A DNA stretch of 64,000 bases from NCBI RefSeq assembly GCF_033344935.1, contig NZ_JAWPMM010000001.1, positions 1,970,001 through 2,034,000 on the forward strand, given 5' to 3'. Shown here piece after piece: positions 1 through 64,000 of the stretch (within the stretch, counting starts at the first letter, position 1; each line of letters begins with the position of its first letter). The notes below the pieces were generated by a model. That model did no database searches and was not told where the DNA came from. It saw only the letters and a list, made by a program, of their open reading frames with translations. The stretch is from Reichenbachiella sp. (GTDB lineage: Bacteria > Bacteroidota > Bacteroidia > Cytophagales > Cyclobacteriaceae). The position numbers were made by a program, and so were the translations under genes.

Positions 1-1
1 A

Positions 2-697
2 AAAAATAAGCTATTCGGTTTTATAGCTCATGATATCAAAGCTCCATTGGGAAACCTGCAAATGCTGGTGCATATGCTAGGTGATGGGTATGCACATAAT
101 AAAGAGGAGCAATCCAAAGTGCTTTCAGAATTGAATAATTGTGCCTATTCGGTGGTTCAATTGACCGACGATCTTATATCCTGGTCAGTGGCGCAACAGG
201 ATGGGTTGAATTTTCATCCTGAAAATTTGGTTTTGGGAGAATTGGTCAAGGACACTCTTGATTTGTTTAAACCACAGATTGATTTTAAGAAAATTGATAT
301 TGAAAATTCAATTCAGCCCTTTTTGGAAGTCTATGTAGATAAAAAAGCGTTTCTGTCTATCATGAGAAACATTGTTTCCAATGCGATCAAGTTTTCGGAG
401 TCGGGAGGTGAAATTGTGATAAGTGCCAAAGAGGTGATGGATAAAAAATCTGGTCGTGCCATGACAGAGCTTCGGTGTAAGGATGAGGGCGTTGGAATGT
501 CAAAGAAAAAGATTGATCTATTGATTAACTCAAATCAAATTCATACTACAAGGGGAACGGCTAATGAAAAAGGCACAGGGTTGGGTTTAAACTTGATAAA
601 GGAATTTGTAGAGAAATCGGAAGGCTATATCAAAATCAAGAGCAAAGAAAATGTGGGCACAAGGTTTTCAGTATTTCTCCCGACAGTCGATCAATAG
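2..697 (+). CDS. Sensor histidine kinase, 3' part (5' end outside window)
   Basis: The reading frame is open from base 2, so the gene begins upstream of the window; the first in-window start-like codon (TTG at 47) lies inside the phosphoacceptor domain and is not the real start. The visible part begins with a HisKA H-box (FIAHDIKAPL, phosphoacceptor His at bases 29-31), followed by a dimerisation helix and a HATPase_c domain with N-box (RNIVSNAIKFS), G1 (DEGVGMS) and G2 (GTGLGL). It ends right after the ATPase domain, with no receiver or DNA-binding domain. The kinase half resembles that of the propeller kinase at 25796-28864, so a similar sensor architecture upstream is possible but unseen. 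It converges on the BatA-type gene with 13 bases between stops. Kinase identity is certain; the signal is unknown. Confidence 0.93.
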   Translation, partial: KNKLFGFIAHDIKAPLGNLQMLVHMLGDGYAHNKEEQSKVLSELNNCAYSVVQLTDDLISWSVAQQDGLNFHPENLVLGELVKDTLDLFKPQIDFKKIDIENSIQPFLEVYVDKKAFLSIMRNIVSNAIKFSESGGEIVISAKEVMDKKSGRAMTELRCKDEGVGMSKKKIDLLINSNQIHTTRGTANEKGTGLGLNLIKEFVEKSEGYIKIKSKENVGTRFSVFLPTVDQ

Positions 698-710
698 CTA
701 TGCGTTTGAA

Positions 711-1763
711 TCAATCTTGAAGCACGTTGCTCACAAAAGTCGATTTAAACATCATCCACAAAAGGAAGAAAACAATCGCCCACTTAAGATAGATCGGGTA
801 GAAGTCAGTAGTGTCACGAAACCTGTTTTCTTTGATTTCGGCTTTTTCATACTTGTCGATCAATTCAAATACACTTTCCAAAGCCTTGTTGTCGGACACC
901 CGATAGAACTGGCCATGGCCTATTTCTGCTATCTTTCTTAGCGTAGTTTCATCCAACGTGTTTTCTACATAGCGCGTTCGACCAAAAAAATCTTTACCAA
1001 ATGGCACTTTGCCTTCTTTACCTATCGCAATTGTATAAATCTTGATATCGTACGCACTAGCCAGTTCTGCGGCAGTTATAGGGTCAATATTACCAGCCGT
1101 ATTGTCCCCATCACTTAGCAAGATCATCACCTTGGATTTGGAGTCGGACTCTCTCATTCGGTTAGTGGCTACGGCCAAAGAACTCCCAATGGCGGTTCCC
1201 CCTTTTTCAATTAGATCAAAAGATATACCATCAATGTATTCGCCTAGAAGGTCATAATCCGAAGTGAGGGGTGATCGCGAATAGGCTTCACCAGAAAACA
1301 CCACCAAACCAATTCTATCTTGAAATCTTCCGGCAATAAACTTTCGTGCGACATCTTTAGCAGCTTCCAGTCTATTCGGTTTAAAATCCTCGATTTGCAT
1401 CGACTCAGAAATATCAATGACCAGCATGATATCAATTCCCTCAGTCCATTGCTCCACTTTTTCATTGGTTTTCTGTGGCCTCGCCAAAGCAACAATAATC
1501 AACGATACGAATAATAAAAAAATGAAGCTAGGGATGTGTCTAAGCAATGATGAAGGGCTCCATTTAATGTCTTTTTTGATTAGCGCTATAGCTAGATTCT
1601 TCTTTTTGCTAAGGCTCCAAGCCCACCATATAAGGAGAAATAATGGCAGAAGAGAAAAAGCATAAAAAAGTATCGGATTTTCCCATTGAAAATTAGAAAA
1701 AGTGGCTGGTTTGAACCAATCCAAGGAAAACCAGTTAGCAGTATTGCCTTGTTGCTCACCCAT
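711..1763 (-). CDS. BatA-like von Willebrand factor A membrane protein
   Basis: A 350-residue protein with two N-terminal membrane segments (about 31-50 and 74-95), a VWA domain carrying the MIDAS motif DISES at residues 117-121, and a C-terminal membrane segment (about 327-342). This is the layout of BatA proteins, in which the metal-binding VWA domain faces the periplasm; the family is linked to MoxR AAA+ ATPases and to envelope stress or aerotolerance in Bacteroidota. Its ATG overlaps the 3' end of the preceding gene by 8 bases, so it is the third gene of a translationally coupled operon (DUF58, membrane protein, BatA). No BatB, BatC/D or MoxR gene is next to it here. The exact role is unproven; the family call is firm. 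Confidence 0.88.
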   Translation of the reverse strand: MGEQQGNTANWFSLDWFKPATFSNFQWENPILFYAFSLLPLFLLIWWAWSLSKKKNLAIALIKKDIKWSPSSLLRHIPSFIFLLFVSLIIVALARPQKTNEKVEQWTEGIDIMLVIDISESMQIEDFKPNRLEAAKDVARKFIAGRFQDRIGLVVFSGEAYSRSPLTSDYDLLGEYIDGISFDLIEKGGTAIGSSLAVATNRMRESDSKSKVMILLSDGDNTAGNIDPITAAELASAYDIKIYTIAIGKEGKVPFGKDFFGRTRYVENTLDETTLRKIAEIGHGQFYRVSDNKALESVFELIDKYEKAEIKENRFRDTTDFYPIYLKWAIVFFLLWMMFKSTFVSNVLQD

Positions 1764-2649
1764 GCTTCACCTCCTTGATTTTATGCTGATATCTTTCCAA
1801 AGTAAAATCCTCTAGTGCTTCAAAATTCTTGTGCATTTCATCATCGTCAATGGCACCGTAAATGGCACGGTCAATCGTTTGTAATACAGTTTTTAGCTCC
1901 TTTTCGAATCCGACTTTTAGTATTTCCTTAGAAGTATATTTGGTAAAAGGGCGATCTTCTAACTTTTCCATATACTTCTTCCAAGTGACTAGAATTTGTT
2001 CTATGAGTTCAGCATTGGTCTCGCTCTGTTTGATTCTAATAATCCCGCGTTCAAACTCCATGGAGAATTTCTCATAGGCTTTTCGCATTCGATATAGTTT
2101 GATCTTTTTGCGAATAGAATTTCCAAAAAGAAAATAGGTTCCGATCAAAAGCACCAATAAGATGCCAAGTCCAATCATCAAGTAGGGATAATTGAATGCA
2201 TATTCTACGGCTTGATACGTGACGTTCTCTTTAAATTTTAACGAATCAGGCATCATGGTGACCAGTTCTTTTAAGAAAACGGAGTCTGGATTGGCTAAAA
2301 TGATTGTGCTGTCATTGCCATTAAGTAAATAGACTGGGAGCTGTAATTTTTGAACTAAATCTACTTCGAAGGAAGCTACCGTATAGACAGCGCTGTCGAA
2401 CGCATGGGTACTATCAGTTCGGGTGGGGAAATAGCTTTTGCTGTAGTATTCAAACGGCTCAAAGTTGAATGTAGAGTCCGGGAAAACCAATTGCCAATCC
2501 AAGGGGTATTTCACAGAGAGGGAGTATTGTACTTCTTCACCCACCATGACACTGTCTTTTAGAAATTTGCCGAAAGGGGCAATTTCCTGCGCATAATTGA
2601 ATGAAAATACTAAGCTGAATAATATACCTGCAGCAATTCTTTTACCCAC
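1756..2649 (-). CDS. Membrane protein of the DUF58/VWA operon, function unknown
   Basis: A 297-residue protein starting at GTG. It has a signal peptide ending near NYAQ (about residue 20), a periplasmic region of about 130 residues, a single membrane helix (about 155-176, GLGILLVLLIGTYFLFG) and a basic, helical cytoplasmic tail. No enzyme motif is visible. Similar one-helix proteins lie between DUF58 and BatA genes in many Bacteroidota MoxR-associated clusters and may connect the periplasmic VWA domain with the cytoplasm. It overlaps both neighbours by 8 bases. The operon position is clear, the function is not known, and the BatD-like label would be inference. Confidence 0.75.
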   Translation of the reverse strand: MGKRIAAGILFSLVFSFNYAQEIAPFGKFLKDSVMVGEEVQYSLSVKYPLDWQLVFPDSTFNFEPFEYYSKSYFPTRTDSTHAFDSAVYTVASFEVDLVQKLQLPVYLLNGNDSTIILANPDSVFLKELVTMMPDSLKFKENVTYQAVEYAFNYPYLMIGLGILLVLLIGTYFLFGNSIRKKIKLYRMRKAYEKFSMEFERGIIRIKQSETNAELIEQILVTWKKYMEKLEDRPFTKYTSKEILKVGFEKELKTVLQTIDRAIYGAIDDDEMHKNFEALEDFTLERYQHKIKEVKHG

Positions 2650-3520
2650 TTTTCCTCATTTTATTTCTGACTTTGAACAATCGGATGAGCTTTGGTACAT
2701 AATCCTCATCGGTACGGATGTTGGTGTAGTTGGCCTGATTTCTTAAACAAAATTTCTCTAGTTCCTTCTGGCGATTTCCATACGTTTGATCCAGTAATTT
2801 TCTAAACGCACCAGACGAGGTGTTTTTCCATACCGTTTTACCGCTTTCCTGATCATGAAGTGGGACGATGCCGAGATTCGGGAAAGAGGTTTCTCGTTTG
2901 TCCGACACCTGGATGACCACAAGGTCGTGTGCGCGAGCGAGTGCTTTCAGATCATGTTCATAATTTTCATCAACGAAATCTGAAATTAGAATCACGACAC
3001 TTTTTCGCTTAAGTAAATTTAAGGTGAAACTTATGCCCTTAGCCAAATCAGTTTGTTTAGACTTTGGCTCTAGATTGAACACATTAGAAACAATGTTGAA
3101 TGAGTGCTTCAATCCTTTTCCCGGTTTTACATATTTCTCCTTTTGATCCGAAAAACAAATGAGTCCAACCTGACTATTTTCTTTAATTGCTGAGATGGAG
3201 AGGAGCGCACAAATTTCTTTGCCTACGTCAAGTTTTTGCTGTCCCTCTTTACCTATTTTCTGTGAGGCACTCACATCAAGGATGAAAAAGACATTCTGCT
3301 CTTTCTCTTCTTTAAATGTCTTTACGAAAGTACCATGACCTTTGGCGGAAACATTCCAGTCAATCGACCGTACATCATCTCCATACTGATAGGAGCGAAC
3401 ATCGTCAAACTCCAATCCAGACCCTTTGAAAATAGAATGAAAGTCTCCTTGCATCTGGGAGTTGATAGCCTTCCGGATCCTGATCTCGTATTTTCTAAGC
3501 TTCTTGAGGATGTCCTTCAT
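2642..3520 (-). CDS. DUF58 domain protein (MoxR-associated VWA-like)
   Basis: A 292-residue soluble protein with the DUF58 signature (RSIDWNVSAKG at about residues 52-62) followed by a VWA-like fold with DVSAS near residue 79. DUF58 proteins are partners of MoxR-type AAA+ ATPases and commonly precede BatA genes. It is the first gene of a three-gene minus-strand operon. Only 53 bases separate its ATG from the divergent lipoprotein gene at 3574, so the operon promoter must lie in or next to this gap. The usual upstream moxR is absent; either it is encoded elsewhere or this operon works without a linked ATPase. Family call firm, mechanism unknown. Confidence 0.88.
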   Translation of the reverse strand: MKDILKKLRKYEIRIRKAINSQMQGDFHSIFKGSGLEFDDVRSYQYGDDVRSIDWNVSAKGHGTFVKTFKEEKEQNVFFILDVSASQKIGKEGQQKLDVGKEICALLSISAIKENSQVGLICFSDQKEKYVKPGKGLKHSFNIVSNVFNLEPKSKQTDLAKGISFTLNLLKRKSVVILISDFVDENYEHDLKALARAHDLVVIQVSDKRETSFPNLGIVPLHDQESGKTVWKNTSSGAFRKLLDQTYGNRQKELEKFCLRNQANYTNIRTDEDYVPKLIRLFKVRNKMRKSG

Positions 3521-3573
3521 TCATTGTACTTTTGAGGCGCTAAAATTAAGCCATTACTTAATACTTTGGGTTT

Positions 3574-4023
3574 GTGAAAAAATATTTTTTGTTAATAAAT
3601 GTTATCGTAGGATTTGGTTGTAGCCAGACTCTAAAAAATGAGGATGTGATACCTCCTGCAAAGATGACCGAGTTGCTTATTGATATCCATATTTTGGAAG
3701 CCAGAGTAGATAAGCTTCGTTTGCCGAATGATTCCGCATTTGCCATATACAACACGTTGGAGAAGGAAATTTTCGATCAAAATGATTTGACAAAGTTGGA
3801 GTATGAACGTAGCTATCAACACTACTTATCTAATCCTAAGCAGTTGGATCAAATCTATGCTGTAGTAGTCGATAGCCTGAATGTGATTCAAAAAAGAGGG
3901 TATAAAGAAGAAACTGAATTAACGAAGGTGACTGATTTTAAACCAAGTTTGGATTCTATGGCGGTAAACAATAGGAAGTTGAAACCTTTAGAGTTATCTA
4001 GAGATTCAGTATTTAAAAAATAG
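3574..4023 (+). CDS. DUF4296-type lipoprotein
   Basis: A 149-residue protein starting at GTG, with a lipoprotein signal peptide (lipobox VGFGC, Cys16). The segment around PPAKMTELLIDIHILEARV matches the DUF4296 family of Bacteroidota. The remainder is charged and helical, with no catalytic motif. It ends three bases before the TTG start of mutS2, so both are probably transcribed together, although a functional link is not obvious. The GTG start is supported because the signal peptide begins immediately there (MKKYFLLI). Function unknown. Confidence 0.8.
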   Translation: MKKYFLLINVIVGFGCSQTLKNEDVIPPAKMTELLIDIHILEARVDKLRLPNDSAFAIYNTLEKEIFDQNDLTKLEYERSYQHYLSNPKQLDQIYAVVVDSLNVIQKRGYKEETELTKVTDFKPSLDSMAVNNRKLKPLELSRDSVFKK

Positions 4024-4026
4024 AAA

Positions 4027-6417
4027 TTGAATTATTACCCCAAAGATATTGAGGTCAAATTAGGTTTTGACAAAGTAAGGCAGTTGGTAAAGGACCGGTG
4101 TATCAGCACATTAGGTGAAGACTTTGTGGATCGATTGGCACTTTCGACCAATACATCGAAGATCAATGAATGGATGGATCAGACACGAGAGTTCGTTCAA
4201 ATATTAACTAGCGGTTCGTCATTTCCACAATCGAATTATACAGATATATCACCAGCCCTCAAGCGTTCAGAAGTTCCTGGAAGTTTCTTGGATGAGGAGG
4301 ATTTCTTTGAAGTCAAACTAGTGCTCGAGACACTTCTCAAGATGTTGAAGTTTTTTGAAGTGCATGAAGGAGATTATCCTGTCTTATCGGCTAGGGTAGC
4401 ACATATCGAATTGGAAGATTCGTTGTATTTGGCTCTGGATAGGAAGATAGACGAGAAAGGACAGTTGAAGGACGACGCCAGTCAGGAACTGATGTCTATT
4501 CGAAGTGCTATTTCCAAGAGTCAAGTACGAGCACGAACGGCAGTCAATAAAATATTGAAAGAAGCTAATAAGCATGGCTATTGTCCTGAATCGCCAACCT
4601 TAACGATTCGAGAGGGTCGTATGGTTATACCAGTATTGGCTGAGCATAAGCGACATATCAAGGGCTTTGTGCATGACGAATCTGCTACTGGACAAACCGT
4701 ATTTTTAGAGCCAGCCGAGGCACTAGAAATCAACAATGAAATCCGAGAGCTGAGATATGCGGAAAGGCGAGAGATTGTTAGAATTTTAACGGCTTTGACA
4801 GATGAACTCCGGGAAAACCTTCCTGAAGTTAGAAAAGGAATCAAAGTGCTGGGTGTCATGGATTTTATTCGGGCCAAAGCAAGATTTGGAATAGATTTCG
4901 ATTGCACCTGTCCTGAGTTGTCGAAGCAGCAGAAAGTAAATTGGCAACTGGCTCGGCATCCAATATTGGAGGCAGCACTCAAAGAACAAAAGAAGAAAAT
5001 TGTTCCCCTCAATCTTGTCTTGACAAGAGACAAAAGGATCATGTTGATCTCGGGTCCTAATGCCGGGGGGAAATCTGTTTGCATCAAAACCATTGGATTG
5101 CTGCAGTATATGGCACAATGCGGTATGCCGGTTTCTGTTTCTGAAAGCTCCGAATTTGGAACATTCTCCTCTGTTTTTATCGATATTGGAGATGAACAAT
5201 CCATCGAAAATGACTTGAGTACTTATAGTTCGCACTTGACGAACATGAAGCACTTTTTAGAGCAGTCGACCAGAAATACGCTCTTCTTGATTGATGAATT
5301 TGGCACAGGGACCGAGCCACAATTTGGAGGGGCAATTGCTGAAGTGGTCTTGCTGGAATTGAACAAAGCGCAGGCCTTTGGTGCCATTACCACTCATTAT
5401 GGCAATTTGAAAAAAGTGGCCGACAAGGAGAAAGGTGTGGTAAATGCGGCCATGAAGTTTGATGTGAAGAGATTGGAGCCGATGTACGAATTGGAAATTG
5501 GTAAACCGGGAAGCTCTTTTGCTTTGGAGATTGCAGGGAAGATTGGTCTCAACCCTGAGATGCTTAATCGAGCGAAGAAGAAAGCAGGGATCTCTCATGT
5601 ACAGTTTGATCGCCTGTTGAGTGAATTGGAATCCGAGAAAAATCAAATTGCCAAGGATAAGAAATCATTAGACGCTAAAAACAAGCGACTAACTGATGCG
5701 ATCAAGGATTATGAAGACTTGAAGAAGTATTTGGAAAAAGAAAAAACCAAAGTACTTAAAGACGCGAAGGAAGAAGCAGCCAGAGTCATACAGTCTTCAA
5801 ATAAGAAGATAGAAGCCACCATTAAGGCCATCAAAGAATCTAAAGCAGATCAGAAGCGCACGGCCCAAGCTAGAGAAGCGCTTAAAGATCATGCGGAGAA
5901 AGTGGTGAAAACAAAAGCTGAAAAGACTGCACCACAAAAAACGGTAGATACCAGTCCGATTGAAGTAGGGGATAAAGTGCAATTGAAATCTGGGGCTGTT
6001 GGCGAGGTAGAAAGCATTAAAGGAAAGCAAGTGGAATTGCTGCTTGGAGGATTGAAGTCAAGAGCCAAACTAGGTGATCTAGTTAAAATCTCATCGAAGG
6101 AGTTTAAAAAAACAACCGAAAAGCGAGTGCAACAAATGACTGGTATCAATCTGAACGATAAGATGGCCAGCTTTAGTTCTACTTTGGATATTAGAGGGGT
6201 GAGAGCAGAAGAAGCCATTGGCAAAGTAGAATATTACATCGACGAGGCACTATTGCTTGGGCATGCGGAAGTGAAGATTCTTCATGGCAAAGGTCATGGC
6301 ATATTGAGAGAATTGGTTAGAAACGTACTTCGTGAGAATCATAAGGTGATCAGCGCCAAAGACGAGCATGTAGAACATGGCGGGGCGGGTATTACTGTAG
6401 TTACTTTGGATAACTAA
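4027..6417 (+). CDS. mutS2: Endonuclease MutS2
   Basis: A 796-residue MutS2 protein. It has an N-terminal clamp/lever region, an ATPase with Walker A GPNAGGKS (about residue 341) and Walker B LFLIDEFGTGTEP (about 419), a long coiled coil (about 520-640) and a C-terminal Smr nuclease domain (LDIRG at about 718, then HGKGHGILR). MutS2 acts on branched DNA or collided ribosomes rather than in classical mismatch repair; the Smr domain provides nuclease activity. The start is TTG: no in-frame ATG occurs until after about 55 conserved residues, and MNYYPKDIEVKLGFD resembles the usual N terminus. It lies three bases after the lipoprotein stop and overlaps the cytochrome b5 start by one base (TAATG). 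Confidence 0.95.
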   Translation: MNYYPKDIEVKLGFDKVRQLVKDRCISTLGEDFVDRLALSTNTSKINEWMDQTREFVQILTSGSSFPQSNYTDISPALKRSEVPGSFLDEEDFFEVKLVLETLLKMLKFFEVHEGDYPVLSARVAHIELEDSLYLALDRKIDEKGQLKDDASQELMSIRSAISKSQVRARTAVNKILKEANKHGYCPESPTLTIREGRMVIPVLAEHKRHIKGFVHDESATGQTVFLEPAEALEINNEIRELRYAERREIVRILTALTDELRENLPEVRKGIKVLGVMDFIRAKARFGIDFDCTCPELSKQQKVNWQLARHPILEAALKEQKKKIVPLNLVLTRDKRIMLISGPNAGGKSVCIKTIGLLQYMAQCGMPVSVSESSEFGTFSSVFIDIGDEQSIENDLSTYSSHLTNMKHFLEQSTRNTLFLIDEFGTGTEPQFGGAIAEVVLLELNKAQAFGAITTHYGNLKKVADKEKGVVNAAMKFDVKRLEPMYELEIGKPGSSFALEIAGKIGLNPEMLNRAKKKAGISHVQFDRLLSELESEKNQIAKDKKSLDAKNKRLTDAIKDYEDLKKYLEKEKTKVLKDAKEEAARVIQSSNKKIEATIKAIKESKADQKRTAQAREALKDHAEKVVKTKAEKTAPQKTVDTSPIEVGDKVQLKSGAVGEVESIKGKQVELLLGGLKSRAKLGDLVKISSKEFKKTTEKRVQQMTGINLNDKMASFSSTLDIRGVRAEEAIGKVEYYIDEALLLGHAEVKILHGKGHGILRELVRNVLRENHKVISAKDEHVEHGGAGITVVTLDN

Positions 6418-6650
6418 TGGGTCTACCTACTTACACTGTTCAACAATTGGCCCTTAGAAACGGACAAGACCGAGATGAAATCTGGGTGGCTTACCAAGGC
6501 AATATCTATGATGTAACCAAATCACGGCTATGGAGAGACGGTAAGCACTACGAACATTGGGCAGGGCAAGACCTGACACCAGAATTGGCCGATGCCCCCC
6601 ATACCGAAAAAGTATTTGATAAGTTTGAGGTGATTGGCGTTTTGGGTTAG
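6417..6650 (+). CDS. Small cytochrome b5-like heme-binding protein
   Basis: A 77-residue single-domain protein with the cytochrome b5 core: IWVAYQGNIYDVTKS, then HYEHWAGQDLT and a downstream APHTEKVFDKF. The His residues near 43-46 and in APH are the likely axial heme ligands. It has no signal peptide or membrane anchor, so it is probably a cytoplasmic electron carrier. Its ATG overlaps the mutS2 stop codon (TAATG), which implies translational coupling. It ends one base before the stop of the convergent gene at 6651. Redox partner unknown. Confidence 0.85.
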   Translation: MGLPTYTVQQLALRNGQDRDEIWVAYQGNIYDVTKSRLWRDGKHYEHWAGQDLTPELADAPHTEKVFDKFEVIGVLG

Positions 6651-7214
6651 CTATTCTTTTCGACGAAGCACATATTCAAAAGTCTTAGGCCAGTATCCAT
6701 CAGGATCTGTAGATAGATGGTTGTATTCGGTGCCTCGAATTTCATTTCCATCCTTAGATATTACCCATTCTACCTTTTCTTCGGCTGGAATACCACCACG
6801 AGCAATAAAAGTGTCATAGCCTTTGAAAGTTCGTGTTTCTTCATTGTAGGAAAGTGGGTAATCTACCCTGCCTGGCCAATTGTCATACAGATACAATACT
6901 TGAAAGCTGTCCTTTCGTACAGGATAGTTGAGTAACTCTAACAACTCACGAGTGCTTCCATCTTCTTGCGTCCAGCTAGACTTTATTTCTACATAGGTGT
7001 CTTTGAGTATTTTTTTTCCAACAGCCTGAATAGATTCTAATCTGGTTGTTTTGCTGCTATCCCTTGGGAAATAGGCAGTAGCTTGACCAGTCCATTCTCC
7101 AACGAAAGTGACTAAAACAGGCTGAGGATCAAATGTTTTAGATTCATTTTGAGCTAAAGCGGTGCTACAAGCAAAAAACAATAACGCAATAAGTTTGCTG
7201 ATTTGGTTTTTCAT
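6651..7214 (-). CDS. Secreted DUF1579-like protein
   Basis: A 187-residue protein with an N-terminal signal peptide cleaved near STALAQ (about residue 22). The body is a compact beta-rich domain (FVGEWTGQATAYFP, ILKDTYVEIKSSW, FKGYDTFIARGG) resembling DUF1579/heme-binding-like lipocalin-type proteins; this is an impression, not a proven homology. No catalytic residues are evident. Upstream lies a 26-base element (7256-7281) identical to one in front of the PadR/permease genes at 28980, suggesting shared regulation. Function unknown. Confidence 0.7.
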   Translation of the reverse strand: MKNQISKLIALLFFACSTALAQNESKTFDPQPVLVTFVGEWTGQATAYFPRDSSKTTRLESIQAVGKKILKDTYVEIKSSWTQEDGSTRELLELLNYPVRKDSFQVLYLYDNWPGRVDYPLSYNEETRTFKGYDTFIARGGIPAEEKVEWVISKDGNEIRGTEYNHLSTDPDGYWPKTFEYVLRRKE

Positions 7215-7255
7215 AAGGTTTGATGTTATTCCATTGTAATACTCAAAAAACCATC

Positions 7256-7281
7256 ATTAGTTTCCTATTTGCAAATGAAAT
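7256..7281 (-). promoter_or_regulatory. 26-base shared upstream element, copy 1
   Basis: Read on the minus strand this is identical over 26 bases to 28907-28932. It contains the palindrome ATTTGCAAAT followed by AGGAAACTAAT. It ends about 41 bases before the ATG of the secreted protein gene; the other copy ends 47 bases before the PadR gene. Same orientation and similar distance point to a promoter or operator rather than chance. The binding factor is unknown. Confidence 0.65.
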
Positions 7282-7495
7282 GCTGGAGATACCAACAAAC
7301 AACAATTCTGAGACGGCAAACAGCCATTTACATGACTTTTGAAAGGTTGAAAATTTTACAATTAATAGGGTTGATCAAATAGGACAAGTCAATTAAAAAA
7401 TGTTCAATTATTGACCACAAACTCAGCGAATCCTCAATAATTTGTTATTTTCGAACCCGATGCGCAAACACACCGCATCAATTTTTAAGAACGGT

Positions 7496-8338
7496 ATGAT
7501 TCTAATCGCAGAAAGTGGCTCCACCAAAACGGAATGGAGGATCATTGATTCCAAACAAAATGTTTTTCACGCTCGATCGGGCGGGATCAATCCTTATTAT
7601 TTGGATGCGGCTGGAATTTTAGAAGTGATGCGAATGGGACTTATCGAGTACATCGATGCGCCATTCAAAGAAGTGTACTTTTACGGTGCGGGGTGTTCGT
7701 CTACTCGAAACAAGCAGACGATCAGAGATTGCTTTATGCAATTGTTTCCCAACGCTAAAATTGAGATCAATCATGACATGCTGGCTGCTGCTCGCTCGCT
7801 ATGTGGAATAGAAGAGGGGATCGCCTGTATCTTAGGGACTGGTTCTAATTCGTGTCTTTATGACGGGATAGGAATTATAGAAAACGTCCGCTCGTTGGGT
7901 TATATTTTGGGAGACGAAGGGAGTGGGAATTATCTGGGCAAACAGTTTTTAACGCATTATTTCAAAAAGGAATTGCCTAAAGAGATTAGCGATCAGTTTG
8001 ATGAAGAATTTGGCCTCGAAGCTCCGGATATTTTAAACAATATCTATCATCACCACATGCCAATCCTGTATTTGTCAAGCTTTTCTAAGTTTATACACAA
8101 GTATCTTAAAGACCCAATGATTTATCAAATGGTATATGATGCGTTCAAAAAGTTTGTGGAATTGAATGTATTGAAATACACCAATTTCAAGAACATACCC
8201 GTTCATTTCACCGGATCGGTAGCCTTCTATTATGAGGACATTTTAAGAAAGGTAGGCGCTGATTTAGGTATCAATATAAAAGACATTGTGGTTGGCCCAA
8301 TTGATGGTTTGACGCAGTATCACCAGCCGAAGAAGTAA
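7496..8338 (+). CDS. BadF/BadG-family sugar kinase (GlcNAc/MurNAc kinase-like)
   Basis: The protein is 280 residues from the chosen ATG. It belongs to the ASKHA superfamily: phosphate-1 motif ILIAESGSTKTEW at the very start, phosphate-2 motif ILGTGSNSC, and an adenosine-site segment FTGSVAFYYEDIL near the C terminus. The frame stays open upstream (ATG at 7460, TTG at 7442), but family members in this phylum begin MILIA, so 7496 is preferred. It lies immediately before murQ, whose substrate is N-acetylmuramic acid 6-phosphate, so a role phosphorylating MurNAc and/or GlcNAc during cell-wall recycling is likely (inference from context). Substrate specificity cannot be read from the sequence. Confidence 0.85.
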   Translation: MILIAESGSTKTEWRIIDSKQNVFHARSGGINPYYLDAAGILEVMRMGLIEYIDAPFKEVYFYGAGCSSTRNKQTIRDCFMQLFPNAKIEINHDMLAAARSLCGIEEGIACILGTGSNSCLYDGIGIIENVRSLGYILGDEGSGNYLGKQFLTHYFKKELPKEISDQFDEEFGLEAPDILNNIYHHHMPILYLSSFSKFIHKYLKDPMIYQMVYDAFKKFVELNVLKYTNFKNIPVHFTGSVAFYYEDILRKVGADLGINIKDIVVGPIDGLTQYHQPKK

Positions 8339-8351
8339 AAGTATTCAATCT

Positions 8352-8452
8352 CCCCAACCCTCTTCTCCAAGAGGGAGTTTAAAATCTAATAATTCTAGTT
8401 CTGCAAGGCTCAAATCATTCCCCCTTAGAAAATGGGGGCTAGGGGAATTTGA
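8352..8452. repeat. Intergenic hairpin-forming C/G-run repeat
   Basis: Between the kinase and murQ are two short inverted repeats: CCCTCTT/AAGAGGG (8358-8375) and a run of five C facing five G (8420-8424 and 8434-8438), with AGGGGAATTTGA after it. The C/G-run pattern with AT-rich flanks resembles dispersed intergenic repeats of Bacteroidota chromosomes. It could also attenuate read-through into murQ. Confidence 0.5.
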
Positions 8453-8520
8453 CAATGGAGTTTAAATAATAAAAATCAGAATCTCTTCTCTTTCCCAATC
8501 GATTCCCTCAATTTTGAAGA

Positions 8521-9336
8521 ATGAGTTCTACTACTGAATCCCCTTCGAATTATAATGACCTACAACACATGTCGGTCTTTGAGTTATTGACTAATATCAA
8601 TAAGGAAGATCAGACGGTGCCCAAGGCTGTAGAAAAGGTGATTCCTAGCATTGAAGCATTAGTAGGGCAGATCGTAAAAAAAATGGCTGCCGGCGGACGC
8701 TTGTTTTATATCGGAGCGGGTACGAGTGGGCGCCTTGGAGTGGTAGATGCCTCAGAGATTCCCCCCACTTACGGTTTGCCTCATGGGCATGTGGTAGGGG
8801 TGATAGCAGGAGGGGATGGAGCCATTCGCAAGTCAGTGGAAAACGCCGAAGACGATCCTGCGCAAGCATGGGATGATCTATCGGAATTCAATATTTCTGA
8901 AAAAGATGTTCTTATTGGCATAGCTGCTTCTGGACGAACCCCTTATGTCATTGGCGGATTGGCCAAAGCCAATGAAGAAGGCCTGGTGACTGGGTGCATT
9001 ACTTGCAACTCAGGAAGTAAACTAGCCGAAACTGCTCAGTTTCCCATAGAGGTAGTGGTAGGGCCTGAGTTTGTGACCGGTAGCACACGCATGAAGGCAG
9101 GTACGGCTCAAAAGTTGGTGCTCAATATGATCTCTACTGCCGTTATGATTCGATTGGGTCACGTACAAGGCAACAAAATGGTGGATATGCAATTGAGCAA
9201 TGAAAAGCTGGTGGATCGGGCCATTAGAATGGTCATGGAAGAGACAGGCCTCAATAGAACTAAGGCTGAGGCTTTGGTTAATTCTCAAGGTTCGGTTCGC
9301 AAGGCGATTGATCACCACAATAGAGAGGATGCATAA
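8521..9336 (+). CDS. murQ: N-acetylmuramic acid 6-phosphate etherase MurQ
   Basis: A 271-residue cytoplasmic enzyme of the SIS-domain family. It cleaves the lactyl ether of MurNAc 6-phosphate to GlcNAc 6-phosphate and D-lactate in murein recycling. Visible signatures are GAGTSGRLG (SIS phosphosugar site, about residue 64), DASEIPPTYG, IAASGRTPYV and the strongly conserved GSTRMKAGTAQKLVLNM. It is somewhat shorter at the C terminus than the about 298-residue E. coli enzyme. It follows the BadF kinase by 182 bases and overlaps the next gene by 8 bases (ATGCATAA), so the downstream protein is probably translationally coupled. A near-match to a -7 element (CAATTTTG) lies just before the start. 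Confidence 0.95.
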   Translation: MSSTTESPSNYNDLQHMSVFELLTNINKEDQTVPKAVEKVIPSIEALVGQIVKKMAAGGRLFYIGAGTSGRLGVVDASEIPPTYGLPHGHVVGVIAGGDGAIRKSVENAEDDPAQAWDDLSEFNISEKDVLIGIAASGRTPYVIGGLAKANEEGLVTGCITCNSGSKLAETAQFPIEVVVGPEFVTGSTRMKAGTAQKLVLNMISTAVMIRLGHVQGNKMVDMQLSNEKLVDRAIRMVMEETGLNRTKAEALVNSQGSVRKAIDHHNREDA

Positions 9337-9898
9337 CATTGAACCCTATAGTGGTTGGCTGAAATACTATGACTCGGCCAGTGATGCCTTGTCGCCTTTT
9401 CATGGCAAGGAGTACAATTACGATCTTTATTCTGAAACCATTTATGGTTATTATATCGACCCAGGGTGGGATTATTTAGGCTCTGAGACTTTGTATGTCA
9501 AGATGCTTTTTGTGGACTATCATTTGGGCTATGCCGTGCTCGAATTCATAGGTGAGTGGAACGACGCGGTGAATAATGATATCATGCATCTCAAAAGAAA
9601 CATTATCGATGAATTTCAACTGGAAGGCATCAATAAGTACATCCTGATTGGTGAAAATGTGCTCAACTTCCACGGCTCAGATGACAGTTATTACGAGGAA
9701 TGGTTTGAAGATGTAGAAGATGGATGGATTGTAGGTATGGGTTTTCGGGACTTCGTCATAGATGAAATGAACAACTACAATGTAGACGGCTACATCAATT
9801 TCGGTGGCCCACTAGAAATCACCAACTGGCGAACGATCAAACCACTCACCCTCTGTCAAAGAGTAGATGAATTGGTGATGAGGAGGTTGGGGATGTGA
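9329..9898 (+). CDS. Conserved-looking unknown protein coupled to murQ
   Basis: A 189-residue protein rich in Tyr, Trp and acidic residues (YYDSASDALSPFHGKEYNYD; WFEDVEDGWIVGMGFRDF). It has no signal peptide, membrane segment or motif that I recognise. The frame is open further upstream inside murQ, but that part is out-of-frame murQ sequence; the ATG at 9329 overlapping the murQ stop by 8 bases is the natural start. It is followed by a clear terminator at 9901. A role in murein recycling or amino-sugar handling is inferred only from the tight operon. Confidence 0.7.
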   Translation: MHNIEPYSGWLKYYDSASDALSPFHGKEYNYDLYSETIYGYYIDPGWDYLGSETLYVKMLFVDYHLGYAVLEFIGEWNDAVNNDIMHLKRNIIDEFQLEGINKYILIGENVLNFHGSDDSYYEEWFEDVEDGWIVGMGFRDFVIDEMNNYNVDGYINFGGPLEITNWRTIKPLTLCQRVDELVMRRLGM

Positions 9899-9900
9899 AC

Positions 9901-9934
9901 GTCCAGCTATCGGGCGTAAGCTGGACTTTTAAAT
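9901..9934 (+). terminator. Intrinsic terminator of the murQ operon
   Basis: Perfect 8-base stem GTCCAGCT/AGCTGGAC with a 10-base loop, followed by TTTTAAATTT, three bases after the stop of the murQ-coupled gene. Confidence 0.8.
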
Positions 9935-10015
9935 TTCCATAAAAGTATCTGATTCCACCCGCCTTTGCAAATAGCTCAGTTAGCTTATGGATGATAGTAA
10001 ATGTTATGGAGCTAT

Positions 10016-11116
10016 TTAGAAGAGCATCATTAGAAATATGATTATAACAATTACTATGACAATTGTAGTACATCCATTACTATCCTTTTTACCAAGAAGC
10101 CCTTCAGCCTTACGAATTTCTTGGTTACCCACTAATTGCAGTTCAGCATGAAATTCCTCTTCCCAATGCTCTGGAAGTTCAAGAACAATAGTCTCTTCAA
10201 TTATTTGTGGTTTTTTATGGTCAGTATCTGATTCATTTGATATTAAGGTTAAAATATGATCGAGCCTTTCAGGTATTCTTTCAATTTTAAGTGTCTGTTC
10301 TCCAACATTATTCTTCAATAGAGACCTTAGTTTTTCATATTCTTCAGGGACATTTGTGAAATTGATAAGCTCCTCGTATTGCACGATTTGTTCAAGGTAG
10401 TCTGCAATCAACTTGCATACGTGATGTATTTCGTTGACATCACCAGCTACTCCTGGTTCTCCCCAAGTTTTGTTTAATTCATCAACTAAGTTTACGAGAG
10501 GTTCGATGAGGTTTGATGCCTCAGTCAGTCTAAGGCCAATCCAATTGAAAGCATCTTCTTCTTCAATATGATTCTGAGGTTTTAGATATAAATTGTTACG
10601 TAAATCTTTAAGTTTTCTTAAATGAGGAGCGTTTAAGTATCTCATCAGCTCAGCAGTTAATCGGTATTCCCAACCGTCTGGCTTATCTACTATAATTCTT
10701 CTGATTATGAAAGGATAGCTTTCAAATTGATCAAGGATAAATTGCAGTTGTTCATTCTTGATTTGGGCTGATTTACTTCCCAATTCGGAAAGAATGTACT
10801 CCTCGTGAATTTCGCGCCATTTGAATAAGTCTTCAGTCGAAAATTTTTCTTCGTCCGTATCTATCAGTTTATGACAATTTCTACACAACCAAATTGCATT
10901 TGTGACTTCTGACCTAGCAGAATCTGTCATTTCAGCTTTGAATCTTTTTGCGCTAGGCCTTGCACCTCGAATATGAGCCGCTTCTCCAATTGTCGTTGAT
11001 TTATCAGGCTGACTATTCGGGCCTACTGTTTTAGTTCTACAGTCTGGATTGGAACAGATGAATCCGGCTCTTTTGGCAATAATATCAACCGTGTTTTTTG
11101 AGAAGTCGGGATTCAT
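10016..11116 (-). CDS. HNH nuclease-domain protein with C-terminal membrane anchor
   Basis: A 366-residue protein. The N terminus is an HNH domain with a zinc-binding pattern: CSNPDC (Cys21, Cys26), AAHIRGA (His48) and WLCRNCHKLID (Cys78, Cys81, His82). This AAHIRGA...LCxNCHKLID type recurs as the nuclease part of multidomain bacterial defence proteins (established knowledge of the type, not a database result). Residues about 110-345 are helical and charged, without a family I recognise. The last about 18 residues (TTIVIVIVIIIFLMMLF) form one hydrophobic helix at the extreme C terminus, as in a tail-anchored protein. The gene stands alone between the murQ operon and a repeat array, with palindromes upstream. 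A restriction-like or abortive defence role is inference. Confidence 0.75.
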   Translation of the reverse strand: MNPDFSKNTVDIIAKRAGFICSNPDCRTKTVGPNSQPDKSTTIGEAAHIRGARPSAKRFKAEMTDSARSEVTNAIWLCRNCHKLIDTDEEKFSTEDLFKWREIHEEYILSELGSKSAQIKNEQLQFILDQFESYPFIIRRIIVDKPDGWEYRLTAELMRYLNAPHLRKLKDLRNNLYLKPQNHIEEEDAFNWIGLRLTEASNLIEPLVNLVDELNKTWGEPGVAGDVNEIHHVCKLIADYLEQIVQYEELINFTNVPEEYEKLRSLLKNNVGEQTLKIERIPERLDHILTLISNESDTDHKKPQIIEETIVLELPEHWEEEFHAELQLVGNQEIRKAEGLLGKKDSNGCTTIVIVIVIIIFLMMLF

Positions 11117-11165
11117 AAAATTTGAGAAGAATTCTGGAAGTACTCAATGCTCCATAACATTTGAA

Positions 11166-11186
11166 TAAAGTGCACCGTGCACTTTA
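11166..11186. promoter_or_regulatory. 21-base inverted repeat upstream of HNH gene (site 1)
   Basis: Perfect 10-base arms TAAAGTGCAC and GTGCACTTTA around a single C, 50 bases upstream of the HNH start codon. Typical of a dimeric repressor operator. The regulator is unknown. Confidence 0.5.
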
Positions 11187-11206
11187 CTCCACTAATATGG
11201 TAGAAT

Positions 11207-11218
11207 ATAGTGCACTAT
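11207..11218. promoter_or_regulatory. 12-base palindrome upstream of HNH gene (site 2)
   Basis: Perfect palindrome ATAGTGCACTAT, sharing the AGTGCACT core with site 1; the centres are about 36-37 bases apart (3.5 helical turns). Two related sites suggest cooperative binding. Confidence 0.45.
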
Positions 11219-11298
11219 GCAAATCTAGATGGTTAATGAGTGGCTTTGGGTAGATTTAGTAATTGTCAAAGGAACCACTTGTCTCCTTCGACTGGGCT

Positions 11299-11847
11299 CA
11301 GGATGACAAAGCCGATTATGCAATGCCTTCCTTCGAGGGCCTCAGGATGACAGTAAAAAATGTACTTGTCACCCTGAGCAAGGTCGAAGGGTGACAATGC
11401 AGAAAATATCCTTCGATGTAGTTCAATAAGGCAAACGGTACTGTCTTCTTCAGCGGTTCGCCGCAGTGGCTCTCGAAGGGCGACATTCCATATTCATTTA
11501 TCTTTAGAGTATTTCTTAGATAGTTCTGGCAGCTTTTCCCACTCGTCATTGATCAGCGCTTCTTTCTTCGCCCTTCGCCAGCCTTTGATTTGTTTTTCAA
11601 ATGCAATGGCTTGGTTGATGTCTCCAAAGTGTTCTTGAAATACCAATTTTACTGGTCGCTTATGGAAAGTGTAGCACTTGGGATGATGGCCAGTTTCGTA
11701 CTCCCAGAGTCTGCGTTCGATATCGTTGGTGACTCCGGTGTAGTAGCTGTTGTTTGCACATGCTAAGATGTAGACCGTATAGGGTTGGTTGGTCGCCATG
11801 AGGCTAATATAATTAAGTTGGTGCCAATTGTCTGTCTTCGAGATCCT
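11299..11847. repeat. 549-bp tandem repeat unit, copy A (carries a GIY-YIG gene)
   Basis: This block recurs nearly unchanged 549 bases downstream. It consists of REP-like sequence (CCTCAGGATGACA; TGTCACCCT facing AGGGTGACA), a stretch ending just before the GIY-YIG stop, the complete GIY-YIG gene on the minus strand, and a tail GAGGCTAATATAATTAAGTT. The two copies differ at scattered single bases, so the duplication is recent but not brand new. Confidence 0.85.
11494..11799 (-). CDS. GIY-YIG nuclease-family protein, copy A
   Basis: A 101-residue single-domain protein: YTVYILACANNSYYTGVTND supplies the GIY-YIG strand pair (Y-VYIL ... YYTGVT), followed by the conserved Arg of DIERRLWEYE, YTFHKRPVKLVF, and the Glu of AIAFEKQIKGWRRAKK. 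It belongs to the small UvrC-N-like/YhbQ-like family. The frame is open further upstream but that part only translates repeat DNA, so the ATG at 11799 is used. It is 95 percent or more identical to copy B (visible changes EYETGHH/EHETGFH and INQ/INK). Both lie on the minus strand inside the duplicated unit. Activity unknown; possibly linked to spread of the repeats (inference). Confidence 0.85.
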   Translation of the reverse strand: MATNQPYTVYILACANNSYYTGVTNDIERRLWEYETGHHPKCYTFHKRPVKLVFQEHFGDINQAIAFEKQIKGWRRAKKEALINDEWEKLPELSKKYSKDK

Positions 11848-12396
11848 CAGGACGACAAAGCCGATTGTGCATGATCTTCCTTCGAGGGCCTCAGGAAGAC
11901 AGTAAAAAATGTACTTGTCACCCTGAGCAAGGTCGAAGGGTGACAATGCAGAAAATATCCTTCGATGTAGTTCAATAAGGCAAACGGTACTGTCTTCTTC
12001 AGCGGTTCGCCGCAGTGGCTCTCGAAGGGCGACATTCCGTCCTCATTTATCTTTAGAGTATTTCTTAGATAGTTCTGGCAGCTTTTCCCACTCGTCATTG
12101 ATCAGCGCTTCTTTCTTAGCCCTTCGCCAGCCTTTGATTTGTTTCTCAAAGGCAATGGCTTTGTTGATGTCTCCAAAGTGTTCTTGAAATACCAATTTTA
12201 CTGGTCGCTTATGGAAAGTGTAGCACTTGGGGTGAAAGCCCGTTTCATGCTCCCAGAGTCTGCGTTCGATATCGTTGGTGACTCCGGTGTAGTAGCTGTT
12301 GTTTGCACATGCTAAGATGTAGACCGTATAGGGTTGGTTGGTCGCCATGAGGCTAATATAATTAAGTTAGTGCCAATTTTCTGTCTTCGAGGGCCC
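11848..12396. repeat. 549-bp tandem repeat unit, copy B
   Basis: Direct tandem copy of 11299-11847 with the same order of REP-like sequence, GIY-YIG gene and AT-rich tail. Matching landmarks (for example the CAGGA[T/C]GACAAAGCCGATT start and both GIY-YIG genes) are exactly 549 bases apart. Confidence 0.85.
12043..12348 (-). CDS. GIY-YIG nuclease-family protein, copy B
   Basis: A 101-residue paralogue of the gene at 11494-11799 with the same GIY-YIG core, conserved Arg (DIERRLWEHE) and Glu (AFEKQIKGW). The open frame and conserved catalytic residues suggest that the copy is intact. It has the same relationship to the flanking repeats as copy A. Confidence 0.85.
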   Translation of the reverse strand: MATNQPYTVYILACANNSYYTGVTNDIERRLWEHETGFHPKCYTFHKRPVKLVFQEHFGDINKAIAFEKQIKGWRRAKKEALINDEWEKLPELSKKYSKDK

Positions 12397-12560
12397 GGGC
12401 GGCGATCCGCTCAGACTGACAAAATTCCGTTAGTGCCAATTGTCTGTCTTTGAGAGCCTCAGACTGACAAAGTTGGTTGTGCAATGTCTTCCTTCGAGGG
12501 CCTCAGGATGATAGTAAAAAATGTACTTGTCACCCTGAGCAAGGTCGAAGGGCGACATTC
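12397..12560. repeat. Partial third copy of the repeat unit, without GIY-YIG gene
   Basis: After about 63 bases of rearranged repeat sequence (including GAGGGCCCGGGCGGCGATCC), the REP-like part restarts at about 12460 (CCTCAGACTGACAAAG, then CCTCAGGATGATAG and CACCCTGAGCAAGGTCGAAG) and stops at about 12560. It is the truncated right end of the array. Confidence 0.65.
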
Positions 12561-12624
12561 AGTGCATGAAGACCCTGTGAGAAAACGTGATTGAACTCGT
12601 TAAACTTATTAGGTAGATTCCTTC

Positions 12625-12632
12625 TACCTTTG
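12625..12632 (+). promoter_or_regulatory. Bacteroidota-type -7 element of the pseudouridine synthase gene
   Basis: TACCTTTG matches the TAnnTTTG consensus and lies 7 bases before the ATG at 12640, so the transcript would have almost no leader. A well-spaced -33 TTTG box was not found. Confidence 0.45.
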
Positions 12633-12639
12633 CCTATCC

Positions 12640-14337
12640 ATGAGTCAGGCAGCCACAAATAAGGACACACTGTTCACCAGATTTAACAAAAGCATAGCAG
12701 GGATTTCACTACCTGCACAATTCACCTATCCTTTTTTTTACGAGCCACATCCCTTGTGCAAGTTGGCCGCTAAGCAATTACAAGAATCCCTGAAATCACA
12801 GACCAACTGGCAACATGATTTTGGTATTGATCACTGGGTGGATGGAGTGAACATAGGGAAGATGTTTGGTGTGCTATTGGTGCAAAACGAAGCAGGAGAA
12901 ATTGGTTTTTTGTCAGCCTTCTCGGGCAAATTGGCAGATGAGCATCATTTGCCAGGATTTGTGCCACCAGTTGTCGACTACTTGGCCGTGGATAGTTATT
13001 ACAGAAAGGGCGAAAAAGAAATTGAAGAGGTTAACAATCAACTGTGTCGATTGTTAGAGTCTGACGATTATCTGACTGCCAAGTCCAATTGGGAGCAAGC
13101 TAAAGCGCAATCAGAGAAGGAACTCACTCATTCAAAAAAAATCCAGAAGGAAGCCAAACAAGAACGCAAACTAAAAAGGGAGAAGGGTAAAGAGCAGTTG
13201 TCTGAAAACGACTTTCTAGCTTTGGATGCTGCGCTCAAAGCGGAAAGCATGCAGATGCATTATCAAAGTAAAGATTTGGTGAGGAAATGGAAAACCGAAC
13301 TGCAAGAGAAAGAGGCTGAGTTACTTCATTGGGACAACCAAGCCAAGGCATTGAAAAAGAAAAGAAAGCAAATGTCCAATGACTTGCAGCAGTGGATTTT
13401 TGATCAATATCAATTCTTGAATATAGATGGCAAGACCCGAAGTGTTTGTGACATTTTCGCAGAAACGGCTTTCAAAATTCCTCCTTCTGGAGCTGGAGAT
13501 TGTGCATTGCCCAAGCTGCTGCAATACGCCTTCAAGTACAAATTGAAACCGCTGGCAATGGCCGAATTTTGGTGGGGGCAGTCGCCGAAGTCTGAGGTGA
13601 GAAAGCATGGTTATTTCTATCCATCGTGCAAAGGCAAGTGCGAACCTATTCTGGGACACATGTTGGATGGAATGGAAGTAGCACGGAGTCCGATGCTGAA
13701 TGTGTCGACTGAGGATAAAAAACTAGAGACGATCTATGAAGACGATTACCTGTTGGTGCTAAATAAACCTCATGAGTTTTTGAGTGTACCTGGAAAGACC
13801 AATGCCGATTCTGTATTGGCTAGAATGGAGAAACAATTGCCTAACGCGACGGGACCGCTACTAGTTCATCGATTGGATCGGGCCACTTCTGGATTGCTAT
13901 TGGTAGCCAAAACCAAGGAAGTTCACAAAGACTTGCAGGACCAATTTCTGGCTCGAACGATTAAGAAAAGATATGCAGCACTGTTAGAAGGGAATTTAGC
14001 AGGAGACGAAGGGCGAATTGAATTGCCACTACGACCAGATATAGAAGATCGACCCAGACAGTTGGTGTGTTTCGAACATGGCAAACCAGCAACTACCCAA
14101 TGGAAAGTAGTAGAGCGGAAGAACAACAGAACGTTGGTGCACCTCTGGCCAATGACAGGCCGTACGCATCAATTGCGAGTCCATGCTGCACACCTGGATG
14201 GTTTGAACATGCCTATGGTAGGGGATGATTTGTATGGGAAGCCCGATAGTAGATTACACCTTCAAGCGGCAGAGTTGTCGTTTGTGCATCCGGTGACCAA
14301 GGAAGAAATGACGCTGGCTTTAGCGCCTGACTTTTAG
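12640..14337 (+). CDS. RluA-family pseudouridine synthase with long N-terminal extension
   Basis: A 565-residue protein. The C-terminal about 200 residues are a pseudouridine synthase domain with the catalytic motif HRLDRATSGLLL (catalytic Asp at about residue 411), LARTIKKRYAALLEG, and MTGRTHQLRVHAAHL. The N-terminal about 360 residues hold a mixed domain (1-140), a strongly charged coiled coil (about 145-260, with KKIQKEAKQERKLKREK) and a segment PPSGAGDCALPKLLQYAFK with a Cys pair (PSCKGKCEP). Large RluA proteins with this extension occur in Bacteroidota and some Gammaproteobacteria. The enzyme isomerises uridines in rRNA or tRNA; the target is not predictable. It converges on the gene at 14343 with 5 bases between stops. 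Confidence 0.88.
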   Translation: MSQAATNKDTLFTRFNKSIAGISLPAQFTYPFFYEPHPLCKLAAKQLQESLKSQTNWQHDFGIDHWVDGVNIGKMFGVLLVQNEAGEIGFLSAFSGKLADEHHLPGFVPPVVDYLAVDSYYRKGEKEIEEVNNQLCRLLESDDYLTAKSNWEQAKAQSEKELTHSKKIQKEAKQERKLKREKGKEQLSENDFLALDAALKAESMQMHYQSKDLVRKWKTELQEKEAELLHWDNQAKALKKKRKQMSNDLQQWIFDQYQFLNIDGKTRSVCDIFAETAFKIPPSGAGDCALPKLLQYAFKYKLKPLAMAEFWWGQSPKSEVRKHGYFYPSCKGKCEPILGHMLDGMEVARSPMLNVSTEDKKLETIYEDDYLLVLNKPHEFLSVPGKTNADSVLARMEKQLPNATGPLLVHRLDRATSGLLLVAKTKEVHKDLQDQFLARTIKKRYAALLEGNLAGDEGRIELPLRPDIEDRPRQLVCFEHGKPATTQWKVVERKNNRTLVHLWPMTGRTHQLRVHAAHLDGLNMPMVGDDLYGKPDSRLHLQAAELSFVHPVTKEEMTLALAPDF

Positions 14338-14342
14338 CAACT

Positions 14343-14828
14343 CTACTTTCCCATAGCCTGATTCGAAAGTGAGATGGCAATTTCACTGATTTTATCCGAA
14401 GTCATGACGCTCGATTTTTCAGCATCCTTGCTGTAAAAGTTGCTGTACCGAATGGATCTCCAAATATCCTTACCCAATTGTGTATCTGGAATCACCGAAA
14501 GAAAACTATCGCCTTCGTAAGAAATCATATAGTATCCGAAGCTGTTATAAAAGACTGGTACACCTAGCGATTCGCTCGGGGCTGGTTGGTAGGAGAAGAC
14601 CATCGGTGTGCATCCATCTTCACAAGCCGCTGCTACCAACATTTTTTGACCATTTCGTTCCACGTATTGTACCAGCATTTCCTGAGTGGTTCCACCTTTG
14701 GGAGATCGCTCTGGTGTCATCAAATAGTATTTGCCGTCGAGACCCGTGGAGGGTATGTACGATTGTGCATTGGCATCTTGGATCAAGAGGCAAATGATTA
14801 AGCAAAATGATGCAATAGTCCATTTCAT
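14343..14828 (-). CDS. Secreted protein of unknown function
   Basis: A 161-residue protein with a signal peptide (about residues 1-21, ending DANAQ). The mature part is beta-rich, with one CxxxC pair (AAACEDGCTPM) that could form a disulfide, and no recognised domain. It is not clearly part of an operon; the next gene upstream on this strand is pgk, separated by a terminator. Function unknown. Confidence 0.65.
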   Translation of the reverse strand: MKWTIASFCLIICLLIQDANAQSYIPSTGLDGKYYLMTPERSPKGGTTQEMLVQYVERNGQKMLVAAACEDGCTPMVFSYQPAPSESLGVPVFYNSFGYYMISYEGDSFLSVIPDTQLGKDIWRSIRYSNFYSKDAEKSSVMTSDKISEIAISLSNQAMGK

Positions 14829-14895
14829 AGTTTTGGCGTTTGGTTTTGAGAGTTGTAAAATAAAGAAACCGATTGATCAATCGAGAATTAGTTAC

Positions 14896-14930
14896 AAAAA
14901 AAGCCTTTCTGATCATCTCAGAAAGGCTTT
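14896..14930 (-). terminator. Intrinsic terminator of pgk
   Basis: Perfect 13-base stem AAAGCCTTTCTGA/TCAGAAAGGCTTT with a 5-base loop; on the minus strand it is followed by a run of seven T. It lies 23 bases after the pgk stop. Confidence 0.9.
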
Positions 14931-14952
14931 GAGTATACAATGTTTTTTATTA

Positions 14953-16140
14953 TTAATCCTGTAATGCAGCTACGCCAGGTAGTACTTTGCCTTCCATATA
15001 TTCGAGCAATGCACCGCCTCCAGTAGATACGTAAGATACTTTGTCACCGTATCCTAGATTGTTGATAGCAGAAGCTGAATCACCACCTCCGATCAATGAG
15101 AAGCCATCGTTTTCAGTAGCAATTACTACTGCTTCAGCGATAGACTCTGTTCCAGTGGCGAAATTTGGGAATTCAAAAACACCCATAGGTCCGTTCCAAA
15201 GTACAGTCTTTGAGTTGGCTACTACTTCGCTGAATATTTTCACTGTCTCAGGTCCGATATCCAATCCCATCCAACCGTCAGGAATTTTATCTGCATCTAC
15301 AAATTCAGATTTTGCATCGTTATTGAAATCGTCTGCAATTTTATTGTCAACCGGCAAGTAAAGGTTTACACCTTTTTCCTTAGCTTTCGCTTCCAATTCT
15401 TTGGTTAACTCCAATTTGTCGTCTTCACAAAGTGAATTTCCAATTTGTCCTCCTTTAGCCTTGGTGAAAGTGTAAGACATGCCACCACCAATGATCAGGT
15501 TGTCTACTTTGTCCAATAATTTTTCAATGATCAAAATCTTATCAGATACTTTCGCTCCACCCATGATCGCTGTAAATGGTCGGTCTGGATTGTTCAATAC
15601 TTTTTCGGCATTGTCTAATTCAGCTTGCATCACATAACCACATACTTTGTCAGTAAAAAACTTAGCTACTATAGTCGTAGAAGCATGTGCTCTATGTGCG
15701 GTACCAAAGGCGTCATTTACATATACATCACCAAGTTTAGAAAGCTTTTCAGCGAATGCCTCATCACCTTTAGTTTCTTCTTTGTAGAATCTAAGGTTGT
15801 TGAGCAAAAGCACTTCGCCGGCTTGCAGACCAGCAGCTAAATCTACAGCATCTTGACCTACGCAGTCTTCAGCGAATTTTACTGTAGTTCCGAATCTTTC
15901 AGATAGTGTCGATACTAAGTGCTTTAAAGAAAACTTCTCTTCAGGTCCATCTTTCGGACGACCTAAGTGACTCATCAAAATAGCTGATCCGCCGTCAGCT
16001 AATATTTTCTTAATAGTAGGAGTGGCAGCTTTGATTCTGGTGTCGTCAGTGATTTCAAATTCGGCGTTCAAAGGCACGTTGAAATCTACCCGTACTAAGG
16101 CTTTTTTGCCTTCAAAGTTGAATTGATCAAGTGTGTTCAT
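14953..16140 (-). CDS. pgk: Phosphoglycerate kinase
   Basis: A 395-residue cytoplasmic enzyme converting 1,3-bisphosphoglycerate and ADP to 3-phosphoglycerate and ATP in glycolysis, and the reverse in gluconeogenesis. Signatures: [10 protein letters not shown] near the N terminus, [30 protein letters not shown] (about 195), [10 protein letters not shown] (about 320) and GGGDSASA (about 355). The length is typical. It is monocistronic, with a strong terminator downstream and a noncoding inverted-repeat element upstream. The route fed by alginate (glyceraldehyde 3-phosphate) passes through this enzyme, but there is no sign of shared regulation. Confidence 0.97.
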
Positions 16141-16215
16141 TGTAATTCGTGTTTATTATCTAATAAATTTTTTAGCAATCATGGTGCTGAAATAGTTGTA
16201 AGATCAAAACTCTTT

Positions 16216-16292
16216 GTCATTTCGACGAAACGGAGAAATCTAATTGTCATTTATTAGTAGCGTTAAGATTTCTCTCTACCGTTCGAAATGAC
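16216..16292. repeat. 77-bp inverted-repeat element
   Basis: Imperfect terminal inverted repeats (left GTCATTTCGACGAAACGG..., right end ...CGTTCGAAATGAC; inner AGAAATCT facing AGATTTCT) bracket about 25 unique bases between pgk and the Sua5 gene. This pattern is typical of small dispersed intergenic repeats. The remainder of 16141-16383 contains no gene that I can support. Confidence 0.65.
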
Positions 16293-16383
16293 AGTTGAGG
16301 CTGATTAGTGCCTTTTTTTGTTCATTTCTCTATTACTTCAACAGCCCTTTGGGTCATGCGGTTATTTATTATTAATTATCATT

Positions 16384-17013
16384 TTAATTTTCTTTTTTGC
16401 TCAATTTTAAATTGAGCGTAGCCAAAATCTCCTCTTCCGAAATTGCCCCTTTTCGGAAGATCACAGGCATTTTATTTTCAAACCCTACAATAGTGGATTC
16501 TAAACCTATGGTACTCGGTCCTCCATCCAAAATGTATTCGATGCGATCACCGATTTGTTCATTTACCTCTTGTGCTGTGGTAGGACTATCATGGCCACTC
16601 AAATTGGCACTGGTAACTGCTAATGGAAAATCCAATTGCTTAAGAAGTTCCAAAGTCATGTCATGATCGGGTACTCTTAGTCCCATAGTCGTTCCTCCAG
16701 ATAACATTACCGGTGATACTTCACTGGTCGCTTCAAATATTAAGGTCAAAGCGCCGGGCCAGTATTTCTCTGCCAGCATACGGGCGTTGTTAGGGATGTT
16801 TTTTACAAAACCCATAGCCTTATCTATGTGATCGACTTGGGCGATGAGTGGTTTGTCCTGAGGACGTTGTTTGACATGGAATATCTCCTGGAGAGATTCC
16901 GTTTTTTGCGCGTGACCTGCTAAGCCATAGACGGTATCTGTGGGTACAGCTACCAACTTACCCGCTTTGAGCAAGGCTGCTGCGTGCAATATGTCTGTTC
17001 CTATTTTTGCCAT
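16384..17013 (-). CDS. L-threonylcarbamoyladenylate synthase (Sua5/YciO/YrdC family)
   Basis: A 209-residue single-domain protein of the YrdC fold: PTDTVYGLAGHA (about residue 24), the basic KQRPQDKPL motif, YWPGALTLIFEA and the SANLSGHDSPTT segment that forms the nucleotide pocket. It would make threonylcarbamoyl-AMP from threonine, bicarbonate and ATP for the t6A37 modification of tRNA. It lacks the C-terminal Sua5 domain, so it is TsaC-like in length; YciO paralogues cannot be fully excluded. It is divergent from rnhB, with 76 bases between starts. Confidence 0.9.
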   Translation of the reverse strand: MAKIGTDILHAAALLKAGKLVAVPTDTVYGLAGHAQKTESLQEIFHVKQRPQDKPLIAQVDHIDKAMGFVKNIPNNARMLAEKYWPGALTLIFEATSEVSPVMLSGGTTMGLRVPDHDMTLELLKQLDFPLAVTSANLSGHDSPTTAQEVNEQIGDRIEYILDGGPSTIGLESTIVGFENKMPVIFRKGAISEEEILATLNLKLSKKEN

Positions 17014-17080
17014 TTCGATAAAACGAAATGCGAAGGTACAGAATACATTGAAAACATGAATTTTTTGTCCACAAGATTCC

Positions 17081-17088
17081 TAATTTTG
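17081..17088 (+). promoter_or_regulatory. -7 element of rnhB
   Basis: TAATTTTG matches TAnnTTTG and ends two bases before the ATG at 17090. If used as -7, transcription would start at or just beyond that codon, so translation may begin at the second ATG (17093) or on a leaderless mRNA. Confidence 0.4.
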
Positions 17089-17089
17089 A

Positions 17090-17692
17090 ATGATGCCATT
17101 ATTGCCATTTTATAAAGAAGGAGTCATAGAAGCCGGATGCGATGAAGCCGGTCGCGGTTGCTTAGCTGGACCAGTGGTAGCAGCGGCTGTCATACTACCT
17201 GCAGATTATTCACATCAGGTTTTGAATGATTCGAAAAAACTGAGCCTCAAACAGCGCAATTCCATCAAAGACCAAATCAAAACCGATGCCATGGCCTGGG
17301 CAGTAGGGGTAGTGTCGCATACTGAAATCGACGAAATCAATATCTTGAATGCCTCCTTCTTGGCTATGCACCGTGCGGTGGATCAATTAAAGACCAGACC
17401 CGAGTTGCTATTGATTGATGGGAATCGTTTTAAGGCATATAAAGACATACCTCACGAAACGATCATCAAAGGAGATGGAAAGTACTATTCGATAGCGGCC
17501 GCTTCTGTGCTCGCCAAGACCTATCGTGATGAGTTAATGACTGACCTTCATCAGGAATTTCCTCAATACGGCTGGCAGTCCAATGCCGGCTATCCTACCA
17601 AGGCTCATCGACAAGCCATTAGAGACTTTGGCGTGACACCCCATCATCGGATGAGCTTCAAGCTTTTGCCTGAGCAACTTGAATTATTTTAA
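17090..17692 (+). CDS. rnhB: Ribonuclease HII
   Basis: A 200-residue enzyme that cuts RNA in RNA-DNA hybrids and removes single ribonucleotides from DNA. The metal-binding DEAGRG motif is at residues 18-23, followed by [20 protein letters not shown] (second acidic site, about 119) and [18 protein letters not shown] with the third acidic residue. Two ATG codons occur in a row (17090, 17093). The length is normal. It is divergent from the Sua5-type gene and not in an evident operon. Confidence 0.95.
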
Positions 17693-17778
17693 TACAACTG
17701 TATATAATATATTTCTTGATTAAGAAATAATTGTATTATACCAATAAGTCTTCTGATAAATACTTATAAATGAGTATT

Positions 17779-17786
17779 TACTTTTG
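17779..17786 (+). promoter_or_regulatory. Candidate -7 element for the large secreted-protein operon
   Basis: TACTTTTG fits TAnnTTTG and lies 64 bases before the ATG at 17850. No convincing -33 box was seen. Confidence 0.4.
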
Positions 17787-17849
17787 TGGATCATTTTTCT
17801 CTTTTTGTTAGTCAATTAGAATAAATGTCTAGCAAATAAAACCAGAATT

Positions 17850-20800
17850 ATGAAGCTATTTTTCAACTCATGTTTAGCCATGCTATTTATAGCGGTGCTA
17901 TCTATTTCAAACTCATTGGCCCAAGGTGGCCAGGTGATTCCTTTTCAAGGAACATTGTATCAAAGTGGTACCGCAGTAAATGGTACAGTTAATATCACAT
18001 TTACCATAGCCGACCCGGCATGGACAGAAACTCACGAAAACGTAAGTGTTACACAAGGCGTGTACGCAGTGGTTTTAGGGGAAACAACTCCGTTTCCAGA
18101 AGATATGTTCACCACCGGTGTGACACCGCAAGTGGTTGTCAATATAGGAGGAACCGATGTGGCTATTGTGGATCTGCATGCACCATATATCAGTGAGGCC
18201 ATCGTAGGTCAGAACATGCCTGGACAACTCGAAAGAACCTTTGATGAAGATGGAACCGAGTTCAACGGATTGACTATGGTTGTGGATGGTGTCGGTAATG
18301 CACAAACTTCAGCTTTTGAAGGGGTGGCTCAATCGACTTCACAAAACACAGGGGTAGAAGGCTTTGCAATTTCAGGTGCTGGAAATGCTGAAACTCAAAA
18401 TGGACTCTATGGTCAAGCCGCTGGCGACGGAGAAGGCAATCATAGAGGCGTCATGGGATACGGTTCTGGTGGAGGTAAATACAACCACGGTTTGAAAGGG
18501 TATGCTGCAGGAGGAGGTAACGGAGACACTGGGCAAGGTTACGGAGAAGGCTCAGTCAACTTTGGTGTGGAAGGGAATGCTACAGGCAATGCTTTTAATA
18601 ATACGGGTGTAGAGGGTTCTAACTTTGGAACTGAAGGCGTATGGAATTTTGGTGTACATGGTATTTCTAATGCCGGCACAGGTACTTCTGTTGAAAATAC
18701 TGGTATCGCAGGTCGAGCCTATGGTTCTGGTAAAAATGTTGGGGTTTATGGTACGGCAGCTAATGGTGATGAAAACTGGGCCGGTGTATTTGATGGAGAC
18801 GTCAATGTGAATGGTGAACTGATGGTCAATGGGCAACCAATCAATACTGGCGGAGGAGGAAACTCATCTGGGGTATTTGATTCTATACAAGTACAAAATG
18901 CCAACGACGAAGTACGAGCAAAATTGACTTCCAATGACAATGGAGGTCTAGAATTATATGATCGACTAGGAGAAAAAACATTTGAGCTGATGTCGAATGA
19001 CACGGCCAGCCATTTCTTTATGTATAACGAAAGAATTCGAAGCTCTAATGGAAATAGATACCCAGCTTTTTGGATGAAAAATTATGATTGGGGAACCTAC
19101 TGGCAACAAATAGGGATTCCAACAGACGATGTTGACTGGGAAGAAAGACTAGGCGCTGCCTATCAACAGGTGTGGGGCAATGGTGGATCGTATACTATTG
19201 AAACAGGTAATAATAAAAGAAAAGTTCGATTACTAGCAGAAGAAGAGTACGGACAAATCAATGTCAACTCACAGGATAACAACAAACTATTTCAAACAGG
19301 AGGTAAATTTTGGGAAGGTAGACCTGATTTAGGATATATAGCAGTATATGGTAATCCAGATACGCTAGATGTTGTCACAATTCAAGCTATGGAAGTGGAT
19401 GGAGGTGCCAATGAAATAGGACAAATTACCTTGAACGGGACGGATGGATCGACTTTTGAATTTACTTCCAGAGGATTCAATGGTAGTGTTAACACTACGG
19501 GGAACTTTTTATCAAGAAATTCTACTAACAATACAGCAGGTTGGTTTGGACAGTTTAATGACAAAGGATTCATGCAGTTGGTAGATTATAATGATGCCGG
19601 TACTGATGGAGAGGGAGCTATTCTTACAGGGTTTTGGGCTGGACACCCTGAGCTCTATATGGAACTTGGTAATGGATATCATCAAGTTGATATGGGTATT
19701 CAGGATAGTGTTGGTTATTTGTGGTTAAAGGGCAAAGACACCCAAAACATTGAGATGGGTTCGAAAAATTGGGAAGACCAAGGGAAAAACCTGCCATTCT
19801 TTAAAATGGTTGGTAATGATGACGGACAGGATTTACTTTGGATGGAAGTCCAACGTTCAGCAGAAGGAGAAGAATACGGATATCTTTCTTTGAATGGAAC
19901 AGATGGCCATGTAGCTACTTATGGTGCCAGAGAATTTGAATTAAGAAATGACAGCGGAAATGGTGCTGGCGTTCGTATGGGAATAAACCATGATACTAAT
20001 GGAGATGATCCTGCCGGATATGCTGCAGCCATGTCGCTGACTGGCACGAATGGAGATAATATCCAATTAGGAGCAAAAACTTGGGAGACTAATGGTCACG
20101 ATTTACCATTCCTGACCATGCGTGGATCAGCTGACGTAGATGATGGGGGTGGTAACTTTTACCGACCAGATCTGGTTTGGTTGGAGGCTCAGCGATGGGG
20201 AGATGGCACTGAACTTGGGGCGTTAACCTTCCGGGGAACAGATGGCTCAGAGTTTAGTATCAATTCTCACGGGTTCTCAGGAAGTTTTCCAAATGCAGTT
20301 TATGGCAACAATGGTCATGACTATGTAAATATTGGCTCTAAGGACTGGGAAGGAAACAACGGAGATCAAAGAGGATTTATTCACTTGTCAGGCACAAGTG
20401 ATGGTTTGCCTAGTGGTGATACTCAAAGAATTTATTTGGATGTCGATGACTATGGTAATGGAAGTTTTGGGGTTCTTGGACTTAAAAACTATCAAGACGA
20501 TGGCGGAGGACATGGATTGACAACCATTAGTTTGAATGGTGAAAACGGAGATGGCTCGTTTCAAGGAGAAGTGTTCGCGAATTCTTTTGGATCGCCTCGA
20601 GCACAGCTGCAAAGCGATTGGGGTAACGACGGTCAAGGCGCTCTAATTCTGAAAGATGCCACGGATACTTGGATGGTACAGGCTTCAGTTAACGATGACG
20701 GATCATCGAACTATAACGGTACAATCACAGCTTTTAATAGTCAAGATGGCTTTCTCACAGAAATGGGTGGAGATGGTTATATCAGTATTCATGATTCAGG

Positions 20801-21650
20801 CATAGGCGAGGACCTCATTAACTTGAACAGAGATGGAAACATCTTTGCCAAAAATGATATCAGTACTCAGAGAACATCAATTCATAGTGGCTGGGGTAAC
20901 GATGGTCAAGGCGCCCTCCATCTAAGAGATGCCAATGATAATGATCAAATTAGAGCTACAGTGGATGACGATGGCTCTGGAAATTACTGGGGCAATTTAG
21001 AGCTGACTACTAACCAAGGTAACGATTCTAGAATGACTATCTCGTCTGGAGGTATTAATATGGGCAACAATGCCTATGACAATGGCATCGTGATGAACTA
21101 TGATAATTCTGGAGGAGGAGTTTTTGAAATGTACGCTGGTAGCACTTTACAAGCCTTTATCAATGGCTCAAATGGTGACGCATCGTTTCAGGGAAATGTT
21201 TATGCAAATTCACTTGAAAATAGCTCAGGAACAGTAACCTCCGACGCTCGTTTCAAGAAAAACGTAAAATCGATCGACAATGCATTAGCCAAGACTCAAC
21301 AATTGAATGGCTATACCTACAACTGGAATAAACTAGCTGAGAAGCAAAAAGGCATCAAGAATAAGGAAGAGCAAGTAGGAGTGTTAGCTCAGGAGCTGGA
21401 AGCGGTCTTCCCACAATTGGTGAAAACCGATGACGAAGGATACAAATCTGTAAACTATGCGGCACTTACTGCTGTGTTGATTGAGGCGGTAAAAGAACTT
21501 TCAGAGCAAGTAAGTACGCTACAGGGAGAAAACGCTGAATTGAAAGCGGAACTCACCAAAGTGGATGAACTTGAAATCAAAATTGATTTAATACAAAAAT
21601 TATTAGCGAAGCAAACCATAGCGGCTAGCCAAGCCACTGTCTCTCGATAA
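17850..21650 (+). CDS. Giant secreted repeat protein with C-terminal S74 (endosialidase chaperone) domain
   Basis: A 1266-residue protein with a signal peptide (about 1-24, ending SLAQ), an N-terminal domain seen in bacterial surface proteins (GQVIPFQGTLYQSGTAVNGTVNITF), a Gly/Asn-rich region (about 150-310), and a long array of beta-type repeats marked by LNGTDGS-like motifs (ITLNGTDGSTFEF, LSLNGTDGH, LTFRGTDGSEF, ISLNGENGDGSF) alternating with GWGNDGQGAL segments. The C terminus is a peptidase S74 domain (SDARFKKNVKSI...VGVLAQELE...VNYAALTAVLIEAVKEL) ending in a coiled coil. S74 domains trimerise fibrous proteins and release themselves autocatalytically. It is probably an extracellular fibre. 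It is 36 bases upstream of the next large secreted protein. No T9SS tail is present. Confidence 0.85.
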   Translation: MKLFFNSCLAMLFIAVLSISNSLAQGGQVIPFQGTLYQSGTAVNGTVNITFTIADPAWTETHENVSVTQGVYAVVLGETTPFPEDMFTTGVTPQVVVNIGGTDVAIVDLHAPYISEAIVGQNMPGQLERTFDEDGTEFNGLTMVVDGVGNAQTSAFEGVAQSTSQNTGVEGFAISGAGNAETQNGLYGQAAGDGEGNHRGVMGYGSGGGKYNHGLKGYAAGGGNGDTGQGYGEGSVNFGVEGNATGNAFNNTGVEGSNFGTEGVWNFGVHGISNAGTGTSVENTGIAGRAYGSGKNVGVYGTAANGDENWAGVFDGDVNVNGELMVNGQPINTGGGGNSSGVFDSIQVQNANDEVRAKLTSNDNGGLELYDRLGEKTFELMSNDTASHFFMYNERIRSSNGNRYPAFWMKNYDWGTYWQQIGIPTDDVDWEERLGAAYQQVWGNGGSYTIETGNNKRKVRLLAEEEYGQINVNSQDNNKLFQTGGKFWEGRPDLGYIAVYGNPDTLDVVTIQAMEVDGGANEIGQITLNGTDGSTFEFTSRGFNGSVNTTGNFLSRNSTNNTAGWFGQFNDKGFMQLVDYNDAGTDGEGAILTGFWAGHPELYMELGNGYHQVDMGIQDSVGYLWLKGKDTQNIEMGSKNWEDQGKNLPFFKMVGNDDGQDLLWMEVQRSAEGEEYGYLSLNGTDGHVATYGAREFELRNDSGNGAGVRMGINHDTNGDDPAGYAAAMSLTGTNGDNIQLGAKTWETNGHDLPFLTMRGSADVDDGGGNFYRPDLVWLEAQRWGDGTELGALTFRGTDGSEFSINSHGFSGSFPNAVYGNNGHDYVNIGSKDWEGNNGDQRGFIHLSGTSDGLPSGDTQRIYLDVDDYGNGSFGVLGLKNYQDDGGGHGLTTISLNGENGDGSFQGEVFANSFGSPRAQLQSDWGNDGQGALILKDATDTWMVQASVNDDGSSNYNGTITAFNSQDGFLTEMGGDGYISIHDSGIGEDLINLNRDGNIFAKNDISTQRTSIHSGWGNDGQGALHLRDANDNDQIRATVDDDGSGNYWGNLELTTNQGNDSRMTISSGGINMGNNAYDNGIVMNYDNSGGGVFEMYAGSTLQAFINGSNGDASFQGNVYANSLENSSGTVTSDARFKKNVKSIDNALAKTQQLNGYTYNWNKLAEKQKGIKNKEEQVGVLAQELEAVFPQLVKTDDEGYKSVNYAALTAVLIEAVKELSEQVSTLQGENAELKAELTKVDELEIKIDLIQKLLAKQTIAASQATVSR

Positions 21651-21686
21651 TTGATTGTTTGATTGTTTAACTAAAACACAAAAGAC

Positions 21687-24600
21687 ATGAAAACAATAAG
21701 ATATTATCTGACAATGTTGATGCTACTTGTGGTACATGCCATGGTAGCACAGCCGGATACCTTGCTGGTACCAAGTACGCTCCATCTCGGAGCAGGCTGG
21801 GGAAGCAATGGCGGCTATACTACGTTTGGTATGGCAGGGCAATATGTTCAGGGAAAAATCGCTGGAGGAGACTATACCGGCAAGATTGGTTATTTGCTGG
21901 GTGATCTGACTACGGCGGAAGAAAACCTACCACCGGTAGCTTCTGCACCGACGCAACGTTTCTTTTATGATCTGGGTGAGGTGCTGGTCTTAGATGGGTA
22001 TGATCCGGAGGAACAACCGATTGAATTTGAAATCACTGTGCCTCCTACTAAAGGGAGTCTGGTTTTGGCAGACGGAGTTAATACACAAGAAGTGATATTT
22101 ACTCCAAACTCGGGTTTGTTGCCAGGGACTACTTACTTAGATGAGTTTACCTTCCAGGTGAATGAAACGAATACTGCAGAATCTTCTGATCCGGCTACTG
22201 TACTTTTCAAATTTACTTTGGAGGATACCGAACATGAAGTGACAGCCTTGACTAAGTCAGGGTCTACTTTTACCGTGACCTTTGCTGATACAGTTTTCAA
22301 TGCCAATTATGGCATAGATGTGAATTACTATAACATCTCTGATCCATTGAATGCGCAATTCATCAATGTTCAAAATGGATCGGTATCGCAGGAATCCTTA
22401 ACCATCGGAAGTTTATCAGGTTCCTATTCGTTTGATGTAGACGAAACGGCTAACAGTTATTTGTTTAACGCAGATCAGGTATTGGTTACTGTTTTAGTCA
22501 CAACGCCGAATAGTTATTCTTCTTTTAATTCATTTATCATAGATAATGCAGCAGGGGGTCGTATTCTGGCTAGTGAAGACGGAGATTATTTTGTGGTGGG
22601 TAGCGATTTGTCTGTTCCAGAGAATAAATCGGCTAAAGTGAAACTGATAGCCGTAGATTTTGCTGGATTTGATGCAGAGCCAACGATTGAATGGACTAAA
22701 AACCCTACGCAAGGGGTCTTGGGGGGTTTTACTTTGGTTGAATCCTCGCAGTATCTGAGGATTTGGGAATCCAAGTATACTTCCACACAAGATACAGGAG
22801 CAGAAGATGACTTTTCATTTAGGGTGTTCAACTCGATCCGAAATAGTTATGAATCTGCCACCATCAACATGTCAGTTCAGGAGGTGAATGATGTACCGAA
22901 GTTGGCGGCTATTCCTAATCAGCAATTAGTTGAAGATGGGTCTAAAACCGTTAGTTTAACCTATTCAGACCCTGACAATGATCTAATCGTTTCTGCCTCT
23001 TCAAATAATACGGCACTCCTTACAGCAAGTATTGTGGATGGCCAATTATCGTTACAGGCTATAGATGGCAAGTCAGGCTCAGCTACGGTAAGTGTATGGG
23101 TAGAAGAATCGGCAGGTGATGATCCGCTATTGGTATTAAAGCAGCTAAGTGTTGTTGTTACACCAGTCAATGATGCACCGGTGCTGGCAGCAATTGGTGA
23201 TCAATCCGGAGATGAAGATGTGACCATTGAAGTACCATTGGTGGCTACCGATGTGGATGGTGATGTGGTGTTTTTTAGTTATGAAACGGCTATTGATGAT
23301 CCTACGCTTGCGACAGTAAGTACCTCTGGTAATACTTTAAGTATCGTGCCAAGAGCCAATGCGAATGGTACTGCCCAAGTTTCGGTCACTGCGGATGATG
23401 GTTCGGGTGCAAGCAATGCCTTGTCTAATACGGTAACTTTCAATGTGACTTTCAATGCAGTGAATGATGACCCTGTAGTTACTTCTGAATTAGTTGATCA
23501 AGTGTTGCTCGAAAGTTTCACCAATTATGATATAGATTTTTCTGCCTACTTCTCGGATGCGGAAACAGCATCAGGAAGTTTGACTTACAGTCATAATTCT
23601 GGTGGTTCAGTAATTGGTATTACAGGATTAGGGGCTAGTGCTTCTACTGCGACAATTAGTTATGTTGGCACAGGTACTGAAACTATAACTTTTAGTGCTT
23701 CCGATGGAGGAGGTACGGATGCATCATTTGATGTGGTATTCACGGTAAATCCTTTGGGAATAGATTTGAATGTGCCCAATGAAATTACAGTGGCTGCTCT
23801 GGAAGAAGATTTTGCGGAACAAACCATAGATATATCCAATGTGTTTGAAGATATCAATGACGAGGCAGCGGTATTCTCATATGATATCTTAGGAGCTTCT
23901 CTTTTGACAGCGACCATTAATGGAAGTAATTTGGTATTGACCAGTATTGAAAATAAAAATGGTAGTGAGGATTTGGTATTAGTGGGTACGACGAGTGGAG
24001 AGTCTATCATTGAAGTATTTACGGTAACAATTAACCCGGTCAATGACCCGCCAATGATTTCTGCCGTAGCGACTCAAACTGTTAAAGAAGATGGTGTGTT
24101 AGAAAATTTTTTGATCGAGATAGAAGATCCTGAAGGTGATTCATTTACCTATTCAGTAGTTTCTGGTGATCAAGCTTTATTGACTGATGCCAATATAGTA
24201 GAAACTGACAATCAGGGTAATTTCTATTTCTTATCCATGACACCAGAGGCTGATCAAAACGGTTCAACTACAATTACCATTACAGCCGATGATGGTGATA
24301 CTTCAGAAGAGACCTTTGTGTTGAATGTGTCAAGTGTAAACGATTTGCCTAATGTAATTGGTAGTCTTGCAGATTTGAATCAAGATGGATCCTTCAATAC
24401 GGATATTGCCACTTTGTTCGATGATATAGATAGTGAGTCACTGACATATGAAGTAGAAAGTAAACCCGATTGGATGACTCAAAGCGGTAATGACCTGACT
24501 GGTACTCCTTCGAATGACGATGTGGGTATTGATCAGGTGACGATCCTTGCCTCAGATCAAGGTGGTTCTATTCGAGCAACTTTTGAATTTGAGATCATTA

Positions 24601-25613
24601 ACGTGAATGATGCACCTGAAGTAGTTCAGGCTGCTGGTTCTCGACTGATTTATGCGGGAGAGGCGTTTACCTATGCATTTCCTGAAGGCAACTTCAAAGA
24701 CATCGACATTGGAGATGATTTAACCTATACCGTGGAAAGTAAACCATCTTGGTTGACCGACGTTGGTGGTACGGTTTCTGGTACACCCACCAATACTGAT
24801 GTCGGTCAGACCGAGGTGGTCTATCGAGCAACTGATGGTTCCGGTTTATTTGTAGAGGATATTTTAACCATAAATGTTTCAATCCTTTCTTATAACGTGA
24901 CAGTAAGTCTTACTCAAAATAAGAGTTGTTTAGGGGGTACATCATCAGTTTCTGCAAGTGGTGCTTTTGACTATAATTGGTATGATGCCAATGATCAGTT
25001 GGTTCAAGAAGGAGGTAGTACTTATGAATCTACAGAAGCCACTACTTTGTTTGTGGTTGGTGTAGATGGTCAGTCTACAGAAACCCAAACAAAATTTGAA
25101 GCCAATATTGATTTCAATCCGTTGCCAGATGCGACATTGACGCAGGAAGATGATTTGCTAAAAGTGGCTGATGTAGAAGGTTACACTTATACCTGGTCAT
25201 TGGACGATTCTAATATTAGTGAGGCGACTGGGGCAACTTACGAACCCTCAGAAAGTGGATCGTATCAGGTAGTCGTAGTTTCAGATTTGGGATGTTCTGC
25301 TACATCCAATGCTTTGGATGTTACTATTATAATTCCTGAGGAGCCTGAAGAAGTACTTGGTTTGAATGACCCATCCAAGGAGGTGGTACTCTTTCCTGTT
25401 CCGGCTAGAGAACATTTGACGCTTCGATTGCCCGAATCATGGCATAAGGGTCAGCTTAGCGTGGTGAATATGCAAGGACAGGAAGTATTCTTCCAAAGCC
25501 AGTTGAATAGCGCTGAAGTTAAGATCGATCTTGCTGATTATCAAAGTGGGATCTACTTTGTGAGGCTGCGAGTTGAATCGCAACAGCTGAATTTGAAATT
25601 TATCAAAGAATAA
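21687..25613 (+). CDS. Giant cadherin/Ig-like repeat protein with T9SS sorting domain
   Basis: A 1308-residue protein with a signal peptide (ending MVAQ, about residue 21) and at least six cadherin-like/Ig-like repeats, each starting at a VND(x)P motif (VNDVPKL, VNDAPVL, VNDDPVV, VNDPPMI, VNDLPNV, VNDAPEV). Each repeat is rich in Asp, as for calcium-stabilised modules. Near residues 1070-1210 are two Ig-like segments with paired Cys. The C-terminal about 75 residues form a type A T9SS sorting domain (VVLFPVPAREHLTLRLPE...GQEVFF...LADYQSGIYFVRL...KFIKE). The protein should cross the outer membrane by the type IX system and attach to the surface or be released. It is in one operon with the S74 protein, so the two may assemble together (inference). 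A clear terminator follows. Confidence 0.88.
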   Translation: MKTIRYYLTMLMLLVVHAMVAQPDTLLVPSTLHLGAGWGSNGGYTTFGMAGQYVQGKIAGGDYTGKIGYLLGDLTTAEENLPPVASAPTQRFFYDLGEVLVLDGYDPEEQPIEFEITVPPTKGSLVLADGVNTQEVIFTPNSGLLPGTTYLDEFTFQVNETNTAESSDPATVLFKFTLEDTEHEVTALTKSGSTFTVTFADTVFNANYGIDVNYYNISDPLNAQFINVQNGSVSQESLTIGSLSGSYSFDVDETANSYLFNADQVLVTVLVTTPNSYSSFNSFIIDNAAGGRILASEDGDYFVVGSDLSVPENKSAKVKLIAVDFAGFDAEPTIEWTKNPTQGVLGGFTLVESSQYLRIWESKYTSTQDTGAEDDFSFRVFNSIRNSYESATINMSVQEVNDVPKLAAIPNQQLVEDGSKTVSLTYSDPDNDLIVSASSNNTALLTASIVDGQLSLQAIDGKSGSATVSVWVEESAGDDPLLVLKQLSVVVTPVNDAPVLAAIGDQSGDEDVTIEVPLVATDVDGDVVFFSYETAIDDPTLATVSTSGNTLSIVPRANANGTAQVSVTADDGSGASNALSNTVTFNVTFNAVNDDPVVTSELVDQVLLESFTNYDIDFSAYFSDAETASGSLTYSHNSGGSVIGITGLGASASTATISYVGTGTETITFSASDGGGTDASFDVVFTVNPLGIDLNVPNEITVAALEEDFAEQTIDISNVFEDINDEAAVFSYDILGASLLTATINGSNLVLTSIENKNGSEDLVLVGTTSGESIIEVFTVTINPVNDPPMISAVATQTVKEDGVLENFLIEIEDPEGDSFTYSVVSGDQALLTDANIVETDNQGNFYFLSMTPEADQNGSTTITITADDGDTSEETFVLNVSSVNDLPNVIGSLADLNQDGSFNTDIATLFDDIDSESLTYEVESKPDWMTQSGNDLTGTPSNDDVGIDQVTILASDQGGSIRATFEFEIINVNDAPEVVQAAGSRLIYAGEAFTYAFPEGNFKDIDIGDDLTYTVESKPSWLTDVGGTVSGTPTNTDVGQTEVVYRATDGSGLFVEDILTINVSILSYNVTVSLTQNKSCLGGTSSVSASGAFDYNWYDANDQLVQEGGSTYESTEATTLFVVGVDGQSTETQTKFEANIDFNPLPDATLTQEDDLLKVADVEGYTYTWSLDDSNISEATGATYEPSESGSYQVVVVSDLGCSATSNALDVTIIIPEEPEEVLGLNDPSKEVVLFPVPAREHLTLRLPESWHKGQLSVVNMQGQEVFFQSQLNSAEVKIDLADYQSGIYFVRLRVESQQLNLKFIKE

Positions 25614-25638
25614 TATTTAGTCATCCACAACAAGAAAA

Positions 25639-25670
25639 AGAGACCGATCAACTGATTGGTCTCTTTTTTT
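25639..25670 (+). terminator. Intrinsic terminator of the secreted-protein operon
   Basis: 11-base stem (AGAGACCGATC/GATTGGTCTCT, one G-T pair) with an AACT loop, followed by a run of T, 25 bases after the stop at 25613. Confidence 0.9.
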
Positions 25671-25795
25671 AGTTTGTCGTGGTCTATATTTAAAGTATAT
25701 TCTCTATTTATTAGGTGTGCGACTAGGTTAAGTTCTATAGATTCAGTTTATTTATATCTCTTATCCGCCTGTCTTTAATTTAACTAAAACCTTTG

Positions 25796-28700
25796 ATGAG
25801 TTTTATAAAGTCAGCAATACTGTGTTTAACCTTCCTACCTCTTCTTAGCAGTTATTCATGGGCACAATCCAGTGAAAAAGGCTTGCCCTTTATTGACTAT
25901 TATGCACCGTCAGACTATCGTGCTGGTAGTTTTAATTTCAATGTGATCCGTGATTCATTAGGAATTTATTATTTCTCTAATGACGACGGTGTATTGGTGT
26001 ATAATGGCGTAGACTGGAATCTCATCAAAATTACTAAAGAGAAGTCTGTCTACTGGCTGCAGCAGGATGAAGATGGCGTGATTTACGTAGGATCGGATGG
26101 GGAGTTTGGCTACATGCAAGCTTCCGAAAGTGGTAAACTTTCATACGTTTCTCTTATGGATAAAATTGACCCTAAGTATCATGATTTTGGTTCGGTATGG
26201 GAAGTCGCATGTTCAAGCAAAGAAGTCATATTTAGATCCAAAAAATACTTATTCAGACTGAAAGATGACCAAATCAAAGTTTTCACCGGCGAAGGCATAG
26301 AGTATGACATAGCGTTTACAGTAAACGATACCATTTATACTCGTCAGGTGGGGACTGGTTTAATGTATCTAAATGGTGACGAATTGACGCCAGTAAAAGG
26401 GGGAGAATACTTTGCTGATATGAAGGTTAATATGTTCTTGCCATTTGAGGATAAGTTGCTTGTAGCCAGTCGATTTGATGGATTGTTCCTTTTGGATAGC
26501 GAAGGTACGGTAGAGGTTTTCAAAACTGAAGCCGATGACTTTTTAAAGACCTACAAAATTTACCATGGATGTATCACGTCTAGTGGCAATTATGCCTTTG
26601 CTGCCTATACAAAAGGGGTGGTGATATTGGATAAGCAAGGGCAAATTGTTGAAATGCTGGATGAAAATTCAGGGCTAATCGACTTTCAGTATTTATTTGT
26701 GGGCATGTTCGATCCCCATAATCTTTGGATTGCCAATGGAGTAGGAACAAGTAAGGTGAAAATTCAGTCACCATTGTCTTATTTTGATGAGCGCCGTGGG
26801 CTTAAGGACGTAGGAACGGACATCATCAGATACAAAGGGAATATGTACGCGACCACTTTGCGTGGATTGTACAAAATGCAACCCAATGAGTTTGGTGCTC
26901 ATTTCATACCATTTAATCATGAAGATTACTATGAGGTATTTTCTCTGGACAAAATGGTTGACAAAATGATCGTAGGTTGCCAACGTGGCCTTGTAGCTTT
27001 TGATAATGTAAATTTTGAATATTTGGATACTGAAAGATTGCATTATGCCCAGGTGTCTAAAGATGAATCAGAAGTCTTTGTTGGCCTGGGCGAAGTAGGC
27101 ATGGGGGTTTATTATATGGACCAGTCGAAATTCAAGTTGATTCGGCTAGAAGGTTTTACTGAGCCCATCAAAAAAGTTGAGCAATTAGGTGATAAAATTA
27201 TTTTCTTATCAAAGTACGGCACGTTGGGTGTAGTCACACATCGAGAATCGCAGGGTACACATTATCTAAAACTAGAAGAGTCTTATGAAGTGGGTAATGC
27301 GTCAATCGCTCCCTGCGGAGATAAGATTTTAGTCATAGCTCGTGAGCACTGGTATTATCTGGATGAGTCTGGTCAATTGTCTGAACCTAGACCTTTAGCC
27401 TTATCAAATAAAGCTTCCAAAATTCTACAAGCGGTGGTACTGGCTGACGAGCAAATGTGGGTTAGCTATCAGGATCAGCGACGGATAAACTACAATGAAT
27501 TAGTACGAATGGTGGATGGAAATATGGAAGCTACAGGGATTGCTTTTGGTTCCAGTTTTCATGTGAATTCGTCTTTTTCAGATCAGGATAGTGTTTTATG
27601 GTTTATTGGAGATGAAGGTGCTATTAGATACGATCAGAAAATACCAGTCACAGGAGAGTTAGGGGATTTCAGCTGCCATATCGAAAAAATGGTTTTAGGC
27701 AAGGATTCCTTAATTTTCGAAAATGGATTTAATGTCGATCCTGTGGATTTGCCCTATGATCAAACAGATATTCGCTTCACTTTCTTTACAGATGAGGTAA
27801 ATGCAAGTGATGAAAAATCCTTTCAATATAAATTGGTGGGACGGGACAAAGATTGGTCTGCCTGGACACAGGAAGCCAAAAAGGATTATACTGGTCTGAG
27901 TGCTGGTACTTACACGTTTCAGGTCAGAGCCAAAAATGCCGTTAATCAGATAAGTAAAATTGACACTTATCAGTTCTATGTTAATCGACCATGGTATCGG
28001 TCCAGATATGCGGTCATAGCTTATATCGCTGGTATACTGGTTTTGATTTATGTGTTGTTCAGAATTAGAACGGCTAGTCTGGAGCAAGCCAAGCAAAAGT
28101 TGGAATATTTGGTTTCTAAAAGGACTGCAGAAGTAGAGGAGCAAAAGCGCGATCTGGAGACTCAACGACTTATTCTTCAGAATGCCAATGATACCAAAAA
28201 TCAATTATTTTCCATCATCGGTCATGACTTAAGGAGTCCGCTTAATTCCTTGCAGGGTCTGACTGATTTGATTCAGCACTATCAGGAAGAAGAACAAAGC
28301 CATATGGTCGACGAAATGGTCGAACATATGGCTGAGTCAGTAAAAAGATTGAGACATCTGCTCGACAACTTACTAACCTGGGCCCTGAACCAATCGGGTA
28401 ATTTTAAAGTAAATCCGGAGCTTATCAAGGTGGATTATTTTCTCAAAGAGATTATGTCTATTCTAAATGAGTCAGCCAAATCAAAATCGATAACGCTCAA
28501 ATTGACCGGAGCTTCAGGGTGCTTGATTCATGCGGATAAAAACTCTTTGTCTACAGTAATAAGAAATCTGATCAATAACGCGATTAAGTTTTCAAATGAA
28601 AATTCTGAAATTGAGGTGAATTACTCTTGTGATCATGAGCATACAAAAATCATCATATCCGACCAAGGAGTAGGCATTCCAAAAGATAAATTGGAAGAGA

Positions 28701-28864
28701 TATTTGAACTGACGCACTCTACCTATGGTACCAACAATGAAAAAGGTACCGGTTTAGGGCTGGTTTTGGTGAGTGAGTTTGTAGCTCTCAATGATGGGAC
28801 GATTGAGGTAGCCAGCGAATCCGGAAAAGGAACCACCTTCACACTTTTATTTCCTAATAAGTAG
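25796..28864 (+). CDS. Beta-propeller / Y_Y_Y sensor histidine kinase
   Basis: The protein is 1022 residues from ATG 25796 (a TTG one codon earlier is less likely). It has a signal peptide (ending YSWAQ), a periplasmic beta-propeller made of two-component-regulator propeller repeats (about 30-600), a Y_Y_Y domain (about 643-720; FQYKLVGRDKDWSAWTQ), one membrane helix (about 739-757), a coiled coil, HisKA with IGHDLRSPLNS (about 808) and HATPase_c with RNLINNAIKFS, DQGVGIP and GTGLGLVLV. Unlike the hybrid two-component systems that control many PULs, it has no receiver or AraC domain, so a separate response regulator is needed; none is encoded nearby. The ligand is unknown. It lies between terminated transcripts and appears monocistronic. 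Confidence 0.92.
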   Translation: MSFIKSAILCLTFLPLLSSYSWAQSSEKGLPFIDYYAPSDYRAGSFNFNVIRDSLGIYYFSNDDGVLVYNGVDWNLIKITKEKSVYWLQQDEDGVIYVGSDGEFGYMQASESGKLSYVSLMDKIDPKYHDFGSVWEVACSSKEVIFRSKKYLFRLKDDQIKVFTGEGIEYDIAFTVNDTIYTRQVGTGLMYLNGDELTPVKGGEYFADMKVNMFLPFEDKLLVASRFDGLFLLDSEGTVEVFKTEADDFLKTYKIYHGCITSSGNYAFAAYTKGVVILDKQGQIVEMLDENSGLIDFQYLFVGMFDPHNLWIANGVGTSKVKIQSPLSYFDERRGLKDVGTDIIRYKGNMYATTLRGLYKMQPNEFGAHFIPFNHEDYYEVFSLDKMVDKMIVGCQRGLVAFDNVNFEYLDTERLHYAQVSKDESEVFVGLGEVGMGVYYMDQSKFKLIRLEGFTEPIKKVEQLGDKIIFLSKYGTLGVVTHRESQGTHYLKLEESYEVGNASIAPCGDKILVIAREHWYYLDESGQLSEPRPLALSNKASKILQAVVLADEQMWVSYQDQRRINYNELVRMVDGNMEATGIAFGSSFHVNSSFSDQDSVLWFIGDEGAIRYDQKIPVTGELGDFSCHIEKMVLGKDSLIFENGFNVDPVDLPYDQTDIRFTFFTDEVNASDEKSFQYKLVGRDKDWSAWTQEAKKDYTGLSAGTYTFQVRAKNAVNQISKIDTYQFYVNRPWYRSRYAVIAYIAGILVLIYVLFRIRTASLEQAKQKLEYLVSKRTAEVEEQKRDLETQRLILQNANDTKNQLFSIIGHDLRSPLNSLQGLTDLIQHYQEEEQSHMVDEMVEHMAESVKRLRHLLDNLLTWALNQSGNFKVNPELIKVDYFLKEIMSILNESAKSKSITLKLTGASGCLIHADKNSLSTVIRNLINNAIKFSNENSEIEVNYSCDHEHTKIIISDQGVGIPKDKLEEIFELTHSTYGTNNEKGTGLGLVLVSEFVALNDGTIEVASESGKGTTFTLLFPNK

Positions 28865-28906
28865 TCGTTTGACAGGAGGAATCTGCTGTTTATTAGAGCT
28901 GCTATT

Positions 28907-28932
28907 ATTTCATTTGCAAATAGGAAACTAAT
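28907..28932 (+). promoter_or_regulatory. 26-base shared upstream element, copy 2
   Basis: Identical to 7256-7281 (minus strand). It contains the palindrome ATTTGCAAAT and then AGGAAACTAAT. It ends 47 bases before the PadR ATG and overlaps the left arm of the inverted repeat at 28929-28951. Confidence 0.65.
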
Positions 28933-28951
28933 ACATGTACTTCACGTATTA
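28929..28951. promoter_or_regulatory. Inverted repeat in front of the PadR gene, candidate autoregulatory operator
   Basis: Arms TAATACATG and CACGTATTA (8 of 9 positions complementary) with a 5-base spacer, 28 bases before the PadR start codon. PadR repressors commonly bind such palindromes in their own promoters. The second copy of the 26-base element (7256) lacks this palindrome. Confidence 0.5.
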
Positions 28952-28979
28952 GAATCCTAATTGTAGAATATATCTAATT

Positions 28980-29330
28980 ATGAAAGGAACATATCTTGGA
29001 GAGTTTGAAGAACTCGTGCTTTTGGTCATTGGTGTATTAAATGAAAATGCCTACAGTATTTCAATCAAAGAAGAACTCAAAGAGCGAACAGGAAGAAACC
29101 CTAGTATCGGTGCCTTGCACTCTGCACTCAATAGATTGACAGAAAAAGGCTTTATTAGTTCACAAGAAGGAGGAGCCACCAAAGAAAGGGGAGGAAGGAG
29201 AAAACGATTTTATACGATTACTTCTGCAGGCAGAGCCGCCGCTAGAGAAGCGCACGATTTACGAACCGGCCTGTATCAGGCCATGCCAAGTCTTTCCTTC
29301 AAGGGGCTATCATTGGTATGGATGAATTAA
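28980..29330 (+). CDS. PadR-family transcriptional regulator
   Basis: A 116-residue winged-helix protein: LGEFEELVLLVIGVL at the N terminus, then SISIKEELKERTGRNPSIGALHSALNRL (recognition helix and wing) and GRRKRFYTITSAGRAAAREA. This is the short PadR subtype. In this phylum such genes commonly stand directly before a large FtsX-type permease, and here they overlap by 13 bases. It likely represses or activates its own operon through the palindrome upstream. The effector is unknown. Confidence 0.93.
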   Translation: MKGTYLGEFEELVLLVIGVLNENAYSISIKEELKERTGRNPSIGALHSALNRLTEKGFISSQEGGATKERGGRRKRFYTITSAGRAAAREAHDLRTGLYQAMPSLSFKGLSLVWMN

Positions 29331-31966
29331 AACCACCGAAATGGGTCACTCGGTTTTTGGATGTCTTTTGTAAGGAAGAGCATTCAGAAATGCTCAAAGG
29401 AGACCTGTATGAACTCTACGCCGATAGATATCAGAAGAAGGGTAAATGGTATGCAAAGCTCTTGGTTTGGTTTGATGCATTCGATTTACTCAGACCTTTT
29501 CTACTCAAAAAAAACTCAATAACACATAACAACACAATCGCCATGTTCAAAAATTTTCTCAAAATAGCTTATCGAAATTTCATGCGCCAGCGTGTGTATA
29601 GTTTGATTAATACCGCAGGTCTGGCTATTGGGGTCGCTTGTTTTTTGTTGATCTTCCTGTATATCCACGATGAGTTGGGTTATGATCGCTTTCACTCTAA
29701 ATCTGATAGAACATACCGGATATTAGAACACTTTGAAAGTGACGGCGTGGGAGAACATTCTGCTAGTCAGCCATTTCCTGTTGGACCATCATTGATCAAT
29801 GATTACCCTGTTCAGATCGATCATATGACAAGGTTATTTGATTTTCAGTCACCTTTTTTGGCTTTGGCCAATCGAAAATTGGATCGAAGCTTCAATGAAC
29901 CGAATGTCTTTTTTGTAGACTCTACTTTTTTCGATGTTTTTGACTTTGAAATGATAGTTGGAGATAAGCGTACGGCACTGGATGAACCAAATTCTATTCT
30001 CATTACAGAAACAATGGCTAAGAAATATTTTAGCGAAGAAAATCCCTTAGGGCAAAATCTGGAGTTTCAGGGAGAAAGAAATTTGGTGGTGAAGGGGATA
30101 CTCGCAGATGCACCACACAACGCTCATTTTCAATTCGACTTTTTGGTTTCCTTTTCTACTTTGAGAGCGCATTACAAAGAGCGAAATCAAGAACGAACCA
30201 TGAATGGATGGTATTGGAATCCTTGTTGGACCTATTTGGTGCTTAATGAAAATACAGATCCAAAGACATTATCAGACATGCTTCCTGATTTTGTACAGAA
30301 ATATTTTCAAGAAGGCATTAGAGATGATATCACTATGGAATTGCAACCACTGACTGATATTCATTTGAAGTCGAAATTGGACTATGAAATTCAAGCCAAT
30401 AGTAATGAAAGCAATATTTATGTGTTTTCTGCGGTAGCAGTTTTTGTGTTGTTGATAGCAGTTATCAACTTTATTAACCTTTCTACCGCAAGAGCTACTA
30501 AGCGAGCTAAGGAAGTAGGAATCAGAAAGGCACTAGGTAGTCTGAAAAAGCAGCTGATTTATCAGTTTATATTCGAATCTATTCTACAGACTATTCTTGC
30601 ATTGATCATTGCCGTGATGGGCATTGTTTTCATATTGCCAAGCTTCAACGCACTGACAGAGAAATCAATCACATTGATGACTTTTTGGTCACCAGTCTAC
30701 CTCTCGGCGGTGGCAGGACTTACCTTGTTTGTAGGGCTGGTTGCAGGGTTTTATCCAGCATTTGTGCTATCATCTTTCAAAACTACTGAGGTGATTAAAG
30801 GGGGCAAGCTCAATAATCATGGAATGAATTTTAGAAAGGTGTTGGTGATTCTTCAGTTTTCCATATCTATGGTCCTTATCGTTGGAACAATAGTGGCCAT
30901 CAAACAGCTACAATTTTTGCAAGATGATGATTTAGGATTCAATAAGGAGGCGGTCATTATGGTGCCGGTTATTGGGACACCTATTGCCAATCATTACGAA
31001 AGTATGAAAAGTGAGATGCTGACTAATTCAGCTATTAAATCAGTAACTGCCTTAGAGGAGGTCTTGGGAGCCAAACATCAGGTTATGAATTATACATTTG
31101 AAGGTATAGAGAAATCTAAACCCTATCCGAGGCTTTTCATGAGACATGATTTTCTGAAAACTTTTGACATTCCGCTGTTGGCGGGAAGAACCTATGACGA
31201 GTCGCATGTTACCGACGATAGTTTGGCGCTGGTCGTGAATGAAACTATGATCAAGCAGTTGGGATATGGTACGCCAGAGGCTGCGATAGGAAAAGGCGTA
31301 GAATTAATGAGGCGTAGAAAAGGGAAAATTATTGGCGTGGTGGAGGATTTTAACTTCACTTCCAAACATCACCCGATGTCGCCTATTGCCTTAGATCTTT
31401 GGACTCAGCCTTTCACTTTCAATCTGTTTATGAAATATATGGCGGTAAAAGTAGATGCTAATAACCTTCAAGAATCTATTGCCATTGTTGAATCTAATTG
31501 GCAGAAGTTCATTCCGAGTAGACCGTTTGAGTATTTCTTTTTAGAAGATCGATTGAACGAGTCGTACAAAGCAGAAAGTAAGCTAAGTATGATCACAACC
31601 GTGTTTTCTGGACTGGCCATTCTGGTCGCTTGTTTAGGCTTGTTTGGATTGGCCACTTTTACCATGGAGCAGCGGACTAAGGAGATTGGAATTAGAAAAG
31701 TACTCGGAATTCAAACCAAGGATATCGTCTTGCTTTTGTCTAAAGACTTTATGATCCTTGTCGTTATATCCTTCGTAATAGCAGCACCTATCGCTTACCT
31801 GATGATTGATTGGTGGTTGGCAAGTTTTGCCTATCGCATCGATCTAATGCTATGGCCTTTTGCAGTGGCAGGATTGGCTACATTTCTGGTGGCCATGATC
31901 ACAGTGGGGGCACATTCACTCAAAGCGGCGACCATTAATCCTGTAAAAACGTTGAAATATGAGTAA
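29318..31966 (+). CDS. FtsX/MacB-type ABC transporter permease with prefix domain
   Basis: An 882-residue membrane protein. Residues about 1-65 form the permease prefix domain (PPKWVTRFLDVFCKEEHSEMLKGDLYELYADRYQ split over the start), followed by two MacB-periplasmic-core/FtsX repeats: membrane helix about 97-117, periplasmic domain, FtsX helices about 370-500 (with TKRAKEVGIRKALGS), a second periplasmic core, and C-terminal helices with TKEIGIRKVLGI. No ATPase domain is present, so an ABC ATPase encoded elsewhere would be required. Such systems move lipids, peptides or act as mechanotransmitters in the envelope. Overlap with padR indicates coupled expression. Confidence 0.9.
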   Translation: MDELKPPKWVTRFLDVFCKEEHSEMLKGDLYELYADRYQKKGKWYAKLLVWFDAFDLLRPFLLKKNSITHNNTIAMFKNFLKIAYRNFMRQRVYSLINTAGLAIGVACFLLIFLYIHDELGYDRFHSKSDRTYRILEHFESDGVGEHSASQPFPVGPSLINDYPVQIDHMTRLFDFQSPFLALANRKLDRSFNEPNVFFVDSTFFDVFDFEMIVGDKRTALDEPNSILITETMAKKYFSEENPLGQNLEFQGERNLVVKGILADAPHNAHFQFDFLVSFSTLRAHYKERNQERTMNGWYWNPCWTYLVLNENTDPKTLSDMLPDFVQKYFQEGIRDDITMELQPLTDIHLKSKLDYEIQANSNESNIYVFSAVAVFVLLIAVINFINLSTARATKRAKEVGIRKALGSLKKQLIYQFIFESILQTILALIIAVMGIVFILPSFNALTEKSITLMTFWSPVYLSAVAGLTLFVGLVAGFYPAFVLSSFKTTEVIKGGKLNNHGMNFRKVLVILQFSISMVLIVGTIVAIKQLQFLQDDDLGFNKEAVIMVPVIGTPIANHYESMKSEMLTNSAIKSVTALEEVLGAKHQVMNYTFEGIEKSKPYPRLFMRHDFLKTFDIPLLAGRTYDESHVTDDSLALVVNETMIKQLGYGTPEAAIGKGVELMRRRKGKIIGVVEDFNFTSKHHPMSPIALDLWTQPFTFNLFMKYMAVKVDANNLQESIAIVESNWQKFIPSRPFEYFFLEDRLNESYKAESKLSMITTVFSGLAILVACLGLFGLATFTMEQRTKEIGIRKVLGIQTKDIVLLLSKDFMILVVISFVIAAPIAYLMIDWWLASFAYRIDLMLWPFAVAGLATFLVAMITVGAHSLKAATINPVKTLKYE

Positions 31967-31974
31967 CTGATTTT

Positions 31975-32013
31975 GTCTGACGAATTGAATCCAGTTTATT
32001 CAATTCGTCAGAC
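31975..32013. terminator. 16-base-pair perfect hairpin between convergent genes
   Basis: Arms GTCTGACGAATTGAAT and its exact complement, separated by a 7-base loop, lie between the permease stop (31966) and the convergent HTH gene stop (32021). There is no good T-run on either strand, so it may act as a bidirectional barrier or mRNA 3'-end stabiliser rather than a classical terminator. Confidence 0.55.
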
Positions 32014-32020
32014 TAATGTC

Positions 32021-32803
32021 TTATTGTGCAGCTTTTAAACGATCAAAAACTTTGTAAATCAGCATGATTTGCAAAATGGTGGCTGGCAGTAAAATGAATA
32101 GTCCAATAAAACCGAGTACAAAGGATAAAAAGCAAAGTCCAGCTAAAATTTGAAGGATTCCGGCTATTCTTGATAGGTCTCCAAGTTCTGAAGCTAGTTT
32201 GAAAAGGGCTACACCGAAGGCTATATCAATTCCGGCAAACACGACGCCCTCTATTCCTTTCACTAAAAGGAATTCTTCTTCACTAAAATTAGAGAATAGG
32301 GTGATGATGTCGTAAAACTCCATAATAGACATGGACCCAAGCATAAGAATAGCACTGATTTTTAGAAAAGCGTTATTATGGATCTTTCCAATTTCTACAA
32401 AGCCAAACATAAAGAAGATATAGGTCGCTAAAATGATGAGTTTAACACTGGTATAAGTCCAGCTGTAGTAGATGGGTAAATCAATTTCAAATCGATAGAA
32501 GTCTAAAAAGGATTCTGCTATTCCGGTCAGGAAGTAGATTGTTCCCATGATCCATGCGACATTCAGCAGATCAAGCCTTCTTTTCTTTTGCGATCGGTCT
32601 TGAATTTGATTGAAGTCGTAGTCCAAGGATTCCAGAATTATCTTTAGCGTAGAATCTCTGGGTGTCACTTCACCTGCTTCAATTCTTTGAATTGTTCTGA
32701 CGCTTACATTGCATCTGTCGACTAATTCTTCCTGAGTGATCTTCTTTTCTTGACGGAGCGCGAGTATAGTTTGTCCTAACTGTGGTTGTTTTAGAGTTGC
32801 CAT
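32021..32803 (-). CDS. XRE-type HTH protein fused to membrane helices
   Basis: A 260-residue protein. Residues about 10-70 are an XRE-type helix-turn-helix (LGQTILALRQEKKITQEELVDRCNVSVRTIQRIEAG), followed by a basic linker and about five or six hydrophobic segments (LLNVAWIMGTIYFLTGI; LIILATYIFFMFGFV; ISAILMLGSM; IDIAFGVALFKL; GLCFLSFVLGFIGLFILLP). DNA binding would occur at the membrane, so it may be a one-component membrane-bound regulator. It is followed on the same strand's upstream side by a small membrane protein (32903). Signal and targets unknown. Confidence 0.85.
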   Translation of the reverse strand: MATLKQPQLGQTILALRQEKKITQEELVDRCNVSVRTIQRIEAGEVTPRDSTLKIILESLDYDFNQIQDRSQKKRRLDLLNVAWIMGTIYFLTGIAESFLDFYRFEIDLPIYYSWTYTSVKLIILATYIFFMFGFVEIGKIHNNAFLKISAILMLGSMSIMEFYDIITLFSNFSEEEFLLVKGIEGVVFAGIDIAFGVALFKLASELGDLSRIAGILQILAGLCFLSFVLGFIGLFILLPATILQIMLIYKVFDRLKAAQ

Positions 32804-32902
32804 TTTCTTTTCGTTTTTTGCAAGCTTAGCAGACCCTCAATGATAGTTCAAATTTTGGATTTGAATCTTACCCGACATTTACCCGTCATTTGTCCTGATA
32901 GT

Positions 32903-33340
32903 TTATTTGGGGCTTTTTTTTAGGTTTTGAATGAGTTGCACCTCGATCATTAGCAACCAGAAAAGCACGATAAATTCCATACCGACCATCACGTACCATT
33001 CGAATGGATAGGTCAATGCAGAGGTATCAAATCCAAAACTCAAATAAATCAATAGGATACTTCCAACAGAAACAAAAGCAAAGATGATGATGAATGGAAG
33101 TGTGAGCTGATGCGTTTTCTGAGCAACAAATTTCATCAACATGTAACTGTGTCTAAAGGCAATCAAAGAAGCACCTAGATAAAAAACGGCAGAAAGGGGG
33201 TTGGTAATGATGGTGAAAAACTCAAGCGGAGGATCGATCCTTGACAGATAGTCGAAATCGAATAAATATCCGACATATAAAATAGAAAATAGTGCAAAAC
33301 CAATGTTCCAGTACCGCTCTCCCTTTTCTATTTTGATCAC
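32903..33340 (-). CDS. Small four-helix membrane protein, unknown
   Basis: A 145-residue protein starting at GTG, with four predicted membrane helices (about 11-27, 48-64, 79-101, 117-136) and short polar loops. No family is recognised. It is transcribed in the same direction as, and 99 bases ahead of, the HTH-membrane fusion; the two could form an operon, though the gap is long enough for a promoter. Confidence 0.6.
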   Translation of the reverse strand: MIKIEKGERYWNIGFALFSILYVGYLFDFDYLSRIDPPLEFFTIITNPLSAVFYLGASLIAFRHSYMLMKFVAQKTHQLTLPFIIIFAFVSVGSILLIYLSFGFDTSALTYPFEWYVMVGMEFIVLFWLLMIEVQLIQNLKKSPK

Positions 33341-33411
33341 TCTTCTTCTTATTTCAAATGCTTGCTCAAAAATGCATATAACGGTTGACTTATGAAAAGG
33401 ATATGTTTATT

Positions 33412-33445
33412 AAACCTTATAGGTTTTCGAAAACCTATAAGGTTT
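33412..33445. repeat. 34-base perfect palindrome
   Basis: The sequence reads identically on both strands over 34 bases, with arms AAACCTTATAGGTTTTC. It lies in the intergenic region 33341-33617, which holds no supported gene. The type (AT-rich, hairpin-forming, intergenic) resembles dispersed palindromes of Bacteroidota; it could also block transcription from either side. Confidence 0.7.
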
Positions 33446-33458
33446 GGTTGGATAAAAG

Positions 33459-33484
33459 AAAAGACCCTCTCTCAAGGGTCTTTT
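33459..33484. terminator. Bidirectional terminator-like hairpin
   Basis: Perfect 10-base stem AAAAGACCCT/AGGGTCTTTT with a 6-base loop, about 134 bases beyond the eda stop on the minus strand. T-rich tracts occur on both sides (CTTTTAT on minus, CTTTTC on plus). It is probably the end of the kdgK-pfp-eda transcript. Confidence 0.65.
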
Positions 33485-33558
33485 CATTGATGCATAATCC
33501 ATCGGGCAATGGACTATATCGTAATAAACACACTAATCGTTTTTCTTTCGTATGGTCA

Positions 33559-33610
33559 GTTGGTGTTGTCACCAACAAGCACACAGCAATGGTTCGTGTC
33601 TCCACGAACC
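33559..33610. repeat. Paired small hairpins downstream of eda
   Basis: Two perfect short hairpins lie 14 bases apart: GTTGGTG/CACCAAC (33559-33576, loop TTGT) and GGTTCGTG/CACGAACC (33591-33610, loop TCTC). They look like a dispersed repeat element rather than a gene. Confidence 0.5.
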
Positions 33611-33617
33611 AAACCAT

Positions 33618-34292
33618 TTAACGTTCTCTCAACTTCTGAATCAAAGCCAAAGTAGCTTTCACTTTTGCTGTTAATCCAGCATAGTCGTACTCTCCTTCGG
33701 AGTTTTTCACGAACAATTTCGATCCCATACCCACACAGTGCACGCCAGCGTTGATCCAGCCTTTGAGGTTGTCTTCAGTAGGCTCTACACCACCAGTAGG
33801 CATGATGCTACTCCATGGGAATGGGCCTTTTACGGCAGCTACGAAAGATGGTCCACCTACCTGAGAACCAGGGAAGATTTTTACCACCTCAGCGCCTAAT
33901 TCCTCAGCATAAGAGATTTCAGTCAATGAACCACAGCCTGGTGACCAAGCGATTTTTCTACGGTTACAAACCTTCGCCATGTCTGCATTCAAGATAGGAG
34001 AGACTACAAAGTTGGCTCCATTTTGAATGTACAAAGAAGTAGTGCCTGCATCTACCACAGACCCAATACCTAAGATCAACTCAGGTGTTTCTTTGGCTGC
34101 CCATTTGTTCAATTCAGTGAAAACCTCATGAGCGAAATCGCCTCTGTTGACAAATTCGAAAACTCTTACTCCGCCTTCGTAACAGGCCTTCAATATCTTT
34201 TTGCAGATCTCGATGTCTTTGTGATAAAACACAGGCACCATCCCGGTGGCCCCCATCTGCTGCGCTACTTCTATTCTTGTAAATCGTGCCAT
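33618..34292 (-). CDS. eda: 2-keto-3-deoxy-6-phosphogluconate (KDPG) aldolase
   Basis: A 224-residue class I aldolase of the Eda/KHG family, splitting KDPG into pyruvate and glyceraldehyde 3-phosphate. Visible: the Glu-containing strand VRVFEFVNRG (about 42-51), GIGSVVDAG, SPGCGSLTEI, and the Schiff-base lysine in EVVKIFPGSQVGG (about 137-149), then IMPTGGVEP and the phosphate-site AGVHCVGMGSKLF. It is the last gene of the minus-strand operon kdgK-pfp-eda, four bases after the phosphofructokinase stop. The operon next to alginate lyases makes it the final step of the uronate route. Hydroxy-ketoglutarate aldolase activity is possible as a side reaction. Confidence 0.93.
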   Translation of the reverse strand: MARFTRIEVAQQMGATGMVPVFYHKDIEICKKILKACYEGGVRVFEFVNRGDFAHEVFTELNKWAAKETPELILGIGSVVDAGTTSLYIQNGANFVVSPILNADMAKVCNRRKIAWSPGCGSLTEISYAEELGAEVVKIFPGSQVGGPSFVAAVKGPFPWSSIMPTGGVEPTEDNLKGWINAGVHCVGMGSKLFVKNSEGEYDYAGLTAKVKATLALIQKLRER

Positions 34293-34296
34293 AATT

Positions 34297-35517
34297 TTAA
34301 TTCCAGTTTAATATTGTATTGAATTCGTATGTTTCAGGGTCGGTTACTATGGTTTTCGCTTTCGCTAAATCGTTATTTTCTATAAAATGTAAGTTGTGCA
34401 AGCTGAGTTTATATATTTCAGCATCTGTATCTACCAAACGAGGGGGAATTACACCATCGCTGTTTTCAAACTCAGACAAGAACATTGGTTTAATATCTCC
34501 TCGTGAGTTGGTAGTAACAATACAGCCACTTGTTCCTTCATCAAAAAGTTTTTTTACTCCTGTGCCCAAAAGGGTACAAAGCGTCAAATCATAGCCAATC
34601 GGTCTGCAGCATCTCAATTCATAACCTAGCTCAACTGGGCGACTTTTGATTTGAATGCCCAATGTCTTTAGTTTCTCTTGAACTAATACATTAAAGATAT
34701 TGGATTTACTCACGTTTCCTAGCTCTGGATGACCATGATCATCATAAGTAAATAGTATTCCAGAGTCTTTGAGTTCTTGCTCATCAATCTCGTGAAACAC
34801 CCCTTCACTGACCAACGCAACACCATAATTGATGCCCTCCAGTTTTCGCTTGAGCATGGAAGAAATGATCAAATTGACCACTTTGTCGAGCGTGATCTTG
34901 GTCTTGTTGAACATCTCGGGGATAATCAACATGGGAAAGTGACAGGCCGAGGCGATCCCGAAAGCCAGATGTCCTGCCGACCTTCCCATGGCTGACATGA
35001 TAAACCAGTTTTGACTTGTGATGGCGTCTTCGTAGATCGTATTGCCGATCTTTACGCCTTCGTCCTTGGCCGAGTGAAATCCGAAAGTTGGATTCCGATC
35101 GGGTAGGGGTAAGTCATTATCTATTGTTTTTGGTACATGAATATTCTTCACGTCCAATTCACTTTTCTTTAAGAATTTGGCTAATCGGTTGGCAGTACTG
35201 GCGGTGTCATCTCCACCTATGGTCACCAAAAGTTTTACGTTATAGTTTGTGAAAAACCTGGTGTTGAAATCAGAGTCTTTGGGTTTGAATCTGCTCATCA
35301 CCAAAGAAGAGCCACCTCTACTGAAGATTCGATCGGCATAGGCAAAATCGAAATCAGTGATTTGAGGATCGTCTGACAAAATGCCCTGATAGCCCCCATG
35401 CACGCCGATCACGCGGTAGCCGTCCTTTAAGAAGGTTTTGGCTACGGTGCTCACCACAGTATTGATACCCGGTGCTGGGCCTCCTCCGCATACGATCGCT
35501 ATGGATGGTTTGGACAT
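34297..35517 (-). CDS. 6-phosphofructokinase, predicted pyrophosphate-dependent
   Basis: A 406-residue PfkA-family enzyme. It begins IAIVCGGGPAPGIN (nucleotide/phosphoryl loop), with GGDDTAS at residues 101-107 and PKTIDND at 129-135, then MGRSAGHLA (about 180-188). In ATP-dependent bacterial enzymes the corresponding positions are Gly (GGDGS and PGTIDND); Asp104 together with Lys130 is the pattern of PPi-dependent enzymes, whose reaction is reversible. Its placement between kdgK and eda is unusual. Growth on alginate yields triose and pyruvate, so a reversible PFK could make fructose 6-phosphate for biosynthesis (inference). A terminator-like hairpin separates it from kdgK; eda follows after 4 bases. 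Confidence 0.88.
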   Translation of the reverse strand: MSKPSIAIVCGGGPAPGINTVVSTVAKTFLKDGYRVIGVHGGYQGILSDDPQITDFDFAYADRIFSRGGSSLVMSRFKPKDSDFNTRFFTNYNVKLLVTIGGDDTASTANRLAKFLKKSELDVKNIHVPKTIDNDLPLPDRNPTFGFHSAKDEGVKIGNTIYEDAITSQNWFIMSAMGRSAGHLAFGIASACHFPMLIIPEMFNKTKITLDKVVNLIISSMLKRKLEGINYGVALVSEGVFHEIDEQELKDSGILFTYDDHGHPELGNVSKSNIFNVLVQEKLKTLGIQIKSRPVELGYELRCCRPIGYDLTLCTLLGTGVKKLFDEGTSGCIVTTNSRGDIKPMFLSEFENSDGVIPPRLVDTDAEIYKLSLHNLHFIENNDLAKAKTIVTDPETYEFNTILNWN

Positions 35518-35543
35518 TGTGTTATTTTAGTTTTGGATGTGGG

Positions 35544-35595
35544 AAAAAAGAAGGGCGATCCCGGTTTAAATATTCTAGGAAAATATAGATCGCCC
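35544..35595 (-). terminator. Terminator/attenuator between kdgK and the phosphofructokinase
   Basis: Stem GGGCGATC/GATCGCCC (35553-35560 with 35588-35595) around a 27-base AT-rich loop. On the minus strand it is followed by TTCTTTTTT. It lies in the 94-base gap after kdgK, so it may reduce read-through into pfp-eda or hold a processing site. Confidence 0.65.
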
Positions 35596-35611
35596 GTTCT
35601 TCTGAATCGTA

Positions 35612-36658
35612 CTATCTGGCTACTCTACCTGATGCGTCTCCACCCATCAGCTTCTCAACCTCTGCTACCGTTACCAGATTAGCATCCCCTTTAATAGTAT
35701 GTTTTAGACAAGATGCAGCTACCGCAAAATCAAGTGCGTGCTGATCGTCCTCAGGGAATTTCAATAATCCGTAGATCAATCCTCCCATAAATGAATCTCC
35801 TCCACCTACACGATCCACGATGTCAGTAATTTGATATTGACGTGTTTCGAATAGCTTGTTTCCGTCGTACAATACGCCAGCCCAAGTGTTGTGAGAAGCA
35901 GAAATACTTCCTCTCAACGTGGTAATTACTTTCTTAGCTTTTGGGAATTTTTTCATCATCTGCTTGCATACAGACAAGAAAGCTTCTCCTTTTACATTGT
36001 GACCTTCTGTTTGTACGCTGATGCCTTCTGGCTTAATTCCAAAGTGCATTTCAGCATCTTCTTCGTTACCCAACACGATGTCGCAGTACGAAGTCAACTC
36101 AGTCATTATTTCTTCTCTTTTCTTTGCATCACAGTATGTCCAAAGCTTTGCTCTGTAGTTCAAATCTGTAGATACAGTCACACCCATTTCAGAAGCTACT
36201 TTTACCGCTTCTAGGCAGGCGTCGGCCGCACTTTGTGAGATGGCAGGTGTGATACCTGTCCAGTGGAAGAATCCAGCATCCTTGAATACTTCTTTCCAAT
36301 CCACCATGCCTGGCTGAATTTCACACATGGCAGAGTGTGCTCTGTCATATACTACTTTAGATCCTCTGCTCACAGCACCAGTTTCCAAAAAGTAGATACC
36401 TAATCTATCGCCACCGAAAATGATGTTGCTGGTGTTTACACCTCTTTTTCTCATTTCCATCATGGCGCATTCGCCGATGTCATTCTTTGGTAGTCGTGTT
36501 ACGAAGTCAACATCTACACCATAGTTAGCCAATGATACTGCTACGTTAGACTCACCTCCTCCATACACTACGTCGAAGTTGTTGGCCTGAGAAAATCTTA
36601 AAAAACCCTGTGGAGCTAATCTCAGCATGATTTCTCCGAATGTTACTACCTTTTTCAT
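35612..36658 (-). CDS. kdgK: 2-keto-3-deoxygluconate kinase
   Basis: A 348-residue PfkB-family sugar kinase: FGEIMLRL at the start, GGGESNVAVSLANYG (substrate loop, about residue 33), STDLNYRAKLW, and the PfkB signature with catalytic Asp, DRVGGGDSFMGGLIYG (about 292-307). It phosphorylates KDG to KDPG. It is the first gene of the kdgK-pfp-eda operon and divergent from the LacI-type regulator; two CGTTAACG palindromes lie in the gap within 100 bases of its start. Generic PfkB proteins can act on other sugars, but the neighbours make KDG the most likely substrate. Confidence 0.92.
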   Translation of the reverse strand: MKKVVTFGEIMLRLAPQGFLRFSQANNFDVVYGGGESNVAVSLANYGVDVDFVTRLPKNDIGECAMMEMRKRGVNTSNIIFGGDRLGIYFLETGAVSRGSKVVYDRAHSAMCEIQPGMVDWKEVFKDAGFFHWTGITPAISQSAADACLEAVKVASEMGVTVSTDLNYRAKLWTYCDAKKREEIMTELTSYCDIVLGNEEDAEMHFGIKPEGISVQTEGHNVKGEAFLSVCKQMMKKFPKAKKVITTLRGSISASHNTWAGVLYDGNKLFETRQYQITDIVDRVGGGDSFMGGLIYGLLKFPEDDQHALDFAVAASCLKHTIKGDANLVTVAEVEKLMGGDASGRVAR

Positions 36659-36690
36659 AATCGTTTAATAATTTTTGCTTTTACCGTGCT

Positions 36691-36698
36691 CGTTAACG
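36691..36698. promoter_or_regulatory. LacI-type operator 1 (kdgK/regulator intergenic)
   Basis: Palindrome CGTTAACG in the context CCGTGCTCGTTAACGGA, 33 bases upstream of the kdgK start. It shares CCGTGYTCGTTAACG with site 2. The central CG-flanked palindrome is typical of LacI/GalR operators. Confidence 0.6.
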
Positions 36699-36746
36699 GA
36701 ACTTTTGAAAAATAAATCCCTCAATTGAAGGATTTTCAAGCCGTGT

Positions 36747-36756
36747 TCGTTAACGA
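36747..36756. promoter_or_regulatory. LacI-type operator 2 (kdgK/regulator intergenic)
   Basis: Perfect 10-base palindrome TCGTTAACGA in the context CCGTGTTCGTTAACGACG, 56 bases from site 1 and about 71 bases before the regulator start. Likely the second site of the same repressor. Confidence 0.6.
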
Positions 36757-36826
36757 CGATTACAAATGTAGTATATTGCTGACGATTACAAAACGATTCG
36801 AACATTTTTTTTAATATTTGCCCCGC

Positions 36827-37861
36827 ATGAAACGAATTACGATTAAAGAGATAGCCAAGAAAGCTGGAGTGTCAGTAGGAACCGTGGATCGAGTACTACA
36901 CAATAGGGGTGAAGTGGCTGAGAAAACCAAAAAGCTGGTCAAACAAATTGCAAAGGAGGGAAATTATTCTACCAATGTATTTGCAAGAAATTTGAAGTTG
37001 AACAAAACGCATCGTTTTGCGATCATCCTTCCGCAGGATAATGAATATTGGAAAACACAGCGAGCTGGTATTGAGTCAGCAGCTGCTGAGTATGCATCTC
37101 TTGGCGTACAGTTGGACTTTTATACTTTTGATCGGCAGAACGAAGATTCTTTTGTTACTCAGTCAGAATTGGCCTTGCAGTCTATGCCTGATGCCGTAGT
37201 GATGGCACCGCTATTGGAGAATGAAGCAACCACTATATGTGGACAACTTGATGCCGCCAAAATACCTTATGTATTTGTGGACTCGAATCTGGAAAGTGCG
37301 AAGCCACTCGCCTTCATAGGTCAGGACTCTGTACAGAGTGGTTATCTGGCAGCCAAACTACTGAATATCGGTCATCCGGAAAATTGTAATTCATTGATCA
37401 TCAAATTCCGTGATTACGATAGTATTAATAAAACCATCGATGAACGCATCAAAGGTTTCAAGAAATATTATGCTGAGCAAAATTTAGATGAATCGAGTAT
37501 AAAAGAAGTAGAAATTGGGTTAGATGAAGCAGCACTAAAAGAATGGTTTGAATCGGTGAAAGGAAAAGAGGCTTTGATTTTCGTGCCGAATTCACGCTCG
37601 CATCAAGTAGCGAAACAAGCAGCTTCGGTTTGGGCAGCTAGGTCGTACCGTTTGGTAGGTTATGATTTGGTTTCAAAAAATTTAGCCGGATTGGAAGATG
37701 GTAAAATCGAGTTCATCATTCATCAAAATCCTAAAACCCAAGGCGCATTAAGCATTCAGACGCTATATAGGCATTTGATTCTGAACGCAGAAGTTCGGAA
37801 CACCCAGTTTATGCCCTTGGATATTTTGACCAGGGAAAACGTAGCCTTCGCTGATAATTAA
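36827..37861 (+). CDS. LacI-family transcriptional regulator
   Basis: The protein is 344 residues from the ATG at 36827; an upstream in-frame TTG (36818) is less likely because the HTH begins at once (MKRITIKEIAKKAGVSVGTVDRVLHNRG). After the hinge comes a periplasmic-binding-protein-like effector domain (RFAIILPQDNEYWKTQRAGIE ... IPYVFVDSNLE ... GYLAAKLL), ending near LDILTRENVAF. It is divergent from kdgK with two CGTTAACG palindromes between them, so autoregulation and control of kdgK-pfp-eda in response to a uronate-derived metabolite is the simplest model (inference). The SVGTVDRVLHNRG recognition region is of the DNA-bending LacI type. Confidence 0.92.
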   Translation: MKRITIKEIAKKAGVSVGTVDRVLHNRGEVAEKTKKLVKQIAKEGNYSTNVFARNLKLNKTHRFAIILPQDNEYWKTQRAGIESAAAEYASLGVQLDFYTFDRQNEDSFVTQSELALQSMPDAVVMAPLLENEATTICGQLDAAKIPYVFVDSNLESAKPLAFIGQDSVQSGYLAAKLLNIGHPENCNSLIIKFRDYDSINKTIDERIKGFKKYYAEQNLDESSIKEVEIGLDEAALKEWFESVKGKEALIFVPNSRSHQVAKQAASVWAARSYRLVGYDLVSKNLAGLEDGKIEFIIHQNPKTQGALSIQTLYRHLILNAEVRNTQFMPLDILTRENVAFADN

Positions 37862-38000
37862 TTTGACTTTGAACCTGTTGTGATTTACCTCTTTGGTTTA
37901 ATTGTACCGACCGCTTAATATGGTCGTTCTTTTAACTGATTGTTGATTCGAAGTAATTGTATGAAGTGAATATAATTTCATTGAATTCGATTAAAATTAA

Positions 38001-38014
38001 ATTGGTCGACCAAT
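38001..38014. promoter_or_regulatory. UxuR/FadR-type operator A
   Basis: Perfect 14-base palindrome ATTGGTCGACCAAT, identical to the site before the GntR gene (41955). About 226 bases upstream of the PL7 start. Confidence 0.7.
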
Positions 38015-38164
38015 ATTTTTTACAATATTTTTCTCCTTAGTCTGTCTCAGATTTCCACGATTTTGGGTTAAAAACACGTATTTTAACTTCTATTAATAAT
38101 AATAGGCTAAGGGTATTGGTGCGCCTGTTCAGATCAATTTTCTTTAATTATTATTAAATATTAA

Positions 38165-38178
38165 ATTGGTATACCAAA
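38165..38178. promoter_or_regulatory. UxuR/FadR-type operator B
   Basis: ATTGGTATACCAAA; the inner 12 bases TTGGTATACCAA are a perfect palindrome and equal the core of the known E. coli UxuR/ExuR consensus. About 62 bases upstream of the PL7 start. Confidence 0.7.
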
Positions 38179-38239
38179 AAATGATAATTCAACTATTAAT
38201 CGGCCAGAGTTGTATCATTTTTTAACTAAACCAATTATC

Positions 38240-39577
38240 ATGTTTTCAAACCTAAAACTACTGACGTTTAATCAGTCATTTGTACTGGTGGTCGGGGTGC
38301 TTTTTTGTGCCTTGATTACCTTTAGTTGCGCAGAGGAAGACGTATTGTCTGAACCTGAATTTACGGAGATCAAAAATGAAAGATCTGCGGTACCAACCGT
38401 TTCAAAAACCTATTTCATTAAAAATCGAAAAAGTGGGAAGTATATTGATGTAGCCGGATATAGCCACTCCAATGGTGGAAAACTGCATCAATGGACCCAT
38501 CATGGCGGTCTAAATCAGCAGTGGGAGATTATCTCTACTGGCGGTGGCTATTTTCGATTGAAAAGCAAGGAAAGCGGCAAATCATTTGACGTGACCGATA
38601 AAAGTACAGCCAACAAAGCTTATTTGCAGCAATGGGCCTACGGCGGCGGAACTAACCAGCAATTTACATTTCATAGTGCTGGCAATGGCTACTATATGAT
38701 CAAAGCCAGGCATAGTGGTAAGGCGCTAGATGGTACGGGTCAGACGGCCAATGGTTCTCGAATTTGGCAGTGGACTTATAATACCTCTAATCAAAATCAG
38801 CATTGGCTGTTTGAAGAGGTAGGATCATCCGGTGGAGGTGGAGGAGGCTCCGAGACTCCAGGTCAAAACCTAGGGCTTTCCATGGATGATTGGAAGCTCA
38901 ATGGATTTACCGGTAGTCCATCCAGTTCCACTTATCGTGATGATGTGCTGGATGCCACAGGTAAGACTTTTGCCAACTATTCGGACAACAACTATTTCTG
39001 GACTGATGGCACTTGGACTTATTTCAGGGTCTATAGAGGTCAGCCTAGTTCGAGTGGGTCAGGCAATCCTCGAGTCGAATTGAGAGAATTAGACGGTGGA
39101 GACCTGGCTGCTTGGAGTGGTTCTAGTGGCAACAATACCATGACTTGGACTGCCAGAGTAGACCGCTTGGGCAAAAGTGCTGATGGTAACAGCGGAGTCA
39201 CATGTTTCGGGCAGATTCATGGAGATGGAGATTCTGTGGATGATGTCATCCGCGTACAATTCCTCGGAACTCCAAATCAAACCTCTGGTGCTGTGAAGCT
39301 CAAAATCAGTGGGTATGTGACTGAAGAACTACAAGGTGGGAGTAAAACGTACACAGGCTATTCGCTTGATACGGAATATACTTTCAAACTGACCTATAAT
39401 AGTAGCGTCGTACGCTTCTATGTAAATGGTTCGCAAGTATTCAGTCAGTCCATGAGTGGGCACGACACGTCAAACAATTATTTTAAGGTAGGTGATTATA
39501 TGCAGTCCGTGCAAGGAGCTAGCTATGATGGTTCTAATGCTGTTGTAGCTATTAAAAGCTTGAGCGTGACGCATTAA
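38240..39577 (+). CDS. PL7 alginate lyase lipoprotein with ricin-type (CBM13) lectin domain
   Basis: 445 residues from the ATG at 38240 (a TTG 10 codons earlier is unlikely). A lipoprotein signal peptide ends at Cys30 (ALITFSC). Residues about 54-193 are a ricin B-type trefoil with three repeats marked by NQQW/NQQF/NQHW. After a Gly-Ser linker comes the PL7 catalytic domain with RVELREL (278-284), QIHGDGD (325-331) and YFKVGDYMQS near residue 413. These are the three conserved PL7 strands; QIH is usually associated with cleavage at guluronate-containing sites. It faces the outside on the cell surface and probably starts alginate depolymerisation. Two UxuR-type sites lie upstream and a terminator downstream. 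Confidence 0.93.
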   Translation: MFSNLKLLTFNQSFVLVVGVLFCALITFSCAEEDVLSEPEFTEIKNERSAVPTVSKTYFIKNRKSGKYIDVAGYSHSNGGKLHQWTHHGGLNQQWEIISTGGGYFRLKSKESGKSFDVTDKSTANKAYLQQWAYGGGTNQQFTFHSAGNGYYMIKARHSGKALDGTGQTANGSRIWQWTYNTSNQNQHWLFEEVGSSGGGGGGSETPGQNLGLSMDDWKLNGFTGSPSSSTYRDDVLDATGKTFANYSDNNYFWTDGTWTYFRVYRGQPSSSGSGNPRVELRELDGGDLAAWSGSSGNNTMTWTARVDRLGKSADGNSGVTCFGQIHGDGDSVDDVIRVQFLGTPNQTSGAVKLKISGYVTEELQGGSKTYTGYSLDTEYTFKLTYNSSVVRFYVNGSQVFSQSMSGHDTSNNYFKVGDYMQSVQGASYDGSNAVVAIKSLSVTH

Positions 39578-39606
39578 TGTTAGTAGCTTAATCTAATTAA
39601 AAATTA

Positions 39607-39632
39607 AAGGCTGCCACGTACATGGCAGCCTT
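39607..39632. terminator. Terminator between the convergent PL7 genes
   Basis: Perfect 10-base stem AAGGCTGCCA/TGGCAGCCTT with a 6-base loop, followed on the plus strand by CTTCATTTATT. It sits between the stop codons of two convergent lyase genes and may serve both. Confidence 0.8.
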
Positions 39633-39663
39633 CTTCATTTATTAATCGACCGCTTTTTAAGTA

Positions 39664-41634
39664 TTAGTTGTGTAGCACCCAGAAGTCGTAGACATACACT
39701 TCCCCATAATTATTAGGGTCGTCTGTATCACTGCCTTCTCTGTCTGGATTGCTTTGCGTGTAGTTGCCTATTTTGAAATAGGTCTGATCATAATCAATGT
39801 CCATCACATGGTCATTACTACCATCTTTTACCAAATAACTTGACGCATTGCCACTGTTATAGGCATTGGCCAAATTTCCGTCCTCGCTATAGTAGCAATA
39901 GTGCTTACCATTTATGATTTCAAATATGACTTCATGCTGAGTGCCCAGTGTGTAATTGGTCTTGATCGTCAAATCACTTCGGAGATTTCCTCCATTAAAA
40001 CTCAAGAACAAGTGAGAGCCTTCTAATCTTAAAACCATGGCGTCGTCAATTCCATCAGATTTATTCCCATGGATTTGAGTAGCTACCAAATGATCCTTGT
40101 TGATAGGAAGATGAGTAATGGCTTGCTTGGAATAGACTACATGCTGGCCGGTAGTAGTCCAATAAATATCAGAGCTTCCATCTGCTTTTCTTTCTCTCAA
40201 TTCTGATCTGATATAGTCTGAATTTGGTGTAGATCCATTGTTGCTGCGAATTGGCACTCTGAATACAATAGCGTCTTGATTGTCACTCACGAAATAATAT
40301 TCGTTGTTTGCTTCGCCACAAAGCGTTTTGTCCTCGCTTCCATCTGGGTAAGTGATTTTCCATTGATTACAATTGGCCATCAAGTCAGATGGTACATCGG
40401 CAGAACCGCCGCCATTACCAGATCCTTGAGGAGTAGCACTAACGGATTGGCTCGAAGATGCATTGCCAGAATCATCATAAGCAACCACACTGAAAGTATA
40501 TGAGTTGCCATTCGTTAGTCCTGTGATCGATTGACTCGATGATGAGGTAGAGCTGCTTCCCCCGCTGTAAGAAATCTCGACGTGATCAAAATCTGAATCC
40601 GAAGGATTAGTCCAGGATAAACTCACTTGTCCATCACCTGCGGTTGCACTTAGTCCAGAAACTGACCCAGGAGGGGTAGTGTCTCCACCGCCACCGCTAG
40701 TTTCACCCCAGATTTCAGCTTCAGTGATGCTGTTCCAACTGTTGCTCGAATTACCGAAGCCGGTGATCCGGATATAGCGCGCATTCACAGCATCAAAAGA
40801 GTAAGTTTCCAGGCTCGTTGTATTTCCGCTGCTACCGCTCGATTGGGCATTGAATACATCGGATAACGTTGAGGTGGTATTTCCGGCTCTGATTTTGAAG
40901 AATGAGCTTCGTTGATCTCCCTTATACCAGGCGACTTTCATACTGCTCACACTTTTAATGCTTCCTAAGTCATAGGTAATGTATTGTCCGGAACCGTTGG
41001 CTGACCAACGGGTACCTAGGTTTCCGTCCAAAGTGTTGGCAGGAACATTACCATCATTTGCGCTGGCCGACACAGATGATACTATTAGTTTGCCATTTTC
41101 ACCGCCTGATCCTCCAGACCCACTGCCTTCTATGAGAGCGAAGTCATCAAATCGACCGGTGCCTCCATTATACTTACCATAGATGATTATCGAGCTGTTG
41201 CTGCCCGAATTGAAGGAAACTGAAACTTCAGTCCAATCATCATAATCTCCGCCATCGTTGTAATCATTGCTTCCTGCAATGACGCCAATCGTTCCTTTTT
41301 CTAGGACGTAAGCGGTCAAAACGTAATTGGTGTTTTGTGAAACAGAAACTGACTGCTCTACTTTCCCGCTAGATCCGGTGATCTTAGCAGATTTTGATCC
41401 TGAATGAGAGTCGCTCGATAGGGCTGAGGGATCAGTATCATTCCAACCAGACCAGCTACTTTCAAAGCCAGGGTTGCTAAGGCTCACCTGATCGCCTGCA
41501 GCCATTTTTACATTTTCGATGTTGGCTAAGGCAACTCCCAGGTCTTCCTCCTGACAAGCACCGAGCCAAATCACAGATAGTACTAAGGAAGAAGCAATAA
41601 TCTCCTTACATAGCTTGTTAAACGTGTTTTTCAT
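39664..41634 (-). CDS. Multimodular PL7 alginate lyase lipoprotein (CBM, F5/8C, FN3, PL7)
   Basis: A 656-residue protein. Lipoprotein signal peptide with Cys27 (IWLGAC). Modules in order: a CBM4/9- or CBM16-like beta-sandwich (about 48-170; NPGFESSWSGW...RFDDFALIE), an F5/8 type C (CBM32-like) domain (about 183-311), a fibronectin type III domain (about 320-402) and a PL7 catalytic domain with RSELRER (476-482), QIHGN (520-524) and YFKIGNYTQS (619-628). Linkers are Gly/Ser-rich. It is a surface-tethered endolyase with accessory binding modules. It faces the CBM13-PL7 gene and has an ATTGGTAAACCAAT site 55 bases before its start, so it is likely co-regulated with the PUL. Confidence 0.93.
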   Translation of the reverse strand: MKNTFNKLCKEIIASSLVLSVIWLGACQEEDLGVALANIENVKMAAGDQVSLSNPGFESSWSGWNDTDPSALSSDSHSGSKSAKITGSSGKVEQSVSVSQNTNYVLTAYVLEKGTIGVIAGSNDYNDGGDYDDWTEVSVSFNSGSNSSIIIYGKYNGGTGRFDDFALIEGSGSGGSGGENGKLIVSSVSASANDGNVPANTLDGNLGTRWSANGSGQYITYDLGSIKSVSSMKVAWYKGDQRSSFFKIRAGNTTSTLSDVFNAQSSGSSGNTTSLETYSFDAVNARYIRITGFGNSSNSWNSITEAEIWGETSGGGGDTTPPGSVSGLSATAGDGQVSLSWTNPSDSDFDHVEISYSGGSSSTSSSSQSITGLTNGNSYTFSVVAYDDSGNASSSQSVSATPQGSGNGGGSADVPSDLMANCNQWKITYPDGSEDKTLCGEANNEYYFVSDNQDAIVFRVPIRSNNGSTPNSDYIRSELRERKADGSSDIYWTTTGQHVVYSKQAITHLPINKDHLVATQIHGNKSDGIDDAMVLRLEGSHLFLSFNGGNLRSDLTIKTNYTLGTQHEVIFEIINGKHYCYYSEDGNLANAYNSGNASSYLVKDGSNDHVMDIDYDQTYFKIGNYTQSNPDREGSDTDDPNNYGEVYVYDFWVLHN

Positions 41635-41688
41635 TTTGTTCTAGTTTGTGAATAAATGTTTAGATAGGTCACCGTTAGTCGATTAATG

Positions 41689-41702
41689 ATTGGTAAACCA
41701 AT
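41689..41702. promoter_or_regulatory. UxuR/FadR-type operator C
   Basis: ATTGGTAAACCAAT, palindromic apart from the central pair, 55 bases upstream of the minus-strand PL7 gene. Confidence 0.65.
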
Positions 41703-41954
41703 TACAATTAAGACCGATTAAAGCTATTTAAACAACTGAAAGTGAAAATTGGAACTGGTTGATCAGTGCTTATAAAGTCTTTTATAGGAAGACTTAGAAT
41801 TCTGATTTGAGAGAATATTTATGTGGTAATTGTATGAAAAAGAGCTTATAAGTGACGTAAGTAAGGATTTAGGTCGTAGTATCAATTTTTTGATGAGCTG
41901 CTGAATGGCAGTTTTTTTCATGCATTATTTTGCATTTTAAAATATTTATAATAA

Positions 41955-41968
41955 ATTGGTCGACCAAT
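41955..41968. promoter_or_regulatory. UxuR/FadR-type operator D (autoregulatory)
   Basis: Perfect palindrome ATTGGTCGACCAAT, 25 bases before the GntR start codon and identical to the site at 38001. Confidence 0.7.
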
Positions 41969-41992
41969 CAACAATGATTTGAACATATAACA

Positions 41993-42757
41993 ATGGAATT
42001 GCTTAAGAATTTTAGTCAGATAGTTATTGAAACACCGGTTGATAAGATCATTAACCAAATCAAACAACTGATCACTTCTGGTCAATTAAAGCCTGGCGAT
42101 AAACTTCCATCAGAAAGGAAACTTTGCGATGTGTTGGGAGTTGGTAGAACACATTTGAGAGATGCTATCAAGAAGCTAGAGTTCTATGGTATTCTTAAAA
42201 CTCTTCCCCAAAGTGGAACGGTTGTGGCCGGTATGGGGATTACAGCTTTAGAAGGTTTGATTTCCGATGTACTCAAGTTAGAGGGGAATGATTTCAGTTC
42301 TTTAGTAGAAACTCGTGTAATTCTAGAAGTGAATAGTGCAGTGCTGGCGGCAGAGCACAGAACAGGCAACGATATACGAGAAATTGAAAAAGCACTATTT
42401 GCTCACAGAGCCAAAATAGAGCAAGCGGACCACGCCGTAGAGGAAGATTTGATGTTTCACCTGAAAATAGCTGAGGCTAGCAAAAATTCAGTACTCAAAT
42501 CGCTGATGTTGATCATCACACCTGATATTCTTTCTTATTTCAAACAACACGATGTGTGTGGAGAGGGAAGATCAAACAAAGCGGTAGAGCAACACGAAAA
42601 AATATTGGAAGCAATTAAAAATCAAGATAGAGAGACTGTAGCGGAGGAAATGCGAGGGCATTTAGTGGATATTCTTGATTATTCTAAAACGATACAAGTA
42701 GAACAATTATATAACAATAAAAAAGGAGAAGTTAATGGAGGATTGACAGGGACATAA
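41993..42757 (+). CDS. GntR-family (FadR/UxuR-type) regulator of alginate use
   Basis: A 254-residue protein. N-terminal winged helix (PVDKIINQIKQLITSGQLKPGDKLPSERKL split across residues 15-45; GVGRTHLRDAIKKLEFYG) and a C-terminal all-helical FCD ligand domain with the metal-site pattern (EDLMFHLKIAEASKN ... VEQHEKILEAI). UxuR, ExuR and other sugar-acid-responsive FadR-type proteins bind TTGGTnnACCAA-type sites; four such sites occur here, including one directly before this gene. It is located between the lyase genes and susC, so it is the probable PUL regulator, with a uronate-type effector (inference). Whether it represses or activates is not evident. Confidence 0.92.
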   Translation: MELLKNFSQIVIETPVDKIINQIKQLITSGQLKPGDKLPSERKLCDVLGVGRTHLRDAIKKLEFYGILKTLPQSGTVVAGMGITALEGLISDVLKLEGNDFSSLVETRVILEVNSAVLAAEHRTGNDIREIEKALFAHRAKIEQADHAVEEDLMFHLKIAEASKNSVLKSLMLIITPDILSYFKQHDVCGEGRSNKAVEQHEKILEAIKNQDRETVAEEMRGHLVDILDYSKTIQVEQLYNNKKGEVNGGLTGT

Positions 42758-42791
42758 AAAAAGAATGGATTAACCAAGGGTCAACCCATTC
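42756..42791. terminator. Imperfect hairpin after the GntR gene
   Basis: 9-base arms GAATGGATT/AACCCATTC with one mismatch and an 11-base loop, preceded by a run of A. There is no T-run on the plus strand, so termination here is uncertain. The following 170 bases up to susC contain no UxuR-type site. Confidence 0.35.
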
Positions 42792-42968
42792 ATCGCGGGA
42801 TCGATCACTCAATGTTAAAATATCAATTTGGCCATCGGTATTTCATTGAAGAGATCAATTGCTGATCCAAAGATAACCAAATACTGCAATTCTGTAGTAA
42901 AGGAGTGTCTTTTTTACCTACCCGCATCAGCAAATACTATTTACTAAGTGTGAACAAAATCATTTAAA

Positions 42969-45900
42969 ATGAAAAACATTTTACTATTATCTAAACGCTA
43001 CCAGAAGCTCAATTTGATGCTGATGATGTTGGCGTTGAATGTAATGATAATAACTCCGGTATTCGCTCAAGATATCAAAGTCTCAGGGGTAATAAACTCT
43101 GAAGAGAACGAACCATTACCAGGAGTTACAATCCTAGTGCAAGGAACAACGAAAGGAACAGTTTCTGATATTGATGGAAAGTATGCATTAGAAGTGCCTA
43201 CAGATGCTGTTTTAGATTTTTCTTTCATTGGTTATTTAAAGCAAAGCGTATCAGTAGGTGGAAGATCTACAATTGATGTTTCGATGTCTCCAGATATAGC
43301 ACAACTAGAAGAGGTTGTCGTAGTTGGATATGGTACTCAGAAAAAATCTACACTGACAGGTTCTATTTCCAAGGTCAAGAATGACAAATTAGATCAGATC
43401 GCAGTGGCAAGGGTAGATGATGCTCTTATAGGTCAGGTGTCTGGTGTAAATGTTCAGGCTACTAGTGCAGAAGCTGGTGCAGCCCCTACTATTACCATTA
43501 GAGGATTTGGTTCAATTACAGCGGATTCAGGACCAGCAGTGGTTGTGGATGGAGTGGTAGTAAGTTCTGATTTCTTAGGAAATATGAACATGAACGACAT
43601 TGCTTCATTTGAAGTGCTAAAAGATGCTGCATCAGCAGCTATTTATGGTAGTGAAGGTGCAAATGGTGTGATCATGATCACTACAAAAAGTGGTAAAGCT
43701 GGAAGAACAAAGTTTAGCTATGAAACCTTTATTGGATATAAAGAAGCTTTTGGAAGTGATGAATATAAAAAGAGTCTTTCTGATTGGGCAGCCAAAGAAA
43801 TGGCAGAAAATGGAGAGTTAAGTGAGCAGACTCAACACGCTCAAATCATTTCTGCGGCAGCAGGAGGTTTGGATCGTGATTGGCAGGACGTGTTCTTTGA
43901 TGGTGGAATTATCCAAAGCCATGCTTTATCTGCAAGAGGAGGAGATGAGAACACTACTTTTAGTGTGTCTTTGAAGTATTTGGAAGATGAAGGTGTAGTG
44001 ATTACTGATAATTTTAAGTTGTTCACTGGATCTGTGAAGATAGACACTAAGTTGAATAACAAGCTAAAGTTTGGATTCAATGCAACTCCTTCATATACCA
44101 AGACAAGACGTTTGCCTACTTCGGTACATAACCCAATTAGACAATCTCCTTGGTTGCCAATTTATCATACGGAAGAAACATTGGCTTTGGTGAATCAGGA
44201 TGACCCTGATGGAGCGAAATATTACCCGGACCTTATTCCAGGTGATTATGCCAGAGAAGATCATTTCGGCCCTATGGATGTAGATGGCGATGGTGATTTA
44301 GATGCTACTGCTAGAACATCAGGTGATCAAAACCCATATGCGCAGTATGTGGAAAGAGAGCATTATGATATTACAACTGCCATGTTAGGAGCTACTTACT
44401 TGAGCTACGAGATCATTGAAGGTCTGACTGCCAAAACTCGTTTCGGCTTCACATTGGATCAAAGAAAAAGAAGTCGTTGGGACGGTAATTACTACCACCA
44501 TAGTAATGCTGCAGAGTATTTTGTGCAGGATAGATATAGAACAAGAATGATTTCTGATAACTTCATTACTTACAACAAAGGTTTTGGTGATCATGATCTA
44601 AATGCAATGGTTGGTTTAACTGTTCAGCAGAGAACTACTGATTACAATGAAGTAGTAGGAACTGGATATAGCAATGACCTGCTTAAAAATTTGGCTGGTG
44701 CTACTTCAGTATCTGAGCAGGTAGACGTGAATTTGGTAAGAAGAAAAATCGGATACTTTGCTAGAGTGAATTATGCATTCAATGATAGATACCTATTGAA
44801 CGCATCATTCAGAAGAGATGGTAGCTCTGTATTTGGAGTAGATTCGAAGTGGGGTAATTTCCCAGCTGTATCAGCAGGGTGGAATGTTCACAATGAAGGA
44901 TTCATGGCTGGAAACAATTTCCTTAGCATTTTGAAATTAAGAGCAAGTTATGGTCGTACTGGATCAGAAAACTTTAGCGTTGGCGATGATATCGTAAATA
45001 CGTGGCCATACTTGGCGTTGTTGAACCCAGCTAATGCTGTGGTAGATAATACAGTTACTGGTGGTTTCACACCTCGAAACGTTGCCAATAGCTTATTGCA
45101 ATGGGAAGCGTCAGCTGAATTGACAGTAGGTGTGGACTATGGACTTTTAGGAAATAGAATTACAGGTTCTGTGGATTACTATGACAGAGTGAGCGATAAT
45201 CTATTGTTATTAAATCCAGTATCATATGGAACAGGTTTCAATAGTGCAATTGTAAACTTAGGTGAAGTAAAGAATTCAGGATTTGAATTTGAGTTGAGAA
45301 CAAAGAATGTTGTTGAAACCAAATTTGCATGGAGCACTACTTTAATCGCATCTACAAACAAAAATGAATTAACAGCATTTGGTGATTCAGATGGACAATT
45401 ATTAGAGGATACATTCGGAAGAAATTCTCAATGGATCAATGAAGTCGGTAGCCCAATTTCAACATTCTACGGTTATGTAGTAGATAGAAGTAATCCTATT
45501 CCAGATGAGTATGTAACTACTCCTTCAGTGCCGATTAACGGACAAGGTGAAGATGTAATTGTCGTTGATTTGAACGGTGATGGTGTGATTACTGATGCTG
45601 ATAAAACGAAACTTGGAAATCCTTATCCAGAATTGATCTGGAGTATTACCAATGATTTCAGAGTTGGAAATTTTGATTTTTCATTCATGTTCCAGGGAAG
45701 TCACGGCGCACAGGTTAAAAATATCGGTGATCAATATTTCTATACTTGGTGGCAAGGTGCGACAACAAGTCCTCAGCAGTTAGTTGATGATGGACTTATT
45801 GGACATACTTCTTTTGTTCAAGAAAAAGTATTGACTGACCAAGTGGTTCAAGATGCGGATTATTTCTCTCTACGAAATGTGAATATTGGTTACAGACTTC

Positions 45901-46106
45901 CAAAAGAACTAGTAGCTAAAATTGGATTGGGTGGAGTAAGAGTGTATGCTTCGGGTCAAAACCTTTTCTACATCACAAAGGATGAGTACACTGGTTTCAA
46001 CCCAGAGTATATCGACAATAGTAATAGCCCTACTTCTTATGGGTCTCAAAGAGCAGGATCTCCTCTCTTTAGAACTATGACTTTTGGTCTAAATGTTGAT
46101 TTTTAA
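42969..46106 (+). CDS. SusC-like TonB-dependent oligosaccharide transporter
   Basis: A 1045-residue outer-membrane protein: signal peptide (about 1-34, ending PVFAQ), a carboxypeptidase-regulatory-like beta-sandwich (about 37-115; GVINSEENEPLPGVTILVQG), the RagA/SusC hallmark EEVVVVGYG (about 118), a plug domain (VDGVVV; AASAAIYGSEGANGVIMITT) and a long beta-barrel ending in NVDF. It imports alginate oligosaccharides with SusD as lid (family knowledge plus context). It is the first gene of the susC-susD-SGBP transcript; no terminator occurs until 49539. Confidence 0.96.
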   Translation: MKNILLLSKRYQKLNLMLMMLALNVMIITPVFAQDIKVSGVINSEENEPLPGVTILVQGTTKGTVSDIDGKYALEVPTDAVLDFSFIGYLKQSVSVGGRSTIDVSMSPDIAQLEEVVVVGYGTQKKSTLTGSISKVKNDKLDQIAVARVDDALIGQVSGVNVQATSAEAGAAPTITIRGFGSITADSGPAVVVDGVVVSSDFLGNMNMNDIASFEVLKDAASAAIYGSEGANGVIMITTKSGKAGRTKFSYETFIGYKEAFGSDEYKKSLSDWAAKEMAENGELSEQTQHAQIISAAAGGLDRDWQDVFFDGGIIQSHALSARGGDENTTFSVSLKYLEDEGVVITDNFKLFTGSVKIDTKLNNKLKFGFNATPSYTKTRRLPTSVHNPIRQSPWLPIYHTEETLALVNQDDPDGAKYYPDLIPGDYAREDHFGPMDVDGDGDLDATARTSGDQNPYAQYVEREHYDITTAMLGATYLSYEIIEGLTAKTRFGFTLDQRKRSRWDGNYYHHSNAAEYFVQDRYRTRMISDNFITYNKGFGDHDLNAMVGLTVQQRTTDYNEVVGTGYSNDLLKNLAGATSVSEQVDVNLVRRKIGYFARVNYAFNDRYLLNASFRRDGSSVFGVDSKWGNFPAVSAGWNVHNEGFMAGNNFLSILKLRASYGRTGSENFSVGDDIVNTWPYLALLNPANAVVDNTVTGGFTPRNVANSLLQWEASAELTVGVDYGLLGNRITGSVDYYDRVSDNLLLLNPVSYGTGFNSAIVNLGEVKNSGFEFELRTKNVVETKFAWSTTLIASTNKNELTAFGDSDGQLLEDTFGRNSQWINEVGSPISTFYGYVVDRSNPIPDEYVTTPSVPINGQGEDVIVVDLNGDGVITDADKTKLGNPYPELIWSITNDFRVGNFDFSFMFQGSHGAQVKNIGDQYFYTWWQGATTSPQQLVDDGLIGHTSFVQEKVLTDQVVQDADYFSLRNVNIGYRLPKELVAKIGLGGVRVYASGQNLFYITKDEYTGFNPEYIDNSNSPTSYGSQRAGSPLFRTMTFGLNVDF

Positions 46107-46124
46107 TCTATAAAGACAGAGACT

Positions 46125-47552
46125 ATGAAATTTATAAAATATATAATAATAGCGGTGACGGGAGTAGGATTATTCTCTTGTGATACGGATGAGTTTCTAA
46201 ATCCGATACCCACAACTGCAGTAACAAGTAATTCATACTTTCAAACAGATGCAGATGTACTATCTGGTATCGTTGGAATATATGATGCGATTCAGGGAGT
46301 AAACGAAAGTACTCAAAGTAGTGATGGAGCTTACAACAGAGGGGTTCAATACGAATACCTACTAACTGAGCATCGCTCAGATAACACAAGAAGTGCGACA
46401 CTTGAAGGATCACGAGCTGATTTTCACAGATATCTTACTGATGCGGATAACACGCAGTCTGAAGATTATTGGGCATCTATGTATGATATTATCTTTAGAG
46501 CGAATAATATCTTGACCTTTATAGATATTGCTGATGCTAGTAATCAAGCGAGTTATACAGCTGAAGCCAAGTTTTTAAGAGCTTATGCTTATTTCAACCT
46601 GGTTAGATTGTACGGTGCGGTGCCATTGATCACAGAAGTAGCGCTTCCTAGTGATACTGAGGTGCTTTACACAAGAGTGGACGTAGCTACTGTTTATGCT
46701 CAGATTGTGGCTGATTTGCAAGAAGCAGTTGGTGCACTGGACAATTCACACAAAGCGAGAGCTTCTCAGGCAGCAGCACAAGCATTGTTGGCTAAGGTTT
46801 ACTTGTCTCAACCAACGCCTAATTATCAAGATGCGCAAGTATTGTGTGAAGCCATTATTAATGGAGGTGACTACTCTTTGATGACTAATTTCAATGATGT
46901 ATTCTATTCTGAATTGAATAATGAGGTGATATGGGCCATTCAATATGCCTCTGGAGATCCATTAGAAAGCCAGGGATTTTCAGCAGAATTCACTTCTGCA
47001 GTTCGTCAAGGGTTACAGGATGGTCTTAATATGCCGAACACGAACTTGATCAATGATCTTAATGCTTATGGTGGTAATAGAACTGCAACAAGTATTACAA
47101 ATGTTCAAGGATCGATAGAAGTAGCGAAATTCTTACCGGACGGTAATGATTGGACTAATGATTATGGTGGAAATGCAAGAAATTCTGGAAATGATTGGAT
47201 TGTGATTAGATACGCTGATGTGCTTTTAATGCATGTGGAAGCCATCTTGGGAACCTCTGGGTCTACAAGTAGTGCAGGAGCATTGTCTTCTTTTAATGCG
47301 ATAAGAAGCCGTGCAGGATTAACCGCTGCAACAGCTATTTCAAAAGATGATTTGTTGCTAGAAAGAAGAGTAGAGTTCGCATTTGAAAACCATAGGTTTT
47401 TCGACTTGCTACGTTTCGGTGTTGCTGATGCAGTTTTGAGTGCACATGCAGCAGATATGGGTTATTCAGACTACAGTGCAAGAGCTTTACTGCTCCCAAT
47501 CCCTGCAAGAGAAATTAACCAAAGTGGTGGTCTATTAACTCAAAACCCTTAA
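46125..47552 (+). CDS. SusD-like outer-membrane glycan-binding lipoprotein
   Basis: A 475-residue RagB/SusD protein with a lipoprotein signal peptide (GVGLFSC, about Cys19) and typical segments: LNPIPTTAVTSNSYFQTDAD at the mature N terminus, FLRAYAYFNLVRLYGAVPLI (TPR-like scaffold), AQALLAKVYL, and the C-terminal block YADVLLMHVEAI ... LLLERRVEFAFENHRFFDLLRFG. It caps the SusC barrel and captures oligosaccharides. 18 bases after susC. Confidence 0.96.
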   Translation: MKFIKYIIIAVTGVGLFSCDTDEFLNPIPTTAVTSNSYFQTDADVLSGIVGIYDAIQGVNESTQSSDGAYNRGVQYEYLLTEHRSDNTRSATLEGSRADFHRYLTDADNTQSEDYWASMYDIIFRANNILTFIDIADASNQASYTAEAKFLRAYAYFNLVRLYGAVPLITEVALPSDTEVLYTRVDVATVYAQIVADLQEAVGALDNSHKARASQAAAQALLAKVYLSQPTPNYQDAQVLCEAIINGGDYSLMTNFNDVFYSELNNEVIWAIQYASGDPLESQGFSAEFTSAVRQGLQDGLNMPNTNLINDLNAYGGNRTATSITNVQGSIEVAKFLPDGNDWTNDYGGNARNSGNDWIVIRYADVLLMHVEAILGTSGSTSSAGALSSFNAIRSRAGLTAATAISKDDLLLERRVEFAFENHRFFDLLRFGVADAVLSAHAADMGYSDYSARALLLPIPAREINQSGGLLTQNP

Positions 47553-47563
47553 AATCTTTGATT

Positions 47564-49525
47564 ATGAAAAATTCATTAAAAATAATTTTAAATAAGGTAT
47601 CAGGTCTGTTCTTTGGCTTGGTGGCCCTAGGAATTATCTACGGATGTGTTGAAGAACTACCGGGTCCAGGTTCTATGCCTGATGATATACCACCGGCAGC
47701 TAGTTTTTCTTACGCTTCTCAGGAGAATTTCTTAGAGATTAAGTTTACAAACTTGTCTGTAGAAGCGCTAAGCTATGAGTGGGACTTTGGAGTTGATGTT
47801 GAAATTCCAGACAGTGTTTTGACAGCTGTTGATCCTTCTTACACTTATGCATCAGTTGGAACATATGACGTTACCTTGACTGCAGTTGATGGTTTGGGCG
47901 TAGTTAGCGACACGACTATTGCAGTGGTGGTTGAAGAGGGCCCATATCTGCCGGTCATTTTGGAAGCACAATTTGAAGGTGATGGTGCAACAGGAGATGC
48001 CAGAGATCCTTGGGATGCTGAGTGGTCTACTGTAATTCAAATCACATCAGATGGTGCGTTGGATGCAGACGGAAACAAAACCAAAGGAGGTAAACTGCCA
48101 AGCGACGGACAAAGAGTGGCTTATCAGGAGATGGTTGTTGAAGCAGAATCTAATTATGACATTGCTTTTGTCTATACGTTGACTGATGCTGTAGCAGGTA
48201 AGATGACGGTAGAAATATTAGATGTTACTGCCAATGGAGAGACTTTTCAAACTTATGAAGATACACGAGATCATGTGATAGGCGCAGTTACTTTGAATGA
48301 TCAGGATGATCCGTCAACCTATGTAGGAGGAGAAGTATCATTTGCCTCTGGTACTAGTACTAAAGTGGCTATCATGGTCTCCAACTCTGTAGGTATCGAA
48401 GCGAGATTTGATAATTTCACAGTTGAAATTGGTAATGCTGGAGCAGTTCCTCCATCTGCGAATTTCACTGTTGCGCAAAGCGATGTGAATTATTTGGAAT
48501 ACACTTTTACCAATGAATCATTAAATGCGGCTACTTATTCGTGGGATTTTGGTGATGAATCGACTCCTTCAACAGAAGAATCTCCAGTATATGAATATGC
48601 TGAAGCTGGTACATATACTGTGACTTTGACTGTTAAAAGTGAAGGTGGTTTGACAGGAGAATTGAGTGAAGTGATTGTGATTCATGATCCGGTAACTCCC
48701 GAATTTTCTTTTGCAGAAGGTGCCAATGAATTCACAATTGAATTTACTGACGAGTCAGTAAATGCTGCAAGTGTTCTTTGGGATTTTGGTGATGGTTTCA
48801 AATACTCTACTACAGAAGAACATGCTACTGTTACACATGTTTACAATGGTGGACCTGGGTTTTACACTGTTACGCTTACTTCAACAAGTAGTACAGGCCT
48901 AGAAGTTGAAAAATCAACTACACTTGCTATTGGAGTTCCAAAAGTATTGGGTGGAGATTTTGAAGATACAGATACTGGTGATGATAGAGACTATTGGAGA
49001 GCTGCTAGTTTCTCAGGAGGTGAAACCAGTACTACTCCTTATGGAGGAAGTAGTGATGGTGCTTTTCAAACTTATGATGGCACGGATACAGAAACTAAAA
49101 CAAGAGGTGCAAAAATCGATGCCTCGAGATGTGCGGTGGATGCTAATGGAAATGTGGATACTGGTAATACCAGATATGCCTATCAAGAGATGTCTCTTAG
49201 CCCGGGTGTAGAGTATTATCTTGAATTCTCATATAACAATGCGGATGGTACTATTGTAGCCGGTGAGATATTGGATGGTCACTTTGATGATGGATCCGAT
49301 GCGTTAGCGGCTTCTTTAGATGGTTCTAGCTTAATTGAACTTCAGGGAACTATTTCCAATGGTGAGATCAGTGGAGGTAGTGATAGTCCTCAATGGAGAA
49401 CCATTAGAGGGAAGTTCACAGCACCAGTAAGCGGTGAAGTATCTATTTGGATGTGGGCATTTGGTGGTAAGTCATACTATGACAACATCAAAATATTGCC
49501 AGCTTCAATTGTAGAAGCCCCTTAA
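47564..49525 (+). CDS. PKD-rich surface glycan-binding lipoprotein (SusE/F position)
   Basis: 653 residues from the ATG at 47564 (a TTG two codons earlier is less likely). Lipoprotein signal peptide with the lipobox IIYGC. Modules: PKD 1 (PAASFSYAS...YEWDFG), a CBM-like beta-sandwich (about 130-285; FEGDGATGDARDPWDAEW), PKD 2 (SANFTVAQ...YSWDFGDES), PKD 3 (PEFSFAEGA...LWDFGDGF) and a second CBM-like sandwich (about 465-645; FEDTDTGDDRDYWRAASF). The two sandwiches share RDxW...GxxxxxGxRxAYQEM motifs and look like an internal duplication. It is third in the susCD operon, the usual place for a surface glycan-binding protein, followed by a terminator. Confidence 0.9.
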   Translation: MKNSLKIILNKVSGLFFGLVALGIIYGCVEELPGPGSMPDDIPPAASFSYASQENFLEIKFTNLSVEALSYEWDFGVDVEIPDSVLTAVDPSYTYASVGTYDVTLTAVDGLGVVSDTTIAVVVEEGPYLPVILEAQFEGDGATGDARDPWDAEWSTVIQITSDGALDADGNKTKGGKLPSDGQRVAYQEMVVEAESNYDIAFVYTLTDAVAGKMTVEILDVTANGETFQTYEDTRDHVIGAVTLNDQDDPSTYVGGEVSFASGTSTKVAIMVSNSVGIEARFDNFTVEIGNAGAVPPSANFTVAQSDVNYLEYTFTNESLNAATYSWDFGDESTPSTEESPVYEYAEAGTYTVTLTVKSEGGLTGELSEVIVIHDPVTPEFSFAEGANEFTIEFTDESVNAASVLWDFGDGFKYSTTEEHATVTHVYNGGPGFYTVTLTSTSSTGLEVEKSTTLAIGVPKVLGGDFEDTDTGDDRDYWRAASFSGGETSTTPYGGSSDGAFQTYDGTDTETKTRGAKIDASRCAVDANGNVDTGNTRYAYQEMSLSPGVEYYLEFSYNNADGTIVAGEILDGHFDDGSDALAASLDGSSLIELQGTISNGEISGGSDSPQWRTIRGKFTAPVSGEVSIWMWAFGGKSYYDNIKILPASIVEAP

Positions 49526-49538
49526 ATATCAATGTAAT

Positions 49539-49580
49539 ATTTTAAAACTACCCGGAATCATATCCGGGTAGTTTTAAAAT
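49539..49580 (+). terminator. Terminator after the susC-susD-SGBP operon
   Basis: Perfect 18-base arms (ATTTTAAAACTACCCGGA and complement) with a 6-base loop, 14 bases after the SGBP stop. The T-tract lies in the right arm (GTTTTAAAAT). It divides the PUL into binding/transport and degradation transcripts. Confidence 0.88.
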
Positions 49581-49667
49581 ACATTTCCCTGTAAAAATCG
49601 ATGTAAAAGGATATCCATCAATAATATCAGGATGGACAGCGTGAGCTGAATCCTAACAAAATAAAAA

Positions 49668-51956
49668 ATGAAAGAATTGAAGAATATACAGTTAATTAAT
49701 CCTGTAACCCTCAGCTTACTATTGTTGCTGGTTATGTTCGGAACTGAGTGTGGGTCCAAAGTGAATACTCAAAATTCAGTGGCTAATGCTGAAGAATTGA
49801 AACTAAAACTTTCCCTGGCTGCTCCGGGTGATACCATCATATTGGCCAACGGCGAATGGAAGGATGCCGAGTTGGTGATAAAAGCCAATGGTACTGAAGA
49901 AGCGCCAATCGTGGTGATGGCTGAAACATTAGGAGGAGTACAATTAACAGGAGCTTCAAACTTAAAGTTAGCTGGAGAATATGTAGTAGTCAGTGGCTTG
50001 CATTTTACCAATGGGTACACACCTACTGCTGAAGTGATTTCTTTCAAAATCAAAAAAGACCAACTAGCGAACAATTGTAGAATAACCCAAACACTGGTGG
50101 AGAACTACTCCAATCCAGAAAGACATGAAAGTGATTATTGGGTCGGTATGTACGGAAAAAACAACCGATTTGATCACAACGCCCTAGTAGGCAAAGGAAA
50201 CAAAGGAGTGACCATGGCTGTGAGACTCAACTCACAAGAAAGCCTTGAAAACAATCACTTAATCGATCACAACTATTTTGGTCCAAGAGAAAACTTAGGA
50301 GCCAACGGAGGGGAGACTTTGAGAATAGGCACCAGCCATTATTCGCTATCCTTCTCGAATACACAAGTCATCAATAACTACTTCGACCGTTGTGATGGCG
50401 AGCATGAAATTATCTCAAACAAATCATGCGGAAATTTATTCAAAGGCAATGTGTTCGACGAATGTGTAGGGACATTGACCTTCAGACATGGCAATGAAAA
50501 TACAGCCGAAAGCAATGCTTTCTTCGGTAATGGAAAGCCACATACTGGTGGTATCAGAGTTATCAATGAAAAACAAAAAGTATTAAATAATTACGGCTAC
50601 GGCTTGACAGGACATAGATTCAGAGGCGCAATGGTTGTAATGAACGGAGTACCTAATTCACCGATCAATAGGTACAATCAGGTCATTGATTCGGAAATCA
50701 ATAACAATACCTTCATCAACTGCGATTATGTACAACTATGTGCGGGTAGCGATGAGGAGAGAAGTGCTATTCCACAATCCACTTCTATTTCAAACAATAT
50801 TTTTTGGAATGAAGCCAAGGATGATGTGTTTACTGCTTACGATGATATTTCTGGAATCAGTTTTAATGATAATATTATTAGTCCCAATATTAAACCTATA
50901 GCTAGTGGTTTTAAGGGAGTAGACGCAGAATTGACTAAAAACCAAAATGGAATCTATAGCCTAAACGATGAATCTATTACTGCGGGTATAACAGCAGACT
51001 TTTCAGTGGTTTCGAAAGAGGCTACTGGGCCTTCGTGGTACACTAAACCAAAAAATAGCAAGACTTTTGGCTATGGTAGAAATGTAGCTGTAGAAGAAGG
51101 AGCCAATCTTTTTGATGTAATGAAAGATGCTAGGGCAGGAGATGTATACACCCTGGCTGGTGGAGAATACTTGCTAGAAAAGAAAGTGCCTGTTAGCGTA
51201 CCTATCACGGTTCAGTCGACTGAAGGTGCTGTTTTGAAGTTTGAAAAATCAAACTTATTCGTCATAGAAAATGGTGGAGCACTCCAAATGGAAGGGTTGG
51301 TCATAGATGGTGCTGAATGTCCAGATTATGCTGGCAACGCAGTGGTATCAACTAGTCGATATTCCATGAATAAGAATTACAAATTGTTCATCAACAACTG
51401 TGAGTTTAGAGATCTGGATGTCAACCATTCATTCAATATCCTTAGAGTGTATAAGAACACTTTCGCAGATAGTATCCTCATTGAGAATTCTAAGTTCAGT
51501 GATGTGAGTGGTACGATTCTGGAGTTGAATCAGGAATCTGATGATATTGGCATCTACAATGCTGAATTCGTGATTTTGAATAACAACTCATTCAAGAATA
51601 TAGGTAAAGAGATTGTAAACCTGCACAGAGGAGGAAGTGACGAAAGTACTTTTGGACCGCTACTTTTTATTGATCATTGTTCGTTTGAAAAGGTGGGTTA
51701 TGGACCGAAAAATAAAGGAGGTAAGTCATTCACGCTTCATGGCGTACAAAAAACCATGATATCGAATTCCGTATTCGATGACATTAAGACTTTCGATATT
51801 TTTCATACGGTGGGAGAGCCTATCACAAAGATATCTGATTGTAATATCGACCAATCAAAGCTGGCCATCAGCGATAAAACAGCCACATTGTCCAATCTCA
51901 AATTGGCTAAGAATGCCAAAGGTAGTGATGGTGAAAAACTAGGGTCAGCACTATGA
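49668..51956 (+). CDS. PL6 alginate lyase, two-domain beta-helix
   Basis: A 762-residue protein with an N-terminal signal peptide (hydrophobic 12-25; a Cys at 28 follows but GTEC is a poor lipobox). The catalytic N-terminal parallel beta-helix shows the PL6 site: GGETLRIG (Glu216), DGEHEIISNKS (Glu245, Lys252) and FRHGN (Arg273). The 21-residue spacing of Lys and Arg equals that of characterised PL6/chondroitinase B-type lyases, in which they are the base and acid with calcium neutralising the carboxylate. A second beta-helix (about 470-760) is present, as in AlyGC-type two-domain enzymes. It starts the degradation transcript; its stop overlaps the PL17 start by four bases (ATGA). Confidence 0.94.
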   Translation: MKELKNIQLINPVTLSLLLLLVMFGTECGSKVNTQNSVANAEELKLKLSLAAPGDTIILANGEWKDAELVIKANGTEEAPIVVMAETLGGVQLTGASNLKLAGEYVVVSGLHFTNGYTPTAEVISFKIKKDQLANNCRITQTLVENYSNPERHESDYWVGMYGKNNRFDHNALVGKGNKGVTMAVRLNSQESLENNHLIDHNYFGPRENLGANGGETLRIGTSHYSLSFSNTQVINNYFDRCDGEHEIISNKSCGNLFKGNVFDECVGTLTFRHGNENTAESNAFFGNGKPHTGGIRVINEKQKVLNNYGYGLTGHRFRGAMVVMNGVPNSPINRYNQVIDSEINNNTFINCDYVQLCAGSDEERSAIPQSTSISNNIFWNEAKDDVFTAYDDISGISFNDNIISPNIKPIASGFKGVDAELTKNQNGIYSLNDESITAGITADFSVVSKEATGPSWYTKPKNSKTFGYGRNVAVEEGANLFDVMKDARAGDVYTLAGGEYLLEKKVPVSVPITVQSTEGAVLKFEKSNLFVIENGGALQMEGLVIDGAECPDYAGNAVVSTSRYSMNKNYKLFINNCEFRDLDVNHSFNILRVYKNTFADSILIENSKFSDVSGTILELNQESDDIGIYNAEFVILNNNSFKNIGKEIVNLHRGGSDESTFGPLLFIDHCSFEKVGYGPKNKGGKSFTLHGVQKTMISNSVFDDIKTFDIFHTVGEPITKISDCNIDQSKLAISDKTATLSNLKLAKNAKGSDGEKLGSAL

Positions 51957-54229
51957 AGATAAAGTTTTGTTATATCAGTATAGGTTTTAGTGTGGCTGTT
52001 GTTCTGTCGTTCTTCTCTTGTGTTGGAGGAGAAGAAAAGACAGCACAACAGTTCCTATCTGACAAACATCCAAGTTTAGTACTTACAGCGGCTGGTGTTG
52101 CTGACATCAAAGCCAATTTGGGCAAAGCACCTCTTTTTGATCAAACATTGGAGGCGGTAATCACTGAAGTAGATTCAGAAATTACCAATGGTATTGAAGT
52201 ACCAGTTCCGAAAGATTTGGCAGGTGGTTATACGCACGAGCGACATAAGTCTAACTTTTTTATCATCCAAAAGGCAGGAGTCTTGTTTCAGATTACTGGG
52301 GATGAAAAGTACGCAATTTATGTGCGGGATATGCTTTTAGCTTACGCTGAAATGTGGCCTACCATTGGAAAGCATCCAGCAGAGCGATCGTATGCTCGAG
52401 GTAAGATCTTTTGGCAATGTTTGAATGATGCGAACTGGTTGGTGTATGCTAGTCAGGGATACGATTGTATCTATGACTGGTTGGATGTAGCCACTAGTGA
52501 AAAATTGAATAAGGAATTATTCAGACCTTATGCTGAATATATTTCTATTGAGAACCCACAGTTTTTTAATCGAATTCACAACCACAGTACTTGGGGAAAT
52601 GCTGCCGTAGGTATGATTGGCTTGGTTATGGAGGACGAAGAACTGATCAACTGGGCGCTGTATGGATTGGATATTCAGGTGCCAGGTGATATTATTAAGG
52701 ATAACGATGGGGGCGATATACAATTGGATGGACAAAAGGAAGCAGGGTTCTTAGCACAGATAGATCACTCTTTTTCTCCAGATGGCTATTATACCGAAGG
52801 GCCATACTATCAGCGATATGCGATGTATCCATTCTTGATTTTTGCACAGGCTTTGGCTAACAAGAAACCGGAACTTAAAATATTAGAATACAGAAATGGC
52901 CTCCTTATTAAAGCCATTTATGCGTTGATCAATCAGACTAATTCTGCAGGAGAATTTTTCCCGATCAACGATTCGCAAAAAGGAATGTCATTGGCTTCTC
53001 GAGAATTGGTAAATGCTGTAAGTATGGCTTATGCGTTTGGAGGTAATGATCCTGGACTATTGTCAATTGTAGAACAACAAGGACGAGTGCCATTGAATAA
53101 CACAGGCATGGCTTCAGCAAAAGGAATAGCAGAAGGTAAGGCTCAAAAGTTTGAATACAAAAGTTTGGAGTTGACTGATGGGGCTAATGGTGACGAAGGA
53201 GCTATTGGAATCATTCGGTCGGAAGACTTGACTTTGATGATGAAATATGCAAAACACGGAATGGGGCATGGTCACTTCGATCGTTTGGGCTTCTTATTGT
53301 ATGACGAAACGGGCGAAGTGATTCAGGACTATGGCGCCGCACGCTGGGTAAATATAGAGCATAAAGATGGAGGAGGTTATCTCAAAGAAAACCATAGTTG
53401 GGCGAAAGAAACAGTAGCTCATAACACGCTTGTAGTAGATAAAGACTCCCATTTTGACGGGAATGTCAGGGAGGCAGACAAAACTTCTGGAACTCCTTAT
53501 TACTTCTTAGGTGAGGGCTCAGTGCAGATTGCCAGTGCCAAGGAACTGAACGCCTATAAGAACATAGAAATGCAAAGAACTATGGCTGTAGTAGATATTG
53601 AAGAATTAGAAAATCCATTGGTGATAGACTTGTTTTCAGTGCAAGCACCAGAAGGGACTAGGTATGACATGCCACTTTATTATATGGGAGAGTTCATGTC
53701 TTCTAATCAGAAGTTTGAAACCAACAACGACCTCAGCCCACTAGGACAGAATGACGGTTATCAGCATCTGTGGGCAGAAGCACAGACAGGTTTGGTGGGT
53801 GATGTATTCAGTATGACTTGGTTCAATAGTAAGAAATTTTATACGATTACCTCTGCAGTTGAAGCTGGAGATGAGGTGATTCTTACAAGAATTGGGGCCA
53901 ATGACCCGAACTTTAACCTTAGACGAGATCCTGGTTTGATCCATCGTAGGAAGGGTGGTAATACACTTTTCGCAAGCCTTTATGAAGCACATGGTAGCTA
54001 TGATTACGCATCAGAGCGCCCGATAAACTCATTCACTTCTGTCGCTAAACTAGAAGTATTGCATCAATCAGCATTATATGTGGTAGTTGGATTCACACTC
54101 AAAACTGGCGAAAACTATCAGTTTGCTTTTTCACTAGCGGATAGCAGTGAAGCAAGCAAACATGGAGTGAAAACTTCAGAGGGGCTATTAGAATGGAAAG
54201 GGATTTACGATTTTAAAAAATACGATTAA
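51953..54229 (+). CDS. PL17 oligoalginate lyase lipoprotein
   Basis: A 758-residue protein with a lipoprotein signal (LSFFSC). The N-terminal half is an alpha-toroid (AlginateLyase/PL17 type) with RIHNHSTWGNAA (Asn/His pair at about 209-211) and EGPYYQRYA (Tyr at about 283-284), the residues used by PL17 enzymes. The C-terminal half is a heparinase II/III-like beta-sandwich (KHGMGHGHFDRLGFLLY, DYGAARWVNIEHK, AHNTLVVD). The enzyme cuts oligomers exolytically to unsaturated monouronate. The lipoprotein signal puts it in the periplasm or on the membrane. It overlaps PL6 by 4 bases and precedes kdgF by 7. Confidence 0.95.
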   Translation: MKIKFCYISIGFSVAVVLSFFSCVGGEEKTAQQFLSDKHPSLVLTAAGVADIKANLGKAPLFDQTLEAVITEVDSEITNGIEVPVPKDLAGGYTHERHKSNFFIIQKAGVLFQITGDEKYAIYVRDMLLAYAEMWPTIGKHPAERSYARGKIFWQCLNDANWLVYASQGYDCIYDWLDVATSEKLNKELFRPYAEYISIENPQFFNRIHNHSTWGNAAVGMIGLVMEDEELINWALYGLDIQVPGDIIKDNDGGDIQLDGQKEAGFLAQIDHSFSPDGYYTEGPYYQRYAMYPFLIFAQALANKKPELKILEYRNGLLIKAIYALINQTNSAGEFFPINDSQKGMSLASRELVNAVSMAYAFGGNDPGLLSIVEQQGRVPLNNTGMASAKGIAEGKAQKFEYKSLELTDGANGDEGAIGIIRSEDLTLMMKYAKHGMGHGHFDRLGFLLYDETGEVIQDYGAARWVNIEHKDGGGYLKENHSWAKETVAHNTLVVDKDSHFDGNVREADKTSGTPYYFLGEGSVQIASAKELNAYKNIEMQRTMAVVDIEELENPLVIDLFSVQAPEGTRYDMPLYYMGEFMSSNQKFETNNDLSPLGQNDGYQHLWAEAQTGLVGDVFSMTWFNSKKFYTITSAVEAGDEVILTRIGANDPNFNLRRDPGLIHRRKGGNTLFASLYEAHGSYDYASERPINSFTSVAKLEVLHQSALYVVVGFTLKTGENYQFAFSLADSSEASKHGVKTSEGLLEWKGIYDFKKYD

Positions 54230-54236
54230 TAATTTA

Positions 54237-54611
54237 ATGGAAAGAAATAGCGAAAAATATATCCTGACAAAGGAAATGGAATGGGAAGAACTTGGTGGAG
54301 GGGTTTCCCGAAAGTTTCTCGGATACGACAATCAAATCATGATGGTGTTGGTGAAGTTTGAAAAAGGAGCATTAGGCACACCACATAGCCATTTCCATAC
54401 ACAAGCTACTTACTGTGTAGAAGGTAAATTTGAATTTGAAATAGACGGAGTCAAGCAGATAGTATCGGCAGGAGATGGTGTGTACATAGAGCCGAATTTA
54501 GTTCATGGTGCCGTATGCCTGGAAGAAGGGATGTTGATCGATACATTCAGTCCGGTTAGGGAGGATTTTCTTTCTGGGGAAGGCGTATCCTATTTTGGAG
54601 ATAAAGACTAA
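54237..54611 (+). CDS. kdgF: KdgF-like cupin, unsaturated uronate linearising enzyme
   Basis: A 124-residue single-domain cupin. Metal ligands are visible as PHSHFHTQATY (His50, His52, Gln56) and VHG (His90), with the conserved YVxxGxFEFEI and GDGVYIEPNLVHGA segments. KdgF converts 4,5-unsaturated monouronates from pectin or alginate lyases into the linear keto form (DEH), speeding a step that otherwise runs spontaneously. No signal peptide, so it acts in the cytoplasm. It lies between PL17 and the MFS transporter with short gaps, in line with uptake of monomer followed by linearisation. Confidence 0.92.
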   Translation: MERNSEKYILTKEMEWEELGGGVSRKFLGYDNQIMMVLVKFEKGALGTPHSHFHTQATYCVEGKFEFEIDGVKQIVSAGDGVYIEPNLVHGAVCLEEGMLIDTFSPVREDFLSGEGVSYFGDKD

Positions 54612-54622
54612 ACAAGGAAAAG

Positions 54623-55894
54623 ATGAAAATAAAAGGACTGAGATGGTGGATTGTTGGGCTAGTGTGTCTTGCCACGGTGATCAATTATATTGACCGTTCC
54701 GCACTGGCGATTATGTGGCCAGATATTTCCAAAGATTTAGGAATGACCAAAGCCGATTATGCCATTATACTAAATGTGTTTTTGGTAGCCTATGCAGTCG
54801 GTCAATCTCTCTCTGGAAAAATGTTTGATAAAATAGGAACACGATTGGGTTTCGTGGTTTCTATTACGGTGTGGGGTTTAGCCACAGCCATTCATGCTTT
54901 TGCACGAGGGGTGGTTTCCTTTAGCTTTTTCCGAGTATTGTTAGGTTTAGGCGAAGCGGGCAACTGGCCTGGTGCTGTAAAAAGTAACGCAGAGTGGTTT
55001 CCAGTGAAAGAAAGGGCATTTGCTCAAGGAATATTCAACTCAGGAGCCGCATTGGGATCTATTGTAGCCCCTCCTTTAATCGCCATTGTATGGGTGATGA
55101 TCGGTTGGAAAATGACATTTGTTTTGCTTGGTCTCTTAGGATTGGTATGGATTATTCCTTGGTGGATCATGAACAAAAATGTGCCAAGCAAGCACCCATG
55201 GATTACGGATGAAGAAAAAGAACATATTCTTTCTGGATTGAACGATTCGAAAGATTCGGACGACAAACCTGGTTTGAGCATGATGCAAATTCTGTCAAAG
55301 CGAGAATCATGGGCGGTACTAGCTTCTAGGTTCTTTGTTGAGCCTATCTGGTGGTTGTTTGTAGGTTGGATGCCTATTTATCTGGCCGATGTTTATGGAT
55401 TTAATGTAAAAGAGATCGGATTTTTTGCATGGGTACCTTATGTAGGTGCAGCGCTGGGTAGTTTGTCAGGTGGATATTATTCTGGTCAATTGCTTATCAA
55501 AGGAGCTAGTGTTGATCAAGCTAGAAAGAAAACGATTATGGTGGGTTGTGTGATTATGTTCTTGGGATTGGTTGCCACCATTCTAGCGGGCGATACGGCA
55601 GTGAAGTTTGTGGCCATCGTAGCCTTTGTACTCTACGGTTTCCAGTTTGTAATTAGTAATATCCAAACGATACCAAGTGATTTGTTTAGCGGTAAGTCAG
55701 TAGGCTCATTGGCAGGATTGGGAGGTACTGTTGGGATCTTTTCAGTAATCATCATGAACTTTTTGGTTCCTGTGATTACAGAAAAATTTTCTTACACGCC
55801 CATCTTCGTGATGATCGCCTTGTTTGTGCCATTGTGCATATTGTCGATTTACTTTTTTGCGAAAGAAATTAAGCCTGTAGATCAGGAAGATTAA
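54623..55894 (+). CDS. MFS transporter, hexuronate (ExuT-like) family
   Basis: A 423-residue permease with 12 predicted membrane helices. It has the anion:cation-symporter hallmarks NYIDRSALAIMWPDI (helix 1), GQSLSGKMFDKIGTRLG (loop 2-3), GLGEAGNWPGAVKSNAEWFP (helix 4) and FNSGAALGSIVAPPL. ExuT-like members import hexuronates and other sugar acids by proton symport. In this operon it probably moves unsaturated uronate or DEH across the inner membrane (inference). An AAGGAAAAG sequence just before the ATG could act as a ribosome-binding site. It is the last gene of the PL6-PL17-kdgF-MFS unit. Confidence 0.92.
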   Translation: MKIKGLRWWIVGLVCLATVINYIDRSALAIMWPDISKDLGMTKADYAIILNVFLVAYAVGQSLSGKMFDKIGTRLGFVVSITVWGLATAIHAFARGVVSFSFFRVLLGLGEAGNWPGAVKSNAEWFPVKERAFAQGIFNSGAALGSIVAPPLIAIVWVMIGWKMTFVLLGLLGLVWIIPWWIMNKNVPSKHPWITDEEKEHILSGLNDSKDSDDKPGLSMMQILSKRESWAVLASRFFVEPIWWLFVGWMPIYLADVYGFNVKEIGFFAWVPYVGAALGSLSGGYYSGQLLIKGASVDQARKKTIMVGCVIMFLGLVATILAGDTAVKFVAIVAFVLYGFQFVISNIQTIPSDLFSGKSVGSLAGLGGTVGIFSVIIMNFLVPVITEKFSYTPIFVMIALFVPLCILSIYFFAKEIKPVDQED

Positions 55895-56234
55895 AAGATA
55901 AATGCAGTCTGAGTTGCAGACTGTGAGTGTATAAAAGAACGGGTAGTTAATGAGATTTTTACTTGAGCCTTGGGCCAACAAGTGTTGAGTAAATCTTTCG
56001 AGAATTCACTCATTCTTCAGAGAACTTCGATGTTTTTGGAAGTTTGTTTATTGAATATGTGCCAATGAATTGACTATATCAATTCAGATAGATAAAAGAA
56101 ATTGTTACCGACTTTGTCTACCGTGCTAATTCGAAAAAGGTAACCTACTTGTACCCTGGGCATGGTGTCTGCCTTCTTTGGGAAAAGAATAAGCCCGCGA
56201 TTAATAGAATAACTGAATTTAAAATAGAAATATC
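55895..56234. other. Intergenic region before the SDR gene
   Basis: 340 bases without a gene. A 7-base hairpin CAGTCTG/CAGACTG (55905-55923) without a T-run follows the MFS stop and may weakly terminate. No UxuR- or LacI-type palindrome was found. The region may hold an independent promoter for the reductase. Confidence 0.5.
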
Positions 56235-56993
56235 ATGGCGAAAGATAAAGTAGCGATTGTTACAGGAGCTACAGGAGGCATAGGATTTGCGGTAGCAAAA
56301 AGATTAGGTAAAGATGGATATACTGTTGTGTTAAACGGTATCGAGGATGACAAAGGAGCAGAAAGAGTAAAGGAACTTGAAGCGGAGGGAATTACAGCAG
56401 AATATTATGGTTTTGATGTAACTAACGAAGCTGAAGTGACTGAAAACATTACCAAAATCGGTGAGAAATACGGCAAAATCGACCTTCTTGTAAATAACGC
56501 AGGTGGTTTAGGTGGTAGATCACGATTTGAAGAAATGACAACTGAGTTTTACAGATTTGTCATGGCTTTAAACCTTGATTCAGTATTCTTTGCTTCTAGA
56601 GCGGCTATTCCTTTCTTGAAGAAAGGCGAGAATGCATCGATCATCAACTATACCTCAAATGCTGGTTGGAATGCTGGCGGTCCTGGAGCAGGAATTTATG
56701 GGACATCTAAAGCTGGTGTACATGCAATTACAAGAGCTTTAGCTAAGGATTTGGCTGAATACAATATTCGAGTAAATGCGGTATCTCCTGGAACGATAGA
56801 TACACCATTCCATGCGCAGATTAAAGCAACTAAGCCAGAAGTATTTGCTTCTTGGAAGAACAATATTTTGTTGGGAAGAATTGGTGAGCCAGAAGAAGTG
56901 GCTTCTGTTGTTTCTTTCCTAGGAAGCAAAGATGCTTCTTTCATTACTGCCGAAACCATCCAGATTGGTGGTGGTCAGGCACTTGGAATTTAG
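56235..56993 (+). CDS. SDR-family oxidoreductase, probable DEH reductase
   Basis: A 252-residue classical short-chain dehydrogenase: nucleotide motif TGATGGIG (residues 10-17), LVNNAGG (about 88-94), a catalytic Ser in the NYTSNAGW segment, Tyr155-xxx-Lys159 (YGTSK) and SPGTIDTPF. Its place in an alginate cluster beside kdgF and a uronate transporter points to reduction of 4-deoxy-L-erythro-5-hexoseulose uronate (DEH) to KDG with NAD(P)H, as SDR enzymes do in other alginate degraders. Substrate is inferred from context; cofactor preference is not clear. It ends before a strong hairpin. Confidence 0.87.
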   Translation: MAKDKVAIVTGATGGIGFAVAKRLGKDGYTVVLNGIEDDKGAERVKELEAEGITAEYYGFDVTNEAEVTENITKIGEKYGKIDLLVNNAGGLGGRSRFEEMTTEFYRFVMALNLDSVFFASRAAIPFLKKGENASIINYTSNAGWNAGGPGAGIYGTSKAGVHAITRALAKDLAEYNIRVNAVSPGTIDTPFHAQIKATKPEVFASWKNNILLGRIGEPEEVASVVSFLGSKDASFITAETIQIGGGQALGI

Positions 56994-57020
56994 GAGTCAG
57001 CAGAAAAAGGAGAATAATGA

Positions 57021-57053
57021 AGTAAGGAAGTTTCCAAGAGTAACTTCCTTACT
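57021..57053 (+). terminator. Hairpin after the SDR gene
   Basis: Perfect 12-base stem AGTAAGGAAGTT/AACTTCCTTACT with a 9-base loop, 27 bases after the stop. There is no T-run, so it may stabilise the mRNA end or terminate inefficiently. Confidence 0.55.
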
Positions 57054-57117
57054 ATCAGCTCAATAGTAGGAATAATGCGATCTAATGATCTTTAATAAAA
57101 AACATGAGGGTTCAAGT

Positions 57118-58002
57118 ATGAAAGCACTAAGTGTGATACTGATTTTGGTCAACTTTTCATTCAATTTTGCGCTAGCGCAATCGAATGAGGATTATCAATT
57201 ACCCAACATTGATTTGTCTCATTGGAAAGTCACTTTGCCTATAGGAAGACCTGTGGAGGTAAGTCCTCCGGAAATTTTAGATTATGCGAATAATGAGTTG
57301 TTGAAACCATATATGTACAACGACTCCACAGATGGTAGTTTGGTGTTTTTTGCCACACCAGGGGCAACTACAAGAAATACAAAGTACTCTAGGTGTGAAT
57401 TGCGCGAGCAAATGGTTCCTGGAGAGAATAAGATCAACTGGACATTTGAACAAGGAGGAAGACTCAAAGGAACTTTAGCCGTTGTAGATATTTCAAAACA
57501 AGCAAATGGCAAATTTGACCGAACTATTGTGATGCAAATCCATGGTAGGTTGACTAATGAACAAAGAGAATTTATTGGTCAAAAGGATAACAATGCCCCA
57601 CCTATTCTAAAAATATACTGGGATAAAGGATACATCAGGGTGAAGACGAAAATATTGAAAGATCTGACCGCTGATGACAGACAAATTCTTAGTAAAGAGG
57701 CTTGGGGTGATGATCCTGGATACAACTTCCCATTGAAAGTTGGTAACGACCCTTTTACCTTGGAGGTGTTAGTCTCTCAAGGCCGAATGGAAGTTATCCT
57801 AAATGAGAAATACGCTAAGGTGTATCAAAACGTTCACATGAGAAGGTGGGGGGTATTTGAGAACTACTTCAAAGCAGGTAATTATTTGCAATCAAAGGAT
57901 CCTGCAGCATTTGCTAAGGTGAAATATTATAATTTGGAAGTGGACCATAGTGCACAACCACCAACCAAACCAAAAAAGAAAGAGAAAAAAGGAAAGAATT
58001 AA
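57118..58002 (+). CDS. PL7 alginate lyase, secreted, single-domain (tandem copy 1)
   Basis: 294 residues from the ATG at 57118; an in-frame ATG at 57085 would add 11 polar residues before the signal peptide and is less likely. Signal peptide ends FALAQ (about residue 21), with no lipobox Cys. The PL7 domain has RCELREQ (92-98), QIHGR (140-144) and YFKAGNYLQS (near 252). The Cys in RCELR replaces the usual Ser/Thr/Asn. The C terminus is a short Lys/Pro tail (PPTKPKKKEKKGKN). It is a close paralogue of the next gene, 18 bases away. Probably released to the periplasm or outside. Confidence 0.93.
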   Translation: MKALSVILILVNFSFNFALAQSNEDYQLPNIDLSHWKVTLPIGRPVEVSPPEILDYANNELLKPYMYNDSTDGSLVFFATPGATTRNTKYSRCELREQMVPGENKINWTFEQGGRLKGTLAVVDISKQANGKFDRTIVMQIHGRLTNEQREFIGQKDNNAPPILKIYWDKGYIRVKTKILKDLTADDRQILSKEAWGDDPGYNFPLKVGNDPFTLEVLVSQGRMEVILNEKYAKVYQNVHMRRWGVFENYFKAGNYLQSKDPAAFAKVKYYNLEVDHSAQPPTKPKKKEKKGKN

Positions 58003-58019
58003 ACATTATTTGGAAGGCT

Positions 58020-58979
58020 ATGAATAAAGTGAGGAGAATAAGTTGGGAGCAATTAATTGTTAGCATGCTGGTAGTGAGTTGTGTTTTTTTTACTGTCAGC
58101 TGTGGAGAAGATGAAGCTGATGAGATTGTAAAAAAGGCAGAGGAAACCACTGAACCTGAGGAGACAGAAGAAGAGGAGGAGAAAGAAGTTGTTGAAAGTG
58201 ATTTGGTGGAAGGCGTAGACTATTTTCTACCGAATATTGATCTTAATAATTGGAAAGTAACGCTGCCAGTGGGAAATCCTACAGAAGTGGAACCACCAGA
58301 GATATTGGATTATGCTACTAACGAAACATTATTGCCGTTTATGTACAATGACTCTACAGACGGGAGCTTAGTGTTTTATACTTATCCAGGAGCAACTACA
58401 AACAATACCAAATATTCCAGAACGGAATTAAGAGAGCAAATGGTTTCAGGTAGCAATAGTACCAATTGGACGTTTGCAGAAGGAGCCTATATGAAAGGGA
58501 CCTTGGCTTTGGATACTATTTCTAAAGAATCGGATGGAGACTATCATCGTACGATCATTATGCAAATCCATGGTCGTTTGACGAATGAACAGAGAGATTT
58601 GATTGGAGAAGATGACAATAATGCTCCTCCTGTACTTAAAATCTATTGGAACGATGGATATGTACGAGTGCATACCAAATACCTCAAAGATCTGGACGCC
58701 ACAGATACCGAAGCTTTGCATACTGATGCATGGGGAGATCTGACAGGAGTGAACTTCGATGAAAAAGTAGATTTCGACAAGTTTACACTAGAAGTGAAAG
58801 TATCCGATGGTAAGATGGAAATAACACTTAATGATGACCAGACTATGGTCTATGATGATATCCACATGGAAAGATGGGGCATCTTCGAAAATTACTTCAA
58901 AGCAGGAAACTATCTGACAGCACTCGATGAAGATGCCTTTGCTAAAGTGAAGTATTATGACCTGGAGGTCAGTCATTAA
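58020..58979 (+). CDS. PL7 alginate lyase, lipoprotein (tandem copy 2)
   Basis: A 319-residue protein with a lipoprotein signal (FFTVSC, Cys28), a very acidic linker (about 29-65, mainly Glu) and a PL7 domain with RTELREQ (134-140), QIHGR and YFKAGNYL. It shares long stretches with the preceding gene (PEILDYA, YMYNDSTDGSLVF-like, MQIHGRLTNEQR, DNNAPP, LKIYW), so the two arose by tandem duplication; this copy is membrane-anchored with an acidic spacer. It has the normal Thr in the RTELR strand. Confidence 0.93.
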   Translation: MNKVRRISWEQLIVSMLVVSCVFFTVSCGEDEADEIVKKAEETTEPEETEEEEEKEVVESDLVEGVDYFLPNIDLNNWKVTLPVGNPTEVEPPEILDYATNETLLPFMYNDSTDGSLVFYTYPGATTNNTKYSRTELREQMVSGSNSTNWTFAEGAYMKGTLALDTISKESDGDYHRTIIMQIHGRLTNEQRDLIGEDDNNAPPVLKIYWNDGYVRVHTKYLKDLDATDTEALHTDAWGDLTGVNFDEKVDFDKFTLEVKVSDGKMEITLNDDQTMVYDDIHMERWGIFENYFKAGNYLTALDEDAFAKVKYYDLEVSH

Positions 58980-59205
58980 TATGAGAATTGAAAAACATTA
59001 AAAATCTCCTACTGACGGCTGGCCCCATCAAGGTTCGGTGTGGGCTGGTCGTTACTTAATATTCAAGAATAGACCTAGAGTCAAAAACAGAGTAGACTTA
59101 AAGAGCCGAAAATTTGAAGATGCAAAGAGGTACTATCCACACGTGAATACCAACCTGAATACAATCTAACCTATTGATTTAAGTACAATTTAAACAATAG
59201 TAGAG

Positions 59206-61434
59206 ATGGAAAATTACGAAATTATGATGATGGCTTGTCAAATCGGGCTGTTTGCAGGTATTTATGTACTGGGCCAGTTAAATTTTATATCTGTCCTTGG
59301 TAAATTACTAATAGGGTGTTCGTCGTTCGCACTTTCGATTGGACTAAGTGCTTACATGTTCGGCTTGAGTACTCAACCCTTCTATTGGGCTTTATTTATT
59401 TCAGCAGGACTTGGATTGCAAGTTTTTATGCTCTACGTTTTTTTCTCAGAGCCTATCCAACGACTGAAACGTATGGTTGTCAATTGGGCTGATTTGGACA
59501 TCCACGTAGTGGAAAAAGAAACGTACTTTGAGGAGAATGAGTTCGATTTTGTTGAACAAGAGCTCTATGGCTTATTCAATAACCGAAAAGTAACGCTTGA
59601 TTTGGCAAAGCAAATGGCTGCCGGAAATTTGAACTCAGTGTTAGATGAATCAGCAGAAACTGATGCACTGAGTCAATCAATTTTACAACTCAGAAAAACA
59701 TTAAGTGGATTCATAGATGAAACCAAGAGAGTGGTGAACAAGGCTACCCAAGATGGAGATCTTGATGCCCAGATTGAAACAGAGAATAAGCGAGGAGCTT
59801 GGAAAGAACTGAGCATGGGCATCAACGAGATGGTGAATTCGTTTTCTGGTCCATTGGGAAGAATCAATGCCATTATACGAGCGCTAGCAGGAGGAGATCT
59901 TTCATTTCGATATTCCGAACAAGAAAAAGGAGACATCTATCGAATGGCGGAAAACCTGAATCTTGCACTTGAGAATCTTGATGGGCTCATGGCTCAGATA
60001 CATTTGAATACCAATATTATTGACGAATCTGCAGAAGAAATGAAAGTTTCCAGTCAGGAAATGAATACCAATACTGTAGAAATCGCTTCGGCCATCGGAC
60101 AAATGAGTAATGGGGCACAAGCTCAGCTTCGTAAAATAGAGGACGCTTCAAATCTAATTGAAGGAATCTTGGCTTCATCTAATGATATGGGAGAGAAATC
60201 AGGAGAGATCAACCTCGCGGCAAAGGAAGGAGTGACAAGTAGTGAGAAGGGATTGGCAAGAATCAACGAGGTGGTAAGCAGTATGAAGGAAATTGGTGGA
60301 TTTAGTGAAGCTACTACAGATACTATGCGTGTTTTGACTGATCGATCAGAGGAGATTTCGATTGCATTAAAAGTGATTACTGAGATAGCTGCTCAAACGA
60401 ACCTTTTGGCGCTTAATGCGGCGATAGAAGCTGCTCAAGCTGGCGATGCTGGACGTGGATTTGCCGTAGTGGCTGATGAAATTCGAAAATTGGCGGATGA
60501 TGCGAAATCTTCTGCGAAAACAATTGAAGTATTGGTCACCGATGTGCAATCTGATACGACCAAGGCAGCTAAGACCATTGGAGCGATGGCGAAAAGTGTG
60601 ATGAACGGAGAAAAAAGATCGGTCGAGGCGGCTGAAGCCTTTAATGAAATTAACGATTCATCTAAAAAGACGCTGATGCTTTCCGAAGAAATATTAGCAT
60701 CAAGTCAAAAGCAAATAGGGTCTATCAATGAAATTGTCGGCATTACAGAATCCATTGTCGTGATTGCCGAACAGACTGCTGCCGGCACAGATGAGGTGGC
60801 AGCATCAGCATCCGAGTTGTCTTCAGGAATGGAAACCTATCATGAGAAAGTGGAGGGTTTAGCCCAGGTGGCGGATTCATTGAAAGAAGGTTTGAGTATG
60901 GTCAAAGTAACCGATGGAAGTGTTGGAAACTCAGCTATATTCAAAATGAAGGAGGCCTACGAAAAAGAAAAATATTTGCTCGATGCCTTGCTAAACTATA
61001 TGCCTGATTTGATCTATTTCAAGGATAGAGAATGCAATTTTATTAGAAACAGTATGTCGCATGCTAAGCGCTTTGGTTTGGAGAGTCCTCTGGAGTTGGT
61101 AGGTAAAAATGATTTTGACTTCTTCGGAGAAAATGCAAGAGAACAATTCGATATCGAACAGCGCATCATGGATACTCGTGAACCCATTCTAAACGAGGTA
61201 GAGAAAAAGGTGCTAAAGAATGGAGATGTGAGCTATAAGTCTAGCACAAAGTTGCCATTGTACGATCTGGACAATAAGGTGGTTGGTATTTTTGGTATTT
61301 CACGTGATGTAACGGAAGACACACTCAATAAGCAAAAAATGGAAAAAGAGATTGAACAATTGAAGGCTAATGAAAGAAAGCTTCTTGCACAGTTGAATCC
61401 TGGTTCGAACGAGGAGTTAAAGAAAACAGCCTGA
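59206..61434 (+). CDS. Methyl-accepting chemotaxis-type protein with C-terminal PAS domain
   Basis: A 742-residue protein. Three hydrophobic segments lie at the N terminus (about 6-28, 30-52, 58-82) with hardly any periplasmic loop, followed by HAMP-like helices (about 150-270) and an MCP signalling coiled coil with the canonical tip ([19 protein letters not shown], then [18 protein letters not shown], about 390-425). After the coiled coil is a PAS domain (about 588-702; [31 protein letters not shown]) and a short helix. A PAS at the C-terminal end of the signalling domain is an uncommon order. It follows the PL7 pair after 226 bases. It may signal through Che proteins to gliding or another output; no che genes are nearby. 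Confidence 0.88.
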
Positions 61435-61435
61435 T

Positions 61436-62335
61436 TTACAAATACTCTCCCTGCAATATGACTTGCCAAGCTTGGGCAGTTTCACCTGAGTCAAGGTATT
61501 TCTGTGCTAACAGATGAAGTTCATTTTCTAAGTTTTCTTCATCGTCTGCAAAACTCTCTAGGATGGCGCTTACCTCTGGTTCCTTGGACATATTCAAAAT
61601 TTCGTCCTTTGTAGGGATATGTTCCACATTGGCTAATCGACCTAGATTATTTCCAGTGAGCACTACGCTGTTTTTTACATTGTCTGGCAATTGGTCAAAA
61701 CCGATACCCATGGTCGTGAGTGGTTTCGGTATTTCAAACATGGTATCCGAATTGGTTTTAGTGTACCAATTACCACCCATACGTGCGACAAGTTCTAGCC
61801 GGGTAGGGTCAATTTTCTTATCCTCCGTCAACAGGTGATCTTGAACATGAGCCATCACCACTTCGCAAATAATCAGGTTACCGGCACCTCCCTGATCGCC
61901 CATAGGTTTTACTTCCAAAACCTTACACTCAAAAGAAACAGGTGACTCTTTGACTCTAGGTGGTTTGACTTTTTCTGAGGCCACTTCAGTAAACCCCGCT
62001 TTCACAAACTCATTGACTCCTTCTCCGTATTCTGTGCTGGCTAATGACATTTGCTCTACAATAGGATAGTCCACGATGTTGATGACCACTTCGGGAACTT
62101 TAAGTACGTTTTCTAGCGTGTGCTTGGTCGTATTATCACGGACACGTCTGGCAGGAGAGAAAACAAGAATCGGAGGGTTGGCACTAAAGGCATTGAAAAA
62201 ACTAAAAGGACTCAAATTTACATTTCCGTTTGCATCGATCGTGCTGGCAAATGCTATTGGTCGGGGTGCAACCGCGGATAGAAGTACAGAATGAAAGTGA
62301 GCTGTAGAAACTGACTGAGGATCAATAGAAGTCAT
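61436..62335 (-). CDS. Flavin reductase-like (FMN-binding split barrel) protein
   Basis: A 299-residue protein. The N-terminal about 200 residues are a flavin reductase-like split barrel (VAPRPIAFASTIDANGNVNLSPFSFFNAFSANPP split near residues 23-55; TKHTLENVL; FECKVLEVKPM; ARMGGNWYTKT) of the DIM6/NTAB type that binds FMN. The C-terminal about 90 residues are helical and acidic. Members near tyrosine or aromatic degradation genes are common; here fumarylacetoacetase is upstream on the same strand but separated by two hairpins. The natural substrate is unknown. Its stop lies 1 base after the convergent MCP stop. Confidence 0.85.
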   Translation of the reverse strand: MTSIDPQSVSTAHFHSVLLSAVAPRPIAFASTIDANGNVNLSPFSFFNAFSANPPILVFSPARRVRDNTTKHTLENVLKVPEVVINIVDYPIVEQMSLASTEYGEGVNEFVKAGFTEVASEKVKPPRVKESPVSFECKVLEVKPMGDQGGAGNLIICEVVMAHVQDHLLTEDKKIDPTRLELVARMGGNWYTKTNSDTMFEIPKPLTTMGIGFDQLPDNVKNSVVLTGNNLGRLANVEHIPTKDEILNMSKEPEVSAILESFADDEENLENELHLLAQKYLDSGETAQAWQVILQGEYL

Positions 62336-62375
62336 TGTGGATTCAATGTTTAATGTTAAGCTTAAAAATAATGTT

Positions 62376-62415
62376 TTTTACTTGACTGTTGAAACATAGA
62401 AACTGTCAAGTAAAA
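62376..62415 (-). promoter_or_regulatory. 15-base-arm hairpin before the flavin reductase gene
   Basis: Arms TTTTACTTGACTGTT and AACTGTCAAGTAAAA (14 of 15 pairs) with a 10-base loop, 40 bases upstream of the minus-strand ATG at 62335. It could be an operator or leader hairpin, or a second terminator after fahA. Confidence 0.5.
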
Positions 62416-62421
62416 TAAAAA

Positions 62422-62443
62422 ATCCCGACGGTTAGGTCGGGAT
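62422..62443 (-). terminator. Intrinsic terminator of fahA
   Basis: 8-base stem ATCCCGAC/GTCGGGAT with a 6-base loop; on the minus strand it is followed by TTTTTATTTTA. It lies 50 bases after the fahA stop. Confidence 0.85.
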
Positions 62444-62493
62444 CAACAACACTTAATATGAATGATCAAAGATCACTTTTGGGTAATGTTGCT

Positions 62494-63744
62494 CTATTTC
62501 GACGGAAGTACTTTTGCTCTTACTTCACCAAAACCAACTCGTACGCCGTCTTTGTTTCCAAATCCTTTCATCACGACCGTGTCGCCATCCTGGATAAATT
62601 TTCTTTCAGTTCCATCAGGCATTTGTACTGGCTTAGTGCCTTGCCAGGCAATCTCTAGCATAGATCCATACTGATGGGGCTCCGGGCCACTAATTGTACC
62701 AGAAGCCATCATATCCCCAGGCTTTACATTACAACCATTCACCGTGTGATGCGCGAGCTGCTGGATCATATTCCAATACATGTATTTAAAATTGGATTGA
62801 CTCACAGTTTTGCTCTCGCCTTTTTCGGTTTCGATGGCTACCTCAAGCTCAATGTCATAATGGTGGTTGCCTTCATATTCTAAATAGGGCAAGACCTTAG
62901 GGTCTTGTTTAGGTCCTTCGGTTCTGAATGGCTCTAGCGCCTCTAAAGTGACTATCCAAGGAGATAGGTGAGAAGCAAAGTTTTTAGCCAAGAATGGCCC
63001 TAATGGCACGTACTCCCATTTTTGCAAATCTCTAGCAGACCAGTCATTAAAAACACATAGACCAAAAATATGATCGGCTGCATTGGCTGTAGTAATAGAA
63101 TCGCCAAGTTCAGTGCCTTTCCCAACGATAAAGCCCATTTCTAACTCGAAATCCAAAAGTTTACTTGGCCCAAAAACTGGTGGCTCATCGGCGTTTGGTT
63201 TTTGCTGACCTTTGGGTCTATGAAAATCAGTTCCTGAGACAACCACAGAAGAAGACCGTCCATGATACCCGACAGGTATATGTTTCCAGTTTGGCATTAA
63301 TGCATTGTCTGGATCTCTAAACATGCAGCCAACGTTAAAGGCATGCTGCTCACTCGAATAGAAATCTGTGTAGTCTCCGATTTGCACTGGTAGGCTCATC
63401 GTGAGATTTTTCACATCTTTCATGATCTTATTCCGATGAACCGTATTTTCCCTCAGACCGTTTTTTGAATGCTCTTCAAATATGCTTTGAATCCTTTCTC
63501 TCACTTTATTGGTCACTGGTTTACCTAAAGCAATGAAGTCATTCAAATATTGTTTTTCAAAGATGCCCTCTGGTAGCGAAAGACCTTTTAAGTAACCTTT
63601 TTCTTGAAGAATGGCTAGGTTGATGGCGTACTCACCAATTCGTGAGGCAGCATACCAGCCTTTGCCGTTTTCTACTATTCCGAAGGGTATATTCTGAACA
63701 GGAAAGTCAGATTCAGCGGCTACCGAAATCCAGGATTTACTCAT
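62494..63744 (-). CDS. fahA: Fumarylacetoacetase
   Basis: A 416-residue enzyme hydrolysing 4-fumarylacetoacetate to fumarate and acetoacetate, the last step of tyrosine/homogentisate breakdown. The N-terminal SH3-like domain (PFGIVENGKGWYAASRIGEYAINL region) and the catalytic domain are both present: YTDFYSSEQHAFNVG (metal ligand Asp and catalytic His), VPVGYHGRSSSVVVSG, LDFELEMGFIVGKG (Glu ligands), FNDWSARDLQKWEY (Asp ligand) and MMASGTISGPEPHQYGSMLE. The length is normal for the family (about 420). It appears to be monocistronic, with its own terminator. Confidence 0.96.
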   Translation of the reverse strand: MSKSWISVAAESDFPVQNIPFGIVENGKGWYAASRIGEYAINLAILQEKGYLKGLSLPEGIFEKQYLNDFIALGKPVTNKVRERIQSIFEEHSKNGLRENTVHRNKIMKDVKNLTMSLPVQIGDYTDFYSSEQHAFNVGCMFRDPDNALMPNWKHIPVGYHGRSSSVVVSGTDFHRPKGQQKPNADEPPVFGPSKLLDFELEMGFIVGKGTELGDSITTANAADHIFGLCVFNDWSARDLQKWEYVPLGPFLAKNFASHLSPWIVTLEALEPFRTEGPKQDPKVLPYLEYEGNHHYDIELEVAIETEKGESKTVSQSNFKYMYWNMIQQLAHHTVNGCNVKPGDMMASGTISGPEPHQYGSMLEIAWQGTKPVQMPDGTERKFIQDGDTVVMKGFGNKDGVRVGFGEVRAKVLPSK

Positions 63745-63821
63745 TGTTAATGTGTTTTAAAATTTTTGGGTTATTTAATAAAGACAAAGATACAATTCGG
63801 ATGTAAATAAAATTCCATTCC

Positions 63822-63966
63822 GTCATTGCGAGAAGAACAATTCGACGGCAGTCGAATGTACGACGCGGCAATCTCGAACTTTGTTAGTCTGCATATCAAT
63901 AGGGCAGATAAGGCCGAAGGGGATTGCCGCGTCGTCCCGATATTCATCGGAACTTCTCGCAATGAC
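63822..63966. repeat. 145-bp inverted-repeat intergenic element
   Basis: Terminal arms GTCATTGCGAGAAG and CTTCTCGCAATGAC are perfect complements; inside them GACGCGGCAATC faces GATTGCCGCGTC. The unique centre is about 50 bases. A short ORF crossing it merely reads the repeat. The layout suggests a MITE-like or REP/BIME-like element. The final 34 bases of the window show nothing recognisable. Confidence 0.75.
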
Positions 63967-64000
63967 GACTTTGGGCTACAGCGTTCCTCTGCGCTCTTGT

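What the first reader, a model, noticed from the sequence alone, without database searches (positions are those of the whole stretch)
38001..41968. Four UxuR-type palindromes define a GntR regulon inside the alginate cluster
ATTGGTCGACCAAT (38001, 41955), ATTGGTATACCAAA (38165) and ATTGGTAAACCAAT (41689) lie before both modular PL7 genes and before the GntR gene itself. The core equals the known UxuR/ExuR operator TTGGTATACCAA, and the encoded regulator is of the FadR/UxuR type. None was found before susC, PL6, the SDR or the tandem PL7 genes, so the regulator may control only the surface endolyases and itself.
Basis: partly seen in the sequence, partly recalled or inferred. Interest (0 to 1): 0.75.

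Follow-up and report, generated by a model that had tools for sequence, protein, structure and literature searches.

The report
Alginate gene switch plus antisense RNA
The four palindromes are real and are almost certainly binding sites for the alginate cluster's own repressor, a kind of switch already known from a related marine bacterium, and right behind the repressor gene lies a predicted small antisense RNA that may form a second layer of control.

Summary
Observation confirmed: three exact and one one-mismatch ATTGGTnnACCAAT at the stated coordinates. They look like operators, not chance. Genome-wide the core TTGGTnnACCAA occurs 11 times; the four here are intergenic, the seven others inside ORFs. 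In 80 loci of related regulators it occurs 124 times, against about 2.3 for 49 permuted patterns; 57 of 82 gntR copies have it within 250 nt upstream, against 24 of 3397 random windows. The regulator resembles in role AusR, the published alginate repressor of Zobellia; it is no UxuR (64 bits, cut-off 442). "Only endolyases and itself" is not supported: most related gntR genes have no sense-strand terminator, and some relatives carry sites before susC and PL6. New: antisense to the gntR-susC gap (42756-42875) lies a predicted ~108-nt structured RNA with promoter box and terminator. In 148 genomes a covariance model gave 19 matches, 16 of them antisense at the 3' end of this gntR, with compensatory base changes. 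It resembles DonS-type PUL RNAs of Bacteroides. Its expression and function are untested.

The parts
38001..38014 (.). operator 1 (ATTGGTCGACCAAT), distal site before the CBM13-PL7 gene
   Evidence: intergenic, (L136)
38165..38178 (.). operator 2 (ATTGGTATACCAAA), proximal site before the CBM13-PL7 gene
   Evidence: intergenic, (L137)
38210..39577 (+). modular alginate lyase: ricin-type lectin (CBM13-like) + PL7 (Alginate_lyase2); likely ATG at 38240
   Evidence: Pfam
39664..41634 (-). modular alginate lyase: F5/8 type C (CBM32-like) + Fn3 + PL7
   Evidence: Pfam
41689..41702 (.). operator 3 (ATTGGTAAACCAAT), before the CBM32-PL7 gene
   Evidence: R. faecimaris has ACTGGTAAACCAAT, one base changed, at the aligned place
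41955..41968 (.). operator 4 (ATTGGTCGACCAAT), before gntR; exact core also in R. faecimaris and R. agariperforans
41993..42757 (+). GntR/FCD regulator, AusR-like in setting
   Evidence: Pfam GntR + FCD; NCBIfam
42756..42863 (-). predicted antisense small RNA (~108 nt), two hairpins, ends in T-run; convergent to gntR, divergent to susC; 5' end placed from the -7 box, not mapped
42868..42875 (-). TATCTTTG, exact match to the Bacteroidetes -7 promoter box TAnnTTTG; no clear -33 box seen
   Evidence: box described in PMC9723704 (passages)
42763..42791 (-). intrinsic terminator of the antisense RNA (13 pairs + T-run)
42969..46106 (+). SusC-like TonB-dependent transporter
   Evidence: Pfam
46125..47552 (+). 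SusD-like
   Evidence: Pfam
47558..49525 (+). PKD-domain protein
   Evidence: Pfam
49668..51956 (+). PL6-type lyase (Chondroitinas_B family; PL6 is my reading of the Pfam hit)
   Evidence: Pfam
51953..54229 (+). PL17-type lyase (Alginate_lyase + Hepar_II_III_C; PL17 is my reading)
   Evidence: Pfam
54237..54611 (+). cupin, probably KdgF-like
   Evidence: Pfam
54623..55894 (+). MFS transporter
   Evidence: Pfam
56235..56993 (+). SDR, perhaps a DEH reductase
   Evidence: Pfam
57085..58002 (+). PL7 alginate lyase (tandem 1), no operator before it
   Evidence: Pfam
58020..58979 (+). PL7 alginate lyase (tandem 2), no operator before it
   Evidence: Pfam

Best explanation
The palindromes are operators of the FCD-type GntR repressor encoded at 41993-42757, a functional counterpart of AusR. 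Without alginate the dimer sits on the operators in front of both modular PL7 genes and its own gene. Because no sense-strand intrinsic terminator follows gntR, the operator in front of it probably also gates the following transporter and lyase genes (susC to MFS) by read-through. An alginate breakdown product (by analogy with AusR; which one is unknown) releases it. As a second layer, a short antisense RNA made from the opposite strand of the gntR-susC gap probably lowers read-through or expression from gntR into susC, so that regulator and transporter operon are not expressed equally. Shown by sequence: the sites, their conservation and intergenic placement, the conserved structured RNA with compensatory changes, its position. 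Inferred: binding, repression, inducer, read-through, transcription and action of the RNA.
For: Sites. Genome: 4 of 4 window sites intergenic, 16 of 16 other sites with at most 1 mismatch inside ORFs. In 80 relatives' loci: 124 core sites; mean over 50 half-site/gap permutations 4.76 with the motif itself included, about 2.3 for the other 49. 57 of 82 gntR copies have a site within 250 nt (26 one, 28 two, 3 three), against 24 of 3397 random windows of the same loci; PMC7874173 reports 'single, double or triple copies' for AusR (passage). Cluster content. RNA: terminator plus TAnnTTTG box 95-125 nt before its end in 26 of 92 gntR 3' regions on the antisense strand, 0 of 92 on the sense strand, 4 of 600 behind other ORFs of at least 200 aa. 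Covariance model: 16 of 19 matches antisense at gntR; 10 of the 16 not in the training set, 5 of these 10 at places I had not looked at before (G134, G007, G042, G061, G072 at 416418). 19 of 24 pairs with both-side changes, 100 such cells against 38 in shuffles, 0 of 500 shuffles as high on all five measures, covariation 0.375 against at most 0.123 when slid. Folding z -3.3 to -6.2 in 10 of 10 folded (the terminator hairpin contributes). The gap is 195/211 identical to R. faecimaris while gntR is 630/762.
Against: No binding, expression or mutant data. The Zobellia AusR paper is not held and its protein was not compared, so orthology is untested. 25 of 82 gntR copies lack an exact site within 250 nt (one, L071, has only 73 nt of upstream sequence), among them Roseivirga and Fulvivirga. 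The relatives are not independent of each other. No operator precedes susC, the SDR or the tandem PL7 genes, so read-through is needed and unproven. The 95-125 nt criterion was set after seeing the spacings. 8 of the 23 family genomes that have the regulator have no model match at it, and most Saprospiraceae loci lack the RNA by these criteria. In R. agariperforans and Echinicola PL17, not susC, follows gntR and the RNA. A3 was fitted to the model and includes one short plus-strand self-match, which favours its structure; unfitted A2 has 13 of 24 pairs with both-side changes, while unfitted A1, which holds the window, supports only the terminator hairpin. No clear -33 box.
Confidence: 0.75

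Rival explanations
1. One reading: a UxuR-type regulator that controls only the two modular PL7 genes and itself, leaving the transporter operon to other control.
For: No site with up to 2 mismatches before susC, PL6, SDR or the tandem PL7 genes.
Against: UxuR score 63.8 against a cut-off of 442; one search lists a terminator after gntR only on the minus strand, and 7 of 92 related gntR genes have one on the sense strand; sites before susC- and PL6-labelled genes in some relatives.
Confidence: 0.13
2. The palindromes are bound mainly by another regulator of the genome: the second GntR (41% identical) or the LacI-type protein at 36818-37861.
For: Both exist; related GntR proteins can share half-sites.
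Against: The second GntR lies near a 6-phosphogluconate dehydrogenase gene and has no exact site, and one 1-mismatch place at -248, in the 400 nt upstream; the motif follows the AusR-like gene across the 80 loci, of which only L019 shows this LacI.
Confidence: 0.04
3. The conserved element at 42752-42875 is not an RNA gene but a DNA element (susC promoter region or regulator site) or a structured susC mRNA leader read from the plus strand.
For: The plus strand can form mirror-image hairpins; the whole gap up to susC is conserved with R. faecimaris, not only the RNA.
Against: The T-run and the exact TAnnTTTG box lie on the minus strand; 26 of 92 against 0 of 92 for the two strands; compensatory changes point to a folded strand.
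Confidence: 0.17
4. Chance palindromes.
For: Genome-wide counts do not exceed the reversed control (20 against 23; 11 against 9).
Against: Placement and conservation.
Confidence: 0.01

Closest known systems
AusR of Zobellia galactanivorans (Dudek et al. 2020; not held, seen only as described in passages of PMC8286568, PMC7874173 and PMC8073546)
   Same: GntR-family regulator encoded in an alginate PUL; operators in single, double or triple copies before alginate genes; released by alginate intermediates (for the window protein: predicted).
   Different: Another order of Bacteroidota (recalled); PL7 genes with CBM13/CBM32-like domains on one side of gntR; an antisense RNA after gntR, not mentioned in the passages seen. 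Sequence identity to AusR was not measured.
UxuR/ExuR of E. coli
   Same: GntR-family regulators; operator half-site similar (recalled).
   Different: 64 and 65 bits against cut-offs of 442 and 396; different pathway and gene context.
DonS family of PUL antisense RNAs in Bacteroides (78-128 nt; passages of PMC7366714 and PMC10994844)
   Same: Short RNA on the opposite strand, encoded divergently to a susC homologue.
   Different: Here a conserved sequence and structure family tied to the AusR-like gene, also where PL17 rather than susC follows; sequence relation to DonS not tested; no Rfam family matches in the window at gathering threshold.
Plasmid antisense systems with a 5'-rUUGGCG-3' target loop (ColIb-P9; seen only as a cited title in PMC10724649, PMC4374534 and PMC9977716)
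   Same: UUGGCG or its complement stands at the apical loop in 7 of 22 aligned RNAs (my count).
   Different: The window has UUGGCC on the plus strand; the motif is not invariant and may be coincidence.

Membership tests
AusR-type alginate repressor | GntR family (here HTH plus FCD domain) | tested here: met
   GntR 1.1e-17, FCD 3.3e-24
AusR-type alginate repressor | encoded inside an alginate PUL | tested here: met
   PL6-, PL7-, PL17-type lyases, cupin, SusCD around it
AusR-type alginate repressor | one to three operator copies before alginate genes | tested here: met
   by sequence only: 1 before gntR, 2 and 1 before the PL7 genes; conserved
AusR-type alginate repressor | protein binds the operators and is released by alginate intermediates | not testable with these tools
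   needs gel shift
AusR-type alginate repressor | orthology to the Zobellia protein | not tested
   paper not held, sequence not at hand
UxuR/ExuR | passes the NCBIfam equivalog cut-off | tested here: not met
   UxuR 63.8 of 442, ExuR 64.8 of 396
DonS-type PUL antisense RNA | 78-128 nt | tested here: met
   about 108 nt from the predicted start 42863 to the T-run end 42756; ends not mapped
DonS-type PUL antisense RNA | encoded divergently to a susC homologue | tested here: met
   minus strand, upstream of susC at 42969
DonS-type PUL antisense RNA | overlaps the susC transcript | tested here: inconclusive
   only if susC is read through from gntR or has a long leader; no plus-strand TAnnTTTG in 42701-42968
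DonS-type PUL antisense RNA | lowers expression of its susC | not testable with these tools
   needs mutants and RNA data

The most novel reading that the evidence does not exclude
Alginate loci of Cytophagales and relatives carry a family of structured antisense RNAs, not found described in my searches, fixed to the 3' end of an AusR-like repressor gene; together the operator and the antisense RNA form a two-tier switch in which one promoter makes regulator and transporter, and the RNA decides how much transcription passes from gntR into the uptake operon.
Probability: 0.5. Interest if true: 0.68.

Novelty: new variant of a known kind. Interest (0 to 1): 0.5.

Why it matters
It extends the described alginate-repressor model to Cytophagales and relatives with an operator readable in many Bacteroidota genomes, and it offers a testable second layer: a conserved antisense RNA at a marine polysaccharide locus, a kind of RNA described so far, in what I saw, for gut Bacteroides. 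Alginate is a major brown-algal polysaccharide, so how bacteria gate its uptake bears on carbon turnover.

Tried and rejected
UxuR membership: rejected on scores. Solved structures: only distant GntR-family proteins, best E 3.1e-15. Rfam: no match in the window at gathering threshold. DNA looping between paired sites: spacings 164 and 266 bp are 15.6 and 25.3 turns, no support. A short motif of the RNA (ATCGCCAAATTGAT, 2 mismatches) is not specific: 75 forward and 64 reverse hits in the genome against 14 and 12 for the control; of the 30 places given as loci only the one after gntR has terminator and box. DNA search with the 211-nt gap: 5 of 148 genomes, the own one included, and in 2 only 24-26 nt. 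Model matches not at gntR: 3 of 19, E 0.002-0.009, against about 1.5 expected by chance in 148 genomes at E 0.01, E-values being rough. Sigma-70-type promoter scan: 29 found against 37.1 in shuffles, uninformative. The site consensus (152 sites) also took in own-genome and overlapping loci and is not used for counts.

Rows dropped: one search examined 94 gntR 3' regions (window included); 58 had a minus-strand terminator somewhere in the stretch (not all of them next to gntR). One search kept 36, 29 with an exact box and 7 with a loose one. Searches aligned 12 and 10 of these 36 (3 loose ones among them); 14 were left out (10 exact, 4 loose), mostly Carboxylicivirga-type and other unlike sequences; one of these, L087, was folded. 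One search leaves out the window and stretches under 200 nt. A3 used 26 sources picked because they had matches. The class-wide search found the regulator in 17 of 395 genomes, the own one included, at E up to 1e-40; its members at 45-48% identity (L225-L228) have a one-mismatch site at -69 to -72 (three) or an exact one at -163 (one); no TAnnTTTG box stands within about 230 nt after gntR in three of them and one at 220 nt in L228; the terminator finder was not run there. Protein structure prediction was not run.

Literature: ten searches in a library of open-licence papers. 'alginate' + 'antisense RNA' + 'polysaccharide utilization' gave one paper, on a fish pathogen, with one mention of alginate; one search gave none. 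No paper was read whole; passages or listings only.

Full report
What is there. The window is G000:C1:1970001-2034000 of a 4.88-Mb genome; the nearest named relative found is Reichenbachiella faecimaris (95% identical GntR). Around 33.6-59 kb lies an alginate cluster: KDPG aldolase, PFK, a PfkB-type kinase (probably KDG kinase) and LacI to the left, two modular PL7 genes before a GntR/FCD regulator, then susC, susD, a PKD protein, PL6- and PL17-type lyases, a cupin (probably KdgF-like), MFS, SDR and two tandem PL7 genes. The genome's four PL7-family (PF08787) matches are all here.

The observation. All four palindromes are at the stated places. Genome-wide counts alone show no enrichment (20 sites at up to 1 mismatch against 23 for the reversed pattern; 11 exact cores against 9). 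Placement differs: the 4 window sites are intergenic, the 16 others with at most 1 mismatch, and the 7 other exact cores, are all inside ORFs of at least 80 aa. So the regulon readable from such sites is confined to this cluster.

Conservation. The regulator was used to fetch the best 80 of 136 related loci from named genomes. In these 1.07 Mb the core TTGGT-N2-ACCAA occurs 124 times; over all 50 permutations of half-site and gap, the motif included, the mean is 4.76, that is about 2.3 for the other 49, and the next two (28 and 12) can be sub-frames of the same palindrome. Of 82 gntR copies, 57 have a site within 250 nt upstream (26 one, 28 two, 3 three), most of the sites 14 to 96 nt before the start; 24 of 3397 random windows do. 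By tblastn labels, sites away from gntR stand before PL6 (6), susC (6) and PL7 (2); 10 have no labelled gene behind them, 3 of these inside ORFs. The site before gntR is kept in R. faecimaris and R. agariperforans; the site before the CBM32-PL7 gene has one base changed in R. faecimaris, which lacks the CBM13-PL7 gene and its two sites at this place. 25 of 82 gntR copies have no exact site.

Which regulator. Pfam gives GntR + FCD. No NCBIfam model reaches its cut-off; ExuR and UxuR are fifth and sixth. The described counterpart is AusR of Zobellia galactanivorans, reported to repress most alginate genes through single, double or triple operators and to be released by alginate products (passages of PMC8286568, PMC7874173, PMC8073546; original not held). 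Homologues at 45-48% identity in another family keep a one-mismatch site at -69 to -72 in three of four and an exact one at -163 in the fourth. A second GntR in the genome (41%) lies near a 6-phosphogluconate dehydrogenase gene and has no exact site.

What it controls. But only 7 of 92 related gntR genes have a sense-strand intrinsic terminator in the next 250 nt, and in the window the hairpin after gntR carries its T-run on the minus strand. Transcription from the gntR promoter may therefore run into susC and beyond, so that the gntR operator gates the operon too. This is inference.

The antisense RNA. The 211-nt gap between gntR and susC is 195/211 identical to R. faecimaris, more than gntR itself (630/762). 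On the minus strand it has an exact TAnnTTTG box (42868-42875), then about 108 nt to a terminator ending at the gntR stop, with two hairpins (-34.9 kcal/mol, z -4.0). The same layout recurs: terminator plus box 95-125 nt before its end in 26 of 92 gntR 3' regions on the antisense strand, 0 of 92 on the sense strand, 4 of 600 behind other ORFs of the same loci; the distance criterion was chosen. A covariance model from 10 sequences was run on 148 genomes of the family: 19 matches in 17 genomes, 16 of them antisense and -17 to 67 nt from the 3' end of the gntR match. These 16 lie in 15 of the 23 genomes that have the regulator. 6 of the 16 are training sequences, 10 are not (one of the 10 from a genome that also gave a training sequence), and 5 of the 10 are at places not looked at before. 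On 28 matches (one is a short plus-strand self-match of a terminator) 19 of 24 pairs show changes on both sides; no shuffle of 500 reaches any of the five measures, and sliding destroys the signal. That alignment was fitted to the model; the unfitted alignment A2 had 13 of 24 pairs with both-side changes, while unfitted A1, with the window, supported only the terminator hairpin. No Rfam family matches at gathering threshold. The model finds one copy in this genome.

How it may work. PUL antisense RNAs of 78-128 nt divergent to susC are known in Bacteroides (DonS; PMC7366714 passage), with 32 annotated in B. thetaiotaomicron and both negative and positive correlations with the PUL (PMC10994844 passages). 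By analogy the RNA may pair with read-through transcripts from gntR and reduce expression of the operon behind it. UUGGCG or its complement stands at the apical loop in 7 of 22 aligned RNAs; that loop is known from a plasmid antisense system (title seen), but it is not invariant and the window has UUGGCC. In R. agariperforans and Echinicola the RNA is kept though PL17 follows gntR, so the target would be the operon behind gntR, whatever its first gene.

Verdict. The operator finding is real and known in kind (AusR). The added value is the antisense RNA, well supported as a conserved structured RNA and untested in expression and function.

Noticed in passing
42969-49668 against L019 (R. faecimaris) 8977-15148: Flanking blocks are 77-84% identical in DNA, but susC, susD and the PKD gene are only 51, 46 and 41% identical in protein, with the changes inside susC and near the start of PL6: the uptake cassette looks exchanged between close species.
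   Followed up: partly
34297-35517: A phosphofructokinase (PF00365) lies between the PfkB-type kinase and KDPG aldolase, conserved at 96% in R. faecimaris; its role in an alginate cluster is unclear.
   Followed up: no
36818-37861: A LacI-type regulator divergent to the kinase operon suggests separate control of the central KDG steps; no site of the palindrome (up to 2 mismatches) lies in the gap between it and the kinase gene.
   Followed up: no
L080:8741-8866, L081:8742-8869, L085:8214-8341, L087:8738-8866, L089:1881-2009, L092:8733-8862: Carboxylicivirga and relatives have a different RNA candidate at the same place: TAGCTTTG box, 117-121 nt to the terminator end, terminator AGTGCG..CGCACT.
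   Followed up: partly
59206-61434: A chemotaxis-receptor-like protein (MCP signal, HAMP, PAS) directly follows the tandem PL7 genes.
   Followed up: no
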